From assembly GCA_947626145.1 (NCBI GenBank), contig CANQRB010000009.1, positions 1 through 64,000 on the forward strand: 64,000 bases of DNA. The letters are read 5' to 3'. Within the stretch, counting starts at the first letter, position 1. Each line of letters begins with the position of its first letter. Under the pieces are notes generated by a model, which saw nothing but the letters and a program-made list of their open reading frames with translations, was not told the origin of the DNA and ran no database searches. Positions 1 to 64,000 of the stretch are shown in pieces. Both the position numbers and the translations under genes were made by a program. Source of the stretch: an uncultured Clostridia bacterium (GTDB taxonomy: Bacteria; Bacillota; Clostridia; UMGS1883).

Positions 1-55
1 ACAGGCCTCGGCTTGGACCGAAACCTGTTTCGTAAATTCTTTCCAGGATTTTACA
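1..55 (-). repeat. Copy A of a dispersed hairpin repeat (inverted relative to copy B)
   Basis: ACAGGCCTCGGCTTGGACCGAAACCTGTTTCGTAAATTCTTTCCAGGATTTT resembles the reverse complement of 63670-63720. Confidence 0.6.
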
Positions 56-103
56 CCACTATTCTTGACATAGAGCCCTATAAAATAAACGTACAAAAGA
101 AAA

Positions 104-130
104 GGTGCGCCCGTTTTGCCTGGGCGCACC
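104..130 (-). terminator. Rho-independent terminator downstream of the 187..741 methyltransferase gene
   Basis: Minus strand reads GGTGCGCCCAGGCAAAACGGGCGCACC followed by TTTTCTTTT. Confidence 0.8.
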
Positions 131-186
131 GAAGCGCGTAATATAAATTTGTGTGAGCTGTCGTACATTTGACGTCAAAAGTGACT

Positions 187-741
187 TTATATTCCTTTTA
201 TTATTACAGCCGAAATGGGCACATCTCCAGTTCGGTTGTAAAAGCGGGTCAGCAGCACGGTGTACCTGTTCGGGTCTAAACCGGCCAGATATTCCAGCAG
301 GGCGTCCCGCTCCCCGTATCCGCTGCGGCCGCCGTAATATATGGAAAGGGAGATTTTGCCGCCGTCACGGAGCAGCCTCAGCCCCGCCTCGATGGCGGCT
401 GTCGTGCTGTCGGCGTGAGTAAAGACCGAGTGGTCTCCGCCGGGGAGCCAGCCAAGATTGAACACGATAAAGTCAACCGTGCCCGGCCCGGCGTATTTGT
501 CCATGTTTGCGTGACTGTCGAGGATGACCTCGGCATTATCCATTCCCAGCTCTTTCAGCCGCTTTTTGGTATTTTCCACGGCTTGGGGCTGGATGTCGAA
601 GGCTTTCACCCGTCCGTCCGGCCCCACAAGACCGCATAATTTTGCCGTGTCATGCCCGTTGCCGGCGGTGGCGTCGATGCACAGGCCGCCCTCCGGCACG
701 GACTCACGGAACAGCTTGTCGTTCAGGGATAGGGTATTCAT
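187..741 (-). CDS. Class I SAM-dependent methyltransferase, putative rRNA methylase (YtqB-like)
   Basis: Motif I-like CIDATAGNGHDTAKL and FNLGWLPGGDHS, typical of the YtqB family. Confidence 0.8.
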   Translation of the reverse strand: MNTLSLNDKLFRESVPEGGLCIDATAGNGHDTAKLCGLVGPDGRVKAFDIQPQAVENTKKRLKELGMDNAEVILDSHANMDKYAGPGTVDFIVFNLGWLPGGDHSVFTHADSTTAAIEAGLRLLRDGGKISLSIYYGGRSGYGERDALLEYLAGLDPNRYTVLLTRFYNRTGDVPISAVIIKGI

Positions 742-2408
742 TATTTGGAGGCCTTTTCCAGACGGTTGATGGCGCTGATGAGGGCGTAAACCGAGGAGGT
801 CATAATGTCGGTGTTCCTTCCCGCGCCCCAGGAGGAGGTCTTGCCGTCGCTTATCTCAATATAGGAGATGGCGCGGCTCTTGCTGCCCTTTTCAAGGGCG
901 TGTTCTTTGTAGGTGACCACCGAGAAGCCCGGGTGGTAGCGGTCGCACAGGGCGTTGCACACGGCGTCAAGACGGCCGTTGCCGTGACCGGCCAGCACAA
1001 GAGTGTCGCCGTTCATTTCGATGGTAACCTCGGCCTCGATGCCGTTGCGCTGTACGTAGTGACATTCCATCAGCTTCATTGGGTCGGAAACGTTGATGAA
1101 GTCCTTGAGGAAGATGTCCAGTACCTCATCGGGAGACAGCTCCTTGTGCAGATGGTCGGATACGGACTTCACCGCGTAACCGAATACCTCCCGCATCTTG
1201 GGGGGAAGATCGTAGCCGAACTGCTTCTCCATCAGATAGCCGATGCCGCCCTTGCCGCTCTGGCTGTTGATGCGGATAACGTCGCTCTCGTACTCACGGC
1301 CCACGTCGTGGGGGTCGATGGGCAGATAGGGCACCGACCAGCCGTCAAGGTGCTTTTCCTCCCGCCAGTTCATGCCCTTGGCGATGGCGTCCTGATGGGA
1401 GCCGCTGAAAGCCGCGAACACCAGCCGTCCGGCGTAGGGACTGCGCTCGCCAACGGTCATGCCAGTGAGGCGCTCATAGGCTGCCACGATGAAGGGCAGA
1501 TTTTCAAGATTTAACTTGGGATCAACGCCGTGGCTGAACATATTCAGGGCAAGAGTTACGATGTCAACGTTGCCGGTGCGCTCACCGTTGCCGAAGAGCG
1601 TTCCCTCAATGCGGTCTCCGCCGGCCAGCAGGCCCAGCTCGCTGTCCGCCACGCCGCAGCCACGGTCGTTGTGAGGGTGCAGGGACAGAACCACGCTGTC
1701 ACGGCGGTTCATGTTGTCGCTCATGTACTCTATCTGGCTGGCGTAAACGTGGGGGAGAGACATCTCCACGGTCACGGGCAGATTGATAATCACCTTGCGG
1801 TCGGGAGTGGGTTGCCATACATCTATAACGGCGTTGCAGACCTCGAGGGCGTACTCGGGCTCGGTGCCGGTGAAGCTTTCGGGAGAGTATTCAAAGAGGA
1901 AGTTTCCCTCCATTTCGGAGGCGATCTCCTTCAGCAGCTTTGCGCCGGAAACGGCTATTTCGGTTATTTCTTCCTTGCTCTTTTTAAAGACCTGTTCGCG
2001 CTGGGCCACGCTCGTGGAGTTGTAAAGGTGTACTATGACGGGGGTCTTGCAGCCCTTCAGGGATTCAAAGGTCTTTCTGATTATGTGTTCCCGTGACTGG
2101 GTCAGAACCTGGATGGTGACGTCCTCGGGAATGAGGTTCTTTTCGATAAGGGCGCGGACAAATTCGTACTCCGTCTCGCTTGCGGCGGGGAAGCCCACCT
2201 CTATCTCCTTGAAGCCCACCTCGACGAGAAGCTGGAAGAATTCAAGCTTTTCCTCAAGACTCATGGGCACCACAAGGGCCTGATTGCCGTCCCGCAGGTC
2301 AACGCTGCACCATACGGGGGCGTGGTCGATGTACTCCTTTTTCGCCCATTTCAATTCATTGACAGGAGGCATAAAGTAGCCCCTTTGATACTTTTGGTAA
2401 TTTTTCAT
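741..2408 (-). CDS. leuA: 2-isopropylmalate synthase (LeuA, long/type 2 form)
   Basis: MKNYQKYQRGYFMPPVNELKWAKKEYIDHAPVWCSVDLRDGNQAL..., LHPHNDRGCGVA, GNGERTGNVD. Start moved to the internal Met after the leader; the ORF track extends into the T-box. Confidence 0.92.
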   Translation of the reverse strand: MKNYQKYQRGYFMPPVNELKWAKKEYIDHAPVWCSVDLRDGNQALVVPMSLEEKLEFFQLLVEVGFKEIEVGFPAASETEYEFVRALIEKNLIPEDVTIQVLTQSREHIIRKTFESLKGCKTPVIVHLYNSTSVAQREQVFKKSKEEITEIAVSGAKLLKEIASEMEGNFLFEYSPESFTGTEPEYALEVCNAVIDVWQPTPDRKVIINLPVTVEMSLPHVYASQIEYMSDNMNRRDSVVLSLHPHNDRGCGVADSELGLLAGGDRIEGTLFGNGERTGNVDIVTLALNMFSHGVDPKLNLENLPFIVAAYERLTGMTVGERSPYAGRLVFAAFSGSHQDAIAKGMNWREEKHLDGWSVPYLPIDPHDVGREYESDVIRINSQSGKGGIGYLMEKQFGYDLPPKMREVFGYAVKSVSDHLHKELSPDEVLDIFLKDFINVSDPMKLMECHYVQRNGIEAEVTIEMNGDTLVLAGHGNGRLDAVCNALCDRYHPGFSVVTYKEHALEKGSKSRAISYIEISDGKTSSWGAGRNTDIMTSSVYALISAINRLEKASK

Positions 2409-2429
2409 AACCGTTGCTCCTTTCAACAT

Positions 2430-2715
2430 TTTTGATTTCCACAAATAAAGGCTCCGTCTCCACATAGAGACGAAGCCGGGCTGCTCCGCGGTACCACTCT
2501 ATTTCGCCATAAAGGCGCACTTTACGGATACGTACATATCCTGCCGCTGTAACGGTCGGCCTCCGTCTTGACCTATGACCCGGCGCGCCGGGGTTCAGCA
2601 AGCGACTCCAAGGCGAGTTCGGACTCTTTCCGTCACCGGCTCACACCGCCCGCCGGCTCTCTGAAAACTTCCGGAATCTTACTACTCCTTTTCACAGTCT
2701 TTGATTATTTGTGTT
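2430..2715 (-). promoter_or_regulatory. T-box leader (predicted Leu, specifier CTC) upstream of leuA
   Basis: Minus strand carries the antiterminator T-box AGAGTGGTACCGCGG, a terminator-like GGCTTCGTCTC...GAGACGGAGCC followed by TTTATTT, and a specifier-like context GAACTCGCCTTGGAGTC (CTC = complement of 2615-2617). Confidence 0.9.
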
Positions 2716-2913
2716 CGATTGTGCTTCTATTATAACATGGAATTTTAAAATTGCAAGTGTTTTTCAAAAATTTTTTCAAAAAATTTTACAGTTAACAAGA
2801 ATTTAACATTCCAGACACTTGAAATTGACCGTCAGTGATGATATAATTACATTGACTTTTTGAATTGACGGACATCATGTCACACAATCCTTTTACATGA
2901 GGAGAGATTATTT

Positions 2914-5900
2914 ATGAAGAAATTTACGGCTTTGGTACTCGCGGCGATAATGCTGCTGGCGGTTGTGCCGGCTGCGGGCGTCGCGGCTGAGGACAGCCTC
3001 AGCGACGGCCTTGTGCTGCGCTATACCTTTGATTCTGACGGCGCGGCCCCTTCCACGGTGAAGGACGTCAGCGGCAACAATTTTAACGGCGTTGTCGTCA
3101 ACGTCAGCCAGCAGGTAGGCGGCGGACGCCCCGGTCAGGGCAGCCAGCAGACCGTCACAAAGCAAATAACGGTGGAAAACGGCGCCGCCGTGTTCCCCGG
3201 TTCCGAAAATGTCAGCTCCGGCTGGCGGGGAACCTATGTTAACGGCGCCGCCATAAAGATACCCGAGGCGGCCCGCAGCGGCCTTGGCGATTACACGGTG
3301 TCCATGTGGGTCAAGGCCGATGGGGAGTATTCCTTCAGCGGGGTGCCTCAGCGGTTCTTTGACTTCGGCGTAAGCACGACCGACAGTATTTTCCTGCGTT
3401 ACCAGCTGAGCAGCGGTGAGCTTCGCTTCCAGGACAGGGGCATCGCCTCCGGCAAGGACGATACGGCCAGCTACGCTCAGCAGACCGGCGTGAACGATAT
3501 GGTCGACAAGTGGGCCCTGCTCACTGTTGTTTACAGTAAAAACGAACAGAAGGCCACCGTCTACGTGAACGGCGAGGAGCTTATGAGCAAGACCGGTCTC
3601 CGCCGCAGCATCGGCGACATTTCCGCCCTTTCAGACCAGACCTACGGCATGTATCTGGGCCGCACAATGTGGTACAACGACGGGGAAAAGGCCAACAATC
3701 CCGAATACAAGGGCCTGATGGACGACGTGCGCATATACCGCCGTACCCTCGGCGCGGACGAGGTAATGGAGCTGTATAAGACCACCAATCCCGAAGGGGA
3801 CAAGACGGTCACCGGGGCCGCTGCTCCGGACGATGTTTATACCCTTGCGGGCGTGGCCCCGGCCCTGCCCGCCACGGTAAAGGTGACTCTCGCCAACGGC
3901 TCCGAGGAGTATGCCGAGGTAATATGGGAAGACGTTGCCGCCGGCAAGTACGCCGCCGTGGGAACCTTTACTGTCAACGGTACAGTGAAAGGCACCGCTA
4001 TAAGCGTACAGGTGACCGTTCACGTGGTGAGTGAGCCCGAGGACAGCATCAAGAGCGGCCTGATAGCCAGCTATACCTTTGACGGTGACGGCTCCGAGCC
4101 CACGGTCATAAAGGATGTGAGCGGCAGCGGCAACGACGCCCTTGTCCTCAACAACGTAAGAAATGATTTCTTTGAAGGTACAGTCGATAACCATATAACC
4201 GTTGCTAACGGCGCGGCGGTGTTCCCCGGCTGCACGGAGCATACAAACTGGTGGGGCGAGGCCGACGGCACGGACGCCGGAGCGGCCCTCCAACTCCCCA
4301 ATGACTTCAACCGCGGCGTTAACAGCTACACTGTTTCCATGTGGGTCAAGGCCGACAGCGAGTATATTTACGCCGACAGGTACCAGCGGCTCTTTGACTT
4401 CGGCAACCGCGGCGGAGACCTGGACGACAGCATTTACGCCGCCTATTTCCTTAAGCAGGACCGTTTGGACGTTTACGACTATCGGGACAACAATCGGGCG
4501 GGCGTCGAACACTACTTTAACGGCGAGGGGCCCTTCACCGACAGGTGGGGAATGCTGACTGTCTCTTATGATTACGCCTCAAAGAAGGCAGACGTTTATG
4601 TGAACGGAGAAAAAATTGAGACTATAGAGAATATGCCCCGGGGCCTTGACGGGCTCGGATCCCTCAACGACAATTCCAACGGCCTGTACATCGGCCGCAA
4701 TATCTGGTCAAACCAGATACTCGACTCAAATCCGGACTTTAAGGGCCAGATGGACAATATTCGTATTTACGGCCGCAGCCTTGGAGAGGCAGAGGTCGAG
4801 GCCCTCTACAACGCGACCAATCCTCAGAAAAAGGCCGTAATAACAAGGAATATAAGCGTGTTGGACGCCGACGGAAGGGAGATATACAACACCTCCGAAA
4901 CTGTTGACGGCTGGGAGAACAGCCGTTACACGGATAAGCCCGAGGAAACCTATACCTATGGCGGAAAGGTGTATTATCTGCTGAAAGAGCTTTCCGATCT
5001 GACCATAGAAAACGTTGACGACACGGATCGCTCCGTTACCGTTGTGTACACGGTCAAGACCGCGTCCTTTGAAAAGGCCGCCGTGGCCGACACTTACACC
5101 TCGACACAGAACAACGGCAACGACAATTACGGTAACGACGATCTTCGCGTCACCTCCACAGGGGGCGACGGCAAGGCTTCGTATGACCGTTACGCTTTCA
5201 TTCGTTTCCCGGGCAGCGACGGATATATTTTCGGCGGCAGCCTCAAGGTGTTTGTGGACAAGATAGAAAACAACCGCTACACCACTTATACCCTTCACGC
5301 CATTGATAAGGAATACGCGGAATGGAACGAATACGGTCTCAAGTGGAGCAATCAGGGCGATATCGTAAACAACTCCACAGAGATTGCCACCGCCGGACTG
5401 AGCCCGAGCGTAAAGGGCGAGTGGCTTGAGTTCGATATTTCCGAATATCTGCGGAACAATCCCGGTCGGGAATACTACAGCTTTTACATCTCATGCGACA
5501 CCTGCGCGACCTATATTTATTCCCGTGAGAACGGTGAAAATCCTCCCACTATCTCCTATTTGTCCGAGGGACAGCTTGTGACGGTGAATTACATGGCCGA
5601 CGGTACGACGCTCCTGACCGAGACGGTGCCCGCGCCAAAGGGACAGACGTTCACCTATGACGGTCGGCGGAACCTTATCGCAAAGGACGGCAAGGTATAC
5701 GTTTACGGCTCCGGCGCGTCCATGGATAAGGTGGACGAGGAGCACAGCGTCATGACGATAATTATGAAGGAAACCGATGATTACGGCTTTGAGGACATAA
5801 CGGCCAGCGCCTACTATGACGAGGCCGCTCCGCTGCCCGGCACCGCCGTTCTCAAGACGGGGGACTACAGCTTGGAGCTGCCCGTGGTATTTGATCAGAT

Positions 5901-8178
5901 AGTCATGGGCCAGGTCGGAGTGTTCGAGGTTACGGGCGTTGCGGAAGGTCTCGACGTACCGGCGACGGTCAAGGCCTATGGCCGGTATTATAACGAAAAC
6001 GGCGATCTTCTTGGCTACGCCAGCAAGGTAAAGATAAGATACCTTTCGGCCGACGGCGGCTATGAGGCGAATCCCGTTGAAGTGGAGCAGCTGCTCACCG
6101 GCAGTTCGATCAGCGCCGATCTTATCAATTACTATCCCCAGCTTGAAAATGCCGGTGTTGACGGGGACAACCGGATCACCGAACCCTATCAGACGGTAAC
6201 GGTCACCGGTGAGCTGAAAGACGGCGTCAGCGCCGACGCCGGCGCATACTTGGAAGGCGACGACCCGTCCGCATACACACTGAATGTCACCGGCACCGCG
6301 GCCAATGTTTCCGACGAGCCGGGCGCAGTCGCCGTGATCGCCGCCAGATATGACGGCAGCGGCAAGCTCGTGGGAGTTGACACTGATAAAGTTTCACTCA
6401 ATGCCGGCATGACCGGCCGCGAGGAGCTGAGCTGTAAATTTGACTATAACAGAGAGACCGAAGAAGATTTGAGGATTTACGTCTGGAGCCTTGCCGAGGC
6501 ACGGCCCCTGAGCGAGGTCATTCTGGCCTCGGAGCTTCATATCGCCGATGTTGCCGGGCTCATTCCCGAATACGGCGATGTAAAGGAAAATGTGCTCCGG
6601 GCCAATGACTACTATCAGGCGCACAACGGCGCCAACGCCCGCACCTTCTGGGATATAGCGGCCTATCACACCGGTAATATGGAGACGTATTTCACCTTTG
6701 GCGGCGATAATTATCTCGACTACTCCTTTGAATGGGCAAATTCCAGAAACTGGATGGGTAACCGCAACACTTCCACTCCCAAGGAGCAGTGGACATGGAA
6801 CTATCCCTCCGGCGACAGCGACAATACCACCGATGTGCTCTTCGGCGACTGGCAGATATGCTTCCAGACCTTCCTTGACCTGTATCTCGTCGAACCCGAT
6901 AGGGCCAATATCAGCCGCGTTGAGGAAGTCATGGGCTATCAGATAACCAAGGAGGACGACGATTACTGGTGGTGGGCCGACGCTCTGTACATGGTGCCAC
7001 CCATATTGACGAAGATGTACCTTAACACCGGCGACATTACCTATATAGACAAGCTCTATGACTACTATCGGTTCTCTGCCGAACTCATGTACGACGGCGA
7101 CTGCGGCATACCCAACAGAGGAACCTCCGAATTTGTCAAGGGCGAGGAATATACCACCTCTGCGGAAAGCTATAAGAAGAACGGCAGCGCCTTCTCCAAT
7201 CCGGACAATTATGCAAACCTGTTCTATCGGGATTCCAACTATGTATATCCCTTAAACGCCAACTCCGGCCACGAGGGCGAAAAGAACTTCTGGGCCAGGG
7301 GCAACGGCTGGGTGTTCGCCGGACTGGCAAAGATACTCACCGACCTTCCCGAGAGCCACGAAAGCTATCCTTACTTTGTAAATCTGTACAGAGAAATGGC
7401 GGCGGCCATTATCGCCTGCCAGCGGCAGGACGATGAGGGACGGGGCTTCTGGACCCAGTCAATGCTTCAGGATTATCCCAAGGGTCAGAACGGCAACAGC
7501 TGGGGCTACGAGACCAGCGGAACGGCCTTCTTCACCTACGGCCTGTTCTGGGGCCTCAACAGCGGCCTGCTGGACGAGGGTAAATATCTTGAACCCGCGC
7601 TGCGCGGCTGGAAGTACCTTTCCGAGGTGGCTCTTCAGGACAGCGGCAAGGTGGGCTATACACAGGCCATCGGCTCCAACGCCACTCAGGCCACGGCCCA
7701 GTCCTCCGAACAGTCCTTCGGTTACGGCGCTTTCCTCCTTGCGGGCTGCGAGGTATCCCGCTGGGTGGGCGGCGTTGAGGAAAACAACGCCGATTACCTT
7801 AAGCGTCGGCTCCGGAACGCGATCGCTTTCAGCGGCGGAAAAATGTACTTTGACGGCGAGACTGCCGACAGCGGCGCCTTTGTCGAGGGCGGCACTCTTT
7901 ATCTGCCGGTGATTGAGACAGCCGAAAAGCTGGGCTTCAATGCCGTTAGCTCCGGCGGCGGATGCAATCTTACCGATGAGGTAAACGGCGGAACGAAGGC
8001 CGTTGAGGACGTCGTGGACAGGAACGGCGATCTCTACGCTCCCGCCGATTCGCTGGCGGCGGCTATGGACCGCTATGCGACCGTTTGGAACGGCGTCACC
8101 GTCATAAGCCATAAGCGGGCTGTGTTCTACGGTTGTGAGGATGCTGTGACTGATTATCTCAGCGACTTACTTAAGTAA
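2914..8178 (+). CDS. Secreted multidomain protein: signal peptide, two LamG/ConA-like domains, DNRLRE-like region, GH88/GH105-like (unsaturated rhamnogalacturonyl hydrolase) domain, C-terminal copper-amine-oxidase-N-like domain
   Basis: N-terminal signal MKKFTALVLAAIMLLAVVPAAGVAA. Duplicated YTFDxDG...VKDVSGN...YTVSMWVKAD...NGLYIGRN. FWARGNGWVFAGLAKIL and related GH105 motifs. C-term KMYFDGETADSGAFVEGGTLYLPVIETAEKLGF. Confidence 0.83.
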   Translation: MKKFTALVLAAIMLLAVVPAAGVAAEDSLSDGLVLRYTFDSDGAAPSTVKDVSGNNFNGVVVNVSQQVGGGRPGQGSQQTVTKQITVENGAAVFPGSENVSSGWRGTYVNGAAIKIPEAARSGLGDYTVSMWVKADGEYSFSGVPQRFFDFGVSTTDSIFLRYQLSSGELRFQDRGIASGKDDTASYAQQTGVNDMVDKWALLTVVYSKNEQKATVYVNGEELMSKTGLRRSIGDISALSDQTYGMYLGRTMWYNDGEKANNPEYKGLMDDVRIYRRTLGADEVMELYKTTNPEGDKTVTGAAAPDDVYTLAGVAPALPATVKVTLANGSEEYAEVIWEDVAAGKYAAVGTFTVNGTVKGTAISVQVTVHVVSEPEDSIKSGLIASYTFDGDGSEPTVIKDVSGSGNDALVLNNVRNDFFEGTVDNHITVANGAAVFPGCTEHTNWWGEADGTDAGAALQLPNDFNRGVNSYTVSMWVKADSEYIYADRYQRLFDFGNRGGDLDDSIYAAYFLKQDRLDVYDYRDNNRAGVEHYFNGEGPFTDRWGMLTVSYDYASKKADVYVNGEKIETIENMPRGLDGLGSLNDNSNGLYIGRNIWSNQILDSNPDFKGQMDNIRIYGRSLGEAEVEALYNATNPQKKAVITRNISVLDADGREIYNTSETVDGWENSRYTDKPEETYTYGGKVYYLLKELSDLTIENVDDTDRSVTVVYTVKTASFEKAAVADTYTSTQNNGNDNYGNDDLRVTSTGGDGKASYDRYAFIRFPGSDGYIFGGSLKVFVDKIENNRYTTYTLHAIDKEYAEWNEYGLKWSNQGDIVNNSTEIATAGLSPSVKGEWLEFDISEYLRNNPGREYYSFYISCDTCATYIYSRENGENPPTISYLSEGQLVTVNYMADGTTLLTETVPAPKGQTFTYDGRRNLIAKDGKVYVYGSGASMDKVDEEHSVMTIIMKETDDYGFEDITASAYYDEAAPLPGTAVLKTGDYSLELPVVFDQIVMGQVGVFEVTGVAEGLDVPATVKAYGRYYNENGDLLGYASKVKIRYLSADGGYEANPVEVEQLLTGSSISADLINYYPQLENAGVDGDNRITEPYQTVTVTGELKDGVSADAGAYLEGDDPSAYTLNVTGTAANVSDEPGAVAVIAARYDGSGKLVGVDTDKVSLNAGMTGREELSCKFDYNRETEEDLRIYVWSLAEARPLSEVILASELHIADVAGLIPEYGDVKENVLRANDYYQAHNGANARTFWDIAAYHTGNMETYFTFGGDNYLDYSFEWANSRNWMGNRNTSTPKEQWTWNYPSGDSDNTTDVLFGDWQICFQTFLDLYLVEPDRANISRVEEVMGYQITKEDDDYWWWADALYMVPPILTKMYLNTGDITYIDKLYDYYRFSAELMYDGDCGIPNRGTSEFVKGEEYTTSAESYKKNGSAFSNPDNYANLFYRDSNYVYPLNANSGHEGEKNFWARGNGWVFAGLAKILTDLPESHESYPYFVNLYREMAAAIIACQRQDDEGRGFWTQSMLQDYPKGQNGNSWGYETSGTAFFTYGLFWGLNSGLLDEGKYLEPALRGWKYLSEVALQDSGKVGYTQAIGSNATQATAQSSEQSFGYGAFLLAGCEVSRWVGGVEENNADYLKRRLRNAIAFSGGKMYFDGETADSGAFVEGGTLYLPVIETAEKLGFNAVSSGGGCNLTDEVNGGTKAVEDVVDRNGDLYAPADSLAAAMDRYATVWNGVTVISHKRAVFYGCEDAVTDYLSDLLK

Positions 8179-8191
8179 AAATAAAATGTAA

Positions 8192-8220
8192 AGGGCGCGT
8201 CTCTCATCGGAGGCGCGCCC
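8192..8220 (+). terminator. Intrinsic terminator-like hairpin between convergent genes
   Basis: GGGCGCGTCTCTCATCGGAGGCGCGCCC followed by ATTGTTTATT. Confidence 0.6.
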
Positions 8221-8228
8221 ATTGTTTA

Positions 8229-8744
8229 TTAATATTCTATGCCTAATCTGGCGGAGATACCGCCGTGATAAGGGTGTTTTATGGCGTTGATCTCGCTTAC
8301 GTAGTCGGCGGCGGCGAGAAAGGCCGCGTCCGGGCCCCTGCCGGTGAGCACAAGCTCAAGCTCCGGCGGCTTTTGCAGCACGAGCCGCCCGGCAAGCTCC
8401 CGGTCAATCAGGCCGTGGCGGTACGCGGAATTGAACTCGTCAAGTATGAGCATATCGCGTTCAGGCAGGAGGGTCTCCGCTCGGCGGAGGAGGCCGTTGT
8501 GGCATAAGGTTATCCCCGCCCTGTCGGCCTCCGTCATTTTGGCGGGAAAGCCGTAATCCCTGTCACAGCGCTCCACCGTGATCCCCGGAATGATGGGTAG
8601 GGAGTTGAGCTCGGAGGAAAACCGTCCCTTCATCAGTTGGACTATGTGTACTCTCATTCCGGCCCCCGCCGCCCTTACTGCCAGTCCCAGAGCGGCGGTC
8701 GTCTTTCCCTTTCCGTCGCCGCAGTAAATGTGGATAAGTCCCAT
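8229..8744 (-). CDS. cobO: Cob(I)yrinic acid a,c-diamide adenosyltransferase (CobO/BtuR family)
   Basis: MGLIHIYCGDGKGKTTAALGLAVRAAGAGMRV, DMLILDEFNSAY, LTGRGP. Confidence 0.92.
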   Translation of the reverse strand: MGLIHIYCGDGKGKTTAALGLAVRAAGAGMRVHIVQLMKGRFSSELNSLPIIPGITVERCDRDYGFPAKMTEADRAGITLCHNGLLRRAETLLPERDMLILDEFNSAYRHGLIDRELAGRLVLQKPPELELVLTGRGPDAAFLAAADYVSEINAIKHPYHGGISARLGIEY

Positions 8745-10225
8745 CAGGCTCCCTCCCGTATGATTTTATATATCATATCCATGTCCAGACTCCGCCTCAC
8801 CTCGGCGGCCAGCAGTTTGTACTTTGACTCCCTGAAAACCCGGCGATCGACGGCCTTGCCGGTGTATTTCAGGCCCTTGCGCCCGAACAGCGCTTTGACG
8901 AGGGCTCCGGAAACGTCCGCACGGTCAAAGACCCCGTGAAGATATGTGCCGCAGACGCTGCCCCTGACCACTCCGTCCGTTCGGCCGTTTTCCAAAATCA
9001 AAAGTCCTTTTTCGTCTGAGCGCGTTTCGCCCATATGGATCTCATAGCCCTCGGTCATGGCTCCATTAAGGCAGGAGAAAAAGCCTTCCTCAACGGAAAA
9101 ACGCCCACGTGTTCGGGCGCAGAGCTTTTCGCCCCGAAGCCTTGTCTCAATGTTCAACAGCCCGAGACCGGCGGTCTCGCCCCCTCCCTCGGCGGCTTCC
9201 AGATCGGAAATTTTTCTGCCCAGCAGCTGATAACCGCCGCAGATGCCGAAAACCGGCGTCCCCACCGAGACTAGCCTTTGGATAGCGGGCGCGAAGCCCG
9301 TCTCTCGCAGCCAGTTCATGTCGGAAACTGTGCTCTTTGTGCCTGGTAGGATGAGAAGGTCGGGTTCACCCAGGCCGGAGGGGCGGCTCACGAACCGGAG
9401 ACCCACGCCGTCAAACTGGAAAAATACGTCGAAGTCGGTGAAATTGGATATTCTGGGCAGCCGTATCACCGCTATGTCTATGAGGCCGTCCCTGTTTTGC
9501 GTCAGCTTTTCGCTTAGACTGTCCTCGTCCTCGAGTCCGGTCTCTATCCATGGCACGACGCCGGCCACAGGCTTGCCGCTTCGTTCCTCGAGGATGTTTA
9601 CCCCGCTGTCGAAGAGACTCCGGTCGCCGCGGAACTTGTTAACGATAAGGGCCTTAACCCGCTGTCTTTCTTCCGGCTCCAGAAGCATGAGCGTACCTAA
9701 AAGCTGAGCGAAAACTCCGCCCCTGTCTATGTCGCCCACCAGCAGCACCGGTGAGCCGGTTAGCTTTGCGAGACCCATGTTGACGATGTCGTCCTTCTTC
9801 AGGTTCAGCTCCACCGGACTGCCGGCCCCCTCGATGACGATAAGGTCGTAGGCTCGGGCGAGCTGCCTGTATGCGTCCATAATTTCGTGGATTAAATCTT
9901 TCTTATACTTAAAATAATCCACCGCCCGCATATTGCCACGCACCCTGCCGTTTACGATTACCTGAGAACCCATGTCGGTGCCGGGCTTGAGCAGTATGGG
10001 GTTCATGAGGGCGCTGGGCTCGGTTCCGGCGGCCTCGGCCTGCATGGCCTGGGCACGGCCTATTTCCAGTCCGTCCGGCGTCACGAAGGAGTTGAGGGCC
10101 ATATTCTGGCTTTTAAAGGGCGCCACACTGTACCCGTCCTCACGGAATATCCGGCAGAGGGCTGCTGTCAGCAGGCTTTTTCCCACGTTTGACATGGTGC
10201 CCTGGAGCATGATTGAGCTTGACAT
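8744..10225 (-). CDS. cbiP: Cobyric acid synthase (CbiP/CobQ)
   Basis: MLQGTMSNVGKSLLTAALCRIFREDGYSVAPFKSQNMALNSFVTPDGLEIGRAQAMQAEAA; GATase motif VFGICGGYQLLG. Confidence 0.95.
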   Translation of the reverse strand: MSSSIMLQGTMSNVGKSLLTAALCRIFREDGYSVAPFKSQNMALNSFVTPDGLEIGRAQAMQAEAAGTEPSALMNPILLKPGTDMGSQVIVNGRVRGNMRAVDYFKYKKDLIHEIMDAYRQLARAYDLIVIEGAGSPVELNLKKDDIVNMGLAKLTGSPVLLVGDIDRGGVFAQLLGTLMLLEPEERQRVKALIVNKFRGDRSLFDSGVNILEERSGKPVAGVVPWIETGLEDEDSLSEKLTQNRDGLIDIAVIRLPRISNFTDFDVFFQFDGVGLRFVSRPSGLGEPDLLILPGTKSTVSDMNWLRETGFAPAIQRLVSVGTPVFGICGGYQLLGRKISDLEAAEGGGETAGLGLLNIETRLRGEKLCARTRGRFSVEEGFFSCLNGAMTEGYEIHMGETRSDEKGLLILENGRTDGVVRGSVCGTYLHGVFDRADVSGALVKALFGRKGLKYTGKAVDRRVFRESKYKLLAAEVRRSLDMDMIYKIIREGA

Positions 10226-11236
10226 TTACATTCCCTCCCTCAGAATTTCGGAAACCGCGTCTATGAGCCTTTGGTTTTCTTCCCTTGTGCGGACGGCGGC
10301 GCGGTAGTATTCCGGCCCGAGACCGTGGTAGTCCGAGCAGCAGCGTATGGCGATCTTTCTTTGCAGCAAGGCCTCGTCCAGACCGACGGGCCCCCTAAAC
10401 AGGAGGAAGTTTGCCTTCGAGGGGTACACCTTGAATCCTAGCCCCTCCAGCGCGGCGCTCAGGAAGCCCCGTTCCCGGGCCACGAGACGCCTTGTCCTCA
10501 AAATGAAATCTCCGTCCCCGAGAGCCGCCAGACCGGCGATCTGGGCAGGGGTGGAAACGCTCCAGCACGGCCCCCGGGCGGCGGTTTTTTCCGCAAGAAT
10601 CCTGTCCTCGCAGACTGCGTATCCCAGCCGAAGCCCCGCCATGGCGTAATTTTTTGTGAAGGCCTTTATCACGACCTGGGGCCTTATCCGGAGCGGGGTT
10701 TCCGCAAAGTCCCCAAAGCAGCCGTCGAGTATCAGCACTGTGCCCAGTCGGCGGCACCTTTCGTCTATCCTTTTCAACAAACCCTCATCCAAGATTCCGC
10801 CATCGGGATTGTTGGGACTGGCAAGAAAAACCGCTCCGCGGGGAGGAATGCGCTCCAAAATTCCGGCGTCGGTACGAAAGCCCGCCTCCTCGCGGAGGTG
10901 ATAGCGGCAGATTTCAGCTCCCGCCTCAAGGGCCGCTTTCTCGTACTCGGAAAAGGTCGGCGCAGTCACAAGGACTGTTTCGGGCCTTATGGCCGCCGCA
11001 AGCCGGTAAATTACATCCGCCGCTCCGTTGCCGCAGACTATATTTTCGGGCCCGACACCCTCCTTCTCCGCCAGCGCCCGCCGCAGCGCCCGACAGTTGG
11101 GGTCGGGGTAGGCTTCAAAGTCCGCAATATGGGCCCTCAGGGCGTCCTGGGCGGCCTCCGGCATACCGAGAGGGTTGATGTTCGCAGAAAAATCAAGGGA
11201 GATTTCCCGTGAATAGATGTCTCCGCCGTGGCTCAC
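10226..11236 (-). CDS. cobD: PLP-dependent threonine-phosphate decarboxylase (CobD-like aminotransferase fold)
   Basis: DFSANINPLGMP, NPDGGILD, AFTKNYAMAGLRLGYAVC; sits in the cob operon. Confidence 0.88.
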   Translation of the reverse strand: MSHGGDIYSREISLDFSANINPLGMPEAAQDALRAHIADFEAYPDPNCRALRRALAEKEGVGPENIVCGNGAADVIYRLAAAIRPETVLVTAPTFSEYEKAALEAGAEICRYHLREEAGFRTDAGILERIPPRGAVFLASPNNPDGGILDEGLLKRIDERCRRLGTVLILDGCFGDFAETPLRIRPQVVIKAFTKNYAMAGLRLGYAVCEDRILAEKTAARGPCWSVSTPAQIAGLAALGDGDFILRTRRLVARERGFLSAALEGLGFKVYPSKANFLLFRGPVGLDEALLQRKIAIRCCSDYHGLGPEYYRAAVRTREENQRLIDAVSEILREGM

Positions 11237-12198
11237 GACATCACCCCCGCAATCAGCGCTCTGAAAATGACGGCAGCGATTAGGGTCAGTACAGAGGTCA
11301 CGTACATTAGGCGGTTGGCCCGGCGTATGTCCCCGGCTTCGATGGGCCGAAGTCCGTCGCCGATGACCGGCTTTTTGTGCGTGACGCCGAAATATCTGGC
11401 GTCCCCGGCCAGCTCCACACCCAGGGCCCCCGCCATGACGGCCTCGGTCTGGGCGGAGTTGGGGCTGTCATGCTTCAGCCTATCCCTCCTCCATATACGG
11501 AAGGCGTTTTTTCGGTCAAGACCGGCGATTTTTGCGGAAAATATCATAGTCAGGGCGGTCAACCGCGAAGGTATGAGGTTGAGGATATCGTCCAGCCTTG
11601 CGGCCGCTTTGCCAAAGTCGATATATCTCTCGTTTTTGTAGCCTATCATTGAATCCATTGTGTTGGCCGCCTTGTAAAAAAATCCCAGCGGCGCACCCCC
11701 GACAGCCATCCAGAACAGCGGTGCGGTGACACCGTCCGAGGTGTTTTCCGCCACGGTTTCAACGGCCGCACGGGTTATGCCGTCCCTGCCGAGGCAGTCC
11801 GTGTCGCGCCCCACTATCATCGAGACGGCCCGCCGGGCTTCCTCCACATCGCCTTTTTCAAGCCCTTGGCAGACCTTCATGCTCTCATCCCTCAGGCAGC
11901 GTGCCGCCAGCATATAACAGCACATTACGCTTTCCGCCGCCATACCCAGCCACAGGTTGGCTTTGTAAAAAACCACAAGCGCCGCCGCCGGGGCCAATGT
12001 CCACGTCAAAAGCATTATGGCGGTCAGCGCCGCACCCGCCGCCCGAGCCGGCATCAGCCGCCGAAGCGGCTTTTCCAGTCCGGTTATCATTTTGCCCATG
12101 AGCCGCACCGGATGGGGGAGAAAGTGCGGGTCGCCCACCAGAGCGTCCAGCGCAAAGCCCAGCATCAGCGGCAGCGCCGCAAAAAATCCCTCTCTCAT
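11233..12198 (-). CDS. cbiB: Adenosylcobinamide-phosphate synthase CbiB
   Basis: ALDALVGDPHFLPHPVRLMGKMI, RDTDCLGRDGITRAAVETVAENTSDGVTAPLFW. Start set at the internal Met (MREGFF). Confidence 0.92.
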   Translation of the reverse strand: MREGFFAALPLMLGFALDALVGDPHFLPHPVRLMGKMITGLEKPLRRLMPARAAGAALTAIMLLTWTLAPAAALVVFYKANLWLGMAAESVMCCYMLAARCLRDESMKVCQGLEKGDVEEARRAVSMIVGRDTDCLGRDGITRAAVETVAENTSDGVTAPLFWMAVGGAPLGFFYKAANTMDSMIGYKNERYIDFGKAAARLDDILNLIPSRLTALTMIFSAKIAGLDRKNAFRIWRRDRLKHDSPNSAQTEAVMAGALGVELAGDARYFGVTHKKPVIGDGLRPIEAGDIRRANRLMYVTSVLTLIAAVIFRALIAGVMS

Positions 12199-12746
12199 AG
12201 CCTCTCCGTTATCCTCAGAACGCCGTCCCATTCGGTTATGTAGCCGCCGCCGTTCTCTACATGATATTCATAAAATTCCTTTTTGGGGACGGCATAGCGT
12301 TCCAGAATTGCCATTATTGTTCCACCGTGCGCCACAAGGGCCGTCGCGCCGGAAAGAGTGGGGAGGAGAGCCTCAAAGGCGGCGGCGCAGCGTTCGCAGA
12401 AGCCCCGCTTCGATTCTCCGCCGGGGAAGGCCATCTCTCCGCCGCTGTCTATCCAGCTCTGATAGGCTGGCGTGCCGTTGAGCTCGTCATAGCTGCGGCC
12501 CTCAAATTCTCCGAAATCACACTCTCTCAGGCCGTCGCAAATGATTGGTTCCCTGTCGGGATAGATGAGCCTGGCGGTCTCGGTGCAGCGGAGCAGGGGA
12601 CTCGTCACAACGGTGTCGGCCGCGGGATAGGACTTTCGCTCCAGCTCCGCCCGTCCCGCGGAGCAAAGCGGTTCGTCGGTACGGCCTATGTATCTGCCCT
12701 CAAGATTTCCGGCGGTTCTGCCGTGGCGTATAAAAATCAGCTTCAT
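12195..12746 (-). CDS. cobC: Histidine phosphatase family protein, probable alpha-ribazole phosphatase (CobC)
   Basis: MKLIFIRHGRTAGNLEGRYIGRTDEPL, ALVAHGGTI; start set at MKLIFIRHG. Confidence 0.85.
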   Translation of the reverse strand: MKLIFIRHGRTAGNLEGRYIGRTDEPLCSAGRAELERKSYPAADTVVTSPLLRCTETARLIYPDREPIICDGLRECDFGEFEGRSYDELNGTPAYQSWIDSGGEMAFPGGESKRGFCERCAAAFEALLPTLSGATALVAHGGTIMAILERYAVPKKEFYEYHVENGGGYITEWDGVLRITERL

Positions 12747-13075
12747 TTTACCTCTCCTTTTATCACTGTCGGAATACCGCAGGTCACCCGCTCCACGGTT
12801 ACTGCCCTCGCCGCCAGCAGACAGCCTGCCCGACCCACCTGCTCCCGCCACATGCGGTCGAACCTGTCCAGCGGGATAATGCCGCAGCCTATCTCGTCCA
12901 TGACGATTACCGCGTCCGGATTTTCATTCGCAAATCGCTCCGTCTCGGCCAGCGGGTCAAGTCCGTCGGCCATCCATTCCCTTATTTTCAAATGGAAGCC
13001 GCCAACGCAGCTCCCGTACCTTTCCATGGCGTAACGGGTCTTGCCCTGACAGGCCCCTCCTACTATAAGTCTCAC
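12743..13075 (-). CDS. Short CobU-like protein (110 aa; P-loop plus C-terminal part of the CobU fold)
   Basis: MRLIVGGACQGKTRYAMERYG; VIVMDEIGCGIIPLDRFDRMWREQVGR...VERVTCGIPTVIKG, similar to the end of the full-length CobU in the same operon. Confidence 0.75.
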   Translation of the reverse strand: MRLIVGGACQGKTRYAMERYGSCVGGFHLKIREWMADGLDPLAETERFANENPDAVIVMDEIGCGIIPLDRFDRMWREQVGRAGCLLAARAVTVERVTCGIPTVIKGEVK

Positions 13076-13848
13076 AGTACATACCCCCTGATCAAATCGG
13101 CCCCGACCGAGGCGGCTAATGCGGCAAGCTCACAGGTTTGCAGGAAATATCCCGCCAGATCTCCGGTGACGCCGCCGAATTTTTTGTATGACATACGGCG
13201 GTAATGGGCGAAGCTCAGGACTTCGGCGGCAAAGGCGCAGAGACCCGGGAGCGGATCGGCTAAAAGTGACAGGACAAGTGTCAGCGACAAAATCGCAAGC
13301 ACGCTTATGACGACCGCCCTTTTGTGAGCGGGACGGCGGAAGCTTTGCAGCGCCCCGTCTTTTTTGGCGCATCTCAGGGTCACCGCTCCAAGACCGCTGA
13401 GGGCCCTTGACTGTATAAAGATCAGGGAGCAGACCGTAATCATGCGTTGGTTTTTGAGCTGCGAGAACAGCCCCGCCTGTATCAGCAGATAAAGTCCGAG
13501 CCTGACTGCCGCAAAGGAGCCTATGTGCGGGTCATCCATGACCTCCAGCATTTTTTCCCTTGTGCCCCAGCAGGCCAGAGCGTCACAGACGTCGCAGTAG
13601 CCGTCGAGGTGTATGCCGCCGGTTATCAGCACCGGCACGGCGGCGGCCACCGCCCCGAGGAGGAGGCCGTTCACTCCAAGGGCGCTGCCGAGGCGCAGCC
13701 AGAGCAGCAGCACGCCCCCGATTACGGCTCCCACGAGGGGAAAGAAGCACAGGGCCCATTGGCGGTTTTCCTCTTTCCACTCCACATTGGGCACGGGAAT
13801 ACGCGAGTACATGAGAAAGGCCGAAAAAAGAGAATTTATCAGCTTCAC
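13072..13848 (-). CDS. cobS: Adenosylcobinamide-GDP ribazoletransferase (CobS)
   Basis: MYSRIPVP, GGIHLDGYCDVCDALACWGTREKMLEVMDDPHIGSFA. Confidence 0.93.
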   Translation of the reverse strand: MKLINSLFSAFLMYSRIPVPNVEWKEENRQWALCFFPLVGAVIGGVLLLWLRLGSALGVNGLLLGAVAAAVPVLITGGIHLDGYCDVCDALACWGTREKMLEVMDDPHIGSFAAVRLGLYLLIQAGLFSQLKNQRMITVCSLIFIQSRALSGLGAVTLRCAKKDGALQSFRRPAHKRAVVISVLAILSLTLVLSLLADPLPGLCAFAAEVLSFAHYRRMSYKKFGGVTGDLAGYFLQTCELAALAASVGADLIRGYVL

Positions 13849-14360
13849 AGGCTCCCTCCTTTGAGAATGACCGGTATTCCGCAGACGGTTTCTATCACTC
13901 TGTCGGCCATTTCAGCCAATTTTCCGTTAATACGCCCTATATTTCGTATATATTCGGCGGTTTCGGGCGGATAGAAAAAACCGTCGCCGCCTACCTGGGA
14001 CGTGACGACAATGAGCTCACCCGCCCGCCTGTTCAGTTCCGCTATGTCGGCCGCGATTTTTTCCACCGGATCGGCCACTTTGGCGGAAAAGGTTTCGTTG
14101 GCGCAGAGATTGGCCACGCATTCCAGCAAAACCACGCTGCCAGGTGAAATCGGAGCGCGGGCGACGTCGGTGTACCGCTCCACCGTGACAAAGCCCTTGC
14201 CCTCCCTTTGGCGTCGGTGACGGGTGATGGCCGCCTCGGCTTCGGCGCCGAAGGGCTCCATTGTGGCTATGTAAAATTTTTTGCCGGGAAGCTCCGCCGC
14301 CAACGACTCGGCGGCGGCGGATTTACCGCTCTTACTGCCGCCGGTTATCAGTGTCATCAT
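13845..14360 (-). CDS. cobU: Adenosylcobinamide kinase / adenosylcobinamide-phosphate guanylyltransferase (CobU)
   Basis: MMTLITGGSKSGKSAAAESLA, YIATMEPFGAEAEAAITRHRRQRE, VLLECVANLCANE. Confidence 0.92.
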   Translation of the reverse strand: MMTLITGGSKSGKSAAAESLAAELPGKKFYIATMEPFGAEAEAAITRHRRQREGKGFVTVERYTDVARAPISPGSVVLLECVANLCANETFSAKVADPVEKIAADIAELNRRAGELIVVTSQVGGDGFFYPPETAEYIRNIGRINGKLAEMADRVIETVCGIPVILKGGSL

Positions 14361-15396
14361 AATTTACGTACCTTTCCATGTTCAGATCCTCAAACCTGTG
14401 GGCGGAATTGTAGACCGCCAGCGCCCCGTCAAGCAGCGGCAGGAGCAGAATTCCGCCGGTGCCCTCGCCGAGGGCCAGCTCCGCTGTGATTATGGGCTTA
14501 AGGCCAAGGCGCGCCAAAAGCGGTCTGCCCGCCGGTTCCCCCGAAACGTGGGAGCAGAGCATGAAGTCTTTGGCCATCGGCTCGATTTCGGCGGCAATTA
14601 CCGCCGCCGCCGCTGAAATCAGGCCGTCGATTATTACCGGCAGCCGGTACACCGCTCCGCCAAGGAAAAGCCCGGCCATTCCGGCGATGTCGAGCCCGCC
14701 CGGCCCGGCCAGCAGCCCCATCGGATCGGCTTTGTCCGGCCTGTTGACGGACAGAGCCCGACGAATGGCGCTGACTTTACGGCGGAGACCGCCGTCGTCC
14801 AGTCCGGCCCCGCGTCCCGCCGTTACCTCGGGCGGCAGATCCAACAGCGCCGATGCGAGGGCGGCGGCGGTGGTGGTGTTGCCTATGCCCATTTCTCCTG
14901 CAACTATGATTTTGCAGCCCTGCCTTTTCAGATCTCTTACCAGATCCATGCCGACGGAAACTGCGGCGGAGGCCTGGGCCTCCGTCATGGCGGGCCCAAG
15001 GGCGATATTGCCGGTGCCGGCCCTTATCCGCCGGTCAAGGACGCCCGGAACAGGGGAGTTCATGCCAATGTCCACCGGCAGGACGTTTGTCCCGAAGGTT
15101 CTTGCCATCACGTTTATGCTGGAGGTGCCGGCGGCGAGGGCGGCGGCCACTATGGCCGTAACCTCGCTGCCCGACTGGGTCACGCCCTCGGCCGTTACGC
15201 CGTTGTCGGCACATAGCACGACCGCCGTCCGACTGTCGAGGTCAAAGCTTTCGCTGCCGTAAATGGCAGCGATTTTTGTAACGGCGTCCTCCAGCAGTCC
15301 CAAGCCGTGTATTGGCTTGGCCACGCCGTTCCACCTTTCCCTGGCCCTTTGAGCGGCCCCATCGTCACCGGGACGGATCGATTTTATGCGCTTCAT
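14332..15396 (-). CDS. cobT: Nicotinate-nucleotide--dimethylbenzimidazole phosphoribosyltransferase (CobT)
   Basis: VVLCADNGVTAEGVTQSGSEVTAIVA, GEMGIGNTTTAAAL, LGEGTGGILLLPLLD. Confidence 0.94.
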   Translation of the reverse strand: MKRIKSIRPGDDGAAQRARERWNGVAKPIHGLGLLEDAVTKIAAIYGSESFDLDSRTAVVLCADNGVTAEGVTQSGSEVTAIVAAALAAGTSSINVMARTFGTNVLPVDIGMNSPVPGVLDRRIRAGTGNIALGPAMTEAQASAAVSVGMDLVRDLKRQGCKIIVAGEMGIGNTTTAAALASALLDLPPEVTAGRGAGLDDGGLRRKVSAIRRALSVNRPDKADPMGLLAGPGGLDIAGMAGLFLGGAVYRLPVIIDGLISAAAAVIAAEIEPMAKDFMLCSHVSGEPAGRPLLARLGLKPIITAELALGEGTGGILLLPLLDGALAVYNSAHRFEDLNMERYVNYDDTDNRRQ

Positions 15397-16726
15397 TTCT
15401 GTACTCCTGACATTTTTTGATAAAGTTCACGGCCGTTTCCGGAGCGGAATAAAAATACAGGTGCGGAAATCCGGCGTAGAGAGAAGGCCCGCAGTGGGCG
15501 CAGCGGTAAGTCCTGCCGTCGGCCTTTTCCGCCGTCATGCTGCCGCCGGGGGAGGTGCTGTCCCAGTAATGAAACTCGTGGGCCTTGATTTTTTTCCCCC
15601 TGTCCGCCAGCATACAGCCGTTTTCCGCCGTAAGTGTGACGTAGCCGAAGCGCCGCAGGCTGTCGGTTTTGAAGGCTTTGCCCTCAATGGCGCCCACCAT
15701 CGGCCAATCGTTGCCATCGCCGTCCTCCATCGAGGCGTGCAGGTACATGAAGCCGCCGCACTCGGCTATCGTGGGCAGTCCGGCGGCGATTTTGGAGCGG
15801 ATGTCCTCGAGCATGGGCCTGTTGGCGGAAAGCCGCCGGGCGTAAAGCTCCGGATAGCCGCCGCCCAAAATCAGTCCGTCCGCGCCGTCGGGCAGGGAGC
15901 GATCGCAAAGTGGAGAAAACTCCGCCGTATCACAGCCCAGCTCCCGCAGGAGGTCGAGATTGTCCTCATAGTAAAAGCAAAAGGCGTTGTCCCTCGCCAC
16001 GGCAATCCTCGGCGGAGCGCCGGAGATTTTGGGTATTTCCGGGGGAGAGGACTGTCTGCACGGCCCAGCTTCGGCCAGCTCAAGTATGCGGTCGATGCTG
16101 ATATGCTCCTCCGCCAGTTCACCCAGCCGGGCCACTTTTTCCTTTAAATCAGCTGCCTCGTCCGCCGTGACAAGGCCAAGGTGACGGCTTTTGAACGCGC
16201 AGTCGGGCCTGACGGGCAGTCTGCCCAGATATTCGGCGCCCAGCTGCGAGCACAGCTCCCTCGTCTGCGACACAAGGCTGTCGGGCAGGCGGTTAAAGAT
16301 AAATCCGGCTATGTTGTTTGGATTGCGGAAGGTCAGGAAGCCCTTTATCACCGCTCCGACGGAAAGGCTCATGCCCCGGCAGTTCACCACGATTATGGCG
16401 GGAGTCCCCGTTTCCAGAGAAAGGCTGTGGGACGAGCCGGCCTCGGCCGCTCCGTCGTAAAAGCCCATAACTCCCTCAATGACCGAAATCCCGGCCGAAT
16501 GTTTCTGCAAAAGAAAATTTACGGTATTTGCGTCGCAGAACCATGAGTCAAGATTGCGGGACGGCACGCCGATAATACGGCTGTGGAACATGGGATCGAT
16601 ATAGTCCGGCCCGCACTTGAAGGCCGACACGCCGGCTCTCCGGCTGACGAGGGCCTGAAGTATGGCGCAGGTGACGGTGGTCTTGCCGCAGCCGCTGGAG
16701 GTTCCGGCTATCATAAAACGTTTCAT
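15365..16726 (-). CDS. cbiA: Cobyrinate a,c-diamide synthase (CbiA)
   Basis: MIAGTSSGCGKTTVTCAILQALVSR, FKCGPDYIDPMFH, LILGGGYPELYA, AECGGFMYL. Confidence 0.95.
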   Translation of the reverse strand: MKRFMIAGTSSGCGKTTVTCAILQALVSRRAGVSAFKCGPDYIDPMFHSRIIGVPSRNLDSWFCDANTVNFLLQKHSAGISVIEGVMGFYDGAAEAGSSHSLSLETGTPAIIVVNCRGMSLSVGAVIKGFLTFRNPNNIAGFIFNRLPDSLVSQTRELCSQLGAEYLGRLPVRPDCAFKSRHLGLVTADEAADLKEKVARLGELAEEHISIDRILELAEAGPCRQSSPPEIPKISGAPPRIAVARDNAFCFYYEDNLDLLRELGCDTAEFSPLCDRSLPDGADGLILGGGYPELYARRLSANRPMLEDIRSKIAAGLPTIAECGGFMYLHASMEDGDGNDWPMVGAIEGKAFKTDSLRRFGYVTLTAENGCMLADRGKKIKAHEFHYWDSTSPGGSMTAEKADGRTYRCAHCGPSLYAGFPHLYFYSAPETAVNFIKKCQEYRNEAHKIDPSR

Positions 16727-17907
16727 CTCGGGTCGCTCCTGACAATAAAAACGGGATTTTCTGCCGTCATAAGACTGTGAGCGCCCACGGGCCGGGCACG
16801 GGTCACCGCCAGCTGGGTCACTTCGCTGTTTTTGCCGAAAACGGAAACGCAGCGGTTCAGTGTCTCGAGGGAAACGGCGTTTGCGACTATTATCGATGCC
16901 GGATTTTTCTCCCGTGCCGCGGCGACGATTCCTTCAAGTCTGCCCCCGCTCCCGCCAATGAACACCCTGTCAGGGGCGGGGAGGGAACGCAGAGCCTCCG
17001 GCGCGGCACCGGTGACGATTTCAATGTTGTCGCAGGCAAATTTCCTGCGGTTGCGGTCAACAAGCTCCGCCGCGTCGGGATTGCGTTCGACGGCGTACAC
17101 CCTTCCCTCGCCGCAGCGGAGGGCCATTTCCACCGAAACGGAGCCTGTGCCCGCTCCCACGTCCCAGCAGACGTGAGCGGGGGAAATGTCCAGCTTTGCC
17201 GTGCTTACGCAGCGCACTTCGGCCTTGGTCATTGGCACGTCCCCACGGATAAATTCTCCGTCGGGAATGCAGCTCCGGGGGCTTTGCCAATTTGGGTTTT
17301 CCGCGATTACCGCGCTGAGGGTCGAGGCTTCGGCGCCGCACAGCTCCTCCGCATAGCCTGCGGTTATCCTTTCGTTTTCAAGGGCCAGATTTTCGCCCAC
17401 GCTGATTTTTGTCCCGCCCAGACCGTAGTCGGTCAGACGGCGGCACACCGTTCCGACAGTCATTCCGCCGCCCAGCAGAAAAAAGGTTCTTTCATGTGAA
17501 GCCACGGCGCGGGCGATGTTCCCGTCACGGCCGTGCAGGCTGACGAAATACAGACCCTCCCACTGCGTTTTCAGCCTTGAGCAGAGGTAGACCGGGGTCG
17601 AGATGCCGCATATTACCCGTGTGTCGAGCCCGTCAAGCAGGGGCAGGAGCCTTTTAGCCCCGCTGTAAAAGCCGCAGTCCCCCGACATAAGCACTGCGCA
17701 GCGCCCGCAGGGGCTTGCTTTTATATAGGCGGCGATCTCCGCGCTGTCGTAGGAGACCAGCGACGGCTTGTCTCCAAGGTCGAAAAGGCTCAATACCCGT
17801 CCCGCGCCTATGCAGACCTCCGCGTCTCTGACGGCAGCCGAGGCTTCGGCGGTGAGGGTCGAGGCTCCGTCCATCCCGACGCCTATTATGTAAACGGTTT
17901 TATTCAC
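16723..17907 (-). CDS. cbiET: Fused CbiE/CbiT (precorrin-6Y C5,15-methyltransferase, decarboxylating)
   Basis: N-terminal corrin methyltransferase (IIGVGMDGASTLT, SGDCGFYSGAKRLL) fused to a SAM methyltransferase with VCWDVGAGTGSVSVEMAL. Confidence 0.92.
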   Translation of the reverse strand: MNKTVYIIGVGMDGASTLTAEASAAVRDAEVCIGAGRVLSLFDLGDKPSLVSYDSAEIAAYIKASPCGRCAVLMSGDCGFYSGAKRLLPLLDGLDTRVICGISTPVYLCSRLKTQWEGLYFVSLHGRDGNIARAVASHERTFFLLGGGMTVGTVCRRLTDYGLGGTKISVGENLALENERITAGYAEELCGAEASTLSAVIAENPNWQSPRSCIPDGEFIRGDVPMTKAEVRCVSTAKLDISPAHVCWDVGAGTGSVSVEMALRCGEGRVYAVERNPDAAELVDRNRRKFACDNIEIVTGAAPEALRSLPAPDRVFIGGSGGRLEGIVAAAREKNPASIIVANAVSLETLNRCVSVFGKNSEVTQLAVTRARPVGAHSLMTAENPVFIVRSDPR

Positions 17908-18659
17908 AAATCACGCCCTCCGTATTGCTTTATTAGAATTTCTTTTACTTCGCCCAGCGAAAGGCCCGTTTCCTCGGGACGGCGGATTATGAGCGGAATT
18001 GCGCCGCAGATTTCGGCCGCCTTCAGCTTTTCCTCGAAGCCGCCCACCCTGCCGCCGTCCTTCGTCACCAGATAACGGGCGTCGAACCGGCGGAGCTGTT
18101 CGAGATTTTCCTCCACCGAGAAGGGCCCTCGGGCCGACACTATGCGTTCCGGATCAAATCCCAGTCCGATGCAGCGGCGGACAGCATCATCGACGGGCAG
18201 CACCCGCACGGCCAGCCGCCTGCGGTAGTCCTTCACACGGAGGAATGAGTCCAGTTCCTTGGCTCCGGTGGTTATGAGAGCCGGGCCGGACACCGTGTTC
18301 AGGTATTCCGCCGCCCCGTCGGCGTCGGTGAAATAAATCCCTCTTCCGGCAGTATCGCTCTTTTCACGAATCACTCTTATGGGACTTAGACCGGCCTTGG
18401 CACAGGCCCGGGCAATATTTTCGGTGGCCTCGGCGGCATAAGGGTGAGTGGCGTCTATTACCAGCCCGATGCGGCGCTTCCCTATGAAATCGAGCATCTC
18501 GCCCTCGTCCATTTTTCCAGTAAGTACGTCTGCCCCGTTCAGCAACGCGGCCCCATAGCCGGTAGTGACGCTCACATAGGCCGGTATGGATTTGGCGGCG
18601 CAGAACTCGGCCAGCTCACGGCCCTCGGTGGTGCCGCCGAAGATCAGAACACTAAACAT
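17904..18659 (-). CDS. cbiJ: Precorrin-6A/cobalt-precorrin-6A reductase (CbiJ)
   Basis: VLIFGGTTEGRELAEFCAAKSIPAYVSVTTGYG, VIDATHPYAAEATENIARAC, ITTGAKELDSF. Confidence 0.92.
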   Translation of the reverse strand: MFSVLIFGGTTEGRELAEFCAAKSIPAYVSVTTGYGAALLNGADVLTGKMDEGEMLDFIGKRRIGLVIDATHPYAAEATENIARACAKAGLSPIRVIREKSDTAGRGIYFTDADGAAEYLNTVSGPALITTGAKELDSFLRVKDYRRRLAVRVLPVDDAVRRCIGLGFDPERIVSARGPFSVEENLEQLRRFDARYLVTKDGGRVGGFEEKLKAAEICGAIPLIIRRPEETGLSLGEVKEILIKQYGGRDL

Positions 18660-19380
18660 TCCGATAGCCCCTCGGGGTCACCATCCTGCCGTTCACGACC
18701 TTTGTCTCGCTGCTGCCGACAAAAACGGTGGTAAGCATATCCGTCTGCGTGTCCCTCAGCTCGCTCAGGGTAAGGATGCGACTTTCCTGACCGCTCCGGC
18801 CGATGCCGCGCACGAAGCCGCAGACCGTGTCCGGACTTCTGTGGCGGAGGATTATGCCGCAGGCCCTCGCCAGCCGATCCGTCCGCCTGTGTGAGGCGGG
18901 GTTGTACAGAACTATGGCGAAGTCGGCCGCCGCCGCCATGTCGAGGCGCTTTTCTATTTTTTCCCAGGGCGTCAGCAGGTCGGAAAGGCTTATCGCCGCA
19001 AAATCGCAGGTCAGCGGCGAACCCAGAACCGCCCCGCCGCTGAGAGCGGCCGTCACCCCGGGAATTATCTCTAATTCAACGCCGGGCCATGAGGGGGACA
19101 GCTCGATGGCAAGCGATGCCAGCCCGTAAATCCCGCTGTCGCCGCTGCATATGAGCGCTGTGTCCCTGCCTTTTGCCGCTTCGCTGAGGGCAAGGGTCAC
19201 ACGCTCCTTTTCGTGGCGCATGGGTGTCGAGACAAAGATCTTTTCCGGAAAGATCTGTTTTATCAGCTCCACGTAAGCGGTATAACCTACAATAAGCTCA
19301 CTGTTAGCCAAAGCCTCCCGGGCGGCCAGTGTCATGCCGGCCTCGCCGCCCGGCCCAAAGCCCACGATGTATAGCTTCAT
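18652..19380 (-). CDS. cbiH: Precorrin-3B/cobalt-factor III C17-methyltransferase (CbiH)
   Basis: MKLYIVGFGPGGEAGMTLAAREAL, SGDSGIYGLASLA, IVLYNPASHRR. Confidence 0.92.
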   Translation of the reverse strand: MKLYIVGFGPGGEAGMTLAAREALANSELIVGYTAYVELIKQIFPEKIFVSTPMRHEKERVTLALSEAAKGRDTALICSGDSGIYGLASLAIELSPSWPGVELEIIPGVTAALSGGAVLGSPLTCDFAAISLSDLLTPWEKIEKRLDMAAAADFAIVLYNPASHRRTDRLARACGIILRHRSPDTVCGFVRGIGRSGQESRILTLSELRDTQTDMLTTVFVGSSETKVVNGRMVTPRGYRNV

Positions 19381-20390
19381 AGCGGTCTCCTTTCGTAGTC
19401 GAGGTCGATTTCCCGCTCGGCGGCGGCCAGTGTCATGCCGTTAAGCGCCGTACGCCGCAAAATCAGCCTGTTCCCGCCCAAGGCGGCGCTCCTCTCGCAG
19501 ACGTTGTCCGCGCCGGTCATGGCCATGACGAAATCCGAGCGGGCGAAGTCCCCCTCGACGGCCATCAGCTCCTCGGCGGTGTAAAATCTGAGGGGCAGGC
19601 CGTTGGCCTTACAGTATTCAAGTATGGCCTTTTCATCCCGCTTAAGGTCGATCGTGGCCGCCTCGGCGACGCGGCTGGGGTGTATTCCGGCCTTTTTCAG
19701 CGTTTCGGTAATGAACGATGACAGGGCCTCGGTTTCTACCCCTTTTTTGCAGCCTATCCCTATGACGATATTTGCGGGTGCCAGATGCAGGGTTCGGGGG
19801 AAGGGAGCTTTCATTTCTCCCGAAACGCAGACCCCAAGCTCGCCGTCTGTAAATACGCCGTCGGGCAGATTCCTGACCTCGTAGTCGCTGTAAAAACCCA
19901 CGGCCCCGCCGTCGGTCACGGCGGCGGCAATTTCCTTTGCCAGTTCCGGCTCGAGGACGCAAAGTCCGTTGGCAGCGGCAAAGCTGTCCGGAGAAAAGCT
20001 TCTCCCCACGTCGGTGGCGGTGGTTATAACGGGGACGGCGCCGGTAATTTCGGCGATTTTTTCTGCGAGGGCGTTGGCCCCTCCCACATGGCCGGATAAA
20101 ACGGAAACGGAAAATTTCCCGCCCTCGTCCACGGCGACCACCGCCGGATCGGTGAATTTGGAGCGTATGTGGGGCGCTGTGACACGGACGGCTATTCCCA
20201 CCGCGGAAATAAAGATCAGGCCGTCGTATTTGCCGAAAATTTCCGTGATAAGTCCGCTCAGTGAGCGGAAGGAAACCGCGCCGCTCTCGGGGTGCTTCTC
20301 GAAGGCGTACCGGTCGCACTCAAGGGCCGCCGCTATTTCACGGGAAAGGGCGTTTCCCTTTCTTGTGAGGGAAATTATCGCATACCTCAT
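19377..20390 (-). CDS. cbiG: Cobalt-precorrin-5A hydrolase (CbiG)
   Basis: VSVLSGHVGGANALAEKIAEITGAVPVITTATDV, IGIGCKKGVETE. Confidence 0.93.
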   Translation of the reverse strand: MRYAIISLTRKGNALSREIAAALECDRYAFEKHPESGAVSFRSLSGLITEIFGKYDGLIFISAVGIAVRVTAPHIRSKFTDPAVVAVDEGGKFSVSVLSGHVGGANALAEKIAEITGAVPVITTATDVGRSFSPDSFAAANGLCVLEPELAKEIAAAVTDGGAVGFYSDYEVRNLPDGVFTDGELGVCVSGEMKAPFPRTLHLAPANIVIGIGCKKGVETEALSSFITETLKKAGIHPSRVAEAATIDLKRDEKAILEYCKANGLPLRFYTAEELMAVEGDFARSDFVMAMTGADNVCERSAALGGNRLILRRTALNGMTLAAAEREIDLDYERRPL

Positions 20391-21136
20391 GGCTTCGCCT
20401 TTCTGTAACCGGTTTCAAAGGTGACGTCGTATAGCCGTGACGGTTCGCCGCCGCCGTCAAGGAAGTTCCCCACGCATACCAGAGCCGTCCTTTTTATACC
20501 TTCGGCGGCGGATGCCAGCGTCCCCACGGTGCAGCGTATGACCCTCTCGTCGGGCCAGCTTGCCTTATATACCACGGCGGCGGGAGTGTCCGCGCCGTAG
20601 CCGCCTCGCATCAGCTCCGCCGACAGCCCGCCGAGCATACCGGCGCTGAGGAAGATAACCATAGTCGCGCCGTGGGCGGCAAGGGCGGCTATATTCTCCC
20701 TGTCGGGAACGGGAGTCCGTCCGGCCATGCGGGAGATAATGACGGTCTGGCTCACTCCCGGCACGGTGTATTCGACCCCCAGCGCCGCCGCCGCTCCGCA
20801 GAGGGAGCTGACTCCGGGACAAATTTCAAAGGGAATGCCCAGCTCCCTCAGCCTGTCCGTTTGTTCTTTTATGGCTCCGTAAAGGCTTGGGTCGCCGCTG
20901 TGAAGCCTGACGGTGTTTTTTCCCTCCGCATCGGCGGCCGCCATGATTTCGATAATTTCATCAAGGTTTAGCAGGGCGCTGTCGTGGATCTCGCAGCCTT
21001 CCCTGGCATATTTCAGCAGCTCCTTGTTCACCAGCGATCCGGCGTAGATTATCACGTCCGCCTCCGAGAGCAACCTCGCTCCGCGGACGGTTATCAGGTC
21101 GGGGGCTCCGCAGCCCGCTCCCACAAAATTAATCAT
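20387..21136 (-). CDS. cbiF: Precorrin-4/cobalt-precorrin-4 C11-methyltransferase (CbiF)
   Basis: MINFVGAGCGAPDLITVRGARLLSEADVIIYAGSLVN, RLHSGDPSLYGAIKEQ; start moved to the internal Met. Confidence 0.94.
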   Translation of the reverse strand: MINFVGAGCGAPDLITVRGARLLSEADVIIYAGSLVNKELLKYAREGCEIHDSALLNLDEIIEIMAAADAEGKNTVRLHSGDPSLYGAIKEQTDRLRELGIPFEICPGVSSLCGAAAALGVEYTVPGVSQTVIISRMAGRTPVPDRENIAALAAHGATMVIFLSAGMLGGLSAELMRGGYGADTPAAVVYKASWPDERVIRCTVGTLASAAEGIKRTALVCVGNFLDGGGEPSRLYDVTFETGYRKAKP

Positions 21137-22265
21137 TGTACTCCTCCACGATTTTTTCGGTGAGCTCATCGGCGGCGGCTGTACGGCCTATTATGCCGTA
21201 TTTGTCCGAAAATACCACCGCTCCGGCTTTGATGGCGCCCTTTGTTCTGGCGTCAAGATAAAATTGAATCTTTTTCATCAGTATTGCGGCGGTTTTCTCC
21301 GCCGTACCAGCGGCCGTGAGCAGGGCCAGAGCGCCGTCCACCGTGACGCAGTCCGTCAGCCTTTTCAACACGTCGGCCTCGGTTCCGGCCAGCAGTCCGC
21401 AGGTGACCAGCACCTCCATGCGCCCGTCGGCCTGAGCGGAATGGGTGTTCATTATTCCGGCTCCGAGCTTTACAAGCTTACCGGCGTGGCCCACCAGCAG
21501 CAGCCCCTCAAAGCCCAGCTCTATGGCCGAGTCTATGGCCTCGCCTATGAAATTGCCGCACTTGACGCTGCCATCAAGGGCAAAGGGCAGCTCTCGGGCC
21601 AAAAAGCTTTTGCCGTAATTGCCCACCGTCAGCAGCAGGGTTTTCTTCCCCTCGGCCCAGCGCATCCGCATTTCCGCGCGTGTCGTCTCGATCAGGGCGG
21701 CGGTGCTCATGGGCTCCACTATGCCGGTGGTGCCTATGATGGAAATACCGCCCTCTATGCCCATTCTCGGGTTATAAGTCTTTTTTGCCAGCTCCCGGCC
21801 CCCGGGGACGGAAACGGTGATTTTTATTCCGCCCCCGTAGCCTTCGGTCTCGCAGACCTCCGTGACGACTCCGGTTATCATCCTTCTGGGAACGGAGTTT
21901 ATGGCCGGCGCCCCCACCGGCTGATCCAGTCCGGGTCTGGTTACCGTGCCGACGCCTTCTCCGCCAAGTATTTCAATTCCGGAGGGGATTTTTTCCGCCC
22001 GTACTCTTACGAAAATCCCGTCCGTCACGTCGGGGTCGTCGCCGGCGTCCTTTTTTATCGAGCAGGCGGCGTAATTTTCGCCCTTCTCCGGCTCAAGCGC
22101 CTTAAGTCGGAGTTCTATACCGCCGGGGGTCAGCAGCCGGACGTCGCTGACGGACCCTTCGCCGAGCAGCAGCTCCGTCGCGGCCTTGGCGCCCGCCGCC
22201 GCGCATGAACCGGTGGTGTAGCCCAGACGCAGCCGTCTGCCGCCGTTGTATACGTACCTGTCCAC
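21129..22265 (-). CDS. cbiD: Cobalt-precorrin-5B C1-methyltransferase (CbiD)
   Basis: RLRLGYTTGSCAAAGAKAATELLL, DDPDVTDGIFV, GNYGKSFLARELPF. Confidence 0.94.
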   Translation of the reverse strand: MDRYVYNGGRRLRLGYTTGSCAAAGAKAATELLLGEGSVSDVRLLTPGGIELRLKALEPEKGENYAACSIKKDAGDDPDVTDGIFVRVRAEKIPSGIEILGGEGVGTVTRPGLDQPVGAPAINSVPRRMITGVVTEVCETEGYGGGIKITVSVPGGRELAKKTYNPRMGIEGGISIIGTTGIVEPMSTAALIETTRAEMRMRWAEGKKTLLLTVGNYGKSFLARELPFALDGSVKCGNFIGEAIDSAIELGFEGLLLVGHAGKLVKLGAGIMNTHSAQADGRMEVLVTCGLLAGTEADVLKRLTDCVTVDGALALLTAAGTAEKTAAILMKKIQFYLDARTKGAIKAGAVVFSDKYGIIGRTAAADELTEKIVEEYND

Positions 22266-22269
22266 GGAC

Positions 22270-22911
22270 TCAATTCCTGTCGTAGAGCATATACAGCAGG
22301 GAGTTGCATATCGCCGCCGCTACGGTGCTGCCGCCCTTGCGGCCCATGGCGGCAATATGGGGAGTTTGTAGCCTCGTGAGTCTTTCCTTGGACTGTATGA
22401 CGTTGACAAAGCCCACTGGCGCGCCGATTATCAGGGCCGGAGCGAGCCTGCCGCTCATGGTCAGCTCACAGAGCCGCAGCAGGGCCGTGGGCGCGTTGCC
22501 GATGGCGAAAATGAGCTTTTTATCGGCATATTTTTCCGCCGCCATATCCATCGCCGCCACAGCCCGTGTGGTTCCCTCCGCCCGTGCCGTTGAGACGATC
22601 TCCGGATCGGCCATGAGGCATTTTGCCTCGCAGCCCAATTCAGCCAGCGCGGGCTTGCTTATGCCGGAAAGCGCCATGTTCGTGTCCGTCACGATGACCG
22701 CGCCGGACTTAAGGGCGTCAAGTACCTTTTCCACGGCGTTCTCCGAAAAGACGAGGTTAATTCTGTAGTCGAAGTCCGCCGTGGCGTGAATGACCCGCTT
22801 CAAAACGGTTCGCTCGCTCTGGGTGAGCCGGGGAGTCGGCCCCAGCTCGAGTTCGATTATTTCCATGCTCCGCCGTTCGATGTCGGCGGGGAGGATAAGC
22901 TTTTTGTCCAT
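22270..22911 (-). CDS. cbiC: Precorrin-8X methylmutase (CbiC)
   Basis: VIHATADFDYRINLVFS, IVTDTNMALSGI, AIGNAPTALLRL, IGAPVGFVNVIQSKE. Confidence 0.94.
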   Translation of the reverse strand: MDKKLILPADIERRSMEIIELELGPTPRLTQSERTVLKRVIHATADFDYRINLVFSENAVEKVLDALKSGAVIVTDTNMALSGISKPALAELGCEAKCLMADPEIVSTARAEGTTRAVAAMDMAAEKYADKKLIFAIGNAPTALLRLCELTMSGRLAPALIIGAPVGFVNVIQSKERLTRLQTPHIAAMGRKGGSTVAAAICNSLLYMLYDRN

Positions 22912-23448
22912 TTACTTTACCCTCTTTTTTCTGAAATAATATATCAGCACGGCCACCGCAGCCGCGCATATTGCCGCCGCCGATAATATCAAGGGCCTCG
23001 GCGCGCCTTTTGAGAAGGCTCCCTCCGGCAGTGTGCCGGACTCGAAAACGAGGGTCCGGTCGTACCAGGTCTGCTTCCTTATGCTGAAGGCCGCACATTC
23101 GATGTCCGTGTCCAGCGCCGCCACAGGCAGGGCGTATGTGTACTTGCCCTCTGGGTTTTCCTCAAAATAAATGTACTCGCTCTCCGGAGCGGTAAGGGCC
23201 TCGTCGCCCGTGCCCATGAAAAGCTTTTCGTAGCCTGTGCCGCTCAGGGTGATCACGGCGGACATTTCTCCGTCGGCGACAGTCAGGTCACAGTCCACAA
23301 TGCGGAACATGGACGAGCTGGAGCCGACATCTATTTTATATGTGCCGTTTTTGAGATTCTTTCCGTATACCGGAGCGCCCTGCGGGACGGCGAAAGCCGC
23401 CGTCCCCAGCAGGAGCAGTATAAAAATGATTGACGCCGTTCTTTTCAT
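22912..23448 (-). CDS. Secreted, C-terminally membrane-anchored NEAT-like domain protein (candidate tetrapyrrole-binding surface protein)
   Basis: Signal peptide MKRTASIIFILLLLGTAAFA; NGTYKIDV...CDLTVADGEMSAVITLSGTGYEKLFMG; C-terminal TM and KKRVK tail. Family call is by resemblance only. Confidence 0.6.
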   Translation of the reverse strand: MKRTASIIFILLLLGTAAFAVPQGAPVYGKNLKNGTYKIDVGSSSSMFRIVDCDLTVADGEMSAVITLSGTGYEKLFMGTGDEALTAPESEYIYFEENPEGKYTYALPVAALDTDIECAAFSIRKQTWYDRTLVFESGTLPEGAFSKGAPRPLILSAAAICAAAVAVLIYYFRKKRVK

Positions 23449-23451
23449 GGC

Positions 23452-24354
23452 TTACTCGATCTCGGCAACGGCGGCAGCGGCGTGATCGGCATAAATCTGC
23501 TGTATTTCCGGAATTTCGCCCATGCCTCTGAGCAGACATTCGACCTCTAATCCGGAGGACTCCATTACCGACTTCCACGAATCCTCCTCGTCTCCGGCCA
23601 TATCGTTGTTGGCATGGTCTCCGGCGACAACCATGAGAGGCTCGAGAACGACCTTGGAATAGTTGCCGAGCATCACGCCGGAAAGCACGTCCTCAAGAGT
23701 GGGCGTGGCTTCCACCGTGCCTATGAAATAATTGTGTGCTTCGGCTTCGGAGAAGTTCTCCTGAAGCTTGGTATAGACGGCGTTGGACTCGTGCTCGGTG
23801 CCGTGGCCCATGAACACTACCGCCGTATCCTCGGAGTTATATTCGGCGGTGGCGTTTAACAGGGCGGCGGTGACCCTTGCATAGTCCTCGTCATCGGTGA
23901 GCAGGGGCTGACCCATGGCCACGGCGTCAAAATCTGCCCTGCGCTCCTCCACCGCGGCGGCCAGATCGTCGTATTCGTAGCCGCTCATGACGTGGGTGGG
24001 CTGAACGACCAGCTTCTTAACGCCGTCGGCCACAAGCCGGTCAAGGGCTTCCTCCACGTTATCTATTTCAAGGCCGTCCCTTTCTTTCAGCTTGTCAATG
24101 ATGATCTGGCTGGTAAAGGCTCTGCGAACCTCATAGTCGGGATTTCTTTCGGCGATGGCGTTCTCAATGGCGCCGATTGTCTTTTCGCGGTTGTCGTTGT
24201 AGCTGGTTCCGAAGCTCACCACAAGTATGACGGGCTTGGCGTCGGCGACGGGTTCGGGTTTTTGCTCCGGGTTGTCGGCTGTCTTTGTGGACACGCAGCC
24301 CGTGAGGGCCAGTATTGCGGTCAGGGCCGCGGCTAAAATCGTTCTTTTTTTCAT
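23452..24354 (-). CDS. cbiK: Sirohydrochlorin cobaltochelatase CbiK, lipoprotein/exported form
   Basis: Start set at MKKRTILAAALTAILALTGC (lipobox). ILVVSFGTSYNDNREKTIGAIENAI, VVQPTHVMSGYEYDDL, VFMGHGTEHESNAVY. Confidence 0.9.
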   Translation of the reverse strand: MKKRTILAAALTAILALTGCVSTKTADNPEQKPEPVADAKPVILVVSFGTSYNDNREKTIGAIENAIAERNPDYEVRRAFTSQIIIDKLKERDGLEIDNVEEALDRLVADGVKKLVVQPTHVMSGYEYDDLAAAVEERRADFDAVAMGQPLLTDDEDYARVTAALLNATAEYNSEDTAVVFMGHGTEHESNAVYTKLQENFSEAEAHNYFIGTVEATPTLEDVLSGVMLGNYSKVVLEPLMVVAGDHANNDMAGDEEDSWKSVMESSGLEVECLLRGMGEIPEIQQIYADHAAAAVAEIE

Positions 24355-24358
24355 GATG

Positions 24359-25120
24359 TCAATTCCTTTCTTGAATAAAATATTTGTTGTAAAGCTCCTC
24401 CGGAATGTCATATAACTTTCGGAGCACCTCCTCCCTGAAAATATCCTCCGGCCGCCCGGCCCGGAAGATTTTCCCTTCGCGCACACAGAGGACATGGTCG
24501 GCGATTTTCGCCGCAAGCTCGGGCTCGTGCATGGACAGCGCCACCGCAAGACCGTTTTCATGGGCAAGGGAGCGGAGCGTCTCGAGAAACAGAACCTTGT
24601 GGCGTATGTCCAGATATGAGGTCGGCTCGTCGAGCAGCAGCGCATCGGGCTCCTGACATATCGCCCGGGCCAGCAGCACTCTCTGGCGCTGGCCGTCGCT
24701 GACCGCCGAAAAATCCCTTTCGATATAATCTCCCACGCCCGTCAGCGCCACGGCTCTGTCCACGGCCTTTCGGTCGGTGGCGGTTAGTCGGCCGAAGGGC
24801 CCGGTGTAGGGATGTCGGCCCGTTTCCACTACCTCGCGGCAGGTCATCATTCCGGGCCGCAGGGGATTGGTAAGCAGAACGGACAGCCTTTTTGCCCGTG
24901 CGTTGGGAGAGAGGCGGCCGATGTCCTCTCCGCAGAGGAGAACCTTGCCGCCAAGGCTTTTCAGCTCACCGGCCAGTGTTTTTAGCAGCGTGGATTTTCC
25001 GCCGCCGTTGGGCCCGATAAGGACGAGAATTTCACCGCTTTTTACCGAGAAGGTCAGGTTTCTCATAACGGGCCCGCCGTATCCGGCGGTGAGGCCCTCC
25101 GCCGAAATGACGGCGTTCAC
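24359..25120 (-). CDS. btuD: ABC transporter ATP-binding protein (BtuD/FecE family)
   Basis: Walker A GPNGGGKSTLLKTLAG; VSDGQRQRVLLARAICQEPDALLLDEPTSYLD. Confidence 0.9.
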   Translation of the reverse strand: MNAVISAEGLTAGYGGPVMRNLTFSVKSGEILVLIGPNGGGKSTLLKTLAGELKSLGGKVLLCGEDIGRLSPNARAKRLSVLLTNPLRPGMMTCREVVETGRHPYTGPFGRLTATDRKAVDRAVALTGVGDYIERDFSAVSDGQRQRVLLARAICQEPDALLLDEPTSYLDIRHKVLFLETLRSLAHENGLAVALSMHEPELAAKIADHVLCVREGKIFRAGRPEDIFREEVLRKLYDIPEELYNKYFIQERN

Positions 25121-26127
25121 GGCTCACCCCTCCTTTTCCTGAGCATTACCGCGATTACGACCGGCGCGCCAAAAACGGCGGTCACCGAGCTTATGCTCAG
25201 TTCCGTCGGGGCGAATACCGTCCGGGCCGCGATGTCGCAGAACGAGCAGAATATTCCCCCGCAGAGGAAACAGGCCGGAATGAGCGCAATGGGCTTTGAC
25301 GTTCCCAGCAGCACGCCCACGATGTGGGGCGCGGCTATGCCGACGAAGGATATTGGCCCGGCGAAGGCCGTCACACAGGCGGACAGCAGTCCCGACAACA
25401 GTATGATGGCGGCCCGCAGCAGCTTTACCCTTACTCCCACACCGGCGGCAAAGTCCTCTCCCAGCCGATACGCGCCAAGAGGCTTGGACAGCAGGAAGGT
25501 GCAGAGGCCGCCGCCGAGCGTCACTGCCGCGATCACTCCGAGACTTTCCGTTTTCATGCCCGAGAAGGTGCCCATTGACCAGTCGCGCAGGTTTACGATG
25601 TCGGCATCGTCGGCAAAGGTCACCGCAAGGTCGGTGACGGCCGAGCAGATATAGCCGGTCATAACTCCGCAGACCACCAGCATGGCCCCGCTGCTGACCC
25701 GCTGGGATACCGGCAAAATCATGCACAGGGACAGCATGGCTCCGGCGAAAGCCGCCAGAATAAGGGAAATGGAGCCGAGCCGTCCGACAGTCCGGGCGGC
25801 GGCTATCATCGTCAGAGCCACCACGAGCTTCGCTCCCGACGAGATGCCCAGAACAAAAGGCCCGGCGATGGGATTGTGGAAGAAGGTCTGGAGCAGATAG
25901 CCCGACAGGGCCAGAGCTCCGCCCAGCAGCATGGCGGCCATAGCTCGTGGTATGCGTATTTTCCACATAATGTCTCCCTCCAGTCCGCCGCCGTGGAAAA
26001 TCCCGTTTACGGCCTCGGCGGCGGTAAGTTCGGAGCTGCCGACCGTAAGCCCGGCTGCAAGGGCGGCGATGGCAAGGACGGCAAGGGCGGCGAACACAAC
26101 GGTAAATCTCAGTTTTTCGTTTTTCAC
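25117..26127 (-). CDS. btuC: ABC transporter permease (BtuC/FecCD family)
   Basis: IRIPRAMAAMLLGGALALSGYLLQTFFHNPIAGPFVLGISSGAKL; GPISFVGIAAPHIV. Confidence 0.92.
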   Translation of the reverse strand: MKNEKLRFTVVFAALAVLAIAALAAGLTVGSSELTAAEAVNGIFHGGGLEGDIMWKIRIPRAMAAMLLGGALALSGYLLQTFFHNPIAGPFVLGISSGAKLVVALTMIAAARTVGRLGSISLILAAFAGAMLSLCMILPVSQRVSSGAMLVVCGVMTGYICSAVTDLAVTFADDADIVNLRDWSMGTFSGMKTESLGVIAAVTLGGGLCTFLLSKPLGAYRLGEDFAAGVGVRVKLLRAAIILLSGLLSACVTAFAGPISFVGIAAPHIVGVLLGTSKPIALIPACFLCGGIFCSFCDIAARTVFAPTELSISSVTAVFGAPVVIAVMLRKRRGEP

Positions 26128-27260
26128 CGCGCATCACCCAGCCTGAACAGATATTTCAGCTCACCGCCGCCGCCCGAAATTATCTTGCCGAAGTCGCCGA
26201 TGACCGCGCCAAGACTGAGTGTCTCCTGAAAGAAGTTCTTTTTGGTACACCAGACGTCGCCGTTTTTCACCGCCTTGAAGTCCGCCAGAAGGGAATTTTT
26301 TGCGGTGAGGGCCGCGAGACTGTCCACCTCGCCGCTGACTGCGCCGTTATATATGAGAATGTCGGCGTTCCGGGCCTTGGTGTAAAACTCCTCCGGCTCC
26401 ATGGTAACGGTGGCGACGGCGTTGTCCTCGCCCTTTTCCGACAAAAGGTTCCTGCCGCCGGCCAGCCCGATCATTTTTGATATGTAGTCGCCGGACTTGC
26501 GGGTGACGATTTTTCCCGCCCCGCTTATGTAGAAGCAGACAACGGTCTTTTTTTCGCCCTTCGGCTCGGTCAGCCCGTCAAGGTAGGCGGCCTGTTCTTC
26601 AAAGAGCTCCTTCGCCCTTTCACTTTCGCCCAGCAACTCCCCGTAGACCTTCACCCATTCGCTTCGGCCAAGGGGATGGCTTTCGTAACTGGAGTTGTCA
26701 ACAAAAACCGTTATCCCAAGCTCCTCCAGCTTCTCCCGAACCTGGGGAGAGTGGCCTATCATAGTGGACTGTATCGACAGGCCGCAGCCCTCTGACAGGA
26801 GCAGCTCGTAGTCCGGCTCACGGTATTTTCCGGCGTAGACCATGTCGCCGCGCTCCATGGCCTCCCGCGCTCCGTCGATGTACCAGCCGTCCGGCTCTAA
26901 GGAAGAAAACCGCACCGCGTCACAGCGATCCATGGCGTCGAAAAAGCACATGACGGCCGTGGCGGCCAGATAAATTTTATTCGGCGGCCTTTGAATGACG
27001 CGGATGTCTTTGTCAAGACCCTCCGGCGGCTCCGTACCCTCGGGCACGGTCAGGTAACGGCTCCCGTCGGCCACGGAGATAAGTGAGAAGCCACCCTCGT
27101 AGCGGTCGATCGTGAAACGCTCGGCATATTTCAGCTCCACCCGCTCCGTCAGTTTCATTCCGGCGAGACTTTCCGCCGCCTCGGGCAGAGCCGGCGGCCC
27201 GGCGCCGCAACCGGCCAGCAGCAGCAGGGCGAACAGTATTGAAATCAGTTTATTTTTCAT
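26124..27260 (-). CDS. btuF: ABC transporter substrate-binding lipoprotein (BtuF-like)
   Basis: Lipobox signal MKNKLISILFALLLLAGCGAG; periplasmic binding protein fold motifs; adjacent to permease and ATPase. Confidence 0.85.
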   Translation of the reverse strand: MKNKLISILFALLLLAGCGAGPPALPEAAESLAGMKLTERVELKYAERFTIDRYEGGFSLISVADGSRYLTVPEGTEPPEGLDKDIRVIQRPPNKIYLAATAVMCFFDAMDRCDAVRFSSLEPDGWYIDGAREAMERGDMVYAGKYREPDYELLLSEGCGLSIQSTMIGHSPQVREKLEELGITVFVDNSSYESHPLGRSEWVKVYGELLGESERAKELFEEQAAYLDGLTEPKGEKKTVVCFYISGAGKIVTRKSGDYISKMIGLAGGRNLLSEKGEDNAVATVTMEPEEFYTKARNADILIYNGAVSGEVDSLAALTAKNSLLADFKAVKNGDVWCTKKNFFQETLSLGAVIGDFGKIISGGGGELKYLFRLGDAR

Positions 27261-27681
27261 GCTTTCTCCTCAGATAAAAGCCCATGGCCGCCGAAAAGAT
27301 CAGGAGCGCCAGCGTGCCGGGCAGGATGTAAAGGTAATTTATGCCGCCGCCGCGGACGGTGGACGAGTCGAAGTACAGCGAATACTCTATCATATGTGGC
27401 TCGCTCATGGCCACGGTCTCGGCCTTTACGGGGATTTCCTCGTCCAGAGCCGGAACGTCGATAACAAAGCGTGAATTGCCGTCAGTTTGTTCGGGGTAAT
27501 ATTCCCTGCCTTCGACCTCCATGTAATCGTAGTCCGGGCTGCTCCATTCTATTTCGGCGCGCATTTTGCCGTCCTCAACAGTCAGCTCGGCCGGGGACTT
27601 CACGGACGCCCGTCCGCTGCCGCCGGAGAGTGACACCTCCACGGTGTAGCTTCCGTCCTTGATCTCGTTCATTTCAATCAT
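27250..27681 (-). CDS. NEAT-like domain protein with C-terminal TM, first gene of the cobalamin operon
   Basis: IKDGSYTVEVSLSGGSGRASVKSPAELTVEDGKMRAEIEWSSPDYDYMEVEGREYYP, resembling the second copy at 22912..23448; TM and RRKHEK tail; no signal peptide in frame. Confidence 0.55.
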   Translation of the reverse strand: MIEMNEIKDGSYTVEVSLSGGSGRASVKSPAELTVEDGKMRAEIEWSSPDYDYMEVEGREYYPEQTDGNSRFVIDVPALDEEIPVKAETVAMSEPHMIEYSLYFDSSTVRGGGINYLYILPGTLALLIFSAAMGFYLRRKHEK

Positions 27682-27764
27682 CCGTTTCTCCGCCGCGAGG
27701 CGGCATAATTATATGCGATACCGCAAGATATGGCGGCTCGGGACGGCTTTCGTAATGACGACAA

Positions 27765-27800
27765 AAAATGCGCCTTTGCCACAAAAGCAAGGCGCACAAA
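27765..27800 (-). terminator. Expression-platform terminator of the cobalamin riboswitch
   Basis: Minus strand TGCGCCTTGCTTTTGTGGCAAAGGCGCATTTTTTGTC. Confidence 0.8.
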
Positions 27801-27879
27801 AAACAGACGAACAGGTGTCCGTTAAGGATTTTTGTACAGTCAATTACTCGTGACTCGGGGCACAACGCCCCATGTACCG

Positions 27880-28075
27880 GCCCCGGGCAGGTCTCCTGGC
27901 TTATACATCGTCGCGAAATAAGGGCCTTCCCGGCCTGGCGGCCAGTGACATATTCCTTAACGCTCCGTAATTACAGTGACGAGTTCGTACAGGATTTGCA
28001 CCTGTTTCCCTTTTCATCGGGCCCCTTCCGGATATTCCTCCGGACGCCCGACACCCGTGCCATATTCGGTTTTCA
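27880..28075 (-). promoter_or_regulatory. Cobalamin riboswitch (AdoCbl-type aptamer)
   Basis: Minus strand has AAAAGGGAAACAGGTGCAAATCCTGTACGAACTCGTCACTGTAATTACGGAG...TGTCACTGG...CCGGGAAGGCC...AAGCCAGGAGACCTGCC (canonical B12 box). Confidence 0.96.
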
Positions 28076-28189
28076 GTATCAATATAACATAAAAACAGCT
28101 CCTTGTCAAGGGCCGCTTGAAATAAAATCCTTGTTTTTTGCCGCGGTATGTGTTATAATGTTGACAAACATAAGAAAGAGGGTATATGT

Positions 28190-28762
28190 ATGTCAAAGCC
28201 GATTACAAGGGACGAGGCCTGGGAGCTGTTCTGCCAGTGGAACAAGGAGCAGTTCCACCGCAGGCACGCCGTCACGGTCGAGGGAGTGATGCGGTATTTC
28301 GCCCGTGAGCTGGGCTACGGTGACGAGGAGGATTTTTGGGGTATAGTCGGACTGCTCCACGACTTGGATTTTGAAGCCTTTCCGGAGGAGCACTGCGTAA
28401 AGGAGCAGGAGATGCTGCGGGACTTCGGCGCTGACGAACGGCTCATCCACGCCGTCGCCAGCCACGGCTACGGCCTGACCGTGGATATCCGTCCGGAGCA
28501 TGAGATGGAAAAGGTGCTGTACGCCGTGGACGAGCTCACCGGCCTCATCGGGGCCGTGGCGATAATGAGGCCGTCGAAGAGCGTGTCCGACCTTGAGCTG
28601 AAGTCGGTAAAGAAGAAATTCAAAACTCCCAGCTTTGCGGCGGGATGTTCCCGTGATGTGATACAGAAGGGCGCCGAAATGCTGGGCTGGGATCTGGACG
28701 ACCTTATCAGCCGGACCATTCTCGCCATGCGCAGCTGTGAGGCGGAATATCAGCAGATTTAA
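28190..28762 (+). CDS. HD-domain phosphohydrolase family protein
   Basis: WGIVGLLHDLDFEAFPEEHCVKEQEML, HAVASHGYG; start at MSKPITRDEAW after AAGAGGGT; TATAAT at 28153. Confidence 0.85.
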   Translation: MSKPITRDEAWELFCQWNKEQFHRRHAVTVEGVMRYFARELGYGDEEDFWGIVGLLHDLDFEAFPEEHCVKEQEMLRDFGADERLIHAVASHGYGLTVDIRPEHEMEKVLYAVDELTGLIGAVAIMRPSKSVSDLELKSVKKKFKTPSFAAGCSRDVIQKGAEMLGWDLDDLISRTILAMRSCEAEYQQI

Positions 28763-28766
28763 GTCA

Positions 28767-28814
28767 AATAATGCCCCTCCAGAAGCACTTGACTTTTGGA
28801 GGGGCATATTATTT
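28767..28814. terminator. Bidirectional terminator between convergent genes
   Basis: AATAATGCCCCTCCAGAAGCACTTGACTTTTGGAGGGGCATATTATTTT. Confidence 0.85.
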
Positions 28815-28833
28815 TAGCGAATTTTTTACTGAA

Positions 28834-30087
28834 TTAATCGAAAATCAGACTTTTTACGACCCTGACCATATTTTTTCGCAGCATGGCGCCGGTGTTGAGC
28901 GCCGCCGTCTGTACCGGCAGGGGAGAAGCGGGCTTTATCGAGGCGTAAAAGTTGAATATATCCGGATTTTGAGCTATGGAGTTATAGCTGAAGTGGACGT
29001 CGCCCTTCACGGCTGGATAAGCCTTGTTGAGCTCAAGCTGGCGGGCCAGCTCGGCGGTGCCGTACCATGCGCTGCCGGTCTTGGCGTCCGGTATGCGGTA
29101 GTCGGCCATGCCTATGTAAAGATCGACGTTTGTGTCCTTTACGGCTTCGCACCACCAAGGCACAAGAATGGCATAGTCCGCCGGTTCAAAGCCGATATTC
29201 CAGTAAATTTGTGGGCAGATGTAGTCCACCCAGCCCTCGCTTATAAATCTCAGGCTGTCACAGTAGATCGAGTTAAGGCTGCCGCCGCCGTTGGTGGCGC
29301 TGCCCCGGGCGTTTTCGTTAGCGTTGGCCCATATTCCGCGGGGACTGATGCCGAAAACAGAGCCTCTGGCGTGTACGGCCTCGCTGACCTGCTTCACAAG
29401 GGCGTTCACGTTTTCCGTCCTCCACTGGGCCAGGTCGCTTTGTCCCGACGCGGCAAACTGCGCGCTGTCATCGAAGGGGGTGTCGGGATAGAAATAGTCG
29501 TCAAAGTGGATTCCGTCCACCTTGTAATTATCCAAAATTTCCACCACGCCGGCGGTTATCAGGTCTCTGACCTCCTGAAGGGCGGGATTGAAAAAGTAGT
29601 TCCCGTCCTCGGCCCGCATGAGGTATTCGGGATGGAGCCGCTGAGGACTGTCGGCGGGGAAGAGGTCGAGCTCGCTGCCGCGGAGCTTCGTCACCCGGTA
29701 CGGATTAAGCCACGCGTGGAGCTGGATTCCGTTGGCGTGGGCCTGCTCGGTCATGTAGGCCAGCGGGTCAAAGGTGAGATAGCCGTTCCCGCCGCCGGTG
29801 AGATACCGGCTTTTCGGAAAGATTGCGGAATTGTACAGGGCGTCGGCGCAGGGCCTGACCTGAAAATATATTACGTTCATGCCAGTGGCCACACAGTTGG
29901 CGATGATGCTGTCAGCCTCCTGACGCAGCTGTTCATCGCTGAGACCGGGAGCCGAGGGATAGTCGATGTTGCTTACCGAAGCAACCCACACGCCCCTGAC
30001 CGGCGGCTCCCCGGCAACCGCCGCCGCGCTGAAGGGAATGAGCATCACGGACAGCAGGAGAATAAAAATTTTTTTCACATTCAGCAC
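28834..30087 (-). CDS. Secreted GH10-like glycosidase family (DUF187 / YngK-like)
   Basis: Signal peptide; PPVRGVWVASVSNIDYP, GMNVIYFQVRPCADALYNS, LHAWLNPYRV, DGIHFDDYFYP. Confidence 0.9.
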   Translation of the reverse strand: MLNVKKIFILLLSVMLIPFSAAAVAGEPPVRGVWVASVSNIDYPSAPGLSDEQLRQEADSIIANCVATGMNVIYFQVRPCADALYNSAIFPKSRYLTGGGNGYLTFDPLAYMTEQAHANGIQLHAWLNPYRVTKLRGSELDLFPADSPQRLHPEYLMRAEDGNYFFNPALQEVRDLITAGVVEILDNYKVDGIHFDDYFYPDTPFDDSAQFAASGQSDLAQWRTENVNALVKQVSEAVHARGSVFGISPRGIWANANENARGSATNGGGSLNSIYCDSLRFISEGWVDYICPQIYWNIGFEPADYAILVPWWCEAVKDTNVDLYIGMADYRIPDAKTGSAWYGTAELARQLELNKAYPAVKGDVHFSYNSIAQNPDIFNFYASIKPASPLPVQTAALNTGAMLRKNMVRVVKSLIFD

Positions 30088-30180
30088 CTCTTTTATTCCT
30101 CTATTTTATCAGAAACGGACGCCAAATGCAATACCTTTTGTTGAATTTTTTCAGACTGCGGGCAGCGGAAGCGTCAGGGA

Positions 30181-30255
30181 TCAGTCGCTGACGGAGACAA
30201 TCGCCATCACCACGGTGCCGAATATGCAGCCTGCCATAAACCAGAAAAACGCCAC
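30181..30255 (-). CDS. Hydrophobic microprotein (24 aa; GTG start), DUF3789-like style
   Basis: Minus strand GAGGAGG, 8-nt spacer, GTG; translation (M/V)AFFWFMAGCIFGTVVMAIVSVSD*. Absent from the ORF track because of its size. Confidence 0.5.
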   Translation of the reverse strand: MAFFWFMAGCIFGTVVMAIVSVSD

Positions 30256-30451
30256 GGCTCAACCCTCCTCGGAGCTTTGTTTGTGTTATTGTTGCCCGGA
30301 AAAACGCTGCTTATACATACATATTATTCTTTGCCGGTCAGGTTTGGAATTAATTTTCAGGAATTTCTTAAACTGGTGAAAGAAATATGTTGAAATTTTA
30401 TAAATTATGTGTTAAAATAGGTTTTGGAAAAAAGCAAAGGGGCTGATACAA

Positions 30452-31471
30452 ATGAAAGTTATGAAGAAAATAATCATTCTTATTATAGTCGCCGCGCTTC
30501 TTGCTGCGGCCGCCGCGGCTTCACTGTTCCTCACGGAATATCTTGACACCACCAGCAGCGACGGCGAGACAGTTACCGTGGTCATACCTGAGGGCGCCGC
30601 CGGTAAAGCCATGGCCGGCATACTCAAGGACAACGGACTTATCCGCTTTAAGACAGCCTTCATCCTCCGTCTGAGGAACAGCGACTACGCCGGACGGCTC
30701 AGGAGCGGCACCTTTGTTCTGCACAAGGGAATGTGCATAGACGATATTATCGAAAGCCTTGCCACGGGCGGCGAGCAGCGGCCCACCGCCACGCTGACCG
30801 TGCCGGAGGGCTTCAGTGTGGAGCAGATCGCTGCGAGGCTGGAGGAAATGGGGCTGTTTACGGCTCAGGAGTTCCTCGATGAGGTGAACAACGGCAGCTT
30901 TGACTATGAGGTGCTGTCCTCAATACCTGACGACGAAAACATAAAGTACAGGCTCCAGGGCTTTCTTTTCCCCGACACCTACGAGATATACGCCGACGCC
31001 ACGCCTCATGAGGTCATCGACACCATGCTCGGCGAGTTTGTCCGCCGGTATGAGGGCATGGAAAACAACAGCGGCCACAGCCTGTTCGAAACGGTGACCA
31101 TCGCTTCCCTTGTGGAGCGGGAGGCCAAGGTGGACAGTGAGCGGCCGACAATAGCCGGCGTGATAGAAAACCGCCTGGCCATTGATATGCGGCTCCAGGT
31201 GGACGCGGCGGTTATCTACGCCATCAGCGACGGAATGTATGACGTTGACCGGGTTCTGTATAAGGATCTTGAGGTTGACTCGCCATACAATATTTATAAA
31301 AATTACGGCCTTCCCGTTGGCCCCATATGCAATCCCGGAGAAAAATCTCTCGAGGCTGCCATGAATCCCGAAGCTCATGAATATTTATTTTACCATACAG
31401 ACGAAGCAAAGCAGGACGGAAGCCATATTTTCACGTCCAGCTTCAGTCAGCACACGGCAACAATGAATTAA
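30452..31471 (+). CDS. mltG: Endolytic transglycosylase MltG (YceG-like)
   Basis: N-terminal TM; VVIPEGAAGKAMAGILKDNGLI, ASLVEREAKVDSERPTIAGVIENRL, PYNIYKNYGLPVGPICNPG. Confidence 0.94.
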   Translation: MKVMKKIIILIIVAALLAAAAAASLFLTEYLDTTSSDGETVTVVIPEGAAGKAMAGILKDNGLIRFKTAFILRLRNSDYAGRLRSGTFVLHKGMCIDDIIESLATGGEQRPTATLTVPEGFSVEQIAARLEEMGLFTAQEFLDEVNNGSFDYEVLSSIPDDENIKYRLQGFLFPDTYEIYADATPHEVIDTMLGEFVRRYEGMENNSGHSLFETVTIASLVEREAKVDSERPTIAGVIENRLAIDMRLQVDAAVIYAISDGMYDVDRVLYKDLEVDSPYNIYKNYGLPVGPICNPGEKSLEAAMNPEAHEYLFYHTDEAKQDGSHIFTSSFSQHTATMN

Positions 31472-31490
31472 ACCGTCAGGAGGATGTACA

Positions 31491-33782
31491 ATGATGAAAA
31501 ATAAAACACCTGTCATCTCCGTCGATGTCAACGGCAAGGGCGCCGCTCTTGGGGATTTTTACGGAATATTTTTCGAGGATCTCAACCATGCCGCCGACGG
31601 AGGGCTTTACGCGCAGATGATACAGAACCCGTCCTTTGAGTTCGGGAAAATGGACAATCCCAATTATGACAATTCCACCGCATGGACCGCCCTTGGCGGA
31701 GCGGACGTCCGCTTCAAAAAAATAGGCGGACTGTTTGAGAAGAACCCCTGGTATGCCGAGCTTGCCGGCGAAGCCGGCTGCGGACTGGCAAATTCCGGCT
31801 ACAAGGGAATGTATTTTGAAAAGGATAAGGAATACAGGCTCTCGTTTTTCGCAAAGGGAGCCATTAAGGTCGCCGTCACCCTCGGGGACGCCGAAGGCGG
31901 CGAGCTCGGCCGCGGGGAGCTTCAGCTCACCGACGAGTGGGCCAGATACGAGGTAGTGCTCAAGTCCGCCGAAACCTCCGCCGAGGGACGGCTTTGCTTC
32001 CGTCTGCTTGAGGACGGCCGCATAGCCCTTGACGCAATGATAATGCTGCCGGTCGAGTCGGACGGCATATTCCGCCCCGACCTTCTGGAGGCGCTGAAGG
32101 AGCTGACCCCGCGGTTTATGCGTTTCCCCGGAGGCTGCCTTGTGCATGACGGGGACCTCGACCCCGAAAGCCGTACTTCGTGCTACTGCTGGAAGAACAC
32201 CCTCGGCGCTCCCGAGGCCAGAGGCACCCGACGGAACAACTGGGGCTACAATCAGACCCTCGGTCTGGGATATTACGAGTATTTCCTGCTTTGTGAAAAG
32301 CTGGGATGCGAGCCCCTGCCCGTGCTGCCGGCGGGCTGGAACCCCCATCGCAGGGCGGCCTGTCCCGAGTATGACATGGACACGTGGATAAACGACGCCC
32401 TTGATCTGGTTGAGTTCGCCAACGGCGATACCGGCACGGTGTGGGGCAAGGTTCGCGCAGAGCTGGGCCATCCCAGGCCCTTCGGCCTGAAATACATGGC
32501 CATAGGCAACGAGGAGGTGGGGGAGGAGTTCCCGCCGAGGTATGAGCTCATCGCCAAGGCCGTGAGGGAAAAATATCCCAAAATAAAGCTTATTCACAGC
32601 GCCGGCCCGTTCCCGGCCGGCAGTGAATATAAGCGGGGCTGGACGGCGGCCCGCAAGGCCGGAGCGGATCTCATTGACGAGCATTACTACACATCTCCCC
32701 AGTGGATGCTGGCAAATGTTGACCGGTACGCCGGATTTTCGTCCCGCAGGCCCAAGGTGTTCCTGGGCGAATACGCCTCCTGGGGCAGCACCATGTTCAA
32801 CGCCCTGTCCGAGGCGGCCTATATGACCGGTCTTGAAAACGCCGCTCACGCCGTGTCAATGACCTGTTACGCCCCGCTGTTCTGTAATGTGGACTATAAA
32901 AACTGGACCCCCGACCTGATCTATTTCGACAGCCGCAGAGTATGCCGGAGCCTGAGCTACTATGTCCAAAAGCTGTTCGCCAACAACCAGCCCGACAGCC
33001 TATTGCCTGTGACCGCCGAGGGAGTGGGTGTTTCCGCTCCGGTTGTCATGCCGATCCTCGGCAAGCTTGAAATAGGCAGCTGCGGAGCCGAGGGCTATAT
33101 CAAAGACGCCCGGGTGATAAATCTTGACAACGGCGACACCGTGTCCTTCGGGGAGATGGAGCTCAAAGCCGACACAAGGCGCGTGCTGAGCGAGATAAAC
33201 CTGCCGGACTGCGAGTTCCGCTTCAGGTTCATTAAGACGGGTGGCGAGTGGAACAGAGGCATACAGGTGAATTTTGGCATGAAGGACGAAAAGAACCGTG
33301 TGTGCTGGGACATCGGCGGCTGGCAAAATCAGGACTGCATGATCACCTCCACGGTGGACGGCCGGGGCACCTGTCTGGATCAGGTTCTCTTCACTCTTGA
33401 GGGCGGGAGGGAATATGATTTATGCCTGAGGGTACAGGGCCGCAGGATAACAACTCTTGTGAACGGCGCCATCGTAAACCGCTGCGAGGATAAAATTCCC
33501 GAAATACGTGACCTTTACTATACCGCCGGTAAGATAAAGGACACAGGCGAGGTGGTGTTTAAGGCCGTGAACCTCAACCCCAAACGGTTCCGGGCCCGGC
33601 TTGAGCTTGGCGGCGGAGCGTGGAAGGGTAAGATGTGGATCCTTTCGGGCAAGCTTGAGGACGAAAACACCTTTGAAAATGAGATAACTCCGGTGGAGAA
33701 GGATTTTTCCGCCGCCAGAGGAGGGCTGACTGTTGATTTCCCCGCTCAGTCCGTGACGGTGATAAGAGTTAACAATAAATAA
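31491..33782 (+). CDS. Alpha-N-arabinofuranosidase, GH51-like
   Basis: GIFFEDLNHAADGGLYAQMIQNPSFEF, RFPGGCLVHD, KYMAIGNEEVGEEF, KVFLGEYASWGS. Confidence 0.9.
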   Translation: MMKNKTPVISVDVNGKGAALGDFYGIFFEDLNHAADGGLYAQMIQNPSFEFGKMDNPNYDNSTAWTALGGADVRFKKIGGLFEKNPWYAELAGEAGCGLANSGYKGMYFEKDKEYRLSFFAKGAIKVAVTLGDAEGGELGRGELQLTDEWARYEVVLKSAETSAEGRLCFRLLEDGRIALDAMIMLPVESDGIFRPDLLEALKELTPRFMRFPGGCLVHDGDLDPESRTSCYCWKNTLGAPEARGTRRNNWGYNQTLGLGYYEYFLLCEKLGCEPLPVLPAGWNPHRRAACPEYDMDTWINDALDLVEFANGDTGTVWGKVRAELGHPRPFGLKYMAIGNEEVGEEFPPRYELIAKAVREKYPKIKLIHSAGPFPAGSEYKRGWTAARKAGADLIDEHYYTSPQWMLANVDRYAGFSSRRPKVFLGEYASWGSTMFNALSEAAYMTGLENAAHAVSMTCYAPLFCNVDYKNWTPDLIYFDSRRVCRSLSYYVQKLFANNQPDSLLPVTAEGVGVSAPVVMPILGKLEIGSCGAEGYIKDARVINLDNGDTVSFGEMELKADTRRVLSEINLPDCEFRFRFIKTGGEWNRGIQVNFGMKDEKNRVCWDIGGWQNQDCMITSTVDGRGTCLDQVLFTLEGGREYDLCLRVQGRRITTLVNGAIVNRCEDKIPEIRDLYYTAGKIKDTGEVVFKAVNLNPKRFRARLELGGGAWKGKMWILSGKLEDENTFENEITPVEKDFSAARGGLTVDFPAQSVTVIRVNNK

Positions 33783-33807
33783 AATAGGCTTGTGACACCA
33801 AAATAAA

Positions 33808-33850
33808 AAGAGAAAAATTCGCTCTAACGGGCGGATTTTTCTCTTTCGCT
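33808..33850 (+). terminator. Terminator-like hairpin after the GH51 gene
   Basis: AGAGAAAAATTCGCTCTAACGGGCGGATTTTTCTCTTTC. Confidence 0.65.
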
Positions 33851-33870
33851 TTACGGCCAGTTTAAAGCTG

Positions 33871-34566
33871 TTATTCCTCGTCTATTGTGACGGATTTTAT
33901 AACGATGGGCGTTACGGGCACATCCTCGAAAGCTCCGGGAATGACGGTTTCGGTCTCGGCGGCGGCGATGCTGTCCACCACGGCCAGGCTTTCCTCGTCG
34001 GTCACTTTGCCGAAGGCCGCATACAGTCCGTCCAAATGGGGAGCGTCGGCGTGCATGATAAAGAATTGTGAAGATGCGCTGTCCGGATCGTTTGTGCGGG
34101 CCATGGACATTACGCCCCGAGTGTGGAGCAGCTCGTTGGTGAAGCCGTTTTCGGTGAACTCGCCCACGATACTGTCGGCTTCCTTCGCGTTAAGATCAGC
34201 GTCATATCCGCCGCCCTGTATCATAAAGCCGCTCATCACACGGTGGAAGATCGTGCCCTCGTAAAAGCCCTCGTCGGCCAGCTTAACGAAGTTTTCCACC
34301 GTCCTGGGGGCCAGATCGGGATAAAGCTCGAAGTTGATAGTCTCGCCGGTTTCGAGCGTTATAGTTCCGTTTATGGTGTTAGCGGTCAGTTCCTCAAGGG
34401 AAGCGCCGTCGGCCTCGGTTCCTGTGTCCGCGTTGTTCTCGGTAGTTTCGGCCTCGCCGGGCTTTTCCTCATTGCCGGTCACATCGACCTTTACGCATCC
34501 GACCAGCATCATAGCCAGCGCAAGCAGCACGGCGGCGGTTTTGATAAGCTTTTTCAATATAAACAT
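33871..34566 (-). CDS. Cyclophilin-type peptidyl-prolyl cis-trans isomerase, lipoprotein
   Basis: MFILKKLIKTAAVLLALAMMLVGC lipobox; VENFVKLADEGFYEGTIFHRVMSGFMIQGG. Confidence 0.93.
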   Translation of the reverse strand: MFILKKLIKTAAVLLALAMMLVGCVKVDVTGNEEKPGEAETTENNADTGTEADGASLEELTANTINGTITLETGETINFELYPDLAPRTVENFVKLADEGFYEGTIFHRVMSGFMIQGGGYDADLNAKEADSIVGEFTENGFTNELLHTRGVMSMARTNDPDSASSQFFIMHADAPHLDGLYAAFGKVTDEESLAVVDSIAAAETETVIPGAFEDVPVTPIVIKSVTIDEE

Positions 34567-34692
34567 TCCTTTCGTATTTTTTACCATTATACACCTCGCA
34601 TTGGAAAATGTCAATCGCCTTAAAATTAATTTGACAAAAAATATATAGAGTGATATAATATAATTAACGCAAATATGAAAGGGGAATACATA

Positions 34693-34929
34693 ATGAAAAG
34701 GTTATATAAATCTTCCACCGATAAAAAAATCTGCGGCGTCTGCGGAGGCCTCGCGGAATATTTTGGGATAGACCCCACCATAGTTAGGCTTATATGGGCG
34801 ATTTTGGTGGTGTTTTTCGGCACGGGAGTTTTGATCTACATAATAGCCGCCCTTGTTTTGCCCGATCGGCCGAAGGATGAGCCGGGTAATGTGTACGACG
34901 CGCAGATCGTTGATGAGCCCGACAAATGA
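34693..34929 (+). CDS. PspC domain-containing membrane protein
   Basis: [37 protein letters not shown]. Confidence 0.93.
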
Positions 34930-35120
34930 TCTGTGATTTGGCCGTGTGCGGCGGCCGTTGAAAAAATCGCGCGGAACGGATGAGCTTGCGATGCCCCGGT
35001 TCGCGCGGCTTTTTTATGCCGGTTTTTTTGCGCCTCATCGGTCATTACATACCTTTTACACGATAACTCTTGCCTTAAAAAACAAAATATGCTATATTAC
35101 CGTTGAAAGGAGTGAATGTC

Positions 35121-35567
35121 ATGAAGGTCAGGCTTGAACCCGCAGATCTGCCGGAGCCCGAGGTCATAGTCCGGGGCCGTCCGGACAGCGGACAGGTGAG
35201 GAATATCATGGGATTGCTCAACAGCTCGCAAAGTCCTCAAAAAATGTTCTTCCTGAAAAACGGCAGAGAATACCTCTTTGATTTGAAAGAGGCAGCCTGC
35301 TTCGAGACGGACGGAGGAAAAATCACCGCACGGATCGGCGGCGAGTGCTACGAAGCCAGAGGGAGGCTTTACGAGCTGGAGACCACGCTGTCGGCAAAGG
35401 GATTTGTCAGAATAAGCAAGGGAGTTATAGTCAATGTAGAGCACATTTCCTCGGTTGAGGCGGAATTTTCCGGAAACTACACCGCAAATATGAAAGATGG
35501 GCGGCGGCTGGTAATTTCCCGCAAATACGTCAGAGCGTTCAGAAAATATATTATGGAGGTTTATTGA
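35121..35567 (+). CDS. LytTR-family DNA-binding transcriptional regulator
   Basis: C-terminal RGRLYELETTLSAKGFVRISKGVIVNVEHISSVEAEFSGNYTANMKDGRRLVISRKYVRAFRKYI. Confidence 0.88.
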   Translation: MKVRLEPADLPEPEVIVRGRPDSGQVRNIMGLLNSSQSPQKMFFLKNGREYLFDLKEAACFETDGGKITARIGGECYEARGRLYELETTLSAKGFVRISKGVIVNVEHISSVEAEFSGNYTANMKDGRRLVISRKYVRAFRKYIMEVY

Positions 35568-35568
35568 T

Positions 35569-35970
35569 ATGCTGAGAAAGATTTTTTCCCACATAGGCGT
35601 GGGATTGGCAGTCGGCTATCCTGTGACTACGGCCTGCATGTGGATATTTGGAGCATGGCAGGCCACGGGACTGTCGGTGATGAGGATGTACACCGTGTGG
35701 CTGGCGGCCTCGGTGGTTTACAGTCTTATATCCTTGATTTACGACACGGAGCTGCCTTTGGCTCTGTCCATTGGAATACATCTTGCGGGCTGTATCGCGA
35801 CGACCTTTGTTGCGAGCTGGGCCGCGGGACTGTTCAAGGTTTTTGAGCCCTGGCCCTTCTGGTTTGTTTATGTTTTGCCGGCCTTTTTTGTGATGTATCT
35901 CATTATCGGCGGAGTAATTTATCTCGACGGAAAGCACAAAGCCAGGAAGATCAACAAAAAAATAGGATAA
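35569..35970 (+). CDS. DUF3021-like four-TM membrane protein
   Basis: Hydrophobic protein immediately downstream of the LytTR gene, matching the usual LytTR-DUF3021 pairing. Confidence 0.8.
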   Translation: MLRKIFSHIGVGLAVGYPVTTACMWIFGAWQATGLSVMRMYTVWLAASVVYSLISLIYDTELPLALSIGIHLAGCIATTFVASWAAGLFKVFEPWPFWFVYVLPAFFVMYLIIGGVIYLDGKHKARKINKKIG

Positions 35971-35976
35971 AAATAA

Positions 35977-36008
35977 ATCCGCCTTTTTACAAAAAAGGCG
36001 GATTTCAA
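35977..36008. terminator. Bidirectional terminator
   Basis: AAATCCGCCTTTTTACAAAAAAGGCGGATTT. Confidence 0.85.
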
Positions 36009-36017
36009 TACATAAAA

Positions 36018-37121
36018 TTAATGATAATGCCGCAGCACACAGCGGTTCTTCCCGAAATTTTTCGCCTCGTACAGAGCCTTGTCCGTCTGGCGGAACAGCT
36101 CGTCAAAATCCACCGCCCGCCGACGGTTAACGGTGACCGCGCCGATGCTGCAAAATACCGGCATACCGGCATCCTCCGCCGGAGCCTCTTTCAGGGCGGC
36201 GCTGATGGATTCGCACTTGGCGGTAATATCGACGTCCTCGCTGTGTCCCTTGGTGAAGGCAATGAACTCGTCGCCGCCGAAACGGGCCACAATATCCGTT
36301 GAACGAAAGACCCTCTGTAGAACCTCCCCCACGTGACACAGAGTTCTGTCGCCGGTATAGTGGCCATAGGTGTCGTTTATTTTCTTGAAGTCGTCCACAT
36401 CCAGCATGATAAGGGCGCAGCTTACCGACGGACTGTTCATTTCAAGGTACTGAATGATCAGTTCCTGGCCGTTCTGCTTGTTGTACAGGCCGGGAACGAG
36501 TGTGTCACGGGTGCTGAGGTGTTCGTATTTGGCGCAGTTTTCATAGTCCCGTGAGCGGAGCATAATGACGCAGTAATACACCACCGCCGCGATAACAAAG
36601 GCGTATACGGCGCAGAACACGTCGAGCTGTCCCACGGCGGGCTCCTTGAAAAGCACAAGCCCGATGATATAGACGGCCTCGAAGGCTCCGACCACGCCGA
36701 AGGTCAGTCCCATTGGCATGATAAAGTTCACCGGCAGAGCCACGCACAGGAGGGGCATAAAGCAGCTTTGGGCCGCGGCGCCGCTGAAAACGTCTATCAG
36801 TATCACAAAAATGAAGATCACCGACCAAAAGGCGAGGCACAGCGTCATTACCGCGTTCCGGCTGCCGCCGCCCCCGTGGCAGTAGAGCAAAATCGTCAGG
36901 CACAGCAGGGCCGACGCGGGTAGAAAGGCAAGGTGGAACACGGTCATTTGCCAACCGCTTATGATGAGATTTGCCGTTATCATTGTCAGAGGCAGCATAA
37001 CTACCTCGATAATACTCAGGAGCTTAAGGGTTTGAAGATTTTTCAGAGTTATTTCGCTCTCCGCGTTTCTGAAATACCGCTTTCTCCGTTCGTAGTTGTT
37101 TTTAAAGAAGCAATTCAGCAC
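36018..37121 (-). CDS. Membrane-bound GGDEF diguanylate cyclase
   Basis: Multiple TM segments, then STRDTLVPGLYNKQNGQELI, ALIMLDVDDFKKINDTYGHYTGD, VARFGGDEFIAF. Confidence 0.93.
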   Translation of the reverse strand: MLNCFFKNNYERRKRYFRNAESEITLKNLQTLKLLSIIEVVMLPLTMITANLIISGWQMTVFHLAFLPASALLCLTILLYCHGGGGSRNAVMTLCLAFWSVIFIFVILIDVFSGAAAQSCFMPLLCVALPVNFIMPMGLTFGVVGAFEAVYIIGLVLFKEPAVGQLDVFCAVYAFVIAAVVYYCVIMLRSRDYENCAKYEHLSTRDTLVPGLYNKQNGQELIIQYLEMNSPSVSCALIMLDVDDFKKINDTYGHYTGDRTLCHVGEVLQRVFRSTDIVARFGGDEFIAFTKGHSEDVDITAKCESISAALKEAPAEDAGMPVFCSIGAVTVNRRRAVDFDELFRQTDKALYEAKNFGKNRCVLRHYH

Positions 37122-37286
37122 ATTTCATTACCTCCTTTAATCCGAAATGACTGAAAAGCGGTGGTGTACTATTACACCACTAATGCATATTATGCCGGAA
37201 GTATGCCAAAGGATAAATTAGTACTTGAATTTTTATTCCGATTGTGTTAATATTTACATGATAACAAATTTAAGGAGTGATACGAA

Positions 37287-37718
37287 ATGCATAAGAGACG
37301 GGTGCTTACACTGCTGCTCTGCCTACTGCTGACAGCGGTACTTGTCATGGCGGCCGGCTGCGGCAAGGATAATAAGACCGACGCCGAAGGCTCGTCCGGC
37401 GGCGAGACCGTGGTGATGGGCGAGGGTGAAAAGGTATTCGACCTGACGGTCAGCGACCTGGACGGCAGCGAGTCAAGGTTCGAGATACACACCGACAAGA
37501 CCACCGTGGGCGAGGCCCTGATGGATCTGGAGCTCATTGACGGAGAGGCGGGCGTTTACGGCCTTTATGTCAAGACGGTCAACGGTATAACCGCCGACTA
37601 TGACAAGGACGGCAGCTATTGGGCCTTTTACGTAAACGGCGAGTATTCCTCGGCCGGCGTGGACATGACCGATATTGTCGAGGGCGACAGCTATGCCCTT
37701 AAGGTAGAAAAGGCATGA
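37287..37718 (+). CDS. DUF4430-like (transcobalamin-like fold) lipoprotein
   Basis: Lipobox VMAAGC; DKTTVGEALMDLELIDGEAGVYGLYVKTVNGITADYDKDGSYWAFYVNGEYSSAGVDMTDIVEGDSYALKVEKA. Confidence 0.82.
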   Translation: MHKRRVLTLLLCLLLTAVLVMAAGCGKDNKTDAEGSSGGETVVMGEGEKVFDLTVSDLDGSESRFEIHTDKTTVGEALMDLELIDGEAGVYGLYVKTVNGITADYDKDGSYWAFYVNGEYSSAGVDMTDIVEGDSYALKVEKA

Positions 37719-38230
37719 AGCCCAGCATAAAAGAGGTAGTCGTATTCGGTATGCTGGGGGCGGTGATGTATGCCTCCAAGCTGATAATGGAGGTTTTGCC
37801 GAACGTTCACCTCCTTGGCTGCTTTACGGTGGCCCTCACTTTGGTGTACCGGAAAAAGGCACTGTACCCCATTTATGTTTTTGTGCTGATAACGGGGTTG
37901 TTTTCCGGCTTCGCCGCCTGGTGGGTGCCTTATCTCTATATCTGGCTCCCTCTCTGGGGTGGGACTATGCTTCTGCCCCGGAGCCTTTCGCCGAAGATAA
38001 AACCTCTGTGCTGCATGGCTCTTTCCGCCGCCCACGGCTTTTTGTACGGAACACTGTACGCTCCGGTTCAGGCTCTGCTTTTCGGCCTGAGCTTCAAGGG
38101 GACGCTGGCGTGGATTGCGGCGGGGCTGCCCTTCGACTTTGTGCACGGGGTCAGCAATTTCTTCTGCGGCCTTCTGATATGCCCTCTGGCCGCCCTGCTT
38201 TGCCGTGCCGAGGGAAGGTCCTTCAACTGA
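37715..38230 (+). CDS. Membrane protein, probable ECF transporter S component
   Basis: Hydrophobic ~170 aa; 4-nt overlap with the DUF4430 gene; ECF-S-like N-terminus EVVVFGMLGAVMYASKLIMEVLPNVHLLGCFTVALTLVYRKKALYP. Confidence 0.7.
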   Translation: MKPSIKEVVVFGMLGAVMYASKLIMEVLPNVHLLGCFTVALTLVYRKKALYPIYVFVLITGLFSGFAAWWVPYLYIWLPLWGGTMLLPRSLSPKIKPLCCMALSAAHGFLYGTLYAPVQALLFGLSFKGTLAWIAAGLPFDFVHGVSNFFCGLLICPLAALLCRAEGRSFN

Positions 38231-38244
38231 GGAGGTAGATAACA

Positions 38245-38868
38245 TTGAAGATCACTGATATAATTCTTGACGTGGACGGCACCCTCTGGGACACCACGGA
38301 TATATGCGCCCGGGCGTGGAACGCCGCCATAAGGGACAACTCGGATGTTGAGCCGGGCCTTACGGCGGAGCTGCTCAAGGGCCTGTTCGGCAAGCCCATG
38401 AACGTGATTTTTGCCGCCCTTTTCCCCGGATTGACCCCCGAGGCGCGGGACGCTCTGGCGGTGAAGTGCTGCGAATACGAAAGCCGCTTCCTCGACGCGG
38501 AAAAGGTGCCCCTCTTTGACGGAGTGGAGGAGACCCTCCGCCGCTTGTCGCGCAGGCTGCCCCTGTACATTGTCAGCAACTGTCAAAAGGGGTATATAGA
38601 GGCCTTTCTCGCCAACAGCGGCCTTGGGGAGTGCGTGACCGATTTCCTCTGCTACGGCGACACTCTGGCCCCGAAGGGCGAGACAATGAGGCTCCTCATT
38701 GAAAGGCGCGGCATGGAGGCCCCCGTGTATGTCGGCGACACTCAGGGCGACGCCGACGCCAGCCTTCTGGCGGGGGTTCCCTTTGTGTACGCGGCCTACG
38801 GCTTCGGCCAAGTGAGCGAATACTGGAAAAAAATCGAAAGCTTCGGCGAGCTGGAGCGGCTGGTGTGA
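38245..38868 (+). CDS. HAD-superfamily hydrolase (phosphoglycolate phosphatase-like)
   Basis: DIILDVDGTLWDTTDI, YIVSNCQKGYIEAFL, VYVGDTQGDADASLLAGVPFVYAAYGFG. Confidence 0.92.
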   Translation: MKITDIILDVDGTLWDTTDICARAWNAAIRDNSDVEPGLTAELLKGLFGKPMNVIFAALFPGLTPEARDALAVKCCEYESRFLDAEKVPLFDGVEETLRRLSRRLPLYIVSNCQKGYIEAFLANSGLGECVTDFLCYGDTLAPKGETMRLLIERRGMEAPVYVGDTQGDADASLLAGVPFVYAAYGFGQVSEYWKKIESFGELERLV

Positions 38869-38972
38869 AAAATATTTTGGCAATTTTTGAGCAATATTAT
38901 TGACTTAAAAAACCAAATATGATATACTATCCTTAAATCAAGCGATAAAAAAGCCGCCCATGGCGGACGGCG

Positions 38973-39161
38973 TTATTTGACCTCACAGTTTTTTATCGCA
39001 AAGTCAAGCAGAATGTTTATCAGCTCGTTTCGGGAGCGGTTGGTGTCATTTGACAGGGCGTCGAGGCTTTGAACCGTTTCGTCCTTGAGCCGGACGGAAA
39101 AGGTTTTGTAACCGTCCTCTCCTCGCAGTGATTTTTTATTTATTACCAGTTTGTTCTCCAT
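38973..39161 (-). CDS. Ribbon-helix-helix small protein
   Basis: MENKLVINKKSLRGEDGYKTFSVRLKDETVQSLDALSNDTNRSRNELINILLDFAIKNCEVK. Confidence 0.75.
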   Translation of the reverse strand: MENKLVINKKSLRGEDGYKTFSVRLKDETVQSLDALSNDTNRSRNELINILLDFAIKNCEVK

Positions 39162-39296
39162 ATATTTCACCTCAGTTAAAATTATATATTGACAAACAGG
39201 TTTATTATATGTTATAATTAATAACATAAACATGATAGACAATCAAAAAGGCCGCCCATGGCGGACGGCGCTGTTTTACTTCACAGTTTATCTGCG

Positions 39297-39488
39297 CTAA
39301 TCGGTATCGTTGTCTTTTGCCCCGCCGTTCCCTTTTAAATGGTCGAGGGCAAACTCACAGCACTGTACGACAAGCTGATTAAATGAAATGTCTTCTTCAA
39401 AGGCGATTTTGCTCATTTTTTCATAAAGATCGTCAGGCATTCTGATCGTTCTGTTGGAGCTTTTCTGCTTTTTTATAATAAAATCCAT
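39297..39488 (-). CDS. Ribbon-helix-helix (Arc/CopG-like) small protein
   Basis: SSNRTIRMPDDLYEKMSKIAFEEDISFNQLVVQCCEFALDHLKGN. Confidence 0.78.
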   Translation of the reverse strand: MDFIIKKQKSSNRTIRMPDDLYEKMSKIAFEEDISFNQLVVQCCEFALDHLKGNGGAKDNDTD

Positions 39489-39642
39489 TGTGACCCCGCC
39501 TTTCGTTGAGATTATTATATCACAAAATAACAGTCAGTTATATATGCGAATTAATATTCATAAATATATTTAATTTTTGCTTGCATTTTATGGCCGTTCG
39601 TGCTATAATAAATGTATAATTATTGTTAAGGAGGAAAAACAA

Positions 39643-40974
39643 ATGAGCAAAATCAAAAAATGTCTCGCCGTGCTCGTGTGCGCGGCAATGGTTCTGGCAG
39701 TAATGCCGGGCGTGGCTTTGGCGGAGGAAGGAGTGACCGCCGACGGACTGGAGTATGAAGTGTATGACAACCATGTGAAGATTACCGGATATTCGGGTGA
39801 CATCACTAAAGTAAATATTCCAGTTGAGATAGAAGGTAAACCAATTACGGTCATTGATGACATGGCTTTTTATCATTGCCAAAACCTCACAGAAGTGACA
39901 ATCCCAAGCAGTGTTATTGAAATTGGGGATAAAGCGTTTGGTAATTGCCTACAACTTACAGACATAAATGTCGAAAATAATAATACTTCCTATGCGAGTC
40001 AGAATGGAATTTTATTTAATAAATCAATGACAAAAATAATTCAATATCCTTCTGGTAAAATGCAGGAATCTTATAACATTAGCCCAAACGTTACGGCCAT
40101 TGAAGAAGAGGCCTTTTATGGTTGTGACTATCTTATCAGTGTTACGATTCCGGATAGTGTTATTAAAATTGGCAATGAAGCATTTGCTGACTGTGACAGT
40201 TTGATCGAAATAAATGTTGCAAATAACAATCCTTCGTACACAAGTCAAGACGGTGTTTTATTTAATAAATTAATGACTGTATTAGTCCAATATCCCGGCG
40301 GTAATGAAAGGGAATCATATAACATCAGTCCCAGCGTTACCGACATCAGAAAAGGTGCTTTTCTAGGATGTAACGCCCAAAGCATAACAATACCCAACAG
40401 CGTAGTTAATATTGAAGATTTTGCATTCCTTAACTGCCGTCAACTTAAAAGCATTATAATACCTGATGGCGTCATAAACATTAATATCCAAGCGTTTTCC
40501 TTCTGTACCAACCTCACTGATGTATATTACGCCGGGAGCGAAGATGATTGGACGAATATTGATATTTACCCCGGCAACGCCATACTTTTGAACGCCAATA
40601 TTCATTTCAACAGCACAGGCCCGTCCCCGGAAATAAAAGTCACGGTCAACGGCGCGCCCATAGACTTTGATGTGCCGCCCATGGCAATAGACGGAACAAC
40701 AATGCTTCCGGTGCGTTACGCCCTCGAGCCTTTGGGCGCGGAGTTCGTGTGGGACGGCGAAGCTCGAACCGTCACAATCACCGCGAAGGGCAAGACCATA
40801 GTCCTCACCATCGGCAGCGCAACGGCTCTCGTGGACGGAGTTGAAAAGACCATGGCCCAGCCCGCCATGGCCAATGACGGACGGACGCTTATCCCCATCC
40901 GCTTTGTTTCGGAGGAGCTCGGCTACGACGTTCAGTGGGACAGCGAAACCAACACGGTAATAATAAACGGCTGA
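39643..40974 (+). CDS. Secreted leucine-rich-repeat (BspA-like LRR_5) protein with C-terminal copper-amine-oxidase-N-like domain
   Basis: Signal peptide; repeats LTEVTIPSSVIEIGDKAFGNC; C-term TMLPVRYALEPLGAEFVWDGEARTVTI...RTLIPIRFVSEELGYDVQWDSETNTVIING. Confidence 0.9.
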   Translation: MSKIKKCLAVLVCAAMVLAVMPGVALAEEGVTADGLEYEVYDNHVKITGYSGDITKVNIPVEIEGKPITVIDDMAFYHCQNLTEVTIPSSVIEIGDKAFGNCLQLTDINVENNNTSYASQNGILFNKSMTKIIQYPSGKMQESYNISPNVTAIEEEAFYGCDYLISVTIPDSVIKIGNEAFADCDSLIEINVANNNPSYTSQDGVLFNKLMTVLVQYPGGNERESYNISPSVTDIRKGAFLGCNAQSITIPNSVVNIEDFAFLNCRQLKSIIIPDGVININIQAFSFCTNLTDVYYAGSEDDWTNIDIYPGNAILLNANIHFNSTGPSPEIKVTVNGAPIDFDVPPMAIDGTTMLPVRYALEPLGAEFVWDGEARTVTITAKGKTIVLTIGSATALVDGVEKTMAQPAMANDGRTLIPIRFVSEELGYDVQWDSETNTVIING

Positions 40975-40980
40975 ATATAT

Positions 40981-41061
40981 GCGCCCCGGAGAGCCGCCCG
41001 CTTTCCGGGGCGCTTTAAATCTAAAAAAATCTGACAAAAAACACTGTCAGATTTTTTTATT
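40981..41061 (+). terminator. Two consecutive terminator-like hairpins
   Basis: GCGCCCCGGA...TCCGGGGCGCTTT and AAAAAAATCTGACAAAAAACACTGTCAGATTTTTTTATT. Confidence 0.75.
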
Positions 41062-41158
41062 ATACGGCAAAAATAACACTTGCATTACATGGGCGTTTCA
41101 TGTATACTATTGCTATAATGGGTTAAAATGGTTTTTTAATTCGTAAGGAGGTAAATAC

Positions 41159-42640
41159 ATGGACACAATGGAAAAGCTTAAGCTCCTCCGTGAAGCCAAG
41201 GCCAAGGCGGCCCAGGGCGGCGGAGAGAGCGGGCAGAGGAAGTCCGGCGGCCTCACCGCAAGGGAGCGGGCCGAGGCGCTGCTTGACGGCGGCAGCTTCG
41301 TGGAGCTTGGGGCTCTGGTCTCCGCCCGGAACGGTTACACCGCCGCCGACGGAGTTGTCACGGGCTACGGCACCGTGGACGGACGGCTGGTTTACGTCTA
41401 TTCTCAGGATCCCACCGTTATGGGCGGGGCGATCGGAGAAATGAACGTGGACAAGATATGCAAGATATACGCCATGGCCGCCAGGATGGGCGCCCCCGTT
41501 GTGGGAATTTTGGATTCCTGCGGCGCGAGGATAGGTGAGGGCGTGGCCGCTCAGGCCGCCGCCGGCAAGCTCTTTGCCGCCGTCGCCAATATCAGCGGCG
41601 TTGTCCCCAATATCAGCCTTGTGCTTGGCAACTGTGCGGGCGGCGCGGCTCTTGCCGCCGAAATGAGCGACTTCGTGATAATAAATGAAAAGACCGGCCG
41701 TCTTTTCGTCAACGGCCCCTCGGTAATCGAGGCTTCCACCGGCAAAAAGGCCGCCGTGGACGGCAAGGGGAATTTCGCCGTCAGCGGCAACGCCCATTTT
41801 GCCGCCGCAAGCGATGAGCTCTGCATCGAGACCGCAAGGCTGCTGCTGAGCTACCTTCCCTCAAACAATCTGTCCGACCCGGCCGTGCTGGACTGCGCCG
41901 ACGACCTTAACCGCACAAGCGCCGCGCTGGAGAGCATAAGCGGCGATTACGATATGCGCGCGGTAATAGCCGAGGTCGTGGACGACGGAGCTTTCCTTGA
42001 GGTTCAGTCCGCCTACGCCAAGAGCGCCGTGGCCGGCTTCGCCCGTATCAACGGCGCCGCCGTGGGTATCGCCGCCAATCAGCCCTCGGTCGGGGGCGGC
42101 GTTCTCACCGGTCAGGCCGCCGAAAAGCTGGCCCGCTTCGTGCGGTTCTGTGACTGCTTCAATATCCCTGTGGTGACCTTTACCGACGTTGACGGCTTTG
42201 CCGTTGCTGCCTCCGAGGAGGAGTGGGGCCTTGCCAGAAAGGGCGCCCGACTGCTCTATGCCTTTGCCGAGGCCACCGTTCCCAAGGTAAACATCATCGT
42301 TGGCAAGGCCTGCGGCAGCAGCTACAGCGCCATGAACTCCAAGGAGCTTGGAGCCGACGTCGTTCTCGCCTGGCCCCAGGCGGAGATAGCGCCCCTTCCT
42401 TCCAAAACCGGAGTGCAGCTTCTCTATGAGGATAAGCTCCATCAGGGCAAAAAGAGGGAGGAGCTTGAAAAGGCCTATAAGGAGGCCGACGCTTCGCCCC
42501 TGATGGCCGCCGCCATGGGCGTCATCGACGACGTTATCGAACCCGCCGAGACCCGCCCCCGTCTGGCCGCCGCTCTTGAAATGCTTGCCGGCAAGCGCGT
42601 CAGCGGCGTGCCCCGCAAGCATGACAATATGCCCCTGTAA
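41159..42640 (+). CDS. mmdA: Acyl-CoA carboxyltransferase subunit (methylmalonyl-CoA decarboxylase alpha / transcarboxylase 12S type)
   Basis: GLTARERAEALLDGGSFVELGAL, NLVLGNCAGGAAL-like NISLVLGNCAGGAAL, IVGKACGSSYSAMNSKELGADVVLAWPQAEIAPL. Confidence 0.88.
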   Translation: MDTMEKLKLLREAKAKAAQGGGESGQRKSGGLTARERAEALLDGGSFVELGALVSARNGYTAADGVVTGYGTVDGRLVYVYSQDPTVMGGAIGEMNVDKICKIYAMAARMGAPVVGILDSCGARIGEGVAAQAAAGKLFAAVANISGVVPNISLVLGNCAGGAALAAEMSDFVIINEKTGRLFVNGPSVIEASTGKKAAVDGKGNFAVSGNAHFAAASDELCIETARLLLSYLPSNNLSDPAVLDCADDLNRTSAALESISGDYDMRAVIAEVVDDGAFLEVQSAYAKSAVAGFARINGAAVGIAANQPSVGGGVLTGQAAEKLARFVRFCDCFNIPVVTFTDVDGFAVAASEEEWGLARKGARLLYAFAEATVPKVNIIVGKACGSSYSAMNSKELGADVVLAWPQAEIAPLPSKTGVQLLYEDKLHQGKKREELEKAYKEADASPLMAAAMGVIDDVIEPAETRPRLAAALEMLAGKRVSGVPRKHDNMPL

Positions 42641-42652
42641 GAGGTGAACGCT

Positions 42653-43012
42653 ATGGGAAGATATGTAGATTTCGTACCCGCCGAGCTTATCGGCGAGGGT
42701 CTGGCTTACACCGTAATGGGCTTGTGCATAGTGTTCCTGATACTGATAATCATAATGTTCGTTATCAAGGCCATGGCTCTGTTCTCGGCGGAAAAGCCGG
42801 CCGGGGAAGCCGCCGCGGTGACCACTGCGGAGACCACTCCCGAGCCGGAGCCTGAGGAGGACAGTCTTGAGCTGATCGCGGTGATAACCGCCGCCGTGGC
42901 CGCCGCCATGGGCACAAGCGCCTCGTCCGTACAGATACGTTCTTATAAAAAGCTGGACGGCGGAGCCTGGAACAGGGCCGGCCGCCGGGAAGTTCTTGAC
43001 AACAGATTTTAA
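42653..43012 (+). CDS. OadG-like small membrane subunit of a sodium-pump decarboxylase
   Basis: Single N-terminal TM (GLCIVFLILIIIMFVIKAMALF), acidic linker, C-term DNRF; position in the operon. Confidence 0.82.
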   Translation: MGRYVDFVPAELIGEGLAYTVMGLCIVFLILIIIMFVIKAMALFSAEKPAGEAAAVTTAETTPEPEPEEDSLELIAVITAAVAAAMGTSASSVQIRSYKKLDGGAWNRAGRREVLDNRF

Positions 43013-43026
43013 GGAGGATTTAAGTC

Positions 43027-43380
43027 ATGAGAAAATTCATTGTAAATGTTAACGGTAATTCCTATGAAGTCGAGGTCGAGGAGGTAGAGGCGGGCGCCTC
43101 CGCTCCCGTCACCGCCCCCAAGGCCGCCCCTGCGGCCGCTCCAAAGAAGGCCGCCGCCCCTGTGGGCAACGGTACTCCCGTCAAGGCCCCCATGCCCGGC
43201 AACGTGCTTGACATCAAGGTCGCCAACGGCGCGACGGTCAAGGCCGGCGACACTCTCGTGATACTCGAGGCCATGAAGATGGAGAACGAGATCAAGGCTC
43301 CTCAGGCCGGAGTTGTGACCGTAGTGGCCGCCAAGGGCTCCACGGTCAACACCGGCGATGTTCTTGTCACTATTGCCTAA
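43027..43380 (+). CDS. Biotin carboxyl carrier protein (Ala/Pro-rich linker)
   Basis: VKAPMPGNVLDIKVANGATVKAGDTLVILEAMKMENEIKAPQAG (biotinylation motif EAMKMEN). Confidence 0.95.
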   Translation: MRKFIVNVNGNSYEVEVEEVEAGASAPVTAPKAAPAAAPKKAAAPVGNGTPVKAPMPGNVLDIKVANGATVKAGDTLVILEAMKMENEIKAPQAGVVTVVAAKGSTVNTGDVLVTIA

Positions 43381-43417
43381 GCTCGATGCAAGAACATATT
43401 AAAGGAGTTGAATTAAG

Positions 43418-44677
43418 TTGCTGAATAATTTGCTGGAAGGTTTCGGAGCCTTCTTTGCCAAGACCGGCGTGGCCGAGATCTTCGGGGGATTTTTTGCCGA
43501 GAACGGCTATAAGACCCTGATAATGCTGGCCATAGCCTGTGTGCTCCTTTACCTTGCCATTGTGAAGAAATACGAGCCTCTGCTGCTGCTGCCCATAGCC
43601 TTCGGTATGCTGCTGGCAAATCTGCCCCTTGGGGAGGTAATGCATCCGGAGTACTTCATTGATCCGGCCTACCTCATTGACGGTCACGATCTGGATATGA
43701 ACCTGATCTTCCACAAGGGCGGCCTGCTCGATCTGCTGTATCTGGGCGTCAAGCTGGGTATTTATCCGCCCCTTATCTTCCTGGGCATCGGATGTATGAC
43801 GGACTTCGGCCCCCTGATCTCCAACCCCAGGAGCATACTTTTGGGCGCGGCGGCTCAGCTGGGCGTGTTCATAACCTTTATCGGCGCCATTTTGCTGGGC
43901 GTGTTCGGCATCGGCGGCTTTGGAGCCGACGGCACCGCCGAAACCATATTTAAAGAGGCGGCCTCTATCGGCATCATTGGCGGCGCCGACGGCCCCACGG
44001 CCATTTACGTCACCAAGACCCTCGCTCCGGGGCTGCTGAGCGCCATCGCCATCGCCGCTTATTCCTATATGGCCCTCATCCCCGTTATCCAGCCTCCCAT
44101 CATGAAGGCTCTCACCACAAAGCAGGAGCGCCAGATAGTTATGGAGCAGCTCCGCCCCGTGACGCAAAAGGAGAAGATACTTTTCCCCATCATCGTTACT
44201 CTCGTGGTAGTGCTCATCGTTCCCGACGCGGCTCCGCTGGTGGGTATGCTCATGCTTGGCAACCTTATCAAGGAAAGCGGCGTGGCTGACCGTCTGTGCA
44301 AAACCGCCCAGAACGAGCTGATGAACATAGTTACCATCTTCCTGGGCGTCACCGTGGGCGCAACCGCCAAGGCCGAGACCTTCCTGACCGCAAAGACCAT
44401 ACTCATCATCGTTCTAGGTCTTGTGGCCTTCAGTGTCAGCACCGCCGGAGGACTGATCTTCGGCAAGATAATGTGCAAGGTCACCGGCGGCAAGGTAAAT
44501 CCCCTCATCGGCAGCGCCGGCGTCAGCGCCGTTCCCATGGCGGCCCGTATGTCTCAGAAGGTGGGACAGGAGGAAAATCCCGCCAACTTCCTGCTCATGC
44601 ACGCCATGGGCCCCAACGTTGCCGGAGTTATCGGCAGCGCCGTGGCCGCCGGTGTATTCCTGGCCCTGTTTGCGTAA
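43418..44677 (+). CDS. Sodium-ion-translocating decarboxylase beta subunit (OadB/MmdB/GcdB family)
   Basis: GIGCMTDFGPLISNPRSILLGAAAQLGVF, SIGIIGGADGPTAIYVTKTLAPGLLSAIAIAAYSYMALIPVIQPP. Confidence 0.96.
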   Translation: MLNNLLEGFGAFFAKTGVAEIFGGFFAENGYKTLIMLAIACVLLYLAIVKKYEPLLLLPIAFGMLLANLPLGEVMHPEYFIDPAYLIDGHDLDMNLIFHKGGLLDLLYLGVKLGIYPPLIFLGIGCMTDFGPLISNPRSILLGAAAQLGVFITFIGAILLGVFGIGGFGADGTAETIFKEAASIGIIGGADGPTAIYVTKTLAPGLLSAIAIAAYSYMALIPVIQPPIMKALTTKQERQIVMEQLRPVTQKEKILFPIIVTLVVVLIVPDAAPLVGMLMLGNLIKESGVADRLCKTAQNELMNIVTIFLGVTVGATAKAETFLTAKTILIIVLGLVAFSVSTAGGLIFGKIMCKVTGGKVNPLIGSAGVSAVPMAARMSQKVGQEENPANFLLMHAMGPNVAGVIGSAVAAGVFLALFA

Positions 44678-44713
44678 AGCGGCCACGCACAACCTTTAAA
44701 GGAGGAAATAATT

Positions 44714-46114
44714 ATGGCTAAACCTGTTAAGATAACGGAAACAATACTTCGTGACGCCCATCAGTCCCTGATCGCCACCCGTATGACAACGGAGGAAATA
44801 CTCGGCGCGGTGGAAATGCTGGACAACGTGGGCTACAACGCGCTGGAGGCCTGGGGCGGAGCCACTTTTGACAGCTGCCTCCGGTTCCTGAACGAGGATC
44901 CCTGGGAGAGACTGAGGAAGATCAAGGCCAAGGCCAAAAAGACCCCGCTGCAAATGCTGTTCCGGGGCCAGAACATCCTCGGCTACCGCCATTACGCCGA
45001 CGACGTGGTGGAGTATTTCGTGCAGAAGTCCATCGCCAACGGCATTGATATAATCAGAATTTTTGACGCCCTCAACGACGTCCGCAACCTAAAGACCGCC
45101 ATCAACGCCACAATTAAGGAAAAGGGCCATGTTCAGGCGGCCATATCCTACACCATCAGTCCCGTACACAACAACGAGTCCTTTGTGAAGCTGGCCAAAC
45201 AGCTTGAGGAGATGGGTGCCAACTCCATCTGCATCAAGGATATGGCCGGTCTGCTGACTCCGTATAACGCCTACGACCTTGTCACCGAAATGAAGAAGGC
45301 CGTAAAGATACCCATCGAGCTCCACACCCATTACACCAGCGGCGTGGCTTCAATGACCTATCTCAAGGCCATCGAGGCCGGCGTGGACATTGTGGACTGC
45401 GCCCTGTCGCCCCTTGCCATGGGTACATCACAGCCTCCCACGGAGTCCCTTGTGGCCACCCTCAAGGATACGGATTACGACACGGGCTATGACCTTAACC
45501 TTCTCAGCGATCTGGCCGACTACTTCCGTCCCCTCCGCGAAAAGTATATTAAGGAAGGACTTCTCAATCCCAAGTCCCTGGCCGTGGACGTGAACACTCT
45601 GAAATATCAGGTGCCCGGCGGAATGCTCAGCAACCTCCTTTCCCAGCTCAAGCAGCTTGGGGCCGAGGATAAGTTCCAGGAGGTGCTCAAGGAGGTTCCC
45701 CGCGTCCGCGAGGATGCCGGTTATCCCCCTCTGGTAACTCCCACAAGCCAGATAGTTGGCTCTCAGGCGGTGTTCAACGTGGTTCTCGGCGAGCGTTATA
45801 AGAACGTGACCAAGGAATTCCGCGGCCTTGTAAAAGGCGAGTACGGCAAAACCCCCGTACCCATCAGGCCCGAGTTTGTGAAGCAGATCATCGGCGACGA
45901 AAAGCAGATAACCGGCCGTCCCGCCGACAGTATCCCCAAGGAGCTCAACAAGTTCCGCAGCGAGATAAAGGAATATATCGAGCAGGACGAGGATGTGCTC
46001 AGCTATGCCCTCTTCGGTCAGGTGGCCACCAAGTTCTTCCGGTTCCGTCAGGCGGGGAAGTATAAGGTTGACGCCGAGCTGGCGGATAAGACGGACAAGG
46101 TTCATCCCATATGA
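44714..46114 (+). CDS. Oxaloacetate decarboxylase alpha / transcarboxylase 5S-type subunit lacking a biotinyl domain
   Basis: ITETILRDAHQSLIATRMTTEEIL, RIFDALNDVRNL, ELHTHYTSGVASMTYLKAIEAGVDIVDCAL; ends at 466 aa without an AMKM motif. Confidence 0.93.
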   Translation: MAKPVKITETILRDAHQSLIATRMTTEEILGAVEMLDNVGYNALEAWGGATFDSCLRFLNEDPWERLRKIKAKAKKTPLQMLFRGQNILGYRHYADDVVEYFVQKSIANGIDIIRIFDALNDVRNLKTAINATIKEKGHVQAAISYTISPVHNNESFVKLAKQLEEMGANSICIKDMAGLLTPYNAYDLVTEMKKAVKIPIELHTHYTSGVASMTYLKAIEAGVDIVDCALSPLAMGTSQPPTESLVATLKDTDYDTGYDLNLLSDLADYFRPLREKYIKEGLLNPKSLAVDVNTLKYQVPGGMLSNLLSQLKQLGAEDKFQEVLKEVPRVREDAGYPPLVTPTSQIVGSQAVFNVVLGERYKNVTKEFRGLVKGEYGKTPVPIRPEFVKQIIGDEKQITGRPADSIPKELNKFRSEIKEYIEQDEDVLSYALFGQVATKFFRFRQAGKYKVDAELADKTDKVHPI

Positions 46115-46148
46115 TCGGGCCATAGCGTGGTTTGATCGGTTATAAGCG

Positions 46149-46196
46149 CGGTACCGCACAAAACCGTTTTAAGGCTTTGTGCGGTACCGTTTTAAT
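46149..46196 (+). terminator. Intrinsic terminator after the decarboxylase cluster
   Basis: GCGGTACCGCACAAAACCGTTTTAAGGCTTTGTGCGGTACCGTTTTA. Confidence 0.85.
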
Positions 46197-46257
46197 GAAA
46201 AGCTACCGTTTTTATTTGCTTTGCGTAAAAAAATTCAAAAAAATTTCACAAAAAATA

Positions 46258-46286
46258 TTGACATCACCGTAAAAATATTGTATGAT
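46258..46286 (+). promoter_or_regulatory. Sigma-70-type promoter of the giant surface-protein gene
   Basis: TTGACA, 17-nt spacer, TATGAT. Confidence 0.8.
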
Positions 46287-46302
46287 ATATTCAATAAGGT
46301 AT

Positions 46303-46402
46303 GTGTCGTTCCCTGCGGGCGATAGCGGGGACGGCATGATTGCCGAAGCCCACCGGTATTTTTGATAAAGTGACGGACAGCTGTGGGCGTATCAAAAGAC
46401 AC
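46303..46402 (+). promoter_or_regulatory. Candidate structured 5' leader RNA, class unassigned
   Basis: GTGTC(46303-07)/GACAC(46398-402); TCCCTGC(46310-16)/GCGGGGA(46325-31); CGGCA(46332-36)/TGCCG(46341-45); GCCCAC(46348-53)/GTGGGC(46383-88) crossing TTGATA(46362-67)/TATCAA(46390-95). Confidence 0.4.
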
Positions 46403-46421
46403 TGAAACGGGAGGAAAAGAC

Positions 46422-49400
46422 ATGAAGACCAACTCACGAAGTTGCAGACTTCTTGCGGTCGTTATCAGCTTGTGTATGCTGTTCACCAGCATGGGCCAGC
46501 TGGCTTTTGCCGCGGACGAAACCGGTCCGGCGGAAGCGGCCGTTCAGAATGAAACACAACTTGACCCCGAAATTAATTGGGGGGGGGTACTAATACCCTG
46601 AATGAGGACGCCGCAGGCGCCGGGACAGGCGCGGACGGCGAAACAGAGCCGGCGGAAGAAACGTCGGATCAGCTTGATAACGCTGACGGTACGCTCGCAG
46701 AGGATGCGGGCGATTTTGGCGTGGAGCTGATGTCAATAGGGGATGGAGCCACACATGGGTCGGCATCGCCAACGACCATGAAGGAGTATCTTCTTGCCCA
46801 CACGGGTACCTATGTTACCGAGAAGAATTATGTAAACGGTGACAACACCTATGAGGGTAACCTTTGGACAATAGAGATTACTGAAGACAGTTCCAACACC
46901 GACTACGGTGTCAACATTAAGCTGCTCTATGACGGCGTTGATACCGGTGCGGTCGTTACCAATTTTGGTAATGCGAACGCCACAACCGGCGCACCTGTCA
47001 GCTTTACCTTTGAGCTTAACAATGAGGATGGCACGTCCAAGTGGACTACAGGTAAGGACAACACCGCAAAAGCCACCCTTGTATTTGGATGGAACGCCGC
47101 CGGTTGGATCTCATTCCCTAATAACGGCTTAAGTTTTTGGTGGGACAGAGACAGTGACGGCGCAAAGGAGCAATATAAGTTCTCCAGTCAGGTTCGTATG
47201 TACAACCAGACCAAGACACGGGAGTTCTTTAAAGGGCTTGCCGATACCTACACCATAAACGACAATTCCGGCTGGAAGATAACCGTTGACGAGAACGGTG
47301 ATCTTAAGATGACCGATGGCGATGAAATTGACGATATCTTTGTGGATTATGTCAACTTCGGCAACGCGGTCAATACATATGAGAATGTTACCTCTATTGT
47401 ATTTTCCAGTGCGAATTGGTATAACGCCAACGGCGGTACAAATAATTATAATGGTTTGACCGTAACTTGGGGAGCAAAATTTGGCGTGAACGCAAACGGT
47501 ACGACCGATACCGGGTCGCGTGCCGACGGTTTTGTGCGTAACGCCTTTATGCCCAACGGAACCATGTATAATACGGATAAAACCATACTGAAATATTTCA
47601 GAAATACTTACACCCTGTTCACGCCCGATAAGGGTGACTATTCCACGGAATATTTTAAAGGTATTGCCGATGAATACAGCGGTAAATATATTATTTCCGA
47701 TGATTACGGTAAAAATTACGCAGCCGACCTCGCGGGATGGTCTGTCGAGGTAAGGGAAGACGGCGGAGTATATGTGACATACGGCGGCCAGGGCCCATAC
47801 AAGGCGTCGTTTGTGTCCGCCCGCAACGAAAAGCATCTTTTGACAACGGAGAGCGAGGAGTGGCGCGATTCCGTTGCCACAATGTATGTTTATCTGCCGG
47901 GTTACTATACGGACGAGGCTTGCACCATTCCCGCGTATTTGACCCTTACGTGGAATATCCTCAATGGTGACAAATGGCTCGACGAGGGCGAGCCCGCCGG
48001 TTACTTCACGTTCGCCAACGCAACGCTGTACAAGAACGTAAACGGCGAGGCGGAGCTTCTTCGTACGCCGACGATCTATGCCGACCATGAAACACAGTAC
48101 GTGGCAAAGGCTAAAAATTTTCTCGCGAACTATGCCGGCACCTACTACTATAACTATGCCGGCGACACAGGCGAGATCATAGAGATTTCAGCCCAGGGCG
48201 ACGTGACGTGGGACTACTATGACGGCGAGAAAATTGTTGAACGCACGCCCACACACTACAACTTTGCCAATGCGAACAATACTAATTACAGCTATCTTCA
48301 AAGCGATGAGCCGACGCTTGAAAATCAGTGGACTGTCGGCAGTATGTACTTTACGGACGGTAATTGGTATGACAGTAACCAGAAGACTACTGCCAACGAC
48401 AGAGTTACGCTGACGATGAACTTTGACGTGACACATGAGCGCTTCAGGCCAAATCTTAATAATTATACTGTATACGGCGCGAAGGTTGGCGACGAGGCCG
48501 GCCCTGCTCTGCGTACATATAATGCATATGATTCCGCCAACGGCGGCGCTAACCGTGAGAGCTATATTCGCTTTAATAAGGCAAGTGAGTTCCTTAAGAG
48601 CATGAATATGCCGGCGGAATATACTCTTGACGACCAATCCGGTTGGAAGCTGAGCATTGCTGACGACGGACGGCCGACGCTTACCAATGGAGACGAAGCG
48701 ACGGCCGGGAATATTAAAGTCGTGGACGTCACCTATACGACTGACGCCTCGGCTGGCTATCCCGCGGTTAAGACAGGGCTTTCCAGCTTTACCTTTACCA
48801 GCTCCGACTGGCGCACCGCTGCGGGCATGGGATACCAGACAATTATACTGTCTCCGTCGCAGTATGTGAATCCGAATATAGCAACGGATAAGCCCGAGGG
48901 CTTTTTGCGCGATGTATTTTATGCGAGCAATTCAACATTTTATAATGCGGACGGAACTTTGCTCAAGGGCTTTAACGGTAATTCCATGTTTACGCCCGTT
49001 GACGTGGAGACTTTCGATCAGGAGTATTTCAAGAATTACTCCGGTACTTATGAAATCTCGGCGGACTACGGCACATATTATGACCCCGAGTTCAAGGACT
49101 GGAAGCTTGAGATCGACGAAAACGGCAACGTTACCATGCAGTATGCCGCCGACGGCCCCAAGTATAAGGCCACATTGACCACCGTGGCTAACAGGGCGCT
49201 TGTCACCGCGGATGGAGGCGATCCGGTCGATTTCCAGTATCCGTCCGCGATGTACGTTTATGTACCCGGCTACTATTCCGATGCGGCCATGACCAAGCCG
49301 GCCTACCTTGCCCTTAACTGGTACATTAATGACACCGCCCAAAATGCCAGTGTGGGCCAAGGCAGATGGAGATTTGAAATCCCCGCCGCCAACCTGTACA

Positions 49401-52400
49401 GGGCCGGAGCCGACGGAACGGCGGAGACCCTCAGAACGCCTTTGATCTATGCCGACCACACCGAAAGGTATATCGGCATGGCCAAGAGCTTCCTCAAAAA
49501 CTACGCCGGCACCTACTACTATAACTATGCCGACGCCGTTGGCGAGTATATGGAGATAACCGGCGACGGCTCCGTTAACTGGTACTGGTCCGACGGTACC
49601 ACTCTTCACAAGCGTACACCCGTACATTATAATATTGTAAACTTTAACATTAGCGGTAGTAACAACTCTGTATACAACTATATCAACGGTGAAGCTACGT
49701 ATACTAACCCGTGGCAGGTAAGCGGCGTTATTTTTGCCGACGGCGACTGGTATGCCAACGATAACAGCACTACTGCCGATGCCAGGACTACTGTTACCAT
49801 GGGCTTCAACTTTGAGTACGAAAATTTCACTGCCCCGGGGAACTACCAAATTTATTCCGCCAAGAACGGCGACGCCCCCGGCAAGCTCATTCGTACCTTT
49901 AACGCATCCGGAGTTGGCAACGGCGGCACTGACCGTGAGCGGTATATCCGTTTCGATAAGGTCAACGAATTCCTTAACGGTATGCCCAAGGAATATGCTC
50001 TTAACGATAATTCCGGCTGGAAAATAAGCATAGACGCCAACGGTCAACCCGCCCTTACCGATGGCGACATTATGACCGCCGGGAATATCAAGATAAAGTA
50101 TGTTTCGTACGTAGAGGATAGGACCGTATTCCCCTATGTCAAGACCGCTTTTTCCGGCTTTATCTTCACCAGCTCCGACTGGTACAATCAGGCCGGAACG
50201 CAGAACTATCAAACCCTCAGCCCGACTTGGAGCCGGTATGTGAGCCCATCGGCCACCTCGCCGGAGAGCCCGGAGGGCTTTGAGCGCTATGTGTTCAATA
50301 CCAACGCCACCCTTTGGAAGGGCTCTCCCGAGGTCGATGAGGACGGCAGTCCAAAGATTCACGACCAGAGGCTGAAGGTTTTCACCAATAATTTGAGTAT
50401 GTTTACCGCCGACGGCGGATATACAAACGAGTACTTCAAGGGCTATCAGGGTACTTATGAGTTGGCTCCCGGTTTTGGCGCCAACTACAACTCAATGTAC
50501 AGGAACTGGAAGATAGAAGTTGACGAGTACGGCAGCGTAACCGTTGACGAGGGAACCAACGGCGTTTATAAGGCTGTGATCGCCAACGCCAACCGCGTAC
50601 AGTTCCAGGACGCCGAGGGCAACGTGGTGGCCGACACCTATGTGCCTTCCGTAAGCCAAATGTACGTTTATCTGCCCGGTTATTACTCGGATGTTAACTG
50701 CACCTCGCCCGCGTATCTGACGCTGACATGGAATATAAACAACAATGCGGCGGCCCAGGATCATCGCGGCGACGCTTACAAGTATTTCACGGCCGGCGGC
50801 GGCTACTTCTACCAGCCCGATGCCGACGGCGACGGACAGGCCGAAAAATTTAAGGCGCCGACCCTGTACTTCATGCATACCGATTACATGAACTGGTACA
50901 AGAACTACTACAAGCAGTACGCGGGCGTATATCCCATCAACAGCCCCGGCAGCGAGGAGTACATAGAGATCAGGGACGACGGCACCCCCGTTTATCACGC
51001 CTTTGACGGAGAGGATCACGAGCTCATCTTTGTAAACATGAGCGACGTGAATAAATATGTTATGGGCGACGAGACCGTTTATCCTTCCTCCGTCGTATTT
51101 ACCGACTACGATTGGTATAACCGCGCGGATAACGAATCTACGGCAAACATTTATCCCGCCACCTATGCTTTCACTTGGGCAAACGACCAGACGGCCAACT
51201 TCACCAACGCCCGGCGCTTCACTGCGCCCAATGCGGCGGTCTACGCCCAACAGCAAAAGGGCGATGACGGCAGCTGGCTGCCTATGGAGCAGACCGAGCT
51301 TCTCCATTATTTCTCAGGTAGTATGACCTACACCTATCCCGGCGACGGTGCGCCTGCCGATAGCGACGCCTATAAGGCCTCCCTTGCCGAGATGAAGGAG
51401 TATTTGAAGACGTTCGCCTATATTCCCGATGATGAGGACGGCAGCAACGAATACACCGAATATTCCTTTAATGACAACACCATCGACTGGGGTCTCCGTA
51501 TAACCAGGGACGGCGACGTCGAGGTCGACTTTGACGATGAGTCGAACAATTTCGTTCCCGTAAGCCCCAGACCTGTCTTTGGCTATAATGCCACCCATCC
51601 CGAATACGGCCTTAACGGCCGCTATTTGAGCACTCTTCTCATAGAGGTGCCCAAGCACTATAACGACGCGGCCGCCACTCAGCCCGCTTTCATAACGCTG
51701 ACCTGGGCCAATGGCAACAGCGCCGCGATCACCACTCACTATTTCACCGCCGGCGGAACACTCTATCATAAGCCCGGCGAAGAAACGGCCCATGACAAGG
51801 TCGTACTAAGCGGTACCGCCCGCTTTGTGGCCGACGGCGAAAGTGACGAGGAGTCCAGTTATATGTCCATGTACGCCGGCGAATATTATGCCAACGACGG
51901 CTCTAACTGGAAGATGAAGGTGACCAAAGACGGCAAAGTTTTGGTTAAGTTTAACGACGACGAGGACAAGGAAGAAAACTATACCGAGGTCTCCGTTGCG
52001 CCCACCTTTACCGAAAACGCCACCTATGGCAGATATGTTTCATCGATCACCATTAATCTGCCCGGCTGGTATTCCAACACCGAGTGTACCCAGAACGCCA
52101 TGCTGACTTTGTCAGCTTTCCTGACGCAGACGGGCGCAAATCAGGACTATATCAATAACTATTTCACCATGAACGCCGCTGTTGTATATCGGCCCGGTGC
52201 GGACGGCCAGACCGGCGACCAGGCCGAGCACATGACTATCAGCACCATAGATCTTGCGTCCGAGCATGACTATGAGAACGCAAAGCAGTGGCTCAGTCAG
52301 AATAAGTATAAGGGCGTCTACCGTCCCCGCATGACCGACAAGTGGTATGCCGAGGTCGAGGACGACGGCAGCGTATACTTCTATGTTGACAACGGCAATG

Positions 52401-55400
52401 ATGAGGCCGGCAATATTCAGTATAAGAAGATACGCCCCCACATCACCCTCAGAGCCGAGTTGAACGACACGACCCACGTGGCCGGCGGCGTAAGCGGCTT
52501 CAGCGTGATGTTCCCCAACGCCCGCGCCACCCAGAACAATAGCACTTTGCAGGCCGTTGAGCAGCTTCAGAAGGTCTCCTTCGGCGCCGGTACTATAAAC
52601 GGTCAGGCTCCGGTGCTGGGCGACGAAACGGGCTACATCTATGCCGCCAATACCATGCTTTACGACGCCAAAAACGGCGACGAAGAATGGACGGTAACAA
52701 CGAACGGCAGCCCCAACTACAATAAGACCTTCACCAAGCTGTACGGCGTGGACAGGGCTTATTCCGACGAGAATAAGGAGAGGGCCAGGACGTATTTCAA
52801 GGATTACGCCGGCACCTACACCCTTGACGACCCGAACGGCGAATACAAGATTACCGTAACCGACGAAGGCGATATTTATTGGACGGACGCTGACGTTGAG
52901 GTCAATGCCGGGACGATTGCCGAGAAGAAGCTTCTCGCTTCCGACGTGGCCTTCAACAGTGACAACGTCACCCTCGCCGAGGATGGCACCCACCTGCCCA
53001 AGTCGGTATACCTGTGGTACAACGGCTACCGCAGTGCGGCCAATGATCTAACCGAGGTTGTAAACCAGTATTCGCCCACACAGCGCGGCGACATTACTTG
53101 GAACAACTATAACCGCAATGCCACGGAGGAGCTGACTTATCACAGCTTCGCCGGCGGAGCAACTCTGTACAAGGACAACGAGGGCTCGCAAAACGAAGCC
53201 GCGATTTCCATCAACGGTAACTTCCGTTATATGTTCAGCGGCGCCAATGGCGTTGCCGGGCCCATTGTGCCCGACGGTATCTACGAGACCGCCGACGAGC
53301 AGTACAAGATAGAGGTCAAGACTGCCGGCGGCAAGACCACCTACACCCTTACCACCCCCGACGGCGGCGAATACTACCTTGCCGCGTTGGGCGACGAGGA
53401 GGCCGGCACGGCTTATCTGCGCGGCAAGATAGGTGAGAACTATGTGTTCGGTACCTTCCGTGTTTCTTACGGAGCCATCGTTACCGACTCTGCGGCACAG
53501 ATAAGATATCTTGATAAGAGCGGCAACTATGTTATTATCCCTGTCAATACCCCGTTTACGAACTATGCGGCTGATGCGGGCGATGAGGGGGGAGCGATTG
53601 TTGTGGCCAATTCCGGCGAGACGGCGGAAACGGGCACTCACTACTCCAGTATGCCCAAGGCCATGGGCGCCGTTGAAAACGGCGGCACCATTTACCTTAC
53701 CGACGATATCAGAATAGGCTATATGGCCGAGGTAGCCGGTGATAAGCACGTTACCATCGACGGCCGGAACCATACCATTTTCCGTGCAAACTCCGGCGGA
53801 GTGACCTACACGGGTTCCCTGTTCAAGGTCGATAAGGGCAGCGAAATAACCCTTAAGAATGTGACCATTGACGCGGGCGGCAACTGGGGCTGGAATCATG
53901 ACGAGGTCGCCAAGATGATCCAGATCTCCACCTATGGCGTAAAGCAGCCCGGCGGCGGTACATCCTGGCCCAGCAATTCCCTTGCTTACGGCGCGAAGAA
54001 GCCTATCGTATACGGCAGCAGCAGCACGTCTACGGATGAGGACGACCGCCTCTTTGAGGATATGCCCCTCGACGATATGGAATACTTCCAGAGCGATGAG
54101 CCCTATGACCCCGGGGCGGGCATAGCGCTTATGGCCCTGACCAGAGTAGGCCCCAACATTACATCCACCAATAACCTTATTCAGGTGGGCGGTACTATCA
54201 ATCTGGAAAACACCGAGATTAAGTACATGAGCACCTATGACGAGACTAATAACCGTTACGGCGGCTACGGTGTGTTTGGCGTGACTGATGCCGGCGCTGT
54301 AATCAATCTGAACAGCGGCACCGATATCAACCACGTTGAGGCCAATGCCAACGCCCTTGTGCGCGGCATGAACAATACCACCGTAAACTTCAACGATAAC
54401 GCCAAGGTTCATGAATTCTATACCGACGGCGGCAACGGCGGCCTTATAGATATGAGAACTAACTCCACCGTTACCATCAACGACAATGCCGAGCTCTTCA
54501 ATGTGCTGGCCTACAACTGTAACGGCAGCATAATAATGGACTACGGCGGAAAGCTTGAGATCAACGGCGGCCGCATCCACCACAATTTCGGCCCCGGCGG
54601 CTCCAACAACGGCCACGGTATGACGCTGTATATCTATGGCAGCAGCGAATTCGAAATGAACGGCGGCACGGTCGACAATAATATCGGCCACGGCACAAGC
54701 ACAATATATCAGCAGCCGGGTTCAAAGCATATACAGCTTAACGGCGGCAGTATGTATGGCAACAAGAGTATGACTTATGCCGGAGCCTCCAACGGTGAGC
54801 GCACGGAAGTAAACGATGATATTTACCTCCTCAGCGACGCCACCATTGGCCCGGATATGCAGCTTGATGAAAATGTAGTTGTAAACGAGGCCGGTACCCT
54901 TACGAACTACGGAGAAATGAAGGGCAGCATCGAGGTTATGGGCCACGGCAGCGACAGCTACAATACATCCTTCCAGAACCACGGCTCCATTGACGGCGAG
55001 CTCTATCTCCAAAACGGCGCGGATGTGACCAATGGGCCGGACGGCACCATTAAGGGCAGCGTCCATGTTGAGGGTGCGACGACCGCCGGTGAAGTTGGTC
55101 AGGGCAACTTTACCAACCAGGGTGAGATCGAGGGTAACCTCGAGGTGACAAATGACGCCATAGTATTCAACAGCGGCCATATCAAGGGCGATGTTGACGT
55201 CAAGACAAACGGCGAGGTCGTACTTGACGGCGGCGGCTACATCGAGGGCTCGGTACATCTCTACCCGGGCAGCGAGCTGCGCACCAACGATCCCAGCCTG
55301 CCCGGCATTGTAAAGGGCAAGATAACCGTTGAATATAAGGACGAGCAGGATAGACAGCGCTTTGAGGATATTCTGCGGGATTCCAATATTCAGGCGGACG

Positions 55401-58400
55401 AAATTGAGTATGTGCTTCATGAGCATGACGCAACGAGGCACTATCACCGTGACGCGACCTGCTACCGCGTAGGTTATGACTACTATGTCTGCACCGGCTG
55501 TAACGAACAGTATAATTATGAGGAACTGCCGATGACGAATCATAACCTTCAGCAGAGTCACAACGATTCGGTAGGACCGTCCTGTACGGAACCCGGTAAG
55601 ACCGTATTTGCCTGCGCAAATTCCGGCTGTACGTATACCGAGGTTGTTCTCAGCGGATCGCCTACCGGACATACGCTCAGGCGTAATCCCGATTCCTATG
55701 TGGCCCCCACAACCGTTTCCGACGGCAGCTTTGTATTAGAGTGCGAGAATTGTGACTATACCGAAACCGTTACCATTCCCATGCTGTCCATCGGTGCGAC
55801 GGCACATGTTTTCCCAGACGATCCGACACCGGAAGTTAACGCAACCTGCCATTCGGAAGGCTCGGCCTATTTCGAGTGTGTAGAATGCGGACAGAGGCTT
55901 TATATAACGATACCCGCGACCGCGCACAACTACAGCGCCGAGGTCACTGAGGTGGAAGGCTCACGTGTTGAAGCCACCTGTACGGCCGACGGACACTATA
56001 TTACCCGCAGATACTGCTTGAATGACGGCTGTGAGGAATATATCGACGAAACCACCGTGCCGATTCCCGCTTTCGGACATACTTGGGGCGAGTGGGTAAT
56101 TGACGAGGCGAGCAGACGGTATTGTACCGACGATACCACTCAGACCCGTACCTGCGAGACCTGCGGTGAGACCGACACCGAGATAGCCATGGCCAAGGCC
56201 CACAGCTGGCAGCCTGTAGGCGACAGCGGTGTTGAACAGTGCTCTGTATGCGGCATGGTACGCGGCGGTTTGACCATTGATTACACGGCCAACGGCGGCA
56301 CCTTCCCGGCTGAGCTTATCGCCGCCGCGAAGAGGACCCATATGCAGGGCGAGACCGTCGAGCTTTGGACGCCCGCCAACGAGACCGTTGAAAATCAGGA
56401 AAATGTAATCAATAACCATTGGATTAAGTCCACCCCCGCAGGGCAGGCGGTATTCCTTGGCTGGAGCATGACAAATGCCGGCGAGGATCCCGTCACCGCG
56501 GACAGGGCGGCCGAGATCGAGCTCATTACTTCCGTAACAATAGCCGAGGACGAAACCGTATCGCCCAAGGTTTATGCGGTATGGGCTCCAGACATCAACA
56601 ATAACCTTGTGGCCGACTATGCGGAGACTCCCGTTACGCTCGTATATCAGACAAACGGCGGCACCGGCACCGCTCCCGAAAACATGGAGAACGTGCTTGT
56701 GGGCGGTTCTTATCCGCTTGTCACCGAATGCGACCTCAGGAAGGGCAGCGCGGTATTTGCCGGCTGGAGCACAACTCCCGTGTCCGATGATGCCGTAATT
56801 CCCAGTGACGCGAAGCTGACGCTCGCTGTTGACGGAATCGGCAACAATGTAAGCAGAGTTGAGTTTACCGCCGGAAATGACGAAAGCTTTGTTATCGACC
56901 TTGTTACCAGCCCCTACACCATTCCCGCACCTGCTGCCGGCAGCGGATATGTATATCTGTATGCGGTTTACGCCGAGGCGGATAATGAGGGCAATCCGGG
57001 CTTTGACCAAGGATACTACCATGTAGACTACTATGCTCCCGGAGCGGTTGCCCAGCCCGGTTACACGATAGACGGCGACGGCAGATTCTATACTTGCAAC
57101 GATCATCATGAGCCCGGCACTTCGGCAACGCTTATTTCCGCCGCCAGCGGCGCTATGATGATAAATAAGGATCGTGCGGTTCTTGTAGGCTGGAGCGCCG
57201 ATCCGAAGTGGAACGACAAAGATGCGACTCCGATAGCCAGCATCGCGGAAGAGGAGACCAATATTATCACCGAAGTCAACATACCTGATGATGAAAATGC
57301 CAGGGTTTATGCGGTATGGGCGATCGATGCGAATAATAACGGTCTCAGAGACTACAGGGAGGTTATGCTTACTCATACTTTGTTCAACAATGAGCAGCTT
57401 AGTGAGCGCGCTTCCGACAGCATTAATGAGCCGACCCTGCCTCTCAGAGATGAGAATGGCGATCCGATTTCAGCCTCAACCATAACAATCCGCCTGACGC
57501 AGCCGATGCCCGATCCCACAATCAATATTGTGCCGGGCAGCGAGATCGAATTCCCCACGGAGGGGCAGCTCTTTGAGGACAGCAACTTCCTTCACAGAGC
57601 GGTTCTGTACAGGACGGATGCGGACAGCGAGCATACGGACGAAAATATAGTACACCGTTATGTTCAGGTTGGCTGGAGTGAGTATTCTCACCGCGCCGCC
57701 ACCAGTCCCGCCGATGAGGCGGCCTGGGTCATCGGCTTTGGTGTGACAGAGGATAATCCCACTGACAGCCATGGCCGACTTGATACCGAAACCGGCATAT
57801 ACAAGCGGCTTATCGTAGACGACAGAGACCAGTTTGCTTATGCGGTATGGGCCATTGACGATAACAATAACGGCGTGGCCGACTACAACGAGCACACACT
57901 GACCTACGATCCAAACGGCGGCAACGGTCCCGAGGTTCCCGCCGAAACGGGCAATCTCAGGGGCGAAACCGTTGAGCTTGTGAAGAAGGACGATGTTAAG
58001 CTTCTTGTCAATGACGCGGCCTTTGCCGGCTGGAGTCTTGTAAAGCAGGACGGTGTCCTGACCGAGGCTCCTGAGGACGGAGTCATAGTTTCAAGCGTCG
58101 AGTTCGGCGACGAGGATGTTACCGTCTATGCCGTATGGGGCATTGACGCAAATGACAATGATATAGCCGACTTCTTTGAACACACATACAATGTGAAGTA
58201 TGACGGCAACGGAGGCGATGAGGACTACGTTCCCGCGGGAGTTGACAATGTCCTGCCCGGACACAGCGTTGAGCTGCCCGGCGTACCTCTGGCCGGCCTC
58301 ACAAAGGAAAAGGCCGTCCATGTGGGCTGGAGCACCGAAAAGCAGGATGTTCCCGCCGCTCATATCGAGGATCTTCCCGAGAGACTCGATGTGACGTGGA

Positions 58401-61400
58401 CCGCTCCCAATGTTGACTCCACAACGGACACTGAAAATGTAACGATTTATGCTGTCTGGGCAGCCGATGAAAATGAAAACGGCACACCCGACTACAACGA
58501 GGATGGCCTGAGTCTCAGATACGATTACAATCTTAACGGCGGTACGACGCTTACAACCGAGGGACTTACTCTTCCCAGAAACCGGTCCGCGCTTATCCCC
58601 GGTGAGACGGTAACTCTTTGGCAGCAGCCCGAGGGTGTGATTTGGGGCAAGAGGAACGGCACTATAAATTCCACCAAGGCGGTATTTGTAGGCTGGAGCC
58701 TGACTAAGCGCGAATCTTCTCTTCCCGCTACGGCGACTCAGGATGGCAGCATCATAACTGTGGATGATGAGACGATCGAGCTTGTTGACAGCGTTACTCT
58801 TGACAATGAAAATGTCACGGTTTATGCCGTATGGGCTTTTGACCGCAATAATAACGGCTGGGCCGATTATCTTGGCGATCATGACGAGCTTATTACGGTT
58901 ACCTTTGACGCGAACGGCGGTACCGGCGCCAATCCTATTCTGCCCGCACCCGCGGAATACGTCCGTGGCTCCGAGGTAAGATTCCCCGCCGGCGCATGGA
59001 GGATGAAACGCGGCGATGATGTATTCGTAGGCTGGAGTCTCACACTGATTGAGGAATCCTTCGATGCATCCGCCGATCCCGCCGAAGTTGAGGCGCTGCT
59101 CCTCGGCGGTGACAACGAGTATACTTTCAAGGTAGAGCCTGCCGACCCCGATGACAGAACCTACACGCTTTATGCGGTATATTCTACCGATGTGAACGGT
59201 GACGGCAGACCGGACTATCAGATAACGGATCCTGTCCACGTTGAGTATTATGTCAATGGCGGTCAGGTGAAGCCTGAGGCGCTTGAAGACGAGCACAGTG
59301 GTATACACGAGCCTGATTCTGACGGTATGTTCTATACCTGCCCGCATTACCATATCCCCGGCGAGGCTGCCGGTCTATATGGTGACGGCGCAAGCATTAT
59401 CTACCGTGACGGCGCTGTATTCCTTGGCTGGAGCGCGGAGCCTGCGGATCTGCTTGAATCTCTTGAGGACGAACAGGCTGTCGAGCTGCTTGATGAGCTT
59501 GTTCTGCCTGATGACATTACAGGCAACGGCAAGGTTTACGCGGTTTGGGCCGTTGACGAAAACGCCAGCGGTATGCCCGATTACAGAGAGGACCGCTTCA
59601 AGGTGCTTTACTTCCTTGTTGGCGGAAGCTTCAGTGACGGAAAGACTGCCGTACCCGACGACGCGATATACCTTCCCGGCGACACCGCCGAGCTCTGGCA
59701 GCCGGCTGACAGCAGCGAGGCTCCCGGAATGAAGGATTTCGTATTCCTCGGCTGGAGTGAGAGCCGTCAGTCGGCATTCCAGAACAAACCCGCTGACGGA
59801 GTTCTTGTGGACAGTGTTGTTATCGGAAACAACGATCATATCGTATATGCGGTTTACGCTGTGGATGAGAACAACAACGGTATTCCCGACTACAATGAAG
59901 AGGTAGTACCCACTCCCGAGGACAAATACACAGTACATTACAGCATGAACGGCGGCGAGGGCAAGGTGCCCGCCGAGTATCTTGACGCCGAGTATGCGAT
60001 GGGAGAAAAGGCGAAGCTTTGGCCTGCGGAAGCGGCGGACGTAACAAAGGACGGCGCTGTATTCCTTGGCTGGAGCGCGAAGAAGCTTGACATATTCGAG
60101 TTCGAGCCCGATGAGGGAACACTTATCACCGAGCTTGAAATAACCGGCACCAATCCTGTTGTATATGCGGTATGGGCTGTGGACGAAAACGGAAACGGCG
60201 TACCGGATTATGACGAAACAACAGAACCCACTCCCGGAGACACATACAAAGTGCATTACAGCATGAACGGCGGCGAGGGCAAGGTGCCCGCCGAGTATCT
60301 TGACGCCGAGTATGCGATGGGTGAAAAGGCGAAGCTTTGGCCTGCGGAAGTAGCGGACGTGACAAAGGACGGCGCTGTATTCCTTGGCTGGAGTGAAAGG
60401 AAACATGACGTATTTGAATTTGAGCCTGACGATGGTGTTATCATCACTGAGCTTGAAATAACAACTACTGATCCGATTGTGTATGCGGTATGGGCCGTGG
60501 ACTTCAACGGTAATGGTAAGCCCGACTACAGCAACGACAGCTTTACCCTTCATTATGACGGAAACGGTTGTGATGGAGATTCCAGACTTCCTGTGGACGT
60601 GACAGGTATACTGTCCGGTACATCGGCCAAGCTGGCAAAGGCTCCCGTTGACGGACTCACCAGAGCCGGAGCGGTCCAGCTTGGATGGAGCGCTGAAAAG
60701 CATGACGTATTTACGGCGGCTCCCGAGGCGGGAACGATCATTAATATGGTAACCGTAATGGATGGCGACATCACCGTATATGCTGTATGGGCTGTGGATG
60801 AAAACGGTAATAATTTGCCTGATTACGGAGAGATCGGACATCCGGTAACCTATCATCTCAACGGCGGCGAGGGCGAGCTTCCCACAATAACAAATGTGAG
60901 ATACCTGCCCGGCGATGAGGTGGAGCTCTGGATACCCTCCGAGGGCGACGTTGTCAGGAAGAACGCCACATTCCTTGGCTGGAGCCTTGACGAGAGAAAT
61001 ATTTATATCGATAAGGCACCGGATCCAAAGGATTATGTGACCAGTGTTATTATGGATGAAGCCGGTATAGATGTATACGCCGTATGGGCTGTTGATGGCA
61101 ACAATAACGGCAAGCCCGATTATACGGAGGATAAATATGAGGTGATCTATGACGGCAACGGCAATACTGACGGTAATGTACCTGTTGACTCAAAGGCATA
61201 TTTGCCCGGAGAAACTGCTCTGATCAGGACCGGTGCGGGTCTTGTAAGGATTCGCATAGTCGGTGAGGAAGAGTTGACGGATGTTTTCGCGGGATGGAGC
61301 CTGGAAGCCCATGAGGAGGCATTTACAGACCTGGATGCAGCCGCGGAGGTCATCGTTGCAGGTACATCGGTAGTTGTTGAAGACGATATTGTTCTCTATG

Positions 61401-63565
61401 CGGTATGGGCAGAGGATGTGAACGGCAACGGAAAGCCGGATTATGCCGAAAACAGCCATAATCTGCTGTACGACGGCAATGGCGGAACTTTTGCCCATGA
61501 CGAAGAGATACATATTGATCCCGCGTTCTATTTGTCCGGTACGGAGATTGAACTTATGGCTGCCGATATCGCCGGTATTAAGATGGAAAAGGCTGTATTC
61601 CTGGGCTGGAGCCTTGAGAAGACGGAAATATTCACCGAGAAGCCCGGAGATGAAATCGAGCTGATCGACACGGTCGTTGTCGGTGACGGGAACATCACTG
61701 TTTACGCGGTATGGGCGGTCGATGAAAACGAAAACGGGGAAGAGGATTATCTTGAGCCCGAACCCGTTCCTGAGTACGCAGTCATGTATGACATGAATGG
61801 CGGCGAAGGTACAGTCCCAGAAGAATTTGACAGAACCTGGCCTGTCGGTTCCGAAGCTGAGCTTTGGAAACCTGCGGCGGGTGAGCTGACCATGACAAAG
61901 GCCGTATTCCTTGGCTGGAGCCTTGAAAAGCAAGACGTATTCGATGCTGAACCCGAAGAAGGAATACTTATTGACGAGTACGGCATTACAATGACAGAAG
62001 ACGGAGTTGAGGTATATGCGGTATGGGCCGTTGACGAAAACGAGAACGGTACTGCCGATTATCTTGAGTCCGAGCCCGTTCCCGAATATGCCGTTGAGTA
62101 CAGCTTAAACGGCGGTGAGGGTACGGTTCCCGAGGAATTCACCGGCACATATCCCGAAGGAACTGCAATAACTCTTTGGAATCCCGCCGACGGCGCGGTG
62201 CCCACAAGAGAAAAGGCCGTATTCCTTGGCTGGAGTGCTGATGAACATGAGATATTTACCGCAGCTCCCGAAGACGGAGTTGTAATAGGCACCATTGTTG
62301 TCAACGGCGATATAACGGTTTATGCCGTATGGGCCGTTGATGAGAATGAAAACGGCGTTCCCGATTATGTGACATATACGGTTACATATGAGTGGGCCGA
62401 CGCCGAATCAGCGCCGACGAACGTTGACGTTCCCTCGGCCGAAACGGCTGCCGACGGCATGAGCTTTGAACCTGCCAATGTAAAAAACAGCGGCAGATAC
62501 ACCTTCCGCGGATGGTATACTGACCGTGAATGTACCGAAAAGTATGTGAACGGAGTCCTGACTGCCGATATTACCCTTTACGGCAGATGGACCAGAAGCA
62601 GCGGCGGAAGCGGCGGCTCAGGCGGCGGTACAGGCGGTTCCGTTTACTACACTCTCACATCTGATGTGGGTGAAGGCGGAAAGATAAATCTTGCGGAACG
62701 TTACATAGCTAACCTGCATGAAAACGTTAACTATATCTTTACACCCGATGAGGGCAAGGTTGTAGCCGATGTAATAATTGACGGTTCCAGCATAGGCGTG
62801 GTTGAAAGCTATACGTTCACCGATGTTACCGATAACCACACAATTAAAGTCGTGTTTGCGGATGCAAAGGCGGATGATAAGACCAACGAAGCTGACGGTG
62901 AATCCGGCAGACTGTTTGTTACCGATCACATAGCCTATCTGAACGGCTATCCCGGAGGATTGTTCGGCCCTGATGATCACATGACCCGGGCAGAGGCTGC
63001 ACAGATGTTCTACAATCTCCTCAGGAATAAGGACGTAGAATATACCGAGCAGTTCGACGATGTACCCGATGACGCGTGGTATGCGGTGGCTGTCAACACT
63101 CTTGCGGCTATTGGAACCATTCGTGGCGTTGCGGAGGGTCAGTTCGCACCCGATCGCAATATCACCCGCGCGGAGCTTGTCACCATGGCAATACGTTTCT
63201 TTGGCGACACCTCTGACGTTACCGTAACCGGAAACGGCGGCTTTACCGACGTTGAGGAAGGAAAGTGGTATAACGACAGTATCGCTCTCGCGGCGGAAAT
63301 GGGCTGGATAAACGGTTATGAAGACGGAAGCTTCAGACCTGATAACGAGATCAGCCGTGCCGAGGTTACAGCTATAATCAACCGTATGCTTGGCAGAAAA
63401 GCTGATTTGTCCTATATGCGCTGGCATACGGATGAACTCAGAAGCTTCTCCGACCTTAAGGAAGACTATTGGGCTTACGGTGAAATCGTTGAAGCCACAA
63501 ATGCTCACAAGTTTGTGAAGGACGGTAACGGAGAAAGCTGGCTCAGGATTGAAACAGCCGAATGA
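46422..63565 (+). CDS. Giant SLH-anchored surface protein (~5,714 aa if restored), split in this assembly by a 9-G tract at 46579-46587
   Basis: Signal peptide MKTNSRSCRLLAVVISLCMLFTSMGQLAFA in one frame reaches a stop at ~46601; the 5,662-aa ORF continues in another frame. One added G gives a continuous frame. Three SLH repeats at the C-terminus. Confidence 0.88.
46778..53240 (+). repeat. About 14 divergent tandem modules (~145-165 aa each) in the N-terminal half of the giant protein, partly organised as three-module super-repeats of ~1.37 kb
   Basis: Recurrent (F/Y)xxYAGTY...W(K)(I/L)x(V/I)xxDGxV...SxxFTxxDWY... GCCGGCACCTACTACTATAACTATGCCG occurs at 48134 and again 1,371 bp later at 49505. 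Confidence 0.8.
53620..55330 (+). other. Predicted parallel beta-helix (pectate-lyase/adhesin-like) segment of the giant protein
   Basis: GGTIYLTDDIRIGYMAEVAGDKHVTIDGRNHTIFRANSGG, repeated NNTTVNFNDNAKVHEF, NSTVTINDNAELFNV, NHGSIDGELYLQNGADVTN. Confidence 0.7.
55423..56262 (+). other. Cys/His-rich segment with seven CxxC- or CxxxxC-type knuckles in the giant protein
   Basis: CTGC, CANSGC, CENC, CVEC, CLNDGC, CETC, CSVC with intervening H-rich turns (NHN, AHNYS, FGHTW, AHSW). Confidence 0.75.
56270..62400 (+). repeat. 18 tandem ...(V/A)xxGWS...VYAVWA-DxNxNGxxDY modules
   Basis: Consensus Y-x-x-NGG...F(L/A/V)GWS...(V/L)YAVWA(V/I)DxNxNGxxDYxE; counted by eye from the translated ORF. Confidence 0.9.
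59929..60490 (+). repeat. Recently duplicated module pair, 318-bp unit
   Basis: CAGCATGAACGGCGGCGAGGGCAAGGTGCCCGCCGAGTATCTTGACGCCGAGTATGCGATGGG at 59941 and 60259, nearly identical for ~140 bp. Confidence 0.9.
62905..63430 (+). other. Three S-layer-homology (SLH) repeats at the C-terminus of the giant protein
   Basis: YLNGYPGGLFGPDDHMTRAEAAQMFYNLL; IRGVAEGQFAPDRNITRAELVTMAIRF; INGYEDGSFRPDNEISRAEVTAIINRML. Confidence 0.95.
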
Positions 63566-63593
63566 CGTTGACGGTTTGACTCCCAAAAATCAA

Positions 63594-63620
63594 GACGCCG
63601 CCGGTTCGTCCGGCGGCGTC
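63594..63620. terminator. Strong GC hairpin after the giant gene
   Basis: GACGCCGCCGG-TTCGT-CCGGCGGCGTC; no clear plus-strand T tract. Confidence 0.5.
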
Positions 63621-63664
63621 AGGGGAGGCAAAAAACTCACTATGTAATCTGAAGGCACAGGGCT

Positions 63665-63723
63665 GTCCAAAATCCAAAAAAATTTACAAAACAGGCTTCG
63701 GTTCATGCCGAGGCCTGTTTTTC
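63665..63723 (+). repeat. Copy B of the dispersed hairpin repeat; terminator-like
   Basis: AAAATCCAAAAAAATTTACAAAACAGGCTTCGGTTCATGCCGAGGCCTGTTTTT. Confidence 0.6.
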
Positions 63724-64000
63724 GCATAAATCTATGCTGTGAGTTGCCCGCTGTTTCGCTAACGGGACATAAATAATATCCGGTTAATGCTCCTGTACCC
63801 GACGCGATGCGCTTCAAGATCTCGGTTTTGCTGCGCAATTTTTAGTGAAACCGTTTGTGTACGCGTTCCTGAAATAAATACCGGTTCTTTTTTTGTAAAA
63901 TTTGCACAAAAACTATTGCCTTTTTTCAAATGATATAGTATAATTAACAATAAAGGTATAATCTGTGCAGGTGCAGCCTGTCAGTAATACTAAAAAACGT

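Follow-up and report, generated by a model that had tools for sequence, protein, structure and literature searches.

The locus raises the question of whether a run of nine Gs, which parts the signal peptide of a giant surface protein from its body, is a switch, a recoding site, an error in the assembly or the scar of a dead gene. We analyzed the locus within the 64,000-nt stretch of DNA that is called the window here, and compared it with the remaining genome and with genomes of related Clostridia.

The giant surface-protein gene at the G9 tract

An earlier note on this DNA had described nine consecutive Gs, an open reading frame from ATG 46422 that stops just past them and a downstream surface-protein frame of about 5,660 codons whose sole start is a TTG bordering the run. 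As evident from the exact count, the run is nine nucleotides long; the short frame ends in ...EINWGGVLIP with its stop codon at 46599-46601, the TTG was found to be the only start of the frame at 46577-63565, and this frame encodes a body of 5,662 aa with S-layer homology (SLH) domains. The reading frames on the two sides of the tract disagree at G9 and meet at other lengths. In particular, one extra G would fuse the signal-peptide frame with the body, and the fused length of 5,714 codons, obtained by arithmetic, agrees with that proposed earlier for a tract of ten. The assembly carries the OFF state, in which the frame is closed after 59 codons. The signal peptide was called by eye from a basic N-terminus, a hydrophobic core and AFA-A, as were the signal peptides at the other loci described below. 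A promoter and a ribosome-binding site are present at the signal-peptide frame (Table 1), which shows that the break sits in a gene built for expression. The domain content of the body, together with the signal peptide, indicates that the gene closed at G9 encodes an exported, wall-anchored giant protein.

Table 1. Features of the surface-protein locus (window positions) and the six G9 tracts of the genome
Feature	Position	Strand	Evidence or remark
Sigma-70-type promoter TTGACA-17-TATGAT of the surface-protein gene	46258..46286	+	11/12 consensus positions
Shine-Dalgarno GGGAGG, 7 nt 5' of ATG 46422	46409..46414	+	sequence
Signal-peptide ORF, 59 aa, MKTNSRSCRLLAVVISLCMLFTSMGQLAFAADE...	46422..46601	+	stop directly past the G run
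5' flank CCCCGAAATTAATT	46565..46578	+	flank comparison; fits the A/T-rich flank common to G tracts of the genus
Open frame, 5,662 aa, giant surface-protein body	46577..63565	+	ORF reading
G9 tract, proposed slippage switch (tract 1)	46579..46587	+	sequence; run length exactly nine; window gene closed at G9
TA dinucleotide	46588..46589	+	run scan; present after 6/6 G9 tracts of the genome
N-terminal beta-rich domain	46772..48028	+	52-55% in two homologues; further copies along the protein at 25-37% identity
Listeria-Bacteroides repeat (Flg_new), best of two	62375..62581	+	PF09479, E 5e-42
S-layer homology domain, best of three near the C-terminus, cell-wall anchor	63242..63367	+	PF00395, E 2e-26
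Tract 2, C9 in the signal peptide of a surface gene	C9:99751		neighbour F5/8-type-C/CBM paralogue; readable
Tract 3, just upstream of a TTGACA/TAAAAT promoter	C13:47334		signal-peptide protein of 1,045+ aa with LamG and Big_4
Tract 4, just 5' of the -35 of a sugar transferase gene	C14:19093		Bac_transf, E 2e-67
Tract 5, in a phage-tail-like gene	C5:37878		interrupted
Tract 6, in a DUF4367 gene adjoining a sigma factor gene	C2:92509		membrane-regulator gene; readable

No relatives of the protein were found in the PDB by sequence, and its N-terminal domain gave no confident fold match. Two homologues of the first 507 codons of the body were found in GTDB genomes (L064 and L065), both of which are rabbit-gut metagenome-assembled genomes labelled Clostridia / Monoglobus. 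The L064 homologue (49% identity) contained G9-TA 42 codons after its ATG, in the corresponding variable linker that follows the signal peptide; its tract is in frame, and 3,898 further codons are open. The L065 homologue (50%) has a gene start without a tract and a G9 about 170 bp upstream of its ATG, and a second surface gene of the same genome contains a G11 in a matching upstream region. The GatB identity of these genomes is 44-53%, about the distance of other families of the order, so the tract has either persisted or arisen anew across large distances. The giant gene was absent from the same-genus genomes searched, and no homologue of the surface protein was found in the viral contigs searched.

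The gene directly follows carboxyltransferase, Na+-pumping oxaloacetate decarboxylase beta and PYC_OADA-type genes (41159-46114), and a BspA-type leucine-rich-repeat protein with a copper amine oxidase N-terminal domain is encoded nearby (39577-40974). Elsewhere, the window encodes a multi-domain GH88 protein with LamG/CBM96/Big_4 domains (2914-8178) and an alpha-L-arabinofuranosidase (31491-33782), which together suggest the use of plant polysaccharides.

Long G tracts in the genome and its relatives

The second-longest run of G or C in the window is only 6 nt. Throughout the 2.44-Mb genome, runs of exactly 7, 8 and 9 occurred eight, one and six times, respectively, and none exceeded 9, whereas the number of runs of at least 9 expected by chance was 0.14 from a crude extrapolation of the 7-to-8 decay and about 1 from the G-G step. 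The genome thus holds homopolymers of mutable length beyond chance, and the excess at exactly 9, together with the gap to the next-longest run in the window, argues that the window G9 did not arise by chance. Additionally, all six G9 runs were followed by TA, whereas among 287 runs of 5-7 G from the genus it followed 11. That all six are exactly 9 is slightly odd, since relatives also have tracts of 10 and 11. Three other species have retained the promoter tract of the sugar transferase, with lengths of G9, G9 and G10. The label phage-tail-like for tract 5 is drawn from one resembling stretch, both halves of the gene being without a Pfam match, and no viral homologues of this interrupted gene were found. 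In the F5/8-paralogue gene, the frame breaks a second time some 330 nt past the C9 tract (L113:2922-2952), and this gene may be in decay.

The family-wide scan revealed 65 G runs of at least 9, 40 of which are followed by TA; these genomes contain the reversed pattern ATG9 four times. In the genus, the tracts comprised 30 G9, 17 G10 and 2 G11, and when C precedes and TA follows, G7 and G8 are less common than G9. The affected genes mostly act at the surface or in restriction-modification, and the gain or loss of one unit would switch a reading frame or a promoter. In particular, Acyl_transf_3 genes bear tracts at six loci (L088, L092, L094, L096, L097 and L117) and in other genomes (L133 and L193), as do genes for GT4 (L091) and GT2 (L135) glycosyltransferases, an epimerase (L095), an SDR protein (L093), a hexapeptide transferase (L096) and a polysaccharide-synthesis protein (L127). 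Among the relatives' promoters, the tract lies between -35 and -10 in L121, L125 and L134 and just 5' of -35 in L115, L085, L116 and L126. A G9 was also found inside a type I restriction specificity gene (Methylase_S; L045:1501-1509), and another stands 8 nt 5' of the ATG start codon of a C5 DNA methylase gene (L132:1501-1509); both loci are candidate phasevarions in Clostridia.

A tract in a signal peptide or shortly after it was found in the window gene, L064 and about ten other loci (L076, L098, L113, L143, L146, L176, L177/L188, L182/L183 and L196/L206), and both readable and unreadable states occur among these other loci. Counted by hand, with the signal-peptide frame used where one exists, about 19 coding tracts were in frame and 13 were out of frame. 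Length differences between orthologues were found across species at loci other than the window gene, namely the sugar-transferase promoter (G9, G9, G9 and G10) and an acyltransferase. The latter is the clearest case: the gene is open at G9 in L096 and shifted at G10 in L117, the leader peptides are identical (MINSVEATKNDKSYN) and the bodies are 53% identical, which is the identity through which L117 was assigned. In L196 and L206, from two species, a near-identical signal peptide with an internal C9 is attached to different mature proteins, as if an export cassette had been exchanged. Three genomes (G044, G078 and G131) contain several copies each of an intergenic repeat of about 200 bp, AGAGAAGG...ATGA...CTCCGACATTTGTC-G9-TA..., which ends in a strong terminator-like hairpin (L172-L175, L179, L190-L192, L195, L199, L201, L203 and L205). 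This repeat had no match in Rfam and could be a small ORF or an RNA element.

Shared flanks of the tracts

Upon alignment of 38 non-redundant tracts of the genus, the fraction of A at positions -10 to -7 was 0.59 compared with a local background of 0.30 (p 4e-13, with positions picked after inspection and columns taken as independent), and all 38 had C or T at position -1. Among the tracts of f18/g25, an unrelated second genus of Clostridia, 12 of 12 had C at -1, and -9 and -8 were A or T only; these sites were retrieved by the TA pattern, and their TA is therefore not independent. TC-G9-TA occurred in 12 of 392 genomes of the class, all from this genus or the f18/g25 family, with zero reversed hits. 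One flank conserved everywhere is an idea of limited reach, as A enrichment was absent from the other genera of the window's own family (0.25 vs 0.30 background).

Several accounts of the flanks were considered and set aside. The TA cannot be the mere start of a TATAAT -10 box, because coding tracts have it too. Codon usage is insufficient to explain the A-rich flank; the motif runs antisense to the gene in L113 and L196/L206, which indicates a feature of the DNA and not a codon preference. A recombination site is unsupported, since tract lengths differ between copies and no paired inverted copies were seen. The promoter tracts had no Rfam match nearby, and a scan of viral contigs for A5-N4-C-G9-TA gave 20 scattered matches that were judged mostly unrelated. 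Conserved flanks are not predicted by plain slippage, and the flank may be selected for raising slippage or may mark a binding site. We tentatively raise, as a rather doubtful possibility, that the tracts are part of a longer sequence element (roughly AAAWTnnTC-G9/10-TA in the genus and W-rich...C-G9-TA in the second Clostridia genus), found within and outside coding DNA and on both strands relative to genes. Such an element may be recognized by a dedicated factor, or be selected as a cis-element, that creates, maintains or tunes the hypermutable tract.

A proposed phase-variable switch weighed against its rivals

The reading that we favor is that the G9 tract is a simple-sequence contingency switch, to which we assign a probability of roughly 0.84 from sequence comparison. 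The affected gene classes and the length distribution match known contingency loci. Phase variation was also the reading favored in the earlier note, and the comparison strengthens it through the homologue whose matching tract occupies the equivalent position and is in frame, the readable and unreadable signal-peptide tracts and the acyltransferase that is open at G9 and shifted at G10. The same loci bear on the view that the ribosome or RNA polymerase slips steadily on the run and yields some full-length protein from unchanged DNA. Nine consecutive Gs could in principle cause slippage, and the frame required at G9 is the -1 frame. A programmed frameshift should act in the same direction at all sites, but the shift needed in the window, L112, L135 and L146 is opposite to that needed in L091, L092, L093, L095, L045, L098, L143 and L090, many loci are already in frame and recoding can have no effect at those tracts that are located in promoters. 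The varying direction and the promoter tracts make steady recoding improbable, although low-level slippage may be superposed on phase variation.

That G9 is an assembly or sequencing error, with another true length and a gene that is always ON, has a slightly smaller chance of being correct. Homopolymers of 9 are error-prone in some technologies; against this, the downstream frame is intact over 17 kb, two other G9/C9 tracts of the same genome are in frame as called and frame breaks at such tracts recur across independent genomes. An error confined to the window site is unlikely, and since a long tract here would still be mutable, it would alter the stated OFF state and not the nature of the locus. 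A gene fixed in the OFF state as a pseudogene would fit its absence from the same-genus genomes searched, but no decay of the frame was found past the break: 5,662 stop-free codons with SLH anchors, the promoter and the ribosome-binding site are all intact, and we regard this explanation as very improbable.

Under phase variation, slipped-strand mispairing in replication would frequently add or remove one G. At lengths where the two frames join, about 5,700 residues would be exported and anchored in the wall, and at the remaining lengths the short peptide only would be made. Some cells of the population would then have the surface protein and others would lack it, presumably in a reversible manner, which could be useful against phages, host antibodies and changing glycans. 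The tract would be one of a small set of switches in this genome and its relatives that act on surface proteins, surface-glycan enzymes, restriction-modification genes and promoters.

The best-known examples of homopolymer phase variation are those of Campylobacter, Helicobacter, Neisseria and Haemophilus, and surface-glycan enzymes are typical targets of the Campylobacter poly-G/C contingency loci. Neisseria opc is switched by a homopolymer in its promoter spacer; the relatives' tracts within or next to promoters are similar, whereas the window tract lies in coding sequence. Phase-variable restriction-modification genes are known as phasevarions, and similar tracts were found at the Methylase_S and C5 DNA methylase genes, in relatives only and not in the window genome. 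In Campylobacter, poly-G/C tracts peak at 9 (53%) and 10 (26%), 77% of them are in ORFs, the G is mostly on the coding strand and several loci are present per genome (PMC6321876). The Clostridia tracts resemble these in their peak at 9 and 10, in lying mostly inside ORFs with the G on the coding strand and in numbering several per genome. In contrast to Campylobacter, the Clostridia tracts are often in or adjoining the signal peptide of large surface proteins, where switching is proposed from sequence, and those of the genus have a common A/T-rich 5' flank and a 3' TA.

The literature search returned no description of G-tract switches in Monoglobus-type Clostridia. Our results place the same layout in one lineage of uncultured gut Clostridia, with G9-11 at surface proteins, capsule-type enzymes, restriction specificity and promoters. 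The shared flanks offer a testable handle on the determinants of homopolymer mutability. At the window locus, a single base would decide the export of a wall-anchored protein of 5,700 residues, and strain comparisons or metagenomes that score such genes as absent or broken would misread a switch.
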